The notes under the pieces: generated by a model
What the model was told of the DNA's origin: nothing
Databases searched by the model: none
Seen by the model: the letters and a program-made list of their open reading frames with translations, nothing else
Made by a program: the position numbers and the translations under genes
In this document: in pieces, positions 1 through 35,982 of the stretch
Numbering within the stretch: the first letter of the stretch is position 1
How the letters are laid out: each line of letters opens with the position of its first letter
DNA from: Bacteroidales bacterium
GTDB lineage: Bacteria > Bacteroidota > Bacteroidia > Bacteroidales > F082
NCBI GenBank assembly: GCA_016290215.1
Contig: JAEETH010000034.1
Location: 1 to 35,982, forward strand
Direction: 5' to 3'
DNA length: 35,982 bases

Positions 1-141
1 AAAAACCTTCATTGATTTCGTACCAGATTTCATCTGGAAGTTCGAAATCTATTTTGCTTAATACGACTTTATGTAACACGGGTTCAGAAAAAGCATCTTC
101 AATCAAAGGCGAAATCAATTCTTTGCTTTTTTCTTTCATTC
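1..141 (-). CDS. 5' end of an unidentified protein (partial)
   Basis: An open frame runs leftward from an ATG at 141-139 to the window edge with no stop, giving about 47 codons. It begins MKEKSKELISPLIEDAF and contains an acidic stretch around residues 30-45 (KIDFELPDEIWYEINEGF). The ATG lies 23 bp downstream of the anmK stop on the same strand, which fits an operon with anmK. No Shine-Dalgarno sequence is visible, as is usual in this phylum. I do not recognise the family from this fragment, and the remainder lies outside the window. Confidence 0.5.
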
Positions 142-164
142 TAGTTAGATTAGATATTCCTATT

Positions 165-1217
165 TCAATAATACCAAATCCTCCCGCTGCAACTATCACT
201 CTCAGCCCCAGTCACCGAAGCCAGTACATTTGTTTTTCCTTCCAATCTCAGCAATCCAAGGAAAGCAAAAACCAAAGCCTCCTTGTAGTCGATGATTTGC
301 TTTTCGGGGACGACCACCTCGTGCTTGGTGCGGGCTTGCAGGCGCTCAATGAGGAATTTGTTTCTGGCTCCGCCACCTGTGCAGAGTATCTTGCCTTTAG
401 GCAGGAAACTGATGGGCAAAGCGATTTGCAAGGCGATGTGCTCCACAAAGGTGGCCAGCATATCAGGAACGGAGAGACCTTGCAAGAGCTGTTTCTGGTT
501 GGCCTCAAAGAACTCGCGTCCCAACGACTTGGGCGGGAACTGCCCATAGAAAGGATGCCTGTTCAGCTGTTTCAACAAGGTGATGTCGACTTCGCCACTG
601 CGGGCCAGCTCGCCGTCGCGGTCGTAGTCGAGGCCGTTCATGTTAGCGAGATAGTTCAGGGCTTGGTTGGCGATGCATAGGTCGTATGCAATGCGCTTGC
701 CCTCCTCGTCATACGATAGGTTGGCGATGCCGCCGGTATTGAGGCAGATCTCATAGTCGCTGAAAAGCAGTTTGTCGCCAATGGGCACCAGTGGCGCTCC
801 TTGTCCGCCTTTGCTGACATCTTCGCTGCGGAAGTCGTTGATGACGGTAAAGCCACATGCCTTGGCTAATTCCTGTCCGTTACCGATTTGCAGGGTATAA
901 TGCTCTTCGGGACGATGGAAGATGGTGTGGCCGTGCGAGGCCACGAAGTCCGGGCTGACATTATATTTTTGGGCAAAGGCAAGGACTTGTTCGCCAAGGT
1001 ATTTCCCATAGTCCTTGTCCAATTGCACTAATTCTTCAGGTTGCTTGTGGAAGGCTTCGGAGAGTTGCGTTTTCCAATGCTCAGGATAGGGTAGGGTCTC
1101 GGCTTCAAGGATTTGGAAACGATAATTGTCGTTTTCTTCCTGAAAGCGTACAAGTGCGATGTCCAGCCCGTCTAACGAGCTGCCCGACATTAATCCTATG
1201 GCGGTGTAAGAATTCAA
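165..1217 (-). CDS. anmK: Anhydro-N-acetylmuramic acid kinase
   Basis: AnmK phosphorylates and opens 1,6-anhydro-N-acetylmuramic acid, giving MurNAc-6-phosphate, so that cell-wall sugars released during peptidoglycan turnover can be reused in the cytoplasm. The protein is 350 residues, in the normal family range. The N-terminal phosphate-binding motif GLMSGSSLDGLDIAL is clear at about residues 8-22, and the sugar-kinase fold motifs continue with DFRSEDVSKGGQGAPLVP (about 128-145), NTGGIANLSY (about 161-170) and CTGGGARNKFL near 280. The C-terminus (SVTGAESDSCSGRI) matches the family's usual TGA-x-D-S-x-G ending. It lies 82 bp downstream of murF on the same strand, giving a peptidoglycan-themed pair. 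That gap carries short tandem repeats, so co-transcription is uncertain. Confidence 0.95.
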   Translation of the reverse strand: MNSYTAIGLMSGSSLDGLDIALVRFQEENDNYRFQILEAETLPYPEHWKTQLSEAFHKQPEELVQLDKDYGKYLGEQVLAFAQKYNVSPDFVASHGHTIFHRPEEHYTLQIGNGQELAKACGFTVINDFRSEDVSKGGQGAPLVPIGDKLLFSDYEICLNTGGIANLSYDEEGKRIAYDLCIANQALNYLANMNGLDYDRDGELARSGEVDITLLKQLNRHPFYGQFPPKSLGREFFEANQKQLLQGLSVPDMLATFVEHIALQIALPISFLPKGKILCTGGGARNKFLIERLQARTKHEVVVPEKQIIDYKEALVFAFLGLLRLEGKTNVLASVTGAESDSCSGRIWYY

Positions 1218-1220
1218 AAC

Positions 1221-1290
1221 TTAAAGATTTAAGATTTAAAGATTTAAGATTCGGTTCGCTTCGCGTAATTTTGAATATTGAATATTGAAT
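1221..1290. repeat. AT-rich tandem repeats between murF and anmK
   Basis: A 15-bp unit, TTAAAGATTTAAGAT, occurs twice in perfect tandem (1221-1235 and 1236-1250). After a short GC-richer patch (GGTTCGCTTCGCG) a 7-bp unit, TTGAATA, is repeated about three times (1271-1290). Such arrays can vary by slippage. No gene fits here. Confidence 0.7.
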
Positions 1291-1299
1291 TTTAAATTC

Positions 1300-2577
1300 T
1301 CAAAGCAATGGTAAAACCTTTCCTAATTGTATGCTGTTTGAGCCTTTGACGAGAATCGTCTTCCCGCTGACGGGATTGATTTGAAGATATTCGCACAAGT
1401 CTTCCACTTTTGCAAAGGTCTTCCAATCAGGGTTCTTATTGTAAGCACTGAAGTTCGACCCGACCAACAAGGCCTCCTTGAATTTCAACTCCTTCATCAA
1501 ACCGAGGATGTTGCGGTGCTCTTCTTCGGAGGCCGTGCCCAGCTCGCGCATGTCGCCTAATATTAATAGGTGTTGCTCTCCGCAGATGCTGGCGAAGTTG
1601 ATTAAAGCGGCGCGCATGGAGGTGGGATTGGCGTTGTAGGCATCCATGATGACTCGGTTCTTTTGGGTTTCAACCACCTGCGAGCGGCTGTTGGTGGGCG
1701 TGTAGGCTTCCAAGGCCTCGACGATGGCGCTTTCATCCACACCGAAATACTGTCCCACACCGATGGCGGCTGCTACGTTCTCGAAGTTGTAGCTGCCCAC
1801 CAGATGGGTTTGGATGAGGTGCTTCCTCCAAACAACACTCAAATAGGGATTGCAGGCTCCGGGTGCCACAGGACAGAAGGCATCACAATGTTTTCCGTAC
1901 GAGATGCGCTCTTGTCCCTCGGATTGTTCCCAAAGCAATGGGTTGCCTTGGTTGACGAACACTGCCTTGCCATTGGCTTTGATGTGCCTATATAACTCTG
2001 TTTTGGTCTTAATGACGCCATCGAAGCTACCAAAGCCTTCCAAATGTGCCTTGCCGATGTTGGTGATGAGGCCATAGTCGGGGTCGGCAATTTTGCAGAG
2101 GAAGTCGATTTCTCCAGGATGGTTGGCACCCATTTCCACGACGGCAATCTCGGTGTCAGGCTTGATGCTCAGCAGAGTAAGTGGCACGCCAATGTGGTTG
2201 TTGAGGTTGCCCATCGTGTGGATGATGTTGTATTTTTTTGCCAAAACCGCAGAGACAAGCTCTTTTGTGGTGGTCTTTCCGTTGGTACCCGTGATGCTGA
2301 GTACCGTGGCCTTGCTTTGCTGACGGTGGTAGGCGGCCAAGTCCTGTAGGGTCTTCAAGGCGTCGTCCACGATAAGGATGCGTTCATGTTTTGGCAGGTC
2401 TTTGCGGTCGGCAACGACGAGGCTGGCCACGCCTTCCTCTGCCACTTGCAGGGCGAAGTCGTTGGCATCGAAGTTCTCACCTTTGAGTGCAAAAAAGACG
2501 GCATCTTGCTCGACTTTTCGGCTGTCGGTAGTGACTTTATAGGCTTTTTGAAAATACTGGTATATCTTTTGGATCAT
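1300..2577 (-). CDS. murF: UDP-N-acetylmuramoyl-tripeptide--D-alanyl-D-alanine ligase
   Basis: MurF joins D-Ala-D-Ala to the UDP-MurNAc tripeptide, using ATP, and so finishes the cytoplasmic peptidoglycan precursor. At 425 residues it has normal length. The N-terminal Mur domain begins around residue 15 (TDSRKVEQDAVFFALKGENF). The P-loop of the central ATPase domain, SITGTNGKTTTKELV, is at about 94-108, followed by TMGNLNNHIGVPLTL and VEMGANHPGEI, all Mur-ligase hallmarks. The C-terminal ligand domain starts with AYTPTNSRSQVV and contains MDAYNANPTSMRAAL and LILGDMRELG. The gene lies downstream of gldJ. A probable terminator between them suggests its own promoter or read-through. Confidence 0.95.
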   Translation of the reverse strand: MIQKIYQYFQKAYKVTTDSRKVEQDAVFFALKGENFDANDFALQVAEEGVASLVVADRKDLPKHERILIVDDALKTLQDLAAYHRQQSKATVLSITGTNGKTTTKELVSAVLAKKYNIIHTMGNLNNHIGVPLTLLSIKPDTEIAVVEMGANHPGEIDFLCKIADPDYGLITNIGKAHLEGFGSFDGVIKTKTELYRHIKANGKAVFVNQGNPLLWEQSEGQERISYGKHCDAFCPVAPGACNPYLSVVWRKHLIQTHLVGSYNFENVAAAIGVGQYFGVDESAIVEALEAYTPTNSRSQVVETQKNRVIMDAYNANPTSMRAALINFASICGEQHLLILGDMRELGTASEEEHRNILGLMKELKFKEALLVGSNFSAYNKNPDWKTFAKVEDLCEYLQINPVSGKTILVKGSNSIQLGKVLPLL

Positions 2578-2594
2578 GTTTTGTTGAATTTGGG

Positions 2595-2613
2595 CCCTTC
2601 GACAAGCTCAGGG
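2595..2613 (-). repeat. REP-like intergenic motif, copy 1
   Basis: On the minus strand this reads CCCTGAGCTTGTCGAAGGG. A near-identical copy, CCCTGAGCCTGTCGAAGGG, lies at 11705-11723 on the plus strand. Both copies are downstream of a coding region in the same orientation relative to transcription (here after gldJ). The motif is partly self-complementary. Confidence 0.7.
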
Positions 2614-2634
2614 ACCCCTATGTTGTTAATGAAA

Positions 2635-2663
2635 GAAGCCGCTTGAACAGGTCAAACGGCTTC
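2635..2663 (-). terminator. Probable rho-independent terminator after gldJ
   Basis: On the minus strand the arms GAAGCCGTTTGA and TCAAGCGGCTTC form a stem of about 12 bp (one G-U pair) around a 5-nt loop, followed by TTTCATT. It begins 30 bp after the gldJ stop codon. The T run is short, so efficiency is uncertain. Confidence 0.6.
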
Positions 2664-2692
2664 AATACTATCATGAAAAAGAATCTAACAAC

Positions 2693-4183
2693 TTACTTGG
2701 TGAAGGAACTGCCCACTTTGTTCATGGCGCAACGGAAACCGATGGTCGAAGCGGACTGGTTCTGGTTGAGGTAACGACGGTTACCAGGGCTCAGGAAGTA
2801 AGGACCGTCAGCCCAAGAACCGCCTTTGTACACTCTTGATTCGTCGCTGATGAGGGTGGTACCAACATTGTCATTGGTGGCGAAATCATACATTTCCTTG
2901 GTGAATACGCTTTGGTCATCTTGTGAGTCGCTCCAGCGGTTACGGATAGCCGACATATAGTCACCGTCGGCGTAGTTGGAGTTAAAGCTGGTACGGTAGT
3001 TCTGACGCTTGGCAGCTTCTTCCTGAGGGATGGGCTCTCTGCGGATACGACCGAGGGAGTCTTTTTGCAGCAGGAAGCCTTCATCGTCGACGGCCTTGCG
3101 GGTGAACACGTTACCACGGAAGGGGCTGTAGTCGGCCACATCTTCGTGTGAAAGGGGACGATAAACGTCTTGGCACCATTCGGCAACGTTGCCAGCCATG
3201 TTATACAGACCGTAGTCGTTGGGCCAGTAGGAACCAACGGGGGCGGGCAGAGCGGCACCGTCGTTCAGGTTGCCTGCAACACCCATATAGTCACCACGGC
3301 CTCTCTTGAAGTTGGCCATGAAGCTACCATAATATCTCTTGTTGTCGGTACGCATGCCGTCGCCGCTCCAGGGGTACACTTTACGCTCGCTGACGAGTTC
3401 GTTGGAGGTGTTACCCACCAAACCGATAGCGGCATATTCCCATTCGGCTTCCGTGGGAAGACGATAGGAGGGCAGCAGGATACCATCGTCCATTCTGACG
3501 TTACGCATACCGTCGCCACCTTTCGAAAGGTCTTTCTTGCCGTTCTTCACCTTGCCGGTGTATTGTCCAGCTAAATAAGCGTCGGTGTTGAAGTTTTCTT
3601 CGTCCTGCTGGGTGGGATCCCAATCAAGGATGCCGGCTTCAACAAGCATCAACTCGTTGACACGGTCGGTACGCCAAGCGCAATAGTCGGTGGCTTGCAC
3701 CCAAGTCACGCCGACCACCGGATAGTCGTTGTACGAAGGATGGCGGAAGTAAATCTCAACCATGGGCTCGTTGTACGACAAACGGTCACGCCAAACCAAA
3801 GTGTCGGGGGCGGCATTGCGCACCACCTGAGGATAGTTCTGACCATAAACGCGGTTCAGCCAGTAAATGTACTCGCGGTAGTCCACGTTGCTGACCTCAG
3901 TGCGGTCCATCAGGAAGGTGGGCACTGTGACCTTGCGGGGGGCATTGTCCCATGAATAGGTGATGTTGTCGGTGGTGGCACCCATGACGAAAGTGCCGCC
4001 TTCGATGGCAATCAAGCCGGGACCAATCTCTTGGTCGTTGATTTCTGTGACTTCAAAGCCTCCGTTGTTGGCATCGTTGTAAGCCCAACCCGTAGTGCGA
4101 GAGGACTGTTTGGAACATGATACGGTAAGCAATCCTGCCAAAGCGATGATGGCTAATGTCTTAAATCCTTGTTTTCTATACAT
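2693..4183 (-). CDS. gldJ: GldJ-like T9SS/gliding lipoprotein (SUMF1/FGE fold)
   Basis: This is a 496-residue outer-membrane-associated lipoprotein of the GldJ/GldK type, required in Bacteroidota for stable type IX secretion and, where present, gliding. I chose the ATG at 4183 because it gives a signal peptide, MYRKQGFKTLAIIALAGLLT, ending in a lipobox (TVSC, Cys near residue 23). The longer frame adds a charged, unlikely leader. The mature part is a formylglycine-generating-enzyme-like (SUMF1) domain with IEGGTFVMGATTDN, a conserved TEVSNVDYREYIYWLN, RLPTEAEWEYAA, NDYGLYNMAGNVAEWCQD, and the closing VYKGGSWADGPYF and STIGFRCA. Its enzymatic residues are not expected to matter in this family. 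It is divergent from porU, and the gldJ-porU-porV neighbourhood is known from Flavobacterium, which favours GldJ over GldK. Confidence 0.85.
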   Translation of the reverse strand: MYRKQGFKTLAIIALAGLLTVSCSKQSSRTTGWAYNDANNGGFEVTEINDQEIGPGLIAIEGGTFVMGATTDNITYSWDNAPRKVTVPTFLMDRTEVSNVDYREYIYWLNRVYGQNYPQVVRNAAPDTLVWRDRLSYNEPMVEIYFRHPSYNDYPVVGVTWVQATDYCAWRTDRVNELMLVEAGILDWDPTQQDEENFNTDAYLAGQYTGKVKNGKKDLSKGGDGMRNVRMDDGILLPSYRLPTEAEWEYAAIGLVGNTSNELVSERKVYPWSGDGMRTDNKRYYGSFMANFKRGRGDYMGVAGNLNDGAALPAPVGSYWPNDYGLYNMAGNVAEWCQDVYRPLSHEDVADYSPFRGNVFTRKAVDDEGFLLQKDSLGRIRREPIPQEEAAKRQNYRTSFNSNYADGDYMSAIRNRWSDSQDDQSVFTKEMYDFATNDNVGTTLISDESRVYKGGSWADGPYFLSPGNRRYLNQNQSASTIGFRCAMNKVGSSFTK

Positions 4184-4260
4184 GTCGATAAAATTTGTTT
4201 CAATAACTCGGTTATATCGCGTTTTATTGTGCCGCGTGCATATTTTTTCAAAAAATCGGG

Positions 4261-4268
4261 CAAATATA
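4261..4268 (-). promoter_or_regulatory. Candidate -7 box of the gldJ promoter
   Basis: On the minus strand this reads TATATTTG, a full match to the Bacteroidota -7 consensus TAnnTTTG, about 78 bp upstream of the chosen gldJ start. I see no clear -33 TTTG at the expected spacing, so the call is tentative. Confidence 0.4.
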
Positions 4269-4432
4269 CTGTCTTTTTTTGAATTATTTGTCATTTTCCG
4301 AAAAAAAACTTTTTTGCGCCTTAAATTGGCTTGGTGCAATAAAAAAGTTGTATTTTCGTTCGTTTAAAGCTACCTTATTTTATTAATAGGTGCTGATTTT
4401 GTAATACATTGATAATTAAATTGTAAGGTTAA

Positions 4433-7400
4433 ATGCGCTATAGAAGTTTTTCGTTTTTTGTCGTTTTGTTCCTTGGCTTGGCATGTTTTTCTTCCATGTC
4501 CTTCGCCCAGATAAGCAGCACACATCAGCTGCAATTGAAGTGGAAGGGTGTGATGCAGGAAAGCTATGGCAGCGACACAATGTCTTATATCTCCCTTGAA
4601 TCGGCGGAATATGAAACGGGAATGCCTGTTTTTTGTCAGTCGTTCCCCATTTACGACAGCCATGTCAACGCTCAGGTCAAATTAGGCAATGTGGTGACAG
4701 CACCGCTTTCGCAAGAGGAGTCGCGTTTGGCAGAGTCGTATGCTTTCGCCTCCGATTTTGAGTTGCAGGTCTTGCCGCTCCGTTCGCGCGACGAGTCGCG
4801 TTTGAGTGTGAAAATCGTTCCTTTCCGTAAGAGAGGAGACAATGTAGAAAAGCTAGTTTCAGCTTTGCTTACCGTTACTTTAACGCCTGATAATGAGGTT
4901 CAAAAGTCCAACACCTCCTATGCGCAACGCTCTGCCATGGCATCTGGTAATTGGTACAAAATCGGGTTGCAGGAAACGGGTGTTTACAAGCTGTCTTATA
5001 CCGATTTGTCGGAGTTGGGTGTCGATGTTGCCCATGTCGACCCGCGTCAGATTCGTATGTATCATAACGGTGGGGGAGTGTTGCCTGAGATGAATAGTAT
5101 AGCGCGCCATGATGATTTGGTGGAAATCCCCATTTATGTCTATGGCGAGGCCGATGGCAAGTTCGACAATGGCGATTACATCCTTTTCTATGGTCGCGGC
5201 CCGGTATGTTGGAAATATGACGCGACAAAATCGGCATACACCCATGAGCCGAATCCTTACGACGACTATTCTTATGCTTTTGTGGTCACTGGGTTGGGCG
5301 AGGGCAAACGTATCAGCGAGGTCGGTAACCTGTCGTCGCCAGCCGAAGAATCTGTTTCTCAATTCATTGACTATAAGGCGCATGAATCGGACGATTTCAA
5401 TTTGTTCAGTGTGGGACGTACTTATTATGGCGACAAAATGGACCTCACCAGCACCAAGAATTTCGATTTCAGCTTCCCCAATGTGGTGACGACAAAGCTT
5501 TGCAAGGTGAACACGGCATTAGCGGGTAGGAACCTCAAGCCGGCCTCTTTTGATGTCATGGTCGACAATGTCAAAAAAGCCACTTATAGCATTTCCTCCG
5601 TTCCTAACGACCATGTCTACGGCTACGATGTGGGTGGTTGGGTTTCGGCCAATCCTACGTCCGAAACGGTGCGCGTCACGCTCCGACATAATGCCCAGGA
5701 CAATTCAACCTCAGAGGGTTATGTGGACTATATCATAGTCAATGCTTGGCGAAACCTCAACTTTGTGGGTGGGCAGATGCTGTTCCGCAATCCAGAGGCT
5801 TCTATTAATAATAAGGTGTATGAGTACAAACTGTCCAATGCTTCGCAGCAGGTGAAGGTTTGGAACGTCACTGACCCCGTTTCGCCTTCAGTTGTGAAAG
5901 GTCAGCTCAATGGTAACGTGTTTAGTTTCAGAGTGTATGGTGATGCCGACAACGAGTTTATCGCTTTCAATGGCAGCTCGTATTGTTCGGCAAAGACGTT
6001 TGGCGCGGTCGACAACCAAAACCTGCATGGCATTCGTGATGTCGATTTCGTTATTTTGACTTATAGCGATTTCATGCCACAAGCTGAGCGCTTAAGAGAT
6101 CTGCATAATCGCCTCGACCCCGACTTGAATATTATTATCACTACGCCGGAGTTGGTCTACAATGAGTTTTCATGCGGTGCCAAAGACATTTCCGCCATTC
6201 GTGATTTTTGCCGAATGTTGTATCTCGACAGCACACCGGGACGAAAAATCAAGTATCTGATGCTGCTTGGCGATTGCTCATACGATTACAAAAACCGAAC
6301 GGGTATCGTGGATTTTGTGCCTACTTATGAAACGGTGGCGTCACTTAGCATGATGGATACTTTTGTTACCGATGACTTTTTCGGTTTCATGGATGAGAAC
6401 GAAGGTTCCATTTCGAGTTCTTTGGCGGATATTGGCATCGGACGTTTCCCAGTGCAGACGTTGGAACAAGCCACTCAGATGGTCGACAAGATTGAACGTT
6501 ACGTTGTGAAAGATGAGACCACGATGCAGCCTTGGCGCAATACTGTCACATTCCTTACCGACGATGAAGGTGGATTTGTGAGTTCAGCCGAAAGCATGGC
6601 GGCCATGTTGCCCACGGTTGGAGGCGAGGGCGTGGTCGTCGACAAGATTTATTTGGATGCCTATCCGCAAGTCAGTGCACCTGGGGGAGAGGTCAGTCCC
6701 GAAGTGAATGCTGCCATCAACAATAAGATGGAGAAAGGCACGCTGGTGCTCAACTACACGGGCCACGGTGGCGAGGTGCAGCTGGCCGAGGAGAAGATTC
6801 TGCAAAGGAAAGACGTCGACTCGTGGCGCAACGCCCCGATGTATCCGTTGATGATCACGGGCACCTGTGAATATAGTCGTTACGACGACCACCTGCGCAC
6901 TTCGTTGGGCGAATATGCCTTCCTCAACCAGTATGGGGGTATGATAGCCATGTTTACCACTTCAAGGGTGACACAAGGTCCTCATAATGAAGATTTTAAT
7001 AAAGGTGTTTACAATAACTTGTTCCGAATTGTTGGGGGCGATCATTACCGTTTGGGCGATGTGTATCGCATGGCTAAGACCTCGGGCAGCAACGTCGAAA
7101 AGCGATATGTCTTTTTCGGTGACCCAGCCCTGCGTTTGGCTTATCCGAAATGGAAAGTGGAGACGCTGAGCATCAATGGAAGATACCCTGGCTACGACTT
7201 GGATTCCGTCAAAATCAACGATTCAACATGGAGAACTTATCCTGTTTACCATGATACTATAAGTGCATTGCAACCTGTTGAAATCGAAGGTGTTGTAAAA
7301 GACTTCAACGATAATGTGGCCACGAATTTCAATGGTGTGGTGAGCGTGATCGTGTACGACAAGGAAGCTGAGCTTTCCACATACGGGACAGCTGCCAGTG

Positions 7401-8275
7401 TCATCCGTTTTAAGTTGCGTAATAGTGTGATTTTCAATGGTAAAACTGATGTTAAGAACGGCAAGTTCACCATGAATTTCACCGTTCCTCGTGATATTTC
7501 CTACCGTTTTGGTCAAGGATTAATCAATTATTATGCAACGGATTATGAGATTGACGCCAATGGCAATTGCGACAGTTTCATCATCGGCGGTTTCTACGAC
7601 GATGCTTTCGAAGACCAGAATCCACCTGAGATTCGCTTGTTCATTGATGACACTTTGTTCGTGAGTGGCGGTTTGACAGGACAAAACCCGTTGCTGCTGG
7701 CATACGTGGCTGACGAAAGCGGCATCAACACGACGGGTGCGGGCATTGGCCACGACATCATGGCTACTTTGTCGGGACCGACGAGAAACTCGTATTGCCT
7801 CAACTCGTATTTTGTCTCCCAAATCGACGAGCCGGGCAAGGGCGTCATCACCTTTAAGATGCAAGACCTGCCTGATGGCGATTATACTCTCACGCTGAAG
7901 GTTTGGGACATCTACAACAACTCGGGAACGGCAACGGTTGATTTCACTGTGCTTAACAACGCTGGCATAAAAATTGAAGAATTGTTCAACGCCCCCAACC
8001 CTGTGACCGATGAAACGCATTTCGTTTTCGACCACAACCAGGTGGGCAACAATATGAAAGTTGACATTTACATTTACGATATTATGGGACGTTGGGTGAC
8101 CACGCTTTCCGAAGTGGTGTCTGGCACGTCAACGCGAATCGCACCTATCCGTTGGGATGGTCGTGGTGCTCACGGTGAGGCCTTGCGCAACGGCGTTTAT
8201 GTGTATCGTGTCGTTGCCACCAACGACCAAGGCGAAACGGCCACGATGGTGTCAAAATTGGTTTTAAATAAATGA
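4433..8275 (+). CDS. porU: Type IX secretion system sortase PorU (C25 family)
   Basis: PorU sits on the cell surface, removes the C-terminal signal of T9SS cargo and joins the cargo to anionic lipopolysaccharide. The 1280-residue protein has a signal peptide (RSFSFFVVLFLGLACFSS, cleavage near SFAQ), an N-terminal beta domain of about 150 residues, a PorU N-terminal region beginning GNWYKIGLQETGVYKLSY, a gingipain-type C25 peptidase domain (about 520-900) and a C-terminal immunoglobulin/FlgD-like CTD (NAPNPVTDETHFVF to YVYRVVATND). The likely catalytic His778 is in LNYTGHGGE and Cys812 in ITGTCEYSRYDDH. The gene starts a plus-strand run with a second PorU-like gene and porV. A weak promoter-like TATTTTCG lies about 75 bp upstream. 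Confidence 0.93.
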   Translation: MRYRSFSFFVVLFLGLACFSSMSFAQISSTHQLQLKWKGVMQESYGSDTMSYISLESAEYETGMPVFCQSFPIYDSHVNAQVKLGNVVTAPLSQEESRLAESYAFASDFELQVLPLRSRDESRLSVKIVPFRKRGDNVEKLVSALLTVTLTPDNEVQKSNTSYAQRSAMASGNWYKIGLQETGVYKLSYTDLSELGVDVAHVDPRQIRMYHNGGGVLPEMNSIARHDDLVEIPIYVYGEADGKFDNGDYILFYGRGPVCWKYDATKSAYTHEPNPYDDYSYAFVVTGLGEGKRISEVGNLSSPAEESVSQFIDYKAHESDDFNLFSVGRTYYGDKMDLTSTKNFDFSFPNVVTTKLCKVNTALAGRNLKPASFDVMVDNVKKATYSISSVPNDHVYGYDVGGWVSANPTSETVRVTLRHNAQDNSTSEGYVDYIIVNAWRNLNFVGGQMLFRNPEASINNKVYEYKLSNASQQVKVWNVTDPVSPSVVKGQLNGNVFSFRVYGDADNEFIAFNGSSYCSAKTFGAVDNQNLHGIRDVDFVILTYSDFMPQAERLRDLHNRLDPDLNIIITTPELVYNEFSCGAKDISAIRDFCRMLYLDSTPGRKIKYLMLLGDCSYDYKNRTGIVDFVPTYETVASLSMMDTFVTDDFFGFMDENEGSISSSLADIGIGRFPVQTLEQATQMVDKIERYVVKDETTMQPWRNTVTFLTDDEGGFVSSAESMAAMLPTVGGEGVVVDKIYLDAYPQVSAPGGEVSPEVNAAINNKMEKGTLVLNYTGHGGEVQLAEEKILQRKDVDSWRNAPMYPLMITGTCEYSRYDDHLRTSLGEYAFLNQYGGMIAMFTTSRVTQGPHNEDFNKGVYNNLFRIVGGDHYRLGDVYRMAKTSGSNVEKRYVFFGDPALRLAYPKWKVETLSINGRYPGYDLDSVKINDSTWRTYPVYHDTISALQPVEIEGVVKDFNDNVATNFNGVVSVIVYDKEAELSTYGTAASVIRFKLRNSVIFNGKTDVKNGKFTMNFTVPRDISYRFGQGLINYYATDYEIDANGNCDSFIIGGFYDDAFEDQNPPEIRLFIDDTLFVSGGLTGQNPLLLAYVADESGINTTGAGIGHDIMATLSGPTRNSYCLNSYFVSQIDEPGKGVITFKMQDLPDGDYTLTLKVWDIYNNSGTATVDFTVLNNAGIKIEELFNAPNPVTDETHFVFDHNQVGNNMKVDIYIYDIMGRWVTTLSEVVSGTSTRIAPIRWDGRGAHGEALRNGVYVYRVVATNDQGETATMVSKLVLNK

Positions 8276-11200
8276 TTATCAAAATGAAAAACAGAATATC
8301 GACAATAATCCTTGCGGGTGTACTCGCCTTGTCGTTCAAAGCAGGCCTTGCGCAGGACAACACCTACCATTCTGTTCTGAGTGAACACACTTGGTATCGT
8401 CTCTCGGTGACGAAAGAAGGCGTTTACAAGTTGGACTATGCCACATTGCAGGCCATGGGAGTTGATGTGAATGCGTTGAATCCCAATCAGATAAGGATTT
8501 TTGGTAACCCTTCAGGTGCCTTGCCTGAAAAGAATGCCAAAGCCCGCCCTGACGACCTGACAGAGATGGCTATTTTTGTCGATGGGGCAGAGGATGGCAC
8601 CTTTGACCGCGATGATATGGTGTATTTCTATGGCCAGGAGCCTACCCTATGGAAGATGGTCAACACGTCGGGCAATACTTATACGAGGGAACGCAATTAC
8701 TACACCGACACCACCTATTATTATTTATGCACGGATAGCGGTCAGGATGGTTTGAGGGTGGGAGAGAAGCCCACGCTTGACGTGGAGAGCGCGACGACGG
8801 TGATTTCGGAGTTCCCCGATTATTTGTGGCATGAAGAGGAGCTGTTTTCGCCTTATAATCAAGGTCTTAATTGGTTTGGCGAGAAGATAGGTATGGAAGA
8901 TTCTTTGCTGACACTGCAATTCCATTTCCCGAACTTGGTGAAAACCAAGGCGTTGAAAGTGAAGTCGAAAGTGTATGGCAAGAGTTCGAGTAGCATGCAA
9001 TACGACGCTTGGCTGAATGATGTGCATCTCGCAAACGGTGTTGCCATTGCGAAACCCAGCGACAACTATTATGCACGGCCTTCCTCTATTGAGAACCAAT
9101 TGTATTCGGATTCTGATTCCTTGGTTTTCAACCTGAGCATTCGCAATAATCCGAAGGCGATGCTTTTTCTCGATTATGTGGAGCTTTATGGTTGGCGTCA
9201 GCTGAAGCAGGTGGGCGATGTCTTCCCATTTAGGTTGATGTCGAACCAATTTGGGTACGGCGTGAGTGCCGTTTGGATTCAAAATACGAATGCCCAATGC
9301 CTGTTGTGGGATGTGACGAATCCGTTGAGTCCCGATAGGCAGAACGTTGTGGTGAGTGGTGGCAACATGATTTTTGCCCTCAACGAGGCCACAGAAAAAC
9401 GCTACGTGCTTTTCCAACCGATGGCTGCGCTCGAAGTGGAACATTGGCAGCGCATTCCTAACCAAAATGTTCACGCCATCGCCGATGCCGATATGCTGAT
9501 TCTTACTTCGCCCATTTTCATGGAACAGGCACAGCGTTTGGCCGACTACCATGCAGAACAGGATGGTCTGCGCAGCATCGTTGTCGATGTCAACGAGATT
9601 TACAACGAGTTTTCGACGGGCACACCCGACCCCACGGGCATCCGTGATTTTGTCCGTATGGTGTATCGTCGCAGTGCAGGCAACCTCAAATACCTTACCT
9701 TGTTTGGAAGGGCTTCTTTCGATTTCCGAAACATCTTGGGTGCTGGAAAGAATTATGTGCCTTGCTACGAAATCTTGGACCTTCCGGAATATGAGTTGAG
9801 CATCTGTACCGATGATTTCTTTGGCATGATGGATGACAACGAGGGCGCTAATAGTAACGGTAGGGTGGATATAGGCATTGGCCGTATCTCTGTGTCGACG
9901 GTGGAGGAAGCGGAGACGATTTTGAGGAAGATACAGCATTATGACGACCTCGCTGCCGTTCATGGTGATTGGAAAACCAACCTCTTTTTGTTTGCTGACG
10001 ACGATCAACAGTCTTATGTTGACAATAGCGAGACCTATTACAAAATGTCGGATACGCTTTGCCCGCCTTTGACCGCCAAGAAGGTGTATTGTGGCGCCTA
10101 TCCTGTGGTGAGTACTTCAACGGGCGTGGAAATCCCAGGTGCCAATGCCGATGTGATGCGTGCTTTCGACGATGGTGCCTTGGCAGTGTTGTACACAGGT
10201 CACGGCGGCGTCAAAGGCTTGACCGGCGACAATGTCTTTACCAATTCCGACATTGCTGCGCTGAGAAACTACGACAAGACGCCTTTTGTTTTTACGGCTA
10301 CCTGCGAGTTCGCTAAATACGACAATCCGTTGTTGGTTTCGGCAGGCGAGTTGATGTTCCTTAACCCCCATGGAGGTACGGTGGCCTTGCTTACGGCTTG
10401 TCGCCCGACGATAGGTCCCAACAATGTCAAATTAGGTAGGGCTTTGGTGAGGGTGCTTTATCAAAGGGAACGTGACGGAAGCCCGCTGCGCTTTGGCGAC
10501 ATCGTCAGGATGGCCAAGATGGATCCAAGCAATTATTCTTCGTCGACACCATTAGAAAGCAAGAATATTGCGTTTTTGTTTTTGGGTGACCCTGCCATGC
10601 GTTTTGCACTTCCCAAAGAGAATATCACTTTGCAGAGAATCAATGGGTTGGATGCCGATGAGGGTACGGCCGCACTTCATGCCATGAGCATGGTGGCTTT
10701 GGAGGGCGAGGTTAGGAATGTTTATGGGGAATTGGACACCCAATTCAATGGTGAACTGTGGATGAAGTTTTTCGATAAGAAGAGCAAACTGAGAGTGAAA
10801 TATTCGAACACCTATACCGATGTGTATTATCATAAGGATGTGCTGTATCAGGGAAGGGTAGAGGTGAAGAATGGGAAGTTCAGTGTTTCTTTCCAGGTGC
10901 CTAAGGACATCAGGCTTGAAAACGGTCGTCCGCGCTTCAGCTTCTATGCTTACGACTCCATTCGCAACATCGATGCCATGGGGCGTTTCGACTTGCTGAA
11001 TCTGGGCGGCATCGACCCGGTAGCTGTGGCCGACGATCAAGGTCCCATCATCAACTTCTATTGGAACACGCCCGACTTTGAGGACGGTGAGCACGTGGAA
11101 CGCCAAGGAATGCTGTATGCCGACCTGTATGACGCACAAGGCATTTACCATTATGACTACAGCTTGGGGCGCGACATCATGTTGAGCAGCAACCACATGG

Positions 11201-11688
11201 CCTACAACAATTTGGTCTTGAACGAGCAATATGAACCCGCTTTGAACGATTTTAGGCGTGGGCGCGTTGTCATCCCTGTCGACAACCTTGTTCCAGGCAC
11301 TTACGAATTCAAGCTGAAGGTTTGGGACACGCAGAACAATGCTTCCGAGGCTTCGTTGTGGTTCGTTGTCGACGATGACTTGTTCCTCTCGCAAGTGTAC
11401 AATTATCCCAATCCTTTTGCGGACGAAACCCGCATCACCCTGACCCATATCGGCGAGGACGGCAATTTCGACGTGAACATTGAGATTTTCGACATCATGG
11501 GCAGACAGGTGCAGCAACTTCAAAAAAGAGTCACAGCCACTAATGGAGTCGTCGAACCTATCCTTTGGAACGGCTGTGGCTATTCTGGAAGTCCTTTGAA
11601 GTCAGGTGTTTATCTTTATCGCCTTACTTTGACCGACGAGAACGGCTATTTCCGCACCGTCAGCCAACGCATGGTCATCAGTCGCTAA
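8272..11688 (+). CDS. Second PorU-like C25 peptidase (porU paralog)
   Basis: This 1138-residue protein is a paralog of the preceding PorU and overlaps its stop codon by 4 bp (ATGA), implying translational coupling. An ATG four codons later (8284) is the alternative start, and both give a signal peptide ending near AGLAQ. Its mature N-terminus (HTWYRLSVTKEGVYKLDY) aligns directly with the internal start of PorU homology, so it lacks the extra N-terminal domain of about 150 residues. The C25 domain retains His644 (LYTGHGGVKG) and Cys678 (TATCEFAKYDN), with the same 34-residue spacing as in PorU. A CTD-like region (YNYPNPFADETRITL to GVYLYRLTLTDENG) closes the protein. It may be a second attachment enzyme, a PorU partner or a divergent sortase; the sequence does not decide. 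Confidence 0.88.
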   Translation: MIIKMKNRISTIILAGVLALSFKAGLAQDNTYHSVLSEHTWYRLSVTKEGVYKLDYATLQAMGVDVNALNPNQIRIFGNPSGALPEKNAKARPDDLTEMAIFVDGAEDGTFDRDDMVYFYGQEPTLWKMVNTSGNTYTRERNYYTDTTYYYLCTDSGQDGLRVGEKPTLDVESATTVISEFPDYLWHEEELFSPYNQGLNWFGEKIGMEDSLLTLQFHFPNLVKTKALKVKSKVYGKSSSSMQYDAWLNDVHLANGVAIAKPSDNYYARPSSIENQLYSDSDSLVFNLSIRNNPKAMLFLDYVELYGWRQLKQVGDVFPFRLMSNQFGYGVSAVWIQNTNAQCLLWDVTNPLSPDRQNVVVSGGNMIFALNEATEKRYVLFQPMAALEVEHWQRIPNQNVHAIADADMLILTSPIFMEQAQRLADYHAEQDGLRSIVVDVNEIYNEFSTGTPDPTGIRDFVRMVYRRSAGNLKYLTLFGRASFDFRNILGAGKNYVPCYEILDLPEYELSICTDDFFGMMDDNEGANSNGRVDIGIGRISVSTVEEAETILRKIQHYDDLAAVHGDWKTNLFLFADDDQQSYVDNSETYYKMSDTLCPPLTAKKVYCGAYPVVSTSTGVEIPGANADVMRAFDDGALAVLYTGHGGVKGLTGDNVFTNSDIAALRNYDKTPFVFTATCEFAKYDNPLLVSAGELMFLNPHGGTVALLTACRPTIGPNNVKLGRALVRVLYQRERDGSPLRFGDIVRMAKMDPSNYSSSTPLESKNIAFLFLGDPAMRFALPKENITLQRINGLDADEGTAALHAMSMVALEGEVRNVYGELDTQFNGELWMKFFDKKSKLRVKYSNTYTDVYYHKDVLYQGRVEVKNGKFSVSFQVPKDIRLENGRPRFSFYAYDSIRNIDAMGRFDLLNLGGIDPVAVADDQGPIINFYWNTPDFEDGEHVERQGMLYADLYDAQGIYHYDYSLGRDIMLSSNHMAYNNLVLNEQYEPALNDFRRGRVVIPVDNLVPGTYEFKLKVWDTQNNASEASLWFVVDDDLFLSQVYNYPNPFADETRITLTHIGEDGNFDVNIEIFDIMGRQVQQLQKRVTATNGVVEPILWNGCGYSGSPLKSGVYLYRLTLTDENGYFRTVSQRMVISR

Positions 11689-11704
11689 CTTAGCGATCCC
11701 TGAG

Positions 11705-11723
11705 CCCTGAGCCTGTCGAAGGG
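11705..11723 (+). repeat. REP-like intergenic motif, copy 2
   Basis: CCCTGAGCCTGTCGAAGGG, 16 bp after the stop of the second porU-like gene. It matches the copy at 2595-2613 at 18 of 19 positions and is oriented the same way relative to transcription. Partial duplications of the motif flank it (CCCTGAG upstream, GTCGAAGGG downstream). Confidence 0.7.
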
Positions 11724-11792
11724 TCGAAGGGCCGCTTTCTCGTTGACAAATTTTTTTTTCAAGCTTATACAATAAGCCATTTGATTATTCGT

Positions 11793-11800
11793 TATTTTTG
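11793..11800 (+). promoter_or_regulatory. Candidate -7 box for porV
   Basis: TATTTTTG matches the Bacteroidota -7 consensus and lies 26 bp before the porV ATG. No good -33 element sits at the usual 19-21 nt spacing, so this may be a weak or secondary promoter. Confidence 0.35.
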
Positions 11801-11826
11801 CAATCTATAAATTTTAAAAATCGGAT

Positions 11827-13008
11827 ATGAAAATCAAGAAACTACTTTTCGCCGCTCTGATGATGGTCGCGGCGGTGTCGTACGGACAGAACTCTCCGAA
11901 TGTGATTACAACGGCAGTTCCTTTTGTCTCCATCAACCCTGATTCAAGAGGTGGAGGTTTGGGTGATTGTGGCGTGGCATCCACGCCCGATGTGTATTCC
12001 ATGCATTACAATCCCGCCAAGTATGTGTTTATGGAAAATAAGCTTAGCGTTGGCTTGGGCTACAGCCCCTGGCTGAGGAATTTGGTTCCCGATATGGGAC
12101 TGGCCTATCTTGCCGCCGCATACAAGATCAACGACCGCTCTTCCGTGGCTGCCACCTTGCGTTACTTTAATGCAGGCAATATCGATTTCAGGGACCAATA
12201 CAACCATTCGTTGGGACAGTATAACCCGAATGAATGGGCAGTCGACGCCACCTATTCACGTATGCTCGGCGATTATCTGTCGGGTGCTGTGGCAGGCCGT
12301 TTCATCTATTCCAACCTGATTCAGAATCAAGCCGACTATGCCCGTGCTGGTATTTCAGTGGCTGCTGATGTCGCTCTTTACTATAAACGTCCTGTGGAAT
12401 GGTTCAGCAGCATGGATGCCGACATTATGTGGGGTGTCAACATTAATAACATTGGTAGTAAGGTGACCTATAGCGCCTCCAACAACCGTCGTGACTTTAT
12501 CCCCACCACGTTGCGTGCCGGTGCTGGCCTGAAACTCGAACTTGACGACTACAACTCCTTGGCTTTCATGTTTGACTTGACCAAGCTTTTGGTGCCTACG
12601 CCACCTATCTATTATCAAGATTCTATGTATGGTAAGGACAATGATGTGGCCGTTGTGACGGGTATTATCCAATCCTTCTATGATGCTCCAGGCGTGTCCA
12701 TAAATCAGTCGACCGGTGAACTGAATCATATCGGCAAGTTCTACGAAGAGCTTTGCGAAATTAATATCGGTGCTGGTATTGAGTATTGGTACAACAACAT
12801 CTTCTCAGTCCGTGCCGGTTATTTCAACGAGACCGCTCTGAAGGGTAACCGTAAGTATGTGACCGTCGGTGCCGCTCTGAAATACAATGTGTTTGGCCTT
12901 GATGTCTCTTACCTGATTCCTGTGGGAACTGTGGTGGGCAGCAATCCTTTGGAGAACACCCTGCGCTTCAACCTCACCTATAGCATGGGTAAGAAGAAAG
13001 CTGATTAA
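11827..13008 (+). CDS. porV: Type IX secretion outer membrane channel protein PorV (LptO)
   Basis: PorV is a FadL-like outer-membrane beta-barrel that collects T9SS cargo from the translocon and delivers it to PorU in the attachment complex. This 393-residue copy has a signal peptide (MKIKKLLFAALMMVAAVSYG, cut before QNSPN). The N-terminal PorV signature reads VPFVSINPDSRGGGLGDCGV, followed by MHYNPAKYVF, and alternating amphipathic strands run to the aromatic C-terminus (NTLRFNLTYSMG). It follows the second porU-like gene after 138 bp containing a REP-like repeat and a promoter-like box. It may therefore be transcribed both with porU and independently. A strong terminator follows. Confidence 0.93.
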   Translation: MKIKKLLFAALMMVAAVSYGQNSPNVITTAVPFVSINPDSRGGGLGDCGVASTPDVYSMHYNPAKYVFMENKLSVGLGYSPWLRNLVPDMGLAYLAAAYKINDRSSVAATLRYFNAGNIDFRDQYNHSLGQYNPNEWAVDATYSRMLGDYLSGAVAGRFIYSNLIQNQADYARAGISVAADVALYYKRPVEWFSSMDADIMWGVNINNIGSKVTYSASNNRRDFIPTTLRAGAGLKLELDDYNSLAFMFDLTKLLVPTPPIYYQDSMYGKDNDVAVVTGIIQSFYDAPGVSINQSTGELNHIGKFYEELCEINIGAGIEYWYNNIFSVRAGYFNETALKGNRKYVTVGAALKYNVFGLDVSYLIPVGTVVGSNPLENTLRFNLTYSMGKKKAD

Positions 13009-13028
13009 CCAAGACACAGTATTACAAC

Positions 13029-13060
13029 AAAAAAGCCTCTCAAATTTGGGAGGCTTTTTT
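13029..13060. terminator. Bidirectional terminator between porV and rpoD
   Basis: AAAAAAGCCTC and GAGGCTTTTTT pair perfectly around a 10-nt loop, with A and T runs on both sides. It therefore works as an intrinsic terminator for porV on the plus strand and rpoD on the minus strand, which converge here. Confidence 0.9.
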
Positions 13061-13067
13061 GATTTCA

Positions 13068-13931
13068 TTAACCGAGGTAACTCTTCAGGATCTTGCTGCG
13101 GCTGGTGTGTTTCAACCGGCGTATGGCCTTTTCCTTAATCTGACGCACGCGCTCGCGCGTCAGGTCGAATTTCTCACCAATCTCTTCCAAGGTCATCGGG
13201 TGGCTGCCGTTCAGCCCGAAATACAGGCGGACGACATCCTGCTCCCTTTGCGTCAGGGTGGAGATGGCTCGGTCGATTTCTTTACGCAACGACTCATACA
13301 GAAGCTCGGTCTCGGGCGTCGGGGCCTCCTCGCTCTTCAGCACGTCGTACATGGTGTTGTCTTCATCTTGCACGAGCGGTGCGTCCATCGAGATGTGGCG
13401 ACCGGCGTTCTTCATTGACTCTTTCACCTCTTGTTCCGTGATTTCAAGGACTTCGGCAATCTCCTCTGCATTGGGTTCACGCTCAAATTCTTGCTCTAAC
13501 TTAGCGTAAGTTTTGTTGATTTTGTTGATGGAACCGATTTTGTTGAGAGGGAGTCGGACAATACGCGATTGTTCGGCCAAAGCCTGCAGGATGGACTGAC
13601 GAATCCACCACACGGCGTAGGAGATGAACTTGAAACCTCTGGTTTCGTCGAAACGTTGTGCGGCTTTTATCAGCCCCAAGTTGCCTTCGTTGATTAAGTC
13701 GGGAAGACTGAGGCCTTGGTTCTGATACTGTTTTGCTACGGAGACTACAAAGCGCAAGTTAGCCTTGGTGAGTTTTTCCAACGCGATCTTGTCGCCTTGC
13801 TTGATACGCTGGGCCAATTCAACCTCTTCTTCAGCCGAAATCAGCTCAACCTTACCAATCTCTTGCAGGTACTTGTCGAGAGACGCGGTCTCACGGTTCG
13901 TCACCTGCTTCGTAATCTTTAACTGCCTCAT
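13068..13931 (-). CDS. rpoD: Primary RNA polymerase sigma factor (sigma-70 family, RpoD/SigA)
   Basis: This is the housekeeping sigma factor, which directs RNA polymerase to TTTG/TAnnTTTG promoters. At 287 residues it has the short Bacteroidota form, lacking the long acidic region 1.1. Region 1.2 begins [20 protein letters not shown]. Region 2 shows [20 protein letters not shown] and [20 protein letters not shown], where W-W-I-R-Q is the -10-reading and melting segment. Region 3 follows ([19 protein letters not shown]). Region 4 ends with the helix-turn-helix [20 protein letters not shown]. It converges on porV. Upstream lies a palindrome array separating it from pnp. Confidence 0.95.
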
Positions 13932-13977
13932 TTAAGTTTATTTAGTTCTTTGAATAGGTTTTCTTTCTTTAGCGTTC

Positions 13978-14092
13978 GTTCGGATTTGCACTCTGAACGG
14001 GCTTTCTTTGTCGTTCGAGCGGATTTGCAATCCGCTCGCGGTGAGGTGGGGATTTCAAATCCCCTATTCGTTGCTGCCGGATTACAAATCCG
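13978..14092. repeat. Array of four short palindromes downstream of pnp
   Basis: Four palindromes share a GGATTT-n-AATCC type core: an imperfect one at 13978-13998, GAGCGGATTTGCAATCCGCT at 14017-14036, GGGGATTTCAAATCCCC at 14048-14064, and CGGATTACAAATCCG at 14078-14092. The flanking arms differ while the core is kept, which suggests repeated insertion or duplication of a small element. They lie in the 181-bp gap between pnp and rpoD and could form stable RNA hairpins at the 3' end of the pnp message. Confidence 0.8.
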
Positions 14093-14112
14093 CCAGAACC
14101 TCTCGTGGTTTC

Positions 14113-16374
14113 TTACTTTCTGCGGGGACCGCCGTTGCCACCGTGGTTGCCATTGCCGTGGCCACCACCAGGACGACCGTTGCCGTGGTTGCCGCCGTTG
14201 GGACGCGGACCACCGGGACGGGGACCGTTGGGCTTCTTCTCCTCATAGCCTTCCGGCTTGGGGAGCAGGGCACGGTGCGACAGACGGAGTTTGCCGGTCT
14301 TCTCATCGATTTCGACTAACTTCACGTCAATCTCGTCGCCTTCCTTCAGGCCCGTCTCTTCCATGGTCTCGTAACGCTTCCAGTCGATTTCGGAGATGTG
14401 CAGCAGACCGTCCTTGTTGGGGATGATTTCCACAAAGGCACCGAAGGCCATGATGGAAACGATCTTGCCGTGGTAGACTTCGCCAACCTCGGGCACTTGC
14501 ACGATAGCCTTGATCTTGGCCTTGCAAGCTTCGATGTCTTCCTTGTTCTGTGAGGCAATCTCCACGATACCCTTTTGCTCGTCTTCGGTGATGACGATGA
14601 CAGTGTTGGTCTGCTTCTGCATCTCTTGGATGACCTTGCCACCAGGGCCGATGACGGCACCGATCATATCCTTCGGGATATACATGGTCTCGATGCGAGG
14701 CACAAACTCCTTGTAGTCAGAACGCGGCTCGGAGATGGTCTTGGCCATTTCGTCGAGGATGTGGAGACGGCCCTGACGGGCTTGCTCCAAGGCTTCGGTC
14801 AGCACCTCGTAGGAGAGGCCGTCGACCTTGATGTCCATTTGGCAGGCGGTGATACCGTCGCGGGTACCCGTGACCTTGAAGTCCATGTCGCCGAGGTGGT
14901 CCTCGTCACCGAGGATGTCGGTGAGGATGGCGTATTTGCCGGTCTCGCTATCCGAAATCATACCCATGGCCACGCCAGCGACGGGCTTGCGCATCGGCAC
15001 GCCAGCGTCCATCAGGGCGAGGCAGCCACCGCACACTGAGGCCATAGAGGATGAACCGTTGGATTCGAGGATGTCGCTCACGATACGGATGGTGTAAGGC
15101 ATGGTCTCGTCGTGAGGCACCATCGTCTTGAGGGCGCGCTCGGCGAGGTTGCCGTGACCGATTTCGCGGCGGCTGGTGCTGCGCTGTGCCTTGGCCTCGC
15201 CAGTGGCAAAGCCGGGGAAGTTGTAGTGCAGCGTGAAGTTCTTGGTGCCTTCCACCACGGCGCCGTCCAAGGTCTGCTCATCGAGCTTGGTGCCGAGGGT
15301 GACGGTGACCAGAGCCTGGGTCTCACCACGGGTGAACACAGCCGAGCCGTGGGCCTTGGGCAGCACGTCGACTTCGGTCCAGATGGGACGCACTTCGTTG
15401 GTCTTACGGCCATCGAGACGGATGCGTTCGTTGAGGACGGCGTTACGCACAGCCGAGCGTTCCACATCGTGGAAATAACGCTTGGCGAGCGGGGTGATGG
15501 TTTCCAGCTCTTCTTCGGTATATTTTTCGAGATATTTGTCAAGGATGCCGCTGAAGGTCTCTTCGCGGAGGTGCTTGTCGGCGCAGCCGGTGAGGGCGAA
15601 GTCGTAGCAAGGCTGGTAGCAGTTGGCTTCGATTTCGGCGCGGAGGTTCTCGTCGTTCACCTCGTGGCAGTACTCGCGCTTGGCCTTGTTGACCTGTTCC
15701 ATGAGCTCGATCTGAGCCTGGCATTGGATCTTGATGGCTTCGTGGGCAGCTTTCAAGGCGCCGAGCATTTCTTGTTCGCTCACTTCCTTGCATTCGCCTT
15801 CCACCATGCAGATGTCTTTCATGGAGGCGGCCACCATCAGTTCGAGGCGGGCTTCCTCCATCTGGGCGAAGGTCGGGTTGATGACATATTCGTCACCGAT
15901 GAGGGCCACGCGCACTTCCGAAATCGGGCCATGGAAGGGGATGTCGGACACGCAGATGGCAGCTGAGGCAGCCAAAGCGGCGAGGGCATCGGGGGTCTGG
16001 TCCTTGTCGTTCGACAGGAGGTTGACCTGCACGATTGTCTCGGCATGATAGTCATCGGGGAACAGCGGGCGCAAAGCGCGGTCGATGAGGCGTGAAATCA
16101 GCACTTCATAGTCGGAGGGCTTGGCCTCACGTTTAAAGAAACCGCCAGGGAACTTGCCCGTGGCGTAGTATTTTTCCCTATAGTCGACAGACAGGGGGAA
16201 GAAATCGGTTTCGGGAGCCACTTCAGTGGCGGAGCATACGGTGGCCAGAATGACGGTGTCGCCGCAACGCAGAATCACGGAGCCGTCGGCCTGTTTGGCA
16301 TAACGGCCAGTGTTGAGCGTAATCTCTTGACCGTTAGGCATGTGGATGGTTTGTGTAAATCCAGTAGGACCCAT
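14113..16374 (-). CDS. pnp: Polyribonucleotide nucleotidyltransferase (PNPase)
   Basis: PNPase degrades RNA 3' to 5' by phosphorolysis and can add heteropolymeric tails. The 753-residue protein has two RNase PH domains (about 5-230 and 315-545), the first with [22 protein letters not shown], the second with [29 protein letters not shown] and the phosphate-site region [22 protein letters not shown] domain ([20 protein letters not shown], about 590-650) and an S1 domain ([20 protein letters not shown], about 660-730) follow. The last ~35 residues are an unusual Gly/Asn/Pro/Arg-rich tail. It lies downstream of rpsO, the order also known in E. coli, with a terminator or attenuator between them. 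Confidence 0.96.
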
Positions 16375-16445
16375 AATGATTAGAATTTTTTACTGTTTTC
16401 TCTTAGCTTCTTAAACGTATCGAATTGGGTGCAATAAATAGCAAA

Positions 16446-16471
16446 AAAAAGGCAATGTGTATTGCCTTTTT
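16446..16471 (-). terminator. Intrinsic terminator/attenuator between rpsO and pnp
   Basis: The 11-bp arms AAAAAGGCAAT and ATTGCCTTTTT close a 4-nt loop. On the minus strand the stem is followed by a run of Ts. It lies 30 bp after the rpsO stop and 72 bp before the pnp start, so it can end the rpsO transcript or attenuate read-through into pnp. Confidence 0.85.
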
Positions 16472-16501
16472 CTTGCGTTCCGCTTAAGGCGGGCGAAAGT
16501 T

Positions 16502-16771
16502 TTACTTTCTGATGCCCAATTCCTTAATGATGTTACGGTATCTTTCGATGTCGGTTCTCTTCAAATAATCGAGAAGTCTTCTTCTCTTACCTACCAAGCC
16601 AACCAACGCACGTTTGGCCGCCACATCCTTGTGATGGACTTTCGTTTGCTCTGTCAAATGCTTAATTCTGTAAGTGAACAAAGCGATTTGGCCTTCTGCT
16701 GAACCAGTATCGGCAGCGTTCTTGCCGTATTGGCTGAAAATCTCTGATTTCTTTTCTGCAGTTAAGTACAT
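16502..16771 (-). CDS. rpsO: 30S ribosomal protein S15
   Basis: S15 binds the central domain of 16S rRNA early in small-subunit assembly. The 89 residues are the standard length, and the family signature is intact: DTGSAEGQIALFTYRIKHLT, then HHKDVAAKRALVGLVGKRRR, then LLDYLKRTDIERYRNII. The ATG lies 45 bp downstream of a good -7 promoter box. The rpsO-pnp order is conserved across many bacteria. An intrinsic terminator separates the two genes here. Confidence 0.97.
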   Translation of the reverse strand: MYLTAEKKSEIFSQYGKNAADTGSAEGQIALFTYRIKHLTEQTKVHHKDVAAKRALVGLVGKRRRLLDYLKRTDIERYRNIIKELGIRK

Positions 16772-16815
16772 AATTTTCTTCTTTTTACACTAAATTTGTT
16801 GTTCTAAACGGGCTG

Positions 16816-16823
16816 CAAAGATA
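16816..16823 (-). promoter_or_regulatory. -7 promoter box of rpsO
   Basis: On the minus strand TATCTTTG matches TAnnTTTG exactly, and the rpsO ATG follows after 44 bp. The -33 element is not obvious. The 228-bp stretch between rpsO and the ATPase stop at 17000 holds nothing else I can support. Confidence 0.55.
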
Positions 16824-16999
16824 CGAATAATTTTGAAAGTGGGTAGGTTTTTGGGTAAAAAAATCTTTTGAGAGGAAGAATAGTATTGGTATTGTGAGTG
16901 ACAATTGTCGAATGTAATCGACAAAAAAATGAAAAATTTGTAAAGTGCATTTTGCAAAAATCGGGGAAAATTGTCGGGTGGAGTTGGCAAAATGGAGGG

Positions 17000-18268
17000 T
17001 CATTCTAGAAGCCATTTCCACGCTGGAATTACTTCGATAAATTGATCGTTATTAATCGGAATTGTCGTTTCTTCATCATAGGTAACAATCACCATACGTT
17101 TAAGACGAGCAAAAGCATTTAGTTTCTTAAGTGCGTCAACCTCGCGATTGTATGTGTCGCTAACCTCGGGTCCCAAAATGGAATATGAGGCTTGTACCGC
17201 TATTGCATCCTCTGGGACATAAAAGTCAACCTCGACATTCTTCTTGTAGAAGAAAAGTCGCTCCCCGTATCTCTTGTGCAAATGGATGGCACATACGTTT
17301 TCCAGCAACGAAGTCTCTCCATTCGTTAAGAAGACATTTAAAAGACCATTATCAACAAAATAGTGTTTTTTTACCGTTTCCTTTTCTACAAACTTGGATG
17401 CGTAGTTTTCCAATGAAAACAATATACAAGCGTCTTTGGCACATTTCGCATATTCAATAACAGATGCTGTTGAGGTACTTACTCCTGTTGCTTTCACCAA
17501 ATTGGCTATCCTGGTATAGGAAGTAGGTTGTTTGACACTTTCCGCCAACCTTTTGATGACCATTCTTAACGCCAACTCATTCTTTATTTTGTTGCGTTGA
17601 ACAATGTCACCAAGAAGAATCTTTTCATAAAGGTCGTTGAGCCAATGACGCTTGTTGCGATAAAGCAATAATTCAGGAAAACCACCCCAACTCAAATATT
17701 GGTCAAAAGCCTGTTGCACTTTTGCTCTTTCGTTTCCATATTGCCAATCCTTGGACAGCTCGATACCTTGTGCCTCCAAAAACTCTTGGAAAGAATAAGG
17801 ATAAATGGTTTCATCCAAATAACGGCCACCTAGTACGGTCTGAATATCACGGCTAAGCATTTTGGCATTGCTGCCTGTAATAAACACCTGATACTTCCTG
17901 TTGGCCAACCTTCGTGCAAAATGCTCCCAACCTTCCACATTCTGAATCTCATCAAAGAAAAGCAACGGCACATTGTTATAGACAGACTGATAAGCTTGAA
18001 GAATGTAGTCAAAATCTTCGGATGTCATTTCGACCAAACGTTCGTCGTCAAAGTCGATATACACGATCTCTTCCAACTGATGGCCTTCGGCAAGTAGTTG
18101 TTTGGCTCGTTTATACAGCATATATGACTTGCCAGCCTGACGAACCCCAACGAGCACGTATCTGCCTTGTTCTTCGAATGCAAAAGGACGGTCATAGAGT
18201 TTCACATCCCTGATTTCTTGTTGTCCTTCTTTGATTAGCGTACGAAATGTTTCTTTTGTAATGGCCAT
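17000..18268 (-). CDS. AAA-family ATPase with C-terminal DUF4143 (copy 1)
   Basis: A 422-residue ATPase of the large Bacteroidota/archaeal 'ATP-binding protein, DUF4143' group, whose cellular role is unsettled. The Walker A motif is GVRQAGKSY (about 42-50), Walker B is LLFFDEIQN (about 100), and the sensor-1-like strand is VFITGSNAKMLS. The C-terminal DUF4143 part resembles a PD-(D/E)XK fold (YFVDNGLLNVF, then FFYKKNVEVDFYVPED and AIAVQASYS), with an E-V-D-F and a Q-A-S in place of the usual E-V-K. The ATG at 18268 is chosen over the upstream start because it lies just downstream of a strong promoter whose -7 box would overlap the longer leader. It stands alone, with its own promoter. Confidence 0.85.
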   Translation of the reverse strand: MAITKETFRTLIKEGQQEIRDVKLYDRPFAFEEQGRYVLVGVRQAGKSYMLYKRAKQLLAEGHQLEEIVYIDFDDERLVEMTSEDFDYILQAYQSVYNNVPLLFFDEIQNVEGWEHFARRLANRKYQVFITGSNAKMLSRDIQTVLGGRYLDETIYPYSFQEFLEAQGIELSKDWQYGNERAKVQQAFDQYLSWGGFPELLLYRNKRHWLNDLYEKILLGDIVQRNKIKNELALRMVIKRLAESVKQPTSYTRIANLVKATGVSTSTASVIEYAKCAKDACILFSLENYASKFVEKETVKKHYFVDNGLLNVFLTNGETSLLENVCAIHLHKRYGERLFFYKKNVEVDFYVPEDAIAVQASYSILGPEVSDTYNREVDALKKLNAFARLKRMVIVTYDEETTIPINNDQFIEVIPAWKWLLE

Positions 18269-18286
18269 ATTGATAGTTTTTCCCTG

Positions 18287-18317
18287 CAAAAATACATAAT
18301 TTGTTTAATATAGCAAA
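18287..18317 (-). promoter_or_regulatory. Promoter of the 17000-18268 ATPase gene
   Basis: On the minus strand TTTG (18317-18314), 19 nt and TATTTTTG (18294-18287) match the Bacteroidota -33/-7 consensus and spacing exactly. Transcription would start only about 10 bp before the ATG, giving a near-leaderless message. Confidence 0.75.
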
Positions 18318-18332
18318 ACAAATTTCGTTATT

Positions 18333-18355
18333 TTTGTTTATTACTACTAAACAAA
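18333..18355. promoter_or_regulatory. Inverted repeat upstream of the ATPase promoter
   Basis: TTTGTTTA and TAAACAAA are perfect 8-bp arms separated by 7 bp, starting 15 bp upstream of the -33 box. It could be an operator for a repressor or activator of this ATPase gene, or the trace of an insertion. Confidence 0.5.
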
Positions 18356-18405
18356 TTGTTTTTATGGGGAAATTGATGTCAGTTGTCGCTCCATTTCTAT
18401 AATAG

Positions 18406-18531
18406 ATGAAAAGTGCTGAAAGGCTGAACAAGTTCAAAGAAAAGTTTCATCCCGATACAATCTTCGTCGTTGGTGACGGCGGCTTGAAGGCGGAAGAATT
18501 TCTGCAAATCAATCCGTTGGAGTTGTTATAA
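18406..18531 (+). pseudogene. C-terminal remnant of a third DUF4143 ATPase
   Basis: A 41-codon plus-strand frame begins MKSAERLNKFKEKFHPDTIF and continues VVGDGGLKAEEFLQINPLEL before a TAA. The VVG-x-GG-x-x-x-EEFL-x-x-NP pattern is the typical extreme C-terminus of DUF4143-type ATPases. A TAG sits directly upstream in frame and no Walker motifs are found in the preceding 100 bp, so this is a decayed 3' end. Its last 23 bp overlap, antisense, the end of the neighbouring gene, suggesting a deletion or insertion joined the two. Confidence 0.65.
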
Positions 18532-19681
18532 GTTTCCACTCCACTGCCGTCCTCATGGCCAGCATGATAGCCTCACCCACCAAGGCCACGTCTGCAAGCA
18601 GATAATGGCTCTTGCCTCCGCTGCGCCAGGTAGTTCCCGCAAGTTCTCCCGTCTTCAGAAGTTTTTTCCTTAAAGCCCAATCCTCGAAATAGGTCACACT
18701 ACCAACGGCAAAGGCTGTTCCCGTTGGGCTAAGGTTACACACGATGGGACCCGCATCGATATCCATCCCAAGCCAACATTTTCTGTCATGGTATTCCTTG
18801 AAGCCTGTAATAGGTCGCTTCTGCAAGAAGTTTGCCTTCAGCCTCTCATATTGGTCACGGGCAAATTCCTCATCGATGAAAGTCAAGTAATAACAACTCA
18901 ACGCCGAATAGGAACCTTTGATAGGTGCTTCGCCATACATGCCTTCTCTTTCGTCAGGCAAGAACGACGCGAGCAATCCAGTGTCCTTGTCAAGCCAATG
19001 CTGTTTGGCCTCGGCAAGCCATTGGTAAACGGTTGAGTAGTACTTGCCTTCATACTGCTGAGAATAAACCGAAAGAGCTACGATGGCCACCAACATATCC
19101 GGCACATACACGCACTCGCCCGGATAAGTCGGCAGATTCATGTTGGGGCTTTCAAGGATGCGGCGGTTCATGGTCTCGCATAGCCGATGATAAAGCTCGT
19201 CGTATTTGTCGCCTCCGCCGATACGTTTGTATCCGCCAATCATCCAAGCCAAATGACTGAGATAAGAGACATGGCTCTCTTTGCCATCCAACGTTTCCAG
19301 CGGGTCTTCGCCCCATCGCTCACGGTCGTATGCCCGTAGTTCAGGCGACATGACCATCTGGATGAGGCTATCGATACGGGCAATGTTCGCTTCCCTATCC
19401 TCTTCGTATATCAACGTGGTATTCACCAACGCCGCCGACAGCATTGAGCATGAATACAACGCCCATTCCCCTTGGAACTGAGACCCGACGATGGCGGGCA
19501 TTTCATCGATAAGCTTTTGCGGGCTGGTGATCACCTTATCTATCAGAAAGTCCCGCCGCGCCATGATGTCCGCCTTCTCGCTCTCAAAGTCGCCGTTATG
19601 CCTTGTGGCAATGCCGACCCAAATGGCTTTCACCATGATAATGGCAACTATGATGGCCAAGCAGACAAGTAGGAATTTCAT
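18509..19681 (-). CDS. Membrane-anchored alpha/alpha-barrel protein, linalool dehydratase/isomerase-like
   Basis: A 390-residue protein starting at the ATG at 19681 (MKFLLVCLAIIVAIIMVKAI), a single N-terminal membrane anchor. The longer frame adds an implausible leader. The soluble part shows spaced aromatic/His helical-hairpin motifs: GKESHVSYLSHLAWMIGGYK, LPTYPGECVYVPDMLVAIVA, DKDTGLLASFLPDEREG, GSYSALSCYYLTFIDEEFA. These resemble the linalool dehydratase-isomerase (Ldi) domain group, a toroid fold found in many uncharacterised membrane-bound proteins. This family call is from memory of motif style and needs a profile search. It follows the lipoprotein gene by 65 bp on the same strand and may close that operon. 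Substrate is unknown. Confidence 0.55.
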   Translation of the reverse strand: MKFLLVCLAIIVAIIMVKAIWVGIATRHNGDFESEKADIMARRDFLIDKVITSPQKLIDEMPAIVGSQFQGEWALYSCSMLSAALVNTTLIYEEDREANIARIDSLIQMVMSPELRAYDRERWGEDPLETLDGKESHVSYLSHLAWMIGGYKRIGGGDKYDELYHRLCETMNRRILESPNMNLPTYPGECVYVPDMLVAIVALSVYSQQYEGKYYSTVYQWLAEAKQHWLDKDTGLLASFLPDEREGMYGEAPIKGSYSALSCYYLTFIDEEFARDQYERLKANFLQKRPITGFKEYHDRKCWLGMDIDAGPIVCNLSPTGTAFAVGSVTYFEDWALRKKLLKTGELAGTTWRSGGKSHYLLADVALVGEAIMLAMRTAVEWKLITTPTD

Positions 19682-19746
19682 GGGTTTCTTTTTTTGAATG
19701 CATGACAATTCATTTATTTGTTGGAAGCAAACAACACCCCGTAAAA

Positions 19747-20667
19747 TCAATAATTCTCCAAAACAACACTAAATCCCGGATAATCCAGCAATTCCTTATC
19801 AGAGCAACTATCGGACAGCAAGCAACTATCAATAAAATCATTAATTAAACCAAGCCCCTGATTTTGGTTTTTTAATTGGAGTAGTTTCGTCCTCATCGTA
19901 AGGTTTGTGCAATCATTATATATTTTGCGCATATCCTTTGGCAGAGACTTTGAAACCGTCTTGCGAAAAGCCATCCACTCGTTCCACAGTTGCCATTCGT
20001 GCTCAATAGCTTTATGATGCTCCTCCATCCCGTCTTTCTCGTTATCACTAAATGCGTTACACCAATCTTCGTCCTCCTGTTGGATATATGCCGAATAGGC
20101 ATCCTCAATCATTTTTGAAGTAAAAATTGTTTCGGGAAATTCTATGTCTTGATTTTGTTCAAATAGCCAAAGGTTATAAAAGGAAGCCGACCAAAGATCC
20201 ACACTTTGTTCCAAAACACCGACGAAATACAAAGCTCCACTGCTACCGTGGTCTTCAAGCTCAGCCACCGCCAAAACTGCTTCATGATAATTCTCCCATC
20301 TTTCTTTCTCTTCGCTGAAAAGCACCTCCTGCTCTGGATGAGCAGAGATAAATTGTTGGAACTCTTTTTCAACACGTGCTTTACGCCTTTCATAATCTGT
20401 CGAAACGATCATACCCCAGTCAGCATTACAGCCCATATCGAAGAGCATAACCCTCGCCTTATCAGCCTCCGCTTCGTCAGTCGATTCATTGAACACAGTC
20501 CAAAGAGAATCTTTACGCCTCTGAAAATCATCCCATGTTTCCTCGTGTTTTTGTCTGGGACTGGTGTCTTGAAATATTTCTTTTTCCGACTTTCTGTTGT
20601 TAGTGCATCTGAAGAGCGATGCCAGCATAAGTGTTACCAACAATGTGGCTAATCCATAATTTTTCAT
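19747..20667 (-). CDS. Hypothetical lipoprotein-like secreted protein
   Basis: A 306-residue protein starting at the ATG at 20667. Its N-terminus (MKNYGLATLLVTLMLASLFR followed by Cys) is a signal peptide with a non-canonical lipobox (LFRC). The remainder is hydrophilic, rich in Glu, Trp and Asp, and probably helical, with several Trp/Tyr-containing repeats (ERWENYHEAVLAVAE, HEWQLWNEWMAFRKTV) and cysteines near the C-terminus (DSCLLSDSCSDKELL). The spacing is slightly reminiscent of LprI/DUF1311 proteins, but I do not recognise the family. It starts 23 bp after the ADP-ribosylglycohydrolase gene, so it is very likely in the same operon. Confidence 0.7.
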   Translation of the reverse strand: MKNYGLATLLVTLMLASLFRCTNNRKSEKEIFQDTSPRQKHEETWDDFQRRKDSLWTVFNESTDEAEADKARVMLFDMGCNADWGMIVSTDYERRKARVEKEFQQFISAHPEQEVLFSEEKERWENYHEAVLAVAELEDHGSSGALYFVGVLEQSVDLWSASFYNLWLFEQNQDIEFPETIFTSKMIEDAYSAYIQQEDEDWCNAFSDNEKDGMEEHHKAIEHEWQLWNEWMAFRKTVSKSLPKDMRKIYNDCTNLTMRTKLLQLKNQNQGLGLINDFIDSCLLSDSCSDKELLDYPGFSVVLENY

Positions 20668-20690
20668 GTTTTTATATTGTTGAAAACTAT

Positions 20691-21503
20691 TTAATAAATG
20701 CACTTTGGCATCTGATATTCCGTAGCCATGGCAAACTCGGTGATGACTTTGCGGAAATGGCTGGGCAGATGATGCACGGCCTTTTTGATGATTTCTTTCG
20801 GGACACAACCGTAAAACGCTTCAGCGATACCTCCGGCAATACAGGCTTGCGTGTCGCTGTCGCCACCCAGCGAAACAGCTAGACGGATGACGGATTCAAA
20901 GTCTCCACCATCCATGAAAGCCATGATAGCTTCAGGGACGCTGCCCTCACAAGAACAATCGAAACTGTAGTCTGGGCGGATTTCTTCAATCGTGTGACCA
21001 AGGTCGTAGTGGAAGTTCTGCACGATGTAAGTCTTTATTTCCGCTTTGCTCGCATGATGGCGAGCCTTGAAAATGGCAGCCGAAACGGCTTGGGCGGCAG
21101 TAATGCCTTGCTCGCTGTCGTGCGACACCTCGGCTGAACGCTTCGCGACTTCCAAGGTCTCTTCCAAGTTATCGAAAGCCCATCCGACAGGACTGACACG
21201 CATGGCGGCTCCATTGGTGAAAGAACCGTATGGCTGAGGCTCATCGCTGTTGAGCCATGCTTTAGTGGCATGACTGAAGCCTGCACTGGGATACATCCTC
21301 CCGTATGTTTGCATGATCTTGACCAAGGTTGCGTGTTGATGCTTAGGGTCACGCATCAACCAGTCGGCTACTGCGATGGTCATCACCGTGTCGTCAGTAA
21401 ACTTGCTGCTTTTATCGAACAGCTCGAAGTCCGTAGTCTTGATTCGGCTGTTGTGGCCTTCAAATCTTGAGCCTATGATATCTCCTATGATTGATCCGAA
21501 CAT
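20691..21503 (-). CDS. ADP-ribosylglycohydrolase family protein (copy 1)
   Basis: These enzymes (DraG/ARH family) remove ADP-ribose from proteins or other acceptors using two Mg ions. The 270-residue protein carries the metal-binding N-terminal FTDDTVMTIAVADWL (about 37-51) and the C-terminal SLGGDSDTQACIAGGIAEAF (about 221-240), plus the family's starting GSIIGDIIGSRFE. All expected acidic residues are present, so it should be active. It lies 21 bp after the DUF2971 gene and 23 bp before the lipoprotein gene, inside a tight directon. A second copy is at 28852-29721, with clearly diverged sequence, so it is not a recent duplicate. Confidence 0.92.
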   Translation of the reverse strand: MFGSIIGDIIGSRFEGHNSRIKTTDFELFDKSSKFTDDTVMTIAVADWLMRDPKHQHATLVKIMQTYGRMYPSAGFSHATKAWLNSDEPQPYGSFTNGAAMRVSPVGWAFDNLEETLEVAKRSAEVSHDSEQGITAAQAVSAAIFKARHHASKAEIKTYIVQNFHYDLGHTIEEIRPDYSFDCSCEGSVPEAIMAFMDGGDFESVIRLAVSLGGDSDTQACIAGGIAEAFYGCVPKEIIKKAVHHLPSHFRKVITEFAMATEYQMPKCIY

Positions 21504-21524
21504 GATTTTTTAGTGTTGTTCATT

Positions 21525-22340
21525 TTATTCATCAGGATTAACTCTATTCAAATCAATAGGGTTTGACTCCCAAACCGTTTCTCCCCGAATTGTTAACTGA
21601 GTATTATTAAACCATGCGCCATGTTCCAAAATGGTAATATCGTTTCCTGCAACTTTTGAGATAATATCATGTTCAATTGAGGCGAAGATGGTTTGTTCAT
21701 GCCCCACACTTTCAGCATTGTGCATGGCAATAGATAAAAGAGAATCTTTAAAATCAAGTTTTTCTCTTCTTTCCGAATCTGACTTGATAATCACCCTGAG
21801 TTCTTGTTCATAAGACCAATCTTTTGTTTTATGAAAGAAATAGTCCTTTTCTTCTCTTTTTCTAAATGGTATCAAATTGTTATTGGCATCGGTTTCGTAT
21901 GTTACAACAGAAGAATAATCTTTTTTGTATTTTACTTTATCAAAAACAATATGTCGTTGTCGTTTTTCTTCGTTCAAATATGAAATGAATTTACTTTTAT
22001 CGAAAACTAAACAAACGCCATTCCCGTTTTGGGCATAATGCCCCCACATCGCTGGGATGTCAAACCCCATTCTGTTTCCATCCAAAGTCAATGAAATCTG
22101 CTGATACTTATAGAAATCTTCTTTCATCTTTTTATAGATGTCGTCATTGTTTCTATTATCATGACGCGAATGATAAAAAAAAGCCAAAGGACGATACAAC
22201 TCGTTTATGTCGTTCATGTCTTTTAACCTACCAAACAACAAAGTGTGACTTTGAAGTATCTTAAGAGCGTTGTTAAAAGTCGTATAATGATACAGTTTTT
22301 CCGTATTATTGAATTGATTTCTAATGTCTTCTATTTCCAT
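21525..22340 (-). CDS. DUF2971 domain protein
   Basis: A 271-residue cytoplasmic protein with the DUF2971 hallmarks: KLYHYTTFNNALKILQSHTL then LFGRLKDMNDINELY near the N-terminus, and DIPAMWGHYAQNGNGVCLVF in the middle, followed by basic and aromatic motifs (KTKDWSYEQELRVIIKSD). The function of DUF2971 is unknown. The H-Y-T-T, N-D-x-x-E and E-L-R-V signature spacing resembles ADP-ribosyltransferase-like folds, which would fit the adjacent ADP-ribosylglycohydrolase; that link is inference. It lies 10 bp after the methyltransferase/LRR gene and 21 bp before the glycohydrolase gene. It is AT-richer than the core genes of the window. Confidence 0.85.
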   Translation of the reverse strand: MEIEDIRNQFNNTEKLYHYTTFNNALKILQSHTLLFGRLKDMNDINELYRPLAFFYHSRHDNRNNDDIYKKMKEDFYKYQQISLTLDGNRMGFDIPAMWGHYAQNGNGVCLVFDKSKFISYLNEEKRQRHIVFDKVKYKKDYSSVVTYETDANNNLIPFRKREEKDYFFHKTKDWSYEQELRVIIKSDSERREKLDFKDSLLSIAMHNAESVGHEQTIFASIEHDIISKVAGNDITILEHGAWFNNTQLTIRGETVWESNPIDLNRVNPDE

Positions 22341-22350
22341 GGCATTTTAT

Positions 22351-24999
22351 TTATTGTTCTACAAGTTTATCCCACAATACTTCTTCAAGCAATTCTTTGA
22401 ATTTTTCAATAGTTCCTTTAGGAATAATGATTTTATGCAAAGTGTCTCTTCTATGAGGAAAAGATTGCGGGTTACGATTATGTTGACCCAATATTATAGG
22501 CAACTCGTCTTCATCTCGAAAATGGAATTTAAATTTACTATCTTCAACATAAGATTCCACTACAACTCTTTTCGTCTCTCCGCATCGAAAAGCGTTTTCT
22601 CCAATAGAATAAACTGTTTCGGGCAACACAACTTCTCTCAATCCGCAGTCTCTGAAAGCATCTTCACCTATAGATATAGCACCGTAGGGAACAATGACTT
22701 TTCTTAAAGATTTGCAATCAATAAAAGCACCTTTTTTTATATTTTTTACAGCTGATATTTCAACATTTTGCAACGATTGGCAACTACGAAAAGCATATTC
22801 TCCTATTACACTAATTGTTTCTGGGAATGATATTTGTCGTAAGGAAGAACACCAATCAAATGCATTATCGGGAATAGTTGAAACAATCTCAACAATATCT
22901 TTATATTGTTCAGTAATAATAACCTGTTGCAATAAAGAGCAATGCTGAAAATGTCCCTTATTCTTGGAGATTACCATATCAGGTATTACAACCTGCACTA
23001 ATGATGAACTTTCAAACACATGATCGCCAAAACTATATACTGAATTAGGAATTACAATTTGTTTCAAACCACAATGTGAAAAAGCCTCTCCTCCGATGGA
23101 TTCCAAAGCATCAGGAAGAACGACCTGCTCTAGAGAAGTGCACCATGAAAAAGCCCTATGCCCAATAAATGTCAAAGTTTTAGGGAAAACAACATTTTGC
23201 AAATTAGAACATTCATAAAAAGCCCCATCTCCAATAGATGATAGGGATTGGGGCATTTTAACAAATTGTAACGATGTACACCATGAAAAAGTCTCATCTT
23301 CAATACGAGTAATCGTATCAGGAAGGATTACTTGTTGCAAAGAAAAGCATGATGAGAATACGCCCTCTCCTATATTACTAACAGAATTTGGAATAAGGAC
23401 TCGTTTCAGTTGTTTTCCGCAAAACGCATAACCGCCAATGCTTTTGATGTGTTTTGGAATACTAATGCTTTCTGAATCACCAAAGTATGAAATCAAACGA
23501 TTTTCTTTTATGTCAATTAACATCTCATCTTTAACAATAAATCTTGAAGATTGACTTGAAATATTGATGTCTTTACAACCATCAAATGGATTATCACCGA
23601 TAATGTTGATGGTATTGGGAATTGTGATCTGTTTTACTGGACTCCCAGCAAAAGCCTTATAACCTATATTTGTTATTGTGTTAGGTAAAGTGATCGATTC
23701 TGCACTTCCAAAATAACAAATAAGGCGATTCTCTTGCTCGTCTATTAACATTTCGTCCTTAACGATGAATCTATTTGAATCACTTTTTATTACGACTTGT
23801 GGACACTTGGCAAAAGGATTACCTCCAATATAACGCACAGTTTGTGGGATATATACTGTTTTTATGTTATAACAATCTTCAAAAGCGCCATCCTCAATTG
23901 AAAGAATACTATTAGGAATATTAAAGCCACAACTTTGGGATCGAAAAGCATACCTTCCAATGATTTTCACCGAATCGGGAATGCCCGTGTTTGTTTCCCA
24001 TAGGTAATGCTTTATTGCTCTACAACATAGCACTCTGGTCCCAGGCAAAATAGTATGATCAAAATCTGTTAGTTTTAGCAAACGGCCTTCATTATTATAC
24101 ATATGGCCAGCAGGACCATCTACTTCTTCTGCCAAATTCAAGTCTTCATTGGTCATTTTTGTCGACCAATTCATCAGTGTCCCCAAAGAGAACACACTGG
24201 TAGAGCAAGTCCAATCCTTATCAGCATTCAATTTCCTTTTTTCCAACGATTCGTATGAATAATCATTACAAAACAAAGATGAGAAGCAACGGATTTTATT
24301 GACTTTTTCGCCGTTATGGAATGATGGACCAGTACAAACAAATTGATTATAGTGTTTTGCCCTTCCTAGTATGAGTTTTGCCAATCGTTTCATATCAAAA
24401 GAATCCATATCCAACACGTTGGAAAAAATATGTAGTTTTGGTACGAACTCATTTTCCTCTATTTCACGACGCATATAAAGTCCATCAAGCCATTCGTTAC
24501 AAGCAATATCATGTTCGTTTAAATCATTAAATCTTTTATTAATTGTTATAATCTTAGCTTCTGGAAAGAATACTGATGCATGGAGTGCGGCTCTCTTTAA
24601 ACAAATTTCGGAAGGATCAATCAAAGTGATTGAATTCACCTTTTGCCAGTAATTGTTTTTGTTTAGGAAATCTATATAGCACATTGTTCCCAAGGCTTGC
24701 CCGCAGCCGTAATCAATGATATTGATTTCGGGTTGCACAAGAAACTCTTTAGGCAATTGCTTAAAAGCATAGTTTAACTTGGCTTGGTGCATCTTGCCGA
24801 AAGCAAACAAGTAGGCGGTCATTTGTGGCTCGGAGTCCAAAATGTCAATGCCACGGTTCAAGGCTTCAAAGAGTTCGTCCTGCAAGGCTTGTGGCAGTTC
24901 GCGGTAGAATTTGGTGGACAAGTCCCTTACTTTGTCGAAAGTGGGATTGTCCATGTATTTCAGTTTGTAGGCGTAGTTAGTATTTTGTTCTATCATCAT
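22351..24999 (-). CDS. Methyltransferase-like domain fused to BspA-type leucine-rich repeats
   Basis: An 882-residue protein without a signal peptide. Residues about 20-300 look like a class I SAM-dependent methyltransferase: motif I is EINIIDYGCGQALGTM (about 91-106), the acidic end of beta-2 is SITLIDPSEICLKRAA, and FVCTGPSFHNGEK follows further on. From about 335 to 865 run some 17 LRR_5/BspA repeats of about 23 residues (such as SIEDGAFEDCYNIKTVYIPQ and SIGDGAFYECSNLQNVVFP). BspA repeats normally occur in secreted adhesins. A cytoplasmic form joined to a methyltransferase suggests a target-recognition or sensing array. It lies 13 bp after the YhcG-type nuclease and 10 bp before DUF2971. 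Base composition is AT-rich compared with the flanking core genes. Confidence 0.82.
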   Translation of the reverse strand: MMIEQNTNYAYKLKYMDNPTFDKVRDLSTKFYRELPQALQDELFEALNRGIDILDSEPQMTAYLFAFGKMHQAKLNYAFKQLPKEFLVQPEINIIDYGCGQALGTMCYIDFLNKNNYWQKVNSITLIDPSEICLKRAALHASVFFPEAKIITINKRFNDLNEHDIACNEWLDGLYMRREIEENEFVPKLHIFSNVLDMDSFDMKRLAKLILGRAKHYNQFVCTGPSFHNGEKVNKIRCFSSLFCNDYSYESLEKRKLNADKDWTCSTSVFSLGTLMNWSTKMTNEDLNLAEEVDGPAGHMYNNEGRLLKLTDFDHTILPGTRVLCCRAIKHYLWETNTGIPDSVKIIGRYAFRSQSCGFNIPNSILSIEDGAFEDCYNIKTVYIPQTVRYIGGNPFAKCPQVVIKSDSNRFIVKDEMLIDEQENRLICYFGSAESITLPNTITNIGYKAFAGSPVKQITIPNTINIIGDNPFDGCKDINISSQSSRFIVKDEMLIDIKENRLISYFGDSESISIPKHIKSIGGYAFCGKQLKRVLIPNSVSNIGEGVFSSCFSLQQVILPDTITRIEDETFSWCTSLQFVKMPQSLSSIGDGAFYECSNLQNVVFPKTLTFIGHRAFSWCTSLEQVVLPDALESIGGEAFSHCGLKQIVIPNSVYSFGDHVFESSSLVQVVIPDMVISKNKGHFQHCSLLQQVIITEQYKDIVEIVSTIPDNAFDWCSSLRQISFPETISVIGEYAFRSCQSLQNVEISAVKNIKKGAFIDCKSLRKVIVPYGAISIGEDAFRDCGLREVVLPETVYSIGENAFRCGETKRVVVESYVEDSKFKFHFRDEDELPIILGQHNRNPQSFPHRRDTLHKIIIPKGTIEKFKELLEEVLWDKLVEQ

Positions 25000-25012
25000 A
25001 GTAGTTTCTCTT

Positions 25013-26218
25013 TTACAGCAATTTCTTCAATTCCTCAATATCGGGCAAGGCTTTCCGCAGTTCCTCTGGCATTTCGGCTGTGGTTTTGTATGTGGCCACG
25101 CCCATGGGCTTGTTGTAGTCACGGATGACAAACTCCACATAATCACGTTTGGCCGATTTGCACAACACTATGCCAATGGACGAGTTTTCGTGCGGCTTCT
25201 TCACTTTGGCGTCCAAGATGGAAAGATACGACATCAGTTGCCCGAGGTAAGATGACTTGAAGTCGCCCGTCTTCAGTTCCACTACCACCAAGGCGTTCAG
25301 TTCGCGGTTGAAAAACAACAGGTCGGGAAAATGCTCCACACCATACACCTCCAAATGGTATTGGTTCCCGATAAACGCAAAATCGTTCCCAAAAGTCATG
25401 ATGAAATTCTTGACATTTTGGACAATCTGCTGCTCCACCTCGCGTTCGTCCACATCGATGGACTCGCGCTCGCCAATCTGCTCCACATTGATGAAATCCA
25501 GCAAATACTCATCCTTGAACATCATCACCGCTTTGCGGGCAAGTTTCGCATCAGGAAGCGTGTTTGTAAAGTTGCTCGGCATTGTATTTCTGCGCTCGTA
25601 GGCATTCTCTTTGAGTAGAGATTGTAATGCCTCCACCGACAAATTCTCTTCTGCCGTGCGGTGAATGTAGTAGCAGCGAGCCTCCATTGTTTTAGCACCA
25701 GCCAAAATGCGCGAGTGATGGGTAAAAGGCACCTTGAAAAAATCTTCCGCAGGGAAGGCAATCGCATCGGGAATGTACAAGGAATGATAAATATCAATCT
25801 TGTTATCAACTACTTGTAATTCATCCGTCGTAACCGATGAATTAGATTCTTCCAAATCGCCAATTGTGATTGGCGATTTATTATCCGTCTGATTATTAGC
25901 CTGTTGTAATTCGCCAATTGCAATTGGCGAATTGGCATCCAGCATCGCCCATTCCTCATAAAATTGTCGCATGTTTTTCATGCTTGATGGGGCAAAACCA
26001 CGCAACCCAGGCAATTCTTTCCGAAGTTGCTGGCTAATGACTTCCAATGCGCCTGTTCCCCAAACGCCTTTCCGCGTGTTGAGCGAGATGTATTTTCCGA
26101 TGCCAAAATAAACCGCTAATTGTATACGGTTCACGCCTTTGGCTGCTTCGTATTGTCCTTGCAAAATGGCTGTCTTGATAGTCTCTACTGCCTTGTTGTA
26201 TGTCGCAGGTTGGTTCAT
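25013..26218 (-). CDS. YhcG-type PD-(D/E)XK nuclease (DUF1016)
   Basis: A 401-residue protein of the DUF1016 family. The N-terminal helical DUF1016_N domain (about 5-100) contains LAVYFGIGKYISLNTRKGVW and FAPSSMKNMRQFYEEW. The C-terminal nuclease domain has LEVYGVEHFPDLLFFNRELN then ALVVVELKTGDFKSSYLGQL, giving the D...E-x-K catalytic pattern, followed by VLCKSAKRDYVEFVI. DUF1016 proteins often sit near restriction-modification and defence genes. The linker between the domains is extended by imperfect repeats (SPIAIGELQQ, SPITIGDLEE, SSVTTDELQ) encoded by DNA palindromes. Adjacent genes lie 13 and 29 bp away on the same strand. Confidence 0.9.
   Translation of the reverse strand: MNQPATYNKAVETIKTAILQGQYEAAKGVNRIQLAVYFGIGKYISLNTRKGVWGTGALEVISQQLRKELPGLRGFAPSSMKNMRQFYEEWAMLDANSPIAIGELQQANNQTDNKSPITIGDLEESNSSVTTDELQVVDNKIDIYHSLYIPDAIAFPAEDFFKVPFTHHSRILAGAKTMEARCYYIHRTAEENLSVEALQSLLKENAYERRNTMPSNFTNTLPDAKLARKAVMMFKDEYLLDFINVEQIGERESIDVDEREVEQQIVQNVKNFIMTFGNDFAFIGNQYHLEVYGVEHFPDLLFFNRELNALVVVELKTGDFKSSYLGQLMSYLSILDAKVKKPHENSSIGIVLCKSAKRDYVEFVIRDYNKPMGVATYKTTAEMPEELRKALPDIEELKKLL
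25817..25933. repeat. Three palindromes inserted in frame in the DUF1016 gene
   Basis: Palindromes lie at 25817-25844 (arms TAATTCATC and GATGAATTA), 25854-25879 (arms AATCGCCAAT and ATTGGCGATT) and 25908-25933 (arms AATTCGCCAATTG and CAATTGGCGAATT). The last two share the CGCCAATTG core. All are in frame and translate to a repeated peptide in the interdomain linker. Confidence 0.8.
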
Positions 26219-26247
26219 GTGCCTTGTTTTTGATGTGCAAATATAGA

Positions 26248-27270
26248 TTATTTTCCCGTTATTGTTTCTCCCAAAGGATTCATTTTGTGTTTATTATAGC
26301 TCTCATGCGCTTTTTCCTTACTCGCATTAGCATAGCAATATTCACACAAATGCGGACAAGTATTGTACTCGCCGATGTCCTTACTCACCATGCAGCCGCA
26401 GAACTGCCGCTGGCCTTTGTCGCGGTTGTCGCGGTGCTTGATGATGGACGGTTTTGGATTGAAGAGGTCGCCTTCGGTAATCTCCACACCGAGGAATTCC
26501 ATCAAGGCCTTGTCGTGGTGAGCAAAACGAATCATCAAGTCATCATCCACGCAGCGGTTGTGCTGGATGCCGTATTGCTCAATGTCAATCTTTTCGCCAC
26601 AGGTGGCCAATTGGTAATGCCATTTTTGGTTGAGTTCGGAAAGCTTTTGGGCAAACTCTTCCATTTGGGCGGTCGTCCATTCCGCATAGTTTACATGGCT
26701 TTTCTCAAGGTTGGCTTTCACCTTTTTATATAAGGTGATGTCTGCATAGCTGAAAACGAGTTTTTCCGTGTAACCCTTCAGTTGGTCGCCGATGTTTTCC
26801 ACTTTACGCAAAAGGTCGTCCATGCCGATTTGGTCGGTCAGAATCAAAGGATCGAAGCGCCAAATCACACGGCCTTGGCCCAACTTGTCCACCAACCTTT
26901 TGAAGGTGTCAATCCTTTGCTCTAAGGGTGGCACACCCTTTTCCAAGCCTTCTTTCTCGTAGTCGTTCAGCGTGTATTGGATGTAGCAGCCGATGTTCCT
27001 TTCCTTCAGTTTGTCTAAATGCTCAAGCAGCGGCTTCGGGTTCTTCGACCAAAACACGATGAAGCGGCATTTTTCGTATGAAACGAAACTCCTCACGCCA
27101 TTGAAGGGATTGGTCCAGGCAGAATAGCCCACCTTCAGCCGATGGAAGAACCAGTCGGCATAGAAAGCGGGAATGTCCGTGCTTCGGCTTGCGGAGATGA
27201 TGACGGGGGCTTGCGCCTCGGTCATCATGCCGTTATCTCGCTGAATTTGTGTCTTTTGCCATTGGGTCAT
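26248..27270 (-). CDS. DUF1848 domain protein with C-terminal Cys cluster
   Basis: A 340-residue protein matching DUF1848: VIISASRSTDIPAFYADWFF near the N-terminus, RFIVFWSKNPKPLLEHLDKL, GCYIQYTLNDYEKEG and GRVIWRFDPLILTDQIG. Near the C-terminus it has CGCMVSKDIGEYNTCPHLC then EYCYANA, so the CPHLCEYC segment is a CxxxCxxC cluster identical in pattern to radical-SAM iron-sulfur motifs, although at the opposite end from normal. Function unknown; a metal-cluster enzyme is plausible. Translation may start at the given ATG or at Met15/16, because family homology begins around residue 22. It lies 29 bp before the nuclease gene and 34 bp after the ATPase gene. Confidence 0.82.
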   Translation of the reverse strand: MTQWQKTQIQRDNGMMTEAQAPVIISASRSTDIPAFYADWFFHRLKVGYSAWTNPFNGVRSFVSYEKCRFIVFWSKNPKPLLEHLDKLKERNIGCYIQYTLNDYEKEGLEKGVPPLEQRIDTFKRLVDKLGQGRVIWRFDPLILTDQIGMDDLLRKVENIGDQLKGYTEKLVFSYADITLYKKVKANLEKSHVNYAEWTTAQMEEFAQKLSELNQKWHYQLATCGEKIDIEQYGIQHNRCVDDDLMIRFAHHDKALMEFLGVEITEGDLFNPKPSIIKHRDNRDKGQRQFCGCMVSKDIGEYNTCPHLCEYCYANASKEKAHESYNKHKMNPLGETITGK

Positions 27271-27304
27271 ATCGCAATTCTTGTTGTTTTGCAGTAGTTG
27301 TGTG

Positions 27305-28654
27305 TTAGAGAAACATGGTCATAAACGCAGGTACCATACAGATGTCATTGTCCTTCTGCAAGTCTTTTGTGTAAACAAGGTAGCTTTGTCCGATTCGACC
27401 GGAAAATTTGGCCTTGAATGCATCAAGCGAGGCATGGGTTTTGTATCCGGATGATTTTACTTCGACGGGATAGATTTTGTTTCCGTGCGAAAGGATGAAG
27501 TCGATTTCGTAATTGTGTTTTCCGCTTTCGGTTGGCCAAGTGTGGTAGAACAAACGATTGCCTGCTGCCGTAAGCATCTGAGCAACCAAGTTCTCGTATA
27601 CGTAACCCAGGTCGGCTGAAAGCTTGTCGGTCAGCAGTTTTTGATAAATGACGTTTTCGGTAACCGCTTTGTCCCAAAAGGCCAATGTGATGAATAGACC
27701 AGTGTCGCCTACGAACATTTTGTATTGGCTGTAGTCAGTGTGCATGGGCATCCCTACATTGGGGTCGTCTGCATGGTGGGAGAAGTTGACCGTCAGACTG
27801 TCTTCCAAATTCTGTAGCAATTCGTCCATGTTGTCTTTGCCTTCGCTCCGTCCGAGCACACTGGTTGTCTGATAACGAGAAGCGTTTTTCGAGAGTTGAG
27901 CAGGGATGGCGCTGAACAGCCGTGCGGTTTTGCCCGACGAGTCTATCTTTTGGAAATCGTCGTTGTAAAGTTCGATGATCTCGCGTTTCTTTGCATCCAC
28001 CTCGGCCAAGTTGTTGGTGTTGAGGTAAGTTTCTACAGCTTGAGGCATACCACCTATGAGCATGTACAATCTCAAGTCGCGTAACAGTTTGCGGGTCAAT
28101 GCATCGCCAAGGGAACGCTTGTTTTCAAAAGAGGCCTTGAGCAGAGGTAGGGTAGTGGTGTCACCCAAGGCCCACCGAAATTCCTCATAGTCCATGGGAT
28201 ACATGGTCAGCCTCGTCTCTTCGCTGGGAATCACGATGTCCTTCGTGTTTTTCTTGATGGAGAGCAACGAGCCGGTTTCTATAAAATCATAACGGTGGTC
28301 TTTTACCAGATACTTGATGGCCTGTCTCACCGCAGGACATTTCTGTATTTCGTCGAAGATAATTACTGAATGCCGCTCGTGCAAGGTCACGTCATAGATG
28401 AACTGAAGTTGCATAAAGAAGTTGTCGCGGTCAGAGATGTTGCCCACGGCTTCCCAAACGGCAGCAGGGGCGTCGGCGAAGTCAACAACGATATAACTTT
28501 CATATTCATTGCGAGCAAATTCCTCTGCAATGGTTGACTTTCCCACTCGTCTTGCTCCTTTGATAAGCAAGGCTGTGGCACCGTCTCTGCTTTGCTTCCA
28601 TTCGAGCATCTTATCGTAAATCTTGCGTTTGAAAACCTTGTAATTTGTTTCCAT
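27305..28654 (-). CDS. AAA-family ATPase with C-terminal DUF4143 (copy 2)
   Basis: A 449-residue ATPase starting at the ATG at 28654 (METNYKVFKRKIYDKMLEWK). A GTG 18 bp upstream is possible but less likely. Walker A is LIKGARRVGKSTIAEEF (about 28-44), Walker B VIIFDEIQKC (about 100), and the sensor strand RYDFIETGSLLSI. The DUF4143 half carries GDTGLFITLAFW and NYEIDFILSHGNKIYPVEVK, where the E-x-D...E-V-K residues form a nuclease-like core. It is diverged from the copy at 17000-18268. As first gene behind the tandem-repeat promoter, it leads a tight minus-strand run (ATPase, DUF1848, DUF1016 nuclease, methyltransferase-LRR, DUF2971, ADP-ribosylglycohydrolase, lipoprotein). Confidence 0.88.
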   Translation of the reverse strand: METNYKVFKRKIYDKMLEWKQSRDGATALLIKGARRVGKSTIAEEFARNEYESYIVVDFADAPAAVWEAVGNISDRDNFFMQLQFIYDVTLHERHSVIIFDEIQKCPAVRQAIKYLVKDHRYDFIETGSLLSIKKNTKDIVIPSEETRLTMYPMDYEEFRWALGDTTTLPLLKASFENKRSLGDALTRKLLRDLRLYMLIGGMPQAVETYLNTNNLAEVDAKKREIIELYNDDFQKIDSSGKTARLFSAIPAQLSKNASRYQTTSVLGRSEGKDNMDELLQNLEDSLTVNFSHHADDPNVGMPMHTDYSQYKMFVGDTGLFITLAFWDKAVTENVIYQKLLTDKLSADLGYVYENLVAQMLTAAGNRLFYHTWPTESGKHNYEIDFILSHGNKIYPVEVKSSGYKTHASLDAFKAKFSGRIGQSYLVYTKDLQKDNDICMVPAFMTMFL

Positions 28655-28685
28655 TTTCCTCAAAATTTTCACCTTGTTTCAGCCG

Positions 28686-28716
28686 CAAAATTACTATTTT
28701 TGTCGGAATCTCACAA
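28686..28716 (-). promoter_or_regulatory. Promoter of the accessory operon
   Basis: On the minus strand TTG (28716-28714), a 20-nt gap and TAATTTTG (28693-28686) fit the Bacteroidota promoter consensus. The start codon at 28654 follows after about 31 bp. The -33 element lies inside the gene-proximal copy of the 33-bp tandem repeat. Confidence 0.65.
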
Positions 28717-28786
28717 TTTTTTCAGCGAAATCTGTATGGAATCTCACAATTTTTTCAGCGAAATATGTATGGAATCTCACAATTTT
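28705..28786. repeat. 33-bp tandem repeat, 2.5 copies, in the operon promoter
   Basis: Units at 28705-28737 and 28738-28770 differ at one base, and a third, truncated unit (first 16 bp) runs 28771-28786. The unit begins GGAATCTCACAATTTT and ends GCGAAATCTGTAT or GCGAAATATGTAT. Being 33 bp long, it keeps an open reading frame on the minus strand, but no start codon precedes it. There are no spacers, so it is not a CRISPR array. Confidence 0.85.
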
Positions 28787-28802
28787 AGGAATGCTTACGA
28801 TT

Positions 28803-28838
28803 CAAAAAAGCCGAGAAAAGTCCCCACTTTTCTCGGCT
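28803..28838 (-). terminator. Rho-independent terminator of ADP-ribosylglycohydrolase copy 2
   Basis: AGCCGAGAAAAGT (28809-28821) pairs perfectly with ACTTTTCTCGGCT (28826-28838) around CCCC. On the minus strand it is followed by TTTTTT. It lies 14 bp after the copy-2 stop and separates that gene from the ATPase operon. Confidence 0.9.
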
Positions 28839-28851
28839 CGGTTCACAATCT

Positions 28852-29721
28852 TTATAATGTTTCTCCCTGTTTTAGAATTTCCGGCAGGCGGTAGCTTGTC
28901 CGTGACTCCATCTTCCTCAATATGTCCTTGAAATCTTCGGGAATGAGTCCCCAAATCTTCAAGGCGATGTCGTCCGGAATCTCCTTGTAGAACGCCTCCG
29001 CGATGCCGCCCGTGATGCAGGCGAGGGTGTCGCTGTCGCCGCCCAACGAGACCGCCAATCGGATGGCCGACTCGAAGTCGGTGCTGTCGAAGAAGGCTAC
29101 CATGGCTTCGGGTACCGTACCTTGGCACGAGGAATCCCAGTCGTAAACGGGACGGATCTCGTCGCAAGTTCGGTTCAGGTTGTAGCCGTATTTTGTTGAG
29201 ATGTATTCCCTTATCTCTTCCTTGCTCTTGCCATTGCGGGCCATGAAGATGGCTGCCGCCGTCGATTGCGCCCCTTTGATGCCTTCGGGATGGCTGTGGG
29301 TGATGGCGGCTGAAAGTCCAGCAACGCGTTCGGTTTCTTCTAAATTGTCGAACATCCAACCGTTGGCGCTGCAACGCATGGCGGCGCCATTGCCGAACGA
29401 GTTGTAGGGATGGCGTGTCCCCGGTTTGAAGTCGCGACTCCCATAGTCACCTAGTTCTTCGGGATGAAACAGCCAGAGATGGAATCCGCCGCCATAGCCG
29501 CCCATAGGGCAGGGGTACTTCTTGGCGAAATTGAGAAACGAGGCTTCCAAGGTGTCCATGCCGTGCTGCGGGTCGGTCAAGAGCCAGTCGGCCACGGCCA
29601 TGCTCATGATGCTGTCGTCGGTGTAGTTGTTCCGAGGCCCAAACAGCGGAAAGTCAGTGGTCTTTATGTTGTGAAATTCATATACCGAACCAACGGTATC
29701 TCCTATAATTGCTCCTAACAT
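28852..29721 (-). CDS. ADP-ribosylglycohydrolase family protein (copy 2)
   Basis: A 289-residue DraG/ARH-type hydrolase that would remove ADP-ribose from modified targets. It begins MLGAIIGDTVGSVYEFHNIK and has the metal-binding motifs NYTDDSIMSMAVADWLL (about 32-48) and SLGGDSDTLACITGGIAEAF (about 233-252). Compared with copy 1 (20691-21503) it has an extra segment (CPMGGYGGGFHLWLFHPEEL) and is typical of the longer Bacteroidota form. It lies 141 bp downstream of the vWA gene, with a nested palindromic element in between, and ends at its own strong terminator. All expected acidic residues are present. Confidence 0.92.
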   Translation of the reverse strand: MLGAIIGDTVGSVYEFHNIKTTDFPLFGPRNNYTDDSIMSMAVADWLLTDPQHGMDTLEASFLNFAKKYPCPMGGYGGGFHLWLFHPEELGDYGSRDFKPGTRHPYNSFGNGAAMRCSANGWMFDNLEETERVAGLSAAITHSHPEGIKGAQSTAAAIFMARNGKSKEEIREYISTKYGYNLNRTCDEIRPVYDWDSSCQGTVPEAMVAFFDSTDFESAIRLAVSLGGDSDTLACITGGIAEAFYKEIPDDIALKIWGLIPEDFKDILRKMESRTSYRLPEILKQGETL

Positions 29722-29770
29722 GGTGTCTAAGTGTTGATTGTTTAATTGTTTAATTGTTGGGCCGATGGCT

Positions 29771-29861
29771 TATGGCCTATAGCCTATGGCCAGCTTCACC
29801 CAAGGCGTGAAAACAGAGCCTTTGGATGAAGCGGGTCATGAGCCATCAGCCATAGGCCATA
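29771..29861. repeat. Nested palindromic element between vWA gene and ADP-ribosylglycohydrolase
   Basis: Outer arms 29771-29790 (TATGGCCTATAGCCTATGGC) and 29842-29861 match as an inverted repeat at about 17 of 20 positions. Inner arms 29793-29806 (GCTTCACCCAAGGC) and 29818-29832 (GCCTTTGGATGAAGC) pair almost perfectly. The element abuts the vWA stop codon. It could fold into a long hairpin and act as a terminator or be a miniature mobile element. Confidence 0.75.
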
Positions 29862-29862
29862 G

Positions 29863-30960
29863 TTACACCAGCTCCTTCCAAAAATCCATCGGCAAATGGA
29901 TGTTCGGCACGTTGACGGCTCCCGCAAACAAAGGTGCAATCTCCTTGGGTGTGAAGCCTGCGATGCCACAGCCTATCTTGGTGACGAGGAAGGTCAGCTC
30001 AGGATGCATGTCAGCGAAACGTATGAACTCCTCCACGTAGGGCAGGATGGTCTCTGTGCCACCTTGCATCGTCGGGATGGCGTAGCTCTGTCCTTGCAGG
30101 CCAACGCCTTGACCCATGATGGCTCCGAAGTTCAAACGGGCAATTCGAGCTGCTCCGCCAGCATGGGCACCGGCGAGGTTGCTGCCGAAGACGAATATCT
30201 CGTTGTTCTTCAGGACTTTGATATACTCAGGCGTGATGCGGTCGCTGAACTCGCTCATCTCGTGGTAGTTCTTGGAGGAGCGGTTTCCCATGCTGCGGTA
30301 GGCCTTGCGTTCTGCACTTGTCATGGCCGAGGTGGCGCCGAAGTCCATGGAGAAGCGCGAGAACATCGACATCTTGGACTTGCGTTCTTTTTCCCAGGCT
30401 TCTGTCATGCCAGCCTCGTCGTCGCGGAATTCCATGTGGTTGTCGATGCTGAGCGAGGCGGAGGTGGCTCTCACGTCTTGGTTGGTGCCGATGTAGGCGA
30501 AGTTCCAGCCTTCCTCGTTTTTCATGCGCTCGACGAGGGCCTTGATAGCTTGGCCACTGTATTCTTTCGAGGCGTTTTCCAAGCCGTCGGTGATGACGGT
30601 CACCACGGCGGTGGCGTCTTCCTTGTCCTTGATGGCCCTGTATAAGGCGTTGATGCTGATGCCCATGGCGTCGTAGAGTGGTGTGCAGCAGCAGGGACGG
30701 TATTCCTTGGAAGTCAGCTCTTTGACCTTGTCGACGGGCACCATGTCGTACACCATGGTCTTCTCGCAGTCGCAGAAGATCATCAGTGAGACGAAATGCT
30801 CTTGCGTGTCCTTGAAGCGTTCTTGGGCTGAACGGATGCCGCCCACGGTTTCGTTGAATCCGGCGATGGCTGCGTTGGCGATGCTGCTCATCGAGCCGCT
30901 CTTGTCGAGGATAATCAGGTTATAGACCTGCGTCTTTGCGGTGGTGGTGTTGTTTTCCAT
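29863..30960 (-). CDS. vWA-domain protein with C-terminal macro-like (A1S_2505-type) module
   Basis: A 365-residue protein starting at the ATG at 30960 (MENNTTTAKTQVYNLIILDK). A longer frame runs back into a palindromic repeat and is rejected. Residues about 12-200 form a von Willebrand A domain with an intact metal site: D19-K-S21-G-S23, the Thr in CCTPLYDAMG and the Asp in VITDGLENAS. Residues about 252-365 (NEIFVFGSNLAGAHAGGAAR, FGAIMGQGVGLQGQSYAIPT, LVTKIGCGIAGFTPKEIAPL) match a phage-associated domain I know as A1S_2505-type, whose glycine loops resemble macro domains that bind ADP-ribose. The nucleotide role is inference. It follows the Nudix regulator gene by 173 bp. Confidence 0.78.
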   Translation of the reverse strand: MENNTTTAKTQVYNLIILDKSGSMSSIANAAIAGFNETVGGIRSAQERFKDTQEHFVSLMIFCDCEKTMVYDMVPVDKVKELTSKEYRPCCCTPLYDAMGISINALYRAIKDKEDATAVVTVITDGLENASKEYSGQAIKALVERMKNEEGWNFAYIGTNQDVRATSASLSIDNHMEFRDDEAGMTEAWEKERKSKMSMFSRFSMDFGATSAMTSAERKAYRSMGNRSSKNYHEMSEFSDRITPEYIKVLKNNEIFVFGSNLAGAHAGGAARIARLNFGAIMGQGVGLQGQSYAIPTMQGGTETILPYVEEFIRFADMHPELTFLVTKIGCGIAGFTPKEIAPLFAGAVNVPNIHLPMDFWKELV

Positions 30961-31007
30961 ATCTTTTATTGTTTTTAGTGGTTTATATTTTATGAATTTA
31001 TGATTGA

Positions 31008-31134
31008 GATTCCCTGCGGGAATGGAGCTCTTTTGTCTTTTTATCTGCGGCGGCTTGTGGGATTTGCGCTCGGCAAGCATTATTTGCCGCCGCAGAAGTA
31101 ACGCTATTACCGACTTCCATTCCCGAAGGGAATC
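31008..31134. repeat. Nested palindromic (MITE-like) element
   Basis: Outer arms 31008-31026 (GATTCCCTGCGGGAATGGA) and 31116-31134 (TCCATTCCCGAAGGGAATC) are inverted, and each is itself a small palindrome. Inner arms TCTGCGGCGGC (31044-31054) and GCCGCCGCAGA (31086-31096) pair perfectly. The element fills most of the 173-bp gap between the Nudix regulator and vWA genes, and its right end touches the regulator's stop codon. Confidence 0.8.
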
Positions 31135-31940
31135 TAAAACTCAAGCCTAAAATTATTGTCTTCCTTAAGTTGGTCATAGCGTTTCTTGTTGAACGAGAAG
31201 CGAGTGCCTTTGCGGCGGCGGCTGTCGTCGTCCGAACGGGCAGCGGAGTAGGAGGGACGTGATTCGGCAGCGATGCTCCCAAACAAGGCCCCGATGTCCA
31301 TGCTGCGCATCTCGCGATGCTCTCCATAATAATGCCTGTCATCGTCGTCTTCCACCTCGTCGAGGATGCCGGTCTGCAAGATTTTCTTGTAGAAATTGCG
31401 GCGGTCGAACTGCACGCCGAGGATGGCTTCATAGAGGCGTTGCAGCTCTGGGATAGTAAACTGCTCGTCCAAAAGTCCAAAGCCGATGGGCTCGAAGTGG
31501 ATGTCCTTGCGCAACCTCTCCATCGTCTTCCTTAGGATATAGTCGTGGTCGAAAGCCAATCGCGGCACTTCATTCAGGGCGAACCATTGCGCTTTGGCGG
31601 CATCGTCGCCACCTTGCACCTCCGATTTCTTTGCCAAGGCATAGAAAGCAATGGTGATGACGCGGGAGCGAGGGTCGCGGTCGACGTCGGAGAATGCCCC
31701 AACTTGCTTGATATAGCGCAAGTCAAGTCCCGTTTCTTCCTTCAGTTCCCTCAGTGCACCTTGCTCTGCCGTCTCGTCCATGTTGAGGAATCCGCCAGGG
31801 AAGGCCCAAGCGCCTTTGAAGGGCTCAATTCCGCGCTCGATAAGTAAAATCTTAAGGTCGTGCCCGTCAAAACCGAAGACCACACAGTCCGTCGTCACAG
31901 CCGGTCGAGGATACTTGTAGGTGTATTGTTGCGTTTCCAT
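31134..31940 (-). CDS. NrtR-like Nudix regulator/hydrolase
   Basis: A 268-residue protein with an N-terminal Nudix domain (about 14-150) and a C-terminal winged-helix domain (FTIPELQRLYEAILGVQFDR then RNFYKKILQ, about 172-205), the layout of NrtR transcription factors that sense ADP-ribose and control NAD metabolism. Unusually, the Nudix box is complete (G-x5-E-x7-RELKEETGL), so it may still hydrolyse ADP-ribose-type substrates. A charged tail of about 60 residues follows (acidic EVEDDDDRHYY, then basic DDDSRRRKGTRFSFNKKR). It begins a run with the vWA gene and ADP-ribosylglycohydrolase copy 2. Three copies of a 15-bp palindrome upstream make autoregulation likely. Confidence 0.88.
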   Translation of the reverse strand: METQQYTYKYPRPAVTTDCVVFGFDGHDLKILLIERGIEPFKGAWAFPGGFLNMDETAEQGALRELKEETGLDLRYIKQVGAFSDVDRDPRSRVITIAFYALAKKSEVQGGDDAAKAQWFALNEVPRLAFDHDYILRKTMERLRKDIHFEPIGFGLLDEQFTIPELQRLYEAILGVQFDRRNFYKKILQTGILDEVEDDDDRHYYGEHREMRSMDIGALFGSIAAESRPSYSAARSDDDSRRRKGTRFSFNKKRYDQLKEDNNFRLEF

Positions 31941-31943
31941 ATC

Positions 31944-31958
31944 GTGTAAATTTTACGC
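31944..31958 (-). promoter_or_regulatory. Operator copy 1 (NrtR-type palindrome)
   Basis: The plus strand reads GTGTAAATTTTACGC, nearly self-complementary with one mismatched pair. It overlaps the end of the -7 box and lies 3 bp before the start codon, so a bound repressor would block transcription. Confidence 0.65.
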
Positions 31959-31987
31959 AAAAATACAACTATTTCTGTAACCCGCAA
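31958..31987 (-). promoter_or_regulatory. Promoter of the Nudix regulator gene
   Basis: On the minus strand TTG (31987-31985), 19 nt and TATTTTTG (31965-31958) match the Bacteroidota promoter. It sits between operator copies 1 and 2. Confidence 0.65.
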
Positions 31988-31996
31988 TGGAAAAAT

Positions 31997-32011
31997 GTGT
32001 AAAATTTACAC
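31997..32011 (-). promoter_or_regulatory. Operator copy 2 (perfect palindrome)
   Basis: GTGTAAAATTTACAC has perfect 7-bp arms around a central A and lies 9 bp upstream of the -33 element. It is the best copy of the three. Confidence 0.7.
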
Positions 32012-32050
32012 TTTGTATGTAGCGTGAAGTTTTAAAAGATTGGTTTTTAA

Positions 32051-32087
32051 TTGTTTATAATGTGTAATTTTTACGCATTATAAACAA
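32051..32087 (-). terminator. Long AT-rich hairpin with operator copy 3 in its centre
   Basis: TTGTTTATAATG (32051-32062) and CATTATAAACAA (32076-32087) are perfect 12-bp arms. Between and overlapping them at 32062-32076 is GTGTAATTTTTACGC, a third version of the operator palindrome. The hairpin starts 2 bp after the antiporter stop codon on the minus strand and is followed by TTAAAAACC, so it may be a weak terminator, an extended operator, or both. Confidence 0.6.
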
Positions 32088-32089
32088 CG

Positions 32090-33658
32090 TTAGTCTGCAA
32101 CATCCATATTGCTTGATTCAGCCTTGTTGTGCATGGCTCCAGGTTTGTCAGCGTTTTCGATAATCTCCGTAATCACCTCTGAATGAAACATTTCGTCTAC
32201 AATTTCATGGGCTCTTGAGTGTTTTTTGTGCCATTCTTCGCCTTCTTCTTTTGTCCTCGACATGATGTTTTTCATCTTTTGGTTGAAATTCAGAAGCTTT
32301 AGGTAGATGTGATAGAGTGTTCTCTCCTTGTCAATCAGCGGAATAAGTATGGAATTGATGACGATACTGAAGAGAATGACTGCGAAAACTATGTTTCTCA
32401 CAAACAAAGCTGTTTCCATTTCGGGAATGTAGATGATGGCTTGTGTGGCCAACACCGCTGCGGTCAGTCCCTTGGGGTTGAGGGCCGACATGAACACGAC
32501 TTCTTTTTCAGGAATGCCTTCTTTCTTCGAGATGGCGAACCTTACGGCAGGGATTCGGATGATAAATAGTAATATGCTGATTCCCAATCCAATGATTATT
32601 GGTTGCCATTGCTTTAGCTGGATGGAAATGCCGACATAGATGAAGAAGAAGGTCTTCAGCAGCAGCACTAACTCCGAGAACAGCGAACGCTCAGTTTCGT
32701 TCAGGTTGACAGGAACTTTTTTGATGAATTTCTTGAGCCAAGCGTTATAGATGCTGTCGATGTTGGCCATGCCGATGCCGAAAGCCAATGCCGCGATGGC
32801 ACCGCTAAAGCCCATCCATTCGTTGATGCCGTAGATGATGAAGACGAAGGCGGGCGTGGTCAGGATGGAGTATTTGATGTTGCGCACCTTATCTAATATA
32901 AGGGCCCAGAAAATGGCGCCGAAGAGACCCATCACCGTGGCAAGGATGAAGGAGGAAAAGATGTCGCCGAGGATGGCCCCAAATTCCACATGCCGCGACT
33001 TGATGGCTTGCATCAAGGCCAAGGCGAGCACGATACTGAAAACATTGCCGATGGCGGCTTCCAGAATGAGCATGATGGCGGGTTTTTCCGACATGTGCAT
33101 CTGCCTGACGATAGGGATGACCACTGCCGAAGCTGTGCCACCCAACATGCAGCCTAAAATCATGCTGACGATGGGATCCAATTCCAAAATCAGCCAGCCC
33201 ACCAACCAGATAGCCACGGCTGAGAGCACGAAATTCAAGGCAGTGAGTCTCAATGCGCCTCTGAATGAGTCTTTTAAGGCTGTGAATCTCAATTGGGTAC
33301 CGCTTTCAAACAGGATGGTCACCAAGGTGATGCCGGAGAACAGGCTGCCTGCGTTGCCCAAGCTTTCGGGCGAAAGCCAGTGGAAAACTGGACCGATGAG
33401 CAAGCCGATGATGATGAGGAACAGCACATCGGGGATGCGCTTTCGACTGAAAATCTCGCTGAAAAGGTGTGCGGTGAAGATGAGCAAACCGATGATGGCG
33501 ATGGTCAACCCGATTTGGCGTGACGAACTGCTGTTGTTGATTTGTTCGGCGACCGTATTGACCAAACTCGGATTGGTGACGGTTTCAGAGATATGCGCGA
33601 TGGTATCGTTGATTCCTGAAAGGGTGTTGGTGGTGGGGATGAGGTCGGTTTGTATCAT
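32090..33658 (-). CDS. Cation:proton antiporter (CPA family)
   Basis: A 522-residue inner-membrane antiporter with about 12-13 hydrophobic segments (for example IGLTIAIIGLLIFTAHLFSE, DVLFLIIIGLLIGPVFHWL, IIIGLGISILLFIIRIPAV) and a cytoplasmic charged tail of about 80 residues. Family motifs are seen in LGCMLGGTASAVVIPIVRQM, FFFIYVGISIQL and SALNPKGLTAAVLATQAII. In the segment LILEAAIGNVFSIVLALALM the position usually occupied by the ion-binding Asp (E-S-x-x-T-D-x-x-S in relatives) appears to be Asn. If the alignment is right, transport selectivity or activity could be altered. It lies 12 bp after the porin gene, so the two probably form an operon. Confidence 0.88.
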   Translation of the reverse strand: MIQTDLIPTTNTLSGINDTIAHISETVTNPSLVNTVAEQINNSSSSRQIGLTIAIIGLLIFTAHLFSEIFSRKRIPDVLFLIIIGLLIGPVFHWLSPESLGNAGSLFSGITLVTILFESGTQLRFTALKDSFRGALRLTALNFVLSAVAIWLVGWLILELDPIVSMILGCMLGGTASAVVIPIVRQMHMSEKPAIMLILEAAIGNVFSIVLALALMQAIKSRHVEFGAILGDIFSSFILATVMGLFGAIFWALILDKVRNIKYSILTTPAFVFIIYGINEWMGFSGAIAALAFGIGMANIDSIYNAWLKKFIKKVPVNLNETERSLFSELVLLLKTFFFIYVGISIQLKQWQPIIIGLGISILLFIIRIPAVRFAISKKEGIPEKEVVFMSALNPKGLTAAVLATQAIIYIPEMETALFVRNIVFAVILFSIVINSILIPLIDKERTLYHIYLKLLNFNQKMKNIMSRTKEEGEEWHKKHSRAHEIVDEMFHSEVITEIIENADKPGAMHNKAESSNMDVAD

Positions 33659-33670
33659 GGCAGCGGTCTT

Positions 33671-35731
33671 TTAGTTGAACAATCTCCAGTTGACGCCGAT
33701 GAAGATACGGCTGTCGCGCATGGGGTAGTGGGGGGCGATGAATGAATTGTAGTTGCCCGTAAGCAGGAACATATTGCTGTAAACCACATAGATATGCGCC
33801 TTTTTCACTTTGATGGCCAATGCCAAATCGATGAAGGGGAAGTTGCCGATTTGCACCTCGTTTTGCAGGTAGAAGGAACGGGTGGCGGGCATATAGGCAT
33901 CGGCGTAATACTTGGTGAAGTAACGCACCGTGATGCTGGGATGCAACGTGGCCGCCTTGTGGAACATGGGTTGCGAATACCCGATTTTCAAACTTCCCTG
34001 AACCAAAGGCAGATGGATAACCTCCTCATTGCTTGACTTTTGCAGGCTTGCAAATCCTTCAATCTCAAAACGCCAAAGCTTTTGGTAGAAGCTGAGGTAA
34101 GCCTCACGGATGCTGAACATCTCTTCATGTTGTGTTGGGCGGGCATCGGTGCCGAAGTAGATGAAGTTGGCGATGCTGGTTTGCCTGACGCCTATGCAAT
34201 AGTCCCTGAATTTGTATTTAAGGTTGAAAGACAGATAGGTGGCGGCTTTGAAGTCGTTTTCCCAACGGAAATGGTTAGAGTAATACGACTCCTCGAACCA
34301 GTTGGCACTCTGTCGCTTGAGTTCAAAGTCAAAAATGGCTTGGCCGTAGTTCTTGCGTGTGGTACCCAAATATTGCTTCCATTGCCCCTTGATGTCGAAG
34401 TCGCCGATTTGATAGCCCAAGGTGACAAGTTCAGCTTGTCCTGTGATGCGCGTCGACTTGAACAGGTTGACAATGATGCCGCCATTCACGCTCAGTTGGT
34501 TGAAATTGCGCGTCAGCACCGTTTCGCCTTCCAAATAGTCGTAATGCTTTAACCTGTAGAAGCCGTGCGTAACACCTGCGTAAACGTAGAAGGGGACATC
34601 GTCGTTGTATTTTTGATAGCCTAAACTGTTCCATTGCAACGTGTTTCGGAAGGCTCTGACGAGTGTGGTGTCGGTGGTTTTCGAAGTGTTGAGCAAAGTG
34701 TCGTAGGGCTGGTAGAAAGCTACGGAAGGTGAGGTCTCGTTATAATAAAGTTTGTTGTTCAAGTAGCTGAAACGATGGCAAATCCTACCCAACGTAAACT
34801 TTCTGACTTTGGTTTCTTGAATCATCTCTTGATGGTCCAAGGTGTCGATGGAAAGGGAGTCGATCAAGAGGCTGTCAGCAACGGCAAAAAGGTTTAGGGA
34901 ATCGATTTCGACTGGGTCGCTCTCTGTTTTAGTTGTAACTTTTTTTTGCGGCAAAAGGTTGAAATAATGCTCAAAACCAAGGCCGCTTGATATGACGGTA
35001 TTGGTGGCAGTGGTTAGGTTGACATTGATGACGGAATTGTCCGATTCAGTATGGGAGCTGTAATCTTCATCGTTGACGATGCCACCGTTTTCATCCATTA
35101 CTAATTTGTTGCGGTACCAATATGCGCAGACGCCATAGCGGTTGTTTTTGGTGAAATAGTGCGCATTGACCCAGAAATAGTTGTTGAGGCTTCTGCTGTT
35201 CTTGAAGACGCCAGGCGAAAAGTCCGTGTTGAAGGCGAAAGAGACGAATAGGCGAGGGGCGAACCGTCTCCCGAATTTGACGTTGAGGTGTTGTTCCTTG
35301 TCGGCGGTTGTCATCACATAGCGAAGCTCGGAGTAAGGAAGTACCGATTGGTAAGCCGTCATATTGCTCTCGTTTTTTAACATAGCTAAAAACGAGGGCA
35401 GTGTCATGTCGAATCCAACCTGATGCAGATAATTGAATCTCATTGACTTATGTGCGAGTCCCGTGTTGCTGAGGGTGCTATAGATGGCATTATAGCTTTC
35501 CAAAACCTCACGGTTAGCGGTGTGGAATGTCAAAGTGTCGATGACTTTGGAACTATTCAGAAAGATGCTGTCGAACTGGTACGCATTATAGGTGACAAAA
35601 GTGGAGTCGATGGGTCGGGTAGGGGAGATTGTGGCTTTTTTCGGGGCAATACTATCCTGAATAGGATTTTGAGCAAATCCTAATAAACTGGAAATCAGTA
35701 TAATGAAAGTAAATACCAATTTCTTGGCCAT
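33671..35731 (-). CDS. Putative outer-membrane porin (Bacteroidota Porin_10-like)
   Basis: A 686-residue beta-barrel protein starting at the ATG at 35731, which gives the signal peptide MAKKLVFTFIILISSLLGFA with cleavage before QNPIQD. The frame's more distant GTG lies inside the rRNA terminator and is rejected. The mature part has many alternating aromatic strands (LFVSFAFNTDFSPGVFKNSR, YGVCAYWYRNKLVMDENGG, HFRWENDFKAATYLSFNLKY) and ends in an outer-membrane-type strand, DSRIFIGVNWRLFN. The style and length fit the Bacteroidota 'putative porin' (PF14121-type) family. Its substrate is unknown. It appears to be the first gene of a porin-antiporter operon, perhaps linked to ion or pH homeostasis. 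Confidence 0.82.
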   Translation of the reverse strand: MAKKLVFTFIILISSLLGFAQNPIQDSIAPKKATISPTRPIDSTFVTYNAYQFDSIFLNSSKVIDTLTFHTANREVLESYNAIYSTLSNTGLAHKSMRFNYLHQVGFDMTLPSFLAMLKNESNMTAYQSVLPYSELRYVMTTADKEQHLNVKFGRRFAPRLFVSFAFNTDFSPGVFKNSRSLNNYFWVNAHYFTKNNRYGVCAYWYRNKLVMDENGGIVNDEDYSSHTESDNSVINVNLTTATNTVISSGLGFEHYFNLLPQKKVTTKTESDPVEIDSLNLFAVADSLLIDSLSIDTLDHQEMIQETKVRKFTLGRICHRFSYLNNKLYYNETSPSVAFYQPYDTLLNTSKTTDTTLVRAFRNTLQWNSLGYQKYNDDVPFYVYAGVTHGFYRLKHYDYLEGETVLTRNFNQLSVNGGIIVNLFKSTRITGQAELVTLGYQIGDFDIKGQWKQYLGTTRKNYGQAIFDFELKRQSANWFEESYYSNHFRWENDFKAATYLSFNLKYKFRDYCIGVRQTSIANFIYFGTDARPTQHEEMFSIREAYLSFYQKLWRFEIEGFASLQKSSNEEVIHLPLVQGSLKIGYSQPMFHKAATLHPSITVRYFTKYYADAYMPATRSFYLQNEVQIGNFPFIDLALAIKVKKAHIYVVYSNMFLLTGNYNSFIAPHYPMRDSRIFIGVNWRLFN

Positions 35732-35833
35732 ACTCCTGAATTTGGCTGTAAAAATAGTAAAAAGTTGGCAAAGAATAACGGTTTGAAAGAAAGAAGGAAA
35801 TAGAGTGGGAGAGTGAGTGCATAAAAACAGAAA

Positions 35834-35859
35834 ACCCCTCACCGTGATTGGTGAGGGGT
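35834..35859 (-). terminator. Terminator of the rRNA operon
   Basis: ACCCCTCACC and GGTGAGGGGT pair perfectly around GTGATT. On the minus strand the stem is followed by TTTTCTGTTTTTA. It ends the ribosomal RNA transcript about 10 bp past the 5S gene. Confidence 0.9.
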
Positions 35860-35869
35860 CTCCGTTGTG

Positions 35870-35982
<113 letters not shown>

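Follow-up and report, generated by a model that had tools for sequence, protein, structure and literature searches.

A conserved three-gene unit of a Bacteroidales bacterium combines a Nudix-NrtR regulator, a vWA–macro-type fusion protein, and an ADP-ribosylglycohydrolase, and probably senses and removes ADP-ribose tags

In a Bacteroidales bacterium of gut type, three adjoining genes make up a single conserved unit of switch and enzymes, whose role is probably the sensing and removal of ADP-ribose tags. The unit lies in a window of 35,982 nucleotides (the whole stretch of DNA analyzed) and consists of three co-directional genes on the reverse strand: a Nudix-NrtR regulator (31134–31940), a fusion of a vWA domain with an A1S_2505 module (29863–30960), and an ADP-ribosylglycohydrolase (ARH) termed ARH2 (28852–29721). 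In 23 of the 24 loci with upstream sequence, the regulator immediately precedes the fusion, and an ARH follows directly downstream in 17 of the 24 with downstream sequence; near-identical loci (e.g., L076 and L084) are included in these counts and in those of the upstream stretches below. The seven fusion loci without a directly downstream ARH count against the unit. One set of loci omits L001–L003, L033–L037, L041, L042, and L044, which already lie inside larger stretches, and the NrtR linkage was taken from neighborhoods (40 of about 80 places fetched) rather than from a genome-wide count. Gaps of 173 bp between the regulator and the likely start of the fusion and of 141 bp between the fusion and ARH2 leave room for further promoters and count against a single operon. 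A dedicated, self-repressed operon for ADP-ribose processing is the best explanation, and we rate its chances as slightly better than even.

The regulator, the first gene of the cassette, combines a Nudix domain, whose Nudix box is intact, with an NrtR winged helix (PF00293 and PF21906, both above the Pfam cut-off), in agreement with the initial annotation, which had described a Nudix protein with a DNA-binding domain. Its score is below the NCBIfam cut-off for NrtR equivalogs (128.7 versus 400 bits). The Nudix box is intact in 28 of the 36 regulator rows examined, duplicates counted. The best PDB match is AraR (E 1.1e-45), and third in rank is 3gz5, which we take to be the Shewanella NrtR. 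The ligand could be a sugar, because this nearest solved relative is arabinose-responsive.

Palindromes of the form GYGTAAAWWTTACRC with at most one mismatch occur at three places in the 3.8-Mb, 85%-complete assembly, all of them at the promoter of the regulator itself. The regulon is thus probably this operon alone, with the proviso that further sites could sit in the missing parts of the assembly. The predicted operator O1 (31944–31958, reverse strand, GCGTAAAATTTACAC) starts on the final base of the −7 box and hence overlaps the predicted transcript start. O2 (31997–32011, reverse strand, GTGTAAATTTTACAC) is spaced 53 bp from O1, lies immediately upstream of the −33 element, and is followed after 65 bp by O3 (32062–32076, reverse strand, GCGTAAAAATTACAC). 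The predicted promoter itself (31958–31987, reverse strand) reads TTG-N19-TATTTTTG, which presumably fits the −33/−7 consensus of Bacteroidetes. The same promoter–operator arrangement recurs in 21 of 36 upstream stretches (L055, the same place as L120, is omitted here and present in the 36-row regulator set). These stretches hold 69 operator sites compared to 0.4 in shuffles, and the inner pair is spaced by 52–53 bp in 22 of the 26 that have two or more sites. Seven of the 36 have no operator, and none was found in L124, L126, L127, and L129–L131. A looser pattern gave 53 strand hits in 25 genomes versus 41 for the reversed control (hand sums), so that a single hit is at background level and information comes only from clusters at NrtR genes. 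Operator pairs were also seen at G506:C5 and G424:C40.

With the NrtR regulators of NAD metabolism, the protein shares the Nudix and winged-helix domains and, as predicted computationally, a palindromic operator at its own promoter. It differs from them by its intact Nudix box and by operators that are seen only at its own cassette; at NAD synthesis or salvage genes, as elsewhere in the 85%-complete assembly, no operator was found. AraR and XylR of Bacteroides, members of the NrtR family (PMC4666351), have the phylum and the architecture in common with the regulator, whereas the genomic context is different and the Nudix motif of AraR is described there as impaired. An ordinary regulon of NAD or sugar metabolism, like those of many NrtR relatives, would suit the AraR match and the frequency of the NrtR winged helix in the order (PF21906 in 124 of 295 genomes). 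We consider it quite improbable, as the operator sites of the assembly are confined to this operon, the cassette has neither a sugar nor an NAD-synthesis gene, and the Nudix box is intact, whereas PMC4666351 reports an impaired motif for the NAD regulators as well as for AraR. The absence of an NAD-synthesis gene, already remarked upon in the initial annotation, holds for the 20 proteins of the window that were scanned with Pfam, a set without the smaller ORFs and the initial 2.6 kb.

The second gene encodes 365 amino acids from its likely start methionine, in a frame that is open up to 31080 on the reverse strand. Its vWA domain (30307–30942, reverse strand, phrog_7371) contains, by eye, the DxSxS, T, and D residues that we take to be the MIDAS motif. 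The A1S_2505 module (29875–30240, reverse strand, NF049995, E 1.6e-41) is, as judged from its predicted fold and from profile comparison, a divergent macro-type domain. The earlier view of 29863–31080 as a vWA protein with a macro-like end is upheld on these grounds; the Pfam macro model PF01661 does not match the module. The full-length model matched mainly vWA-type structures, and the module was therefore folded alone. Most of the 50 PDB matches listed by Foldseek were then macrodomains, all of them weak (best E 0.013, with no E-value as low as 0.001). Profile comparison of A1S_2505 with macrodomains reached 96% probability, with controls at 1% or less; when compared with A1S, none of the eight control families exceeded 0.4%. 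This value was obtained with a set of 42 sequences that had been built up from a divergent member of PF01661; with a set of 17 sequences, mostly of MacroD type, the probability was only 26–34%, and both sets combined gave 95.9%. When PDB sequences were searched with the A1S alignment, no macrodomain and one weak unrelated match were retrieved, and phmmer with the whole fusion protein likewise returned one weak unrelated match. TARG1, Poa1p, and a matching macrodomain type that we presume to be DarG share the predicted fold and co-linear conserved loops with the module, which differs in being compact (about 120 residues) and unseen by the Pfam macro model.

The A1S_2505 module is also found in single polypeptides with an ARH and with a Nudix domain. 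At least 13 of 52 A1S_2505 places lie within 3 kb of an ARH gene compared to 0.08 expected (a hand count and lower bound; the chance figure presumes uniform placement), and at least 9 of 47 do so when the vWA-A1S fusion places are excluded (hand count). The coordinates were copied by hand, each of three tandem A1S pairs was counted with one copy only, the vWA positions of the fusion rows are approximate, and five of the seven vWA-A1S pairs are the fusions themselves. The domain NF049995 is shared with the A1S_2505 family and phage N4 gp14-like proteins, among them LIT1 and Fifi051 phage genes. These are mostly stand-alone in the viral contigs examined (66 of 80 without partner genes), whereas the module described here is fused to vWA behind NrtR. 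The finding suggests a function, as a macro-type ADP-ribose domain, for this widespread phage family of unknown role. More tentatively, and with the balance somewhat against it, A1S_2505 and the N4 gp14-like proteins may constitute a macro subfamily so far undescribed, one that would read or remove ADP-ribose and that, together with vWA, ARH, and a Nudix repressor released by ADP-ribose, makes up a portable, inducible de-ADP-ribosylation module moving between Bacteroidales chromosomes and phages.

ARH2, the third gene of the cassette, matches PF03747 (E 1.7e-34) and has the TDD, GNGxxMR, THxHPEG, and GGDxDT motifs. It is 87–94% identical to 12 of 16 other cassette ARHs and 68–83% identical to the other four. 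The only other PF03747 protein found in the assembly is ARH1 (20691–21503, E 1.6e-36), which is 51% identical to ARH2, so the two diverged glycohydrolases of the initial annotation are both present; ARH1, although it matches the family, showed no GNGxxMR in a motif scan. ARH1 belongs to a variable cargo beyond ARH2 and outside the unit (20691–28672, reverse strand), together with the DUF2971 protein (21525–22340), correctly recognized earlier, when it was put forward as a possible transferase-like partner, and recovered with Pfam, an LRR protein, YhcG, DUF1848, and DUF4143. The initial annotation had joined ARH1, DUF2971, vWA-macro, NrtR, and ARH2 into one ADP-ribosylation response, and the five genes are indeed co-directional in the window with mostly small gaps. 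We reject this grouping as highly improbable, since comparative loci and operator positions largely contradict it: the DNA fetched around the remaining fusion cassettes contains no relatives of ARH1 or DUF2971, no operator lies near either gene, and no ARH adjoins a DUF2971 relative in nine other genomes of the order (one locus each, about 1.5 kb per side; two further G561 fragments omitted). Recurrent linkage therefore holds for NrtR, vWA-A1S, and ARH2 and fails for ARH1-DUF2971. The theme of regulated ADP-ribose processing is well supported for the same three genes through linkage, fusions, macro-type fold, and dedicated operator.

In the self-repressed operon that we favor, the NrtR-type protein would sit on the palindromes that flank and overlap its own promoter and keep the levels of NrtR, vWA-macro, and ARH2 low. 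ADP-ribose or a close derivative would rise when proteins or nucleic acids are ADP-ribosylated and cleaned, or when NAD is cleaved, and would bind the Nudix domain to turn the operon on; release of NrtR by ADP-ribose has been reported (PMC4666351, PMC11535050). ARH2, and probably the macro-type module, would then remove or bind the ADP-ribose of targets that the vWA domain may hold or recruit. The Nudix domain with its catalytic box may hydrolyze the freed ADP-ribose and thereby switch the system off again, which suggests a repressor possibly able to degrade the molecule that induces it. As to the trigger, we infer, with the initial annotation, that the cassette may respond to phage or NAD stress.

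Among published ideas, that of the predicted "ARG-centric" counter-ADP-ribosylation systems (PMC9503650, section 3.8) comes closest; the cassette is a variant of these from Bacteroidales, for which an operator is defined and viral copies exist. Section 3.8 names actinobacteria, planctomycetes, and proteobacteria, and "Bacteroid" has no match in the main text of that paper, where action against viral ADP-ribosylation is likewise a prediction. As laid out in that section, both share an ADP-ribosylglycohydrolase, a Nudix-HTH regulator (Nudix- or WYL-HTH in more than 42% of the published systems), a vWA protein (an optional predicted chaperone there), a macro domain in some systems, and the lack of a coupled transferase; no transferase model was matched by the 20 window proteins scanned with Pfam. 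The cassette differs in carrying vWA and macro-type domain in one protein, in its operator and viral copies, and in having no phosphatase among these 20 proteins, an optional partner in a little over 55% of the published systems. A narrower form of the favored operon, in which it defends the host by reversing the ADP-ribosylation of host molecules by phage transferases, fits this template and the patchy presence of the cassette even inside the genus (two of four genomes searched). The missing phosphatase speaks against it and the viral copies suggest that the unit is not purely a host weapon, so we regard it as possible but rather unlikely. The published prediction gains a directly testable case, a three-gene unit whose candidate promoter and operator are mapped and which can be compared with a phage-type copy. 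The full fusion is present in five genomes of the order sample (295 genomes) and only in its own genome in the class (295 genomes) and phylum (395 genomes) samples.

A regulator and a fusion of these kinds, with the same operator pair upstream of them, also occur in a 58-kb viral contig with a large terminase. ARH, Nudix, vWA, and A1S genes come together in 4 of 80 viral contigs, and the record of one of these four includes a tail tape-measure gene. Matches to either half of the fusion were found in 569 phage records, but no record covers 80% of it. The terminase model PF03237 is missing in six of seven viral records. These copies agree with a phage cargo that removes the ADP-ribose marks or NAD-derived signals of host defenses, the chromosomal copy being a domesticated relic or a traveler between phage and host. 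We judge this unlikely, given that the window copy occupies a recurrent chromosomal site adjoining an antiporter gene (and PNPase in several relatives) and that the cassette was found in none of six phage-collection stretches examined, five of which had a single gene kind only. MT837245, from the phage collection, has an ARH with a weak regulator-like match 2.3 kb away; the DNA match in this record falls in the ARH and not in a regulator gene. The phage-type copies link the unit with phages without telling which side benefits, and, given the related versions in phage-like DNA, its part in the conflict between bacteria and phages may be that of a shield or of a weapon.

The Nudix-NrtR regulator (31134-31940), a fusion of a vWA domain with an A1S_2505 module (29863-30960, frame open to 31080), and the ADP-ribosylglycohydrolase ARH2 (28852-29721) lie next to each other on the minus strand of the window. 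The domain assignments of the initial annotation are correct, including the A1S_2505 name (NF049995, E 1.6e-41). From right to left, all on the minus strand, the window encodes a porin, a Na/H antiporter, these three proteins, a DUF4143 ATPase, a DUF1848 protein, a YhcG nuclease, a leucine-rich-repeat protein, a DUF2971 protein, a second glycohydrolase, ARH1 (20691-21503), two unannotated proteins, a second DUF4143 ATPase, and PNPase. The window is contig C90 of an 85% complete assembly (3.80 Mb, 153 contigs). Its closest named relatives in a scan with the fusion as query are uncultured Bacteroidales or Bacteroidia assemblies, many with rumen or gut in their names.

The same query retrieved 24 loci from genome contigs, 20 of which (L060-L079) carry the fusion, all titled Bacteroidales or Bacteroidia. 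With four further genomes and the window, the fusion-bearing loci number 25. NrtR adjoins the fusion upstream on the same strand in 23/24 loci having upstream sequence, and an ARH adjoins it downstream in 17/24 having downstream sequence, although several loci are near-duplicates and the counts are thus not independent events. In the exception, locus L087, two genes, one an ARH, separate NrtR from the fusion. Genes are commonly arranged as porin, antiporter, NrtR, fusion, and ARH, with PNPase and a sigma factor next in several loci. The conserved unit consists of three genes: NrtR, fusion, and ARH. Within the genus, vWA/A1S matches occur in the window's own genome and G489 and are absent from genomes G391 and G573, each 99% complete; because of this uneven presence, the unit is accessory. 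In six loci (L064, L065, L066, L068, L070, and L079) the regulator is 70-75% and the fusion 83-90% identical to those of the window, and in L085 the values are 91% and 79%, a mosaic that points to an exchange of parts.

Three palindromes of the form GYGTAAAWWTTACRC are located upstream of NrtR (31944-31958, 31997-32011, and 32062-32076). With at most one mismatch, this form occurs only at those three places in the 85%-complete assembly, which encodes the NrtR winged helix once; the reversed control pattern has three matches, at other places. In 36 stretches upstream of NrtR genes (near-identical loci included), the looser form GYGT-N7-ACRC has 69 sites, with at least one in 29 and at least two in 26, compared to a mean of 0.4 sites in 200 dinucleotide shuffles. 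The inner pair is spaced 52-53 bp in 22 of these 26 stretches. The seven stretches without a site are mostly those of distant regulators; the start of L074 was probably called too far upstream. A TTG-N18-21-TAnnTTTG element, in agreement with the Bacteroidetes promoter, reaches into the inner palindrome in 21/36 stretches, and the position of the palindrome at this putative promoter is that of a classical repressor site. The looser pattern GYGTNWWWWTTACRC yields 53 strand matches in 25 genomes versus 41 for the reversed control, so lone matches are treated as background; eight of the 25 genomes have none. Clusters of at least two such sites lie 5' of NrtR genes in genomes G000, G297, G489, G409, G431, and G471. 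Other pairs are at G506:C5 and G424:C40.

The best solved relative of the regulator is AraR (E 1.1e-45), followed by the MutT/Nudix protein 2fml and then 3gz5, Shewanella NrtR. Similarity alone is insufficient for inferring the ligand of the regulator. The Nudix box consensus GX5EX7REUXEEXGU, which PMC4666351 describes as impaired in NAD-type NrtR and in AraR, is intact in 28/36 regulator rows.

The A1S_2505 module was modeled by AlphaFold2 from 66 sequences with a pLDDT of 95.3. Macrodomains make up the majority of the best 50 Foldseek matches in the PDB, among which the titles of 2fg1, 1spv, 2dx6, and the designed proteins 4gvw and 4k0c name no macrodomain. TARG1/C6orf130 and Poa1p entries reach probabilities of 0.93-0.99 and query TM-scores of 0.53-0.64, with weak E-values for the module overall (best 0.013, none ≤0.001). 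A 94-sequence A1S profile matches a 42-sequence macro profile, for which a divergent member of PF01661 was the seed, with 96.2% probability (P 2.5e-9, 88 columns); eight unrelated control families stay at or below 0.4%, a mostly MacroD-type profile reaches just 26-34%, and Pfam macro models do not match the module. By predicted structure and profile comparison, the module is macro-like. The family takes in N4 gp14-like phage proteins. Its match in Erwinia phage Fifi051 (gp73, L278) is independently annotated "macro domain Poa1p family", and its match in Pseudomonas phage LIT1 (L279) is labelled "N4 gp14-like". N4 gp14-like proteins are entered as "Unknown" in PMC2784036, and the predicted macro-type fold is a first functional lead for these proteins.

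Linkage extends beyond the fusion. Among 295 genomes of the order, an ARH lies within 3 kb at no fewer than 13/52 A1S places, with 0.08 expected under uniform placement, and at no fewer than 9/47 once the vWA-A1S fusion places are removed. Of these ARHs, those of G411 and G507 contain a stop and the G400 copy is partial. Single polypeptides join ARH with A1S (L089, L090) or Nudix with A1S (L107), and in other arrangements NrtR adjoins A1S, vWA, or ARH. At 39/52 A1S places none of the ARHs listed lies within 3 kb, and the majority of A1S and vWA places are without these partner genes.

Among the best 80 of 367 A1S-bearing viral contigs, 66 carry A1S alone, six A1S and vWA, two A1S and NrtR, and one A1S with a weak ARH match. 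ARH, NrtR/Nudix, vWA, and A1S are combined in four of the 80 (L124, L129, L130, and L131). Another, L134, has the vWA-A1S fusion behind a full NrtR with two candidate operators 52 bp apart, in the promoter arrangement of the chromosomal loci, and its record contains a large terminase (PF03237 E 7.1e-16, Terminase_3 E 1.5e-26, also PHROG). PF03237 is absent from six of seven viral records; the L131 record includes a tail tape-measure gene and matches a terminase weakly. The Nudix proteins of L124 and L131 are 145-148 residues long and lack the winged helix; in both contigs no candidate operator was found, and A1S is fused to another part. These prophage-type proteins are encoded at L124:5275-6363 and L131:5305-6363. 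The weak sigma-factor match of the other part, tested in L131, suggests that certain phages may use A1S as a sensor. One half or the other of the fusion is matched by 569 of 50,697 phage records, but 80% of it by none. The 636-kb uncultured phage LR756504.1 (includes L292) has an NrtR-like gene at ~290 kb and an A1S gene at ~392 kb, ~100 kb apart. The short phage-collection record MT837245.1 (L290) has an ARH with a weak regulator-like match 2.3 kb off.

The observations comprise only the gene unit, the predicted fold, and the candidate operator; we infer the trigger, ligand, activities, and beneficiary of the unit. NrtR would repress its own operon until ADP-ribose or a derivative lifts the repression. 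This inducer could come from macromolecules that are ADP-ribosylated and then cleaned, or from NAD cleavage. ARH2 and the macro-type module would remove or bind ADP-ribose, vWA would hold the substrate, and the Nudix domain may break the inducer down. Section 3.8 of PMC9503650 predicts ARG-centric systems that would undo viral ADP-ribosylation and that include Nudix-HTH regulators, vWA proteins, and macro domains; the three-gene unit represents a variant of this proposal. No earlier description of the cassette was found in the open-licence library searched, and overlap with the figures or supplements of PMC9503650 is possible.

The initial annotation had placed ARH1 and the DUF2971 protein in one ADP-ribose gene set with the unit. 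The grouping holds for NrtR, the fusion, and ARH2, and not for these two, whose relatives are absent from the fetched DNA of the relatives' cassettes. DUF2971-protein relatives are present in 10/295 order genomes, and in the nine of these other than the window's own genome no ARH lies within ~1.5 kb of the scanned locus. This makes variable cargo the best interpretation of the region at 17-28.7 kb. Relatives of the DUF1848, DUF4143, YhcG, or leucine-rich-repeat proteins occur near cassettes L061, L067, L077, L080, L085, and L087.

Positions 17000-28672, which include both DUF4143 ATPases and the YhcG, DUF2971, and DUF1848 genes, have a lower GC content (34-48% over most). The DUF4143, YhcG, and DUF2971 families are the single-gene candidates PDC-S01, S02, and S31 in PADLOC. 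The leucine-rich-repeat protein (22351-24999) is BspA-type; Pfam assigns no domain to its N-terminal third, in which a methyltransferase-like glycine motif is seen by eye. At 4433-13008, two C25-family peptidases with weak secretion-tail-model matches are followed by PorV, forming a type IX secretion cluster.
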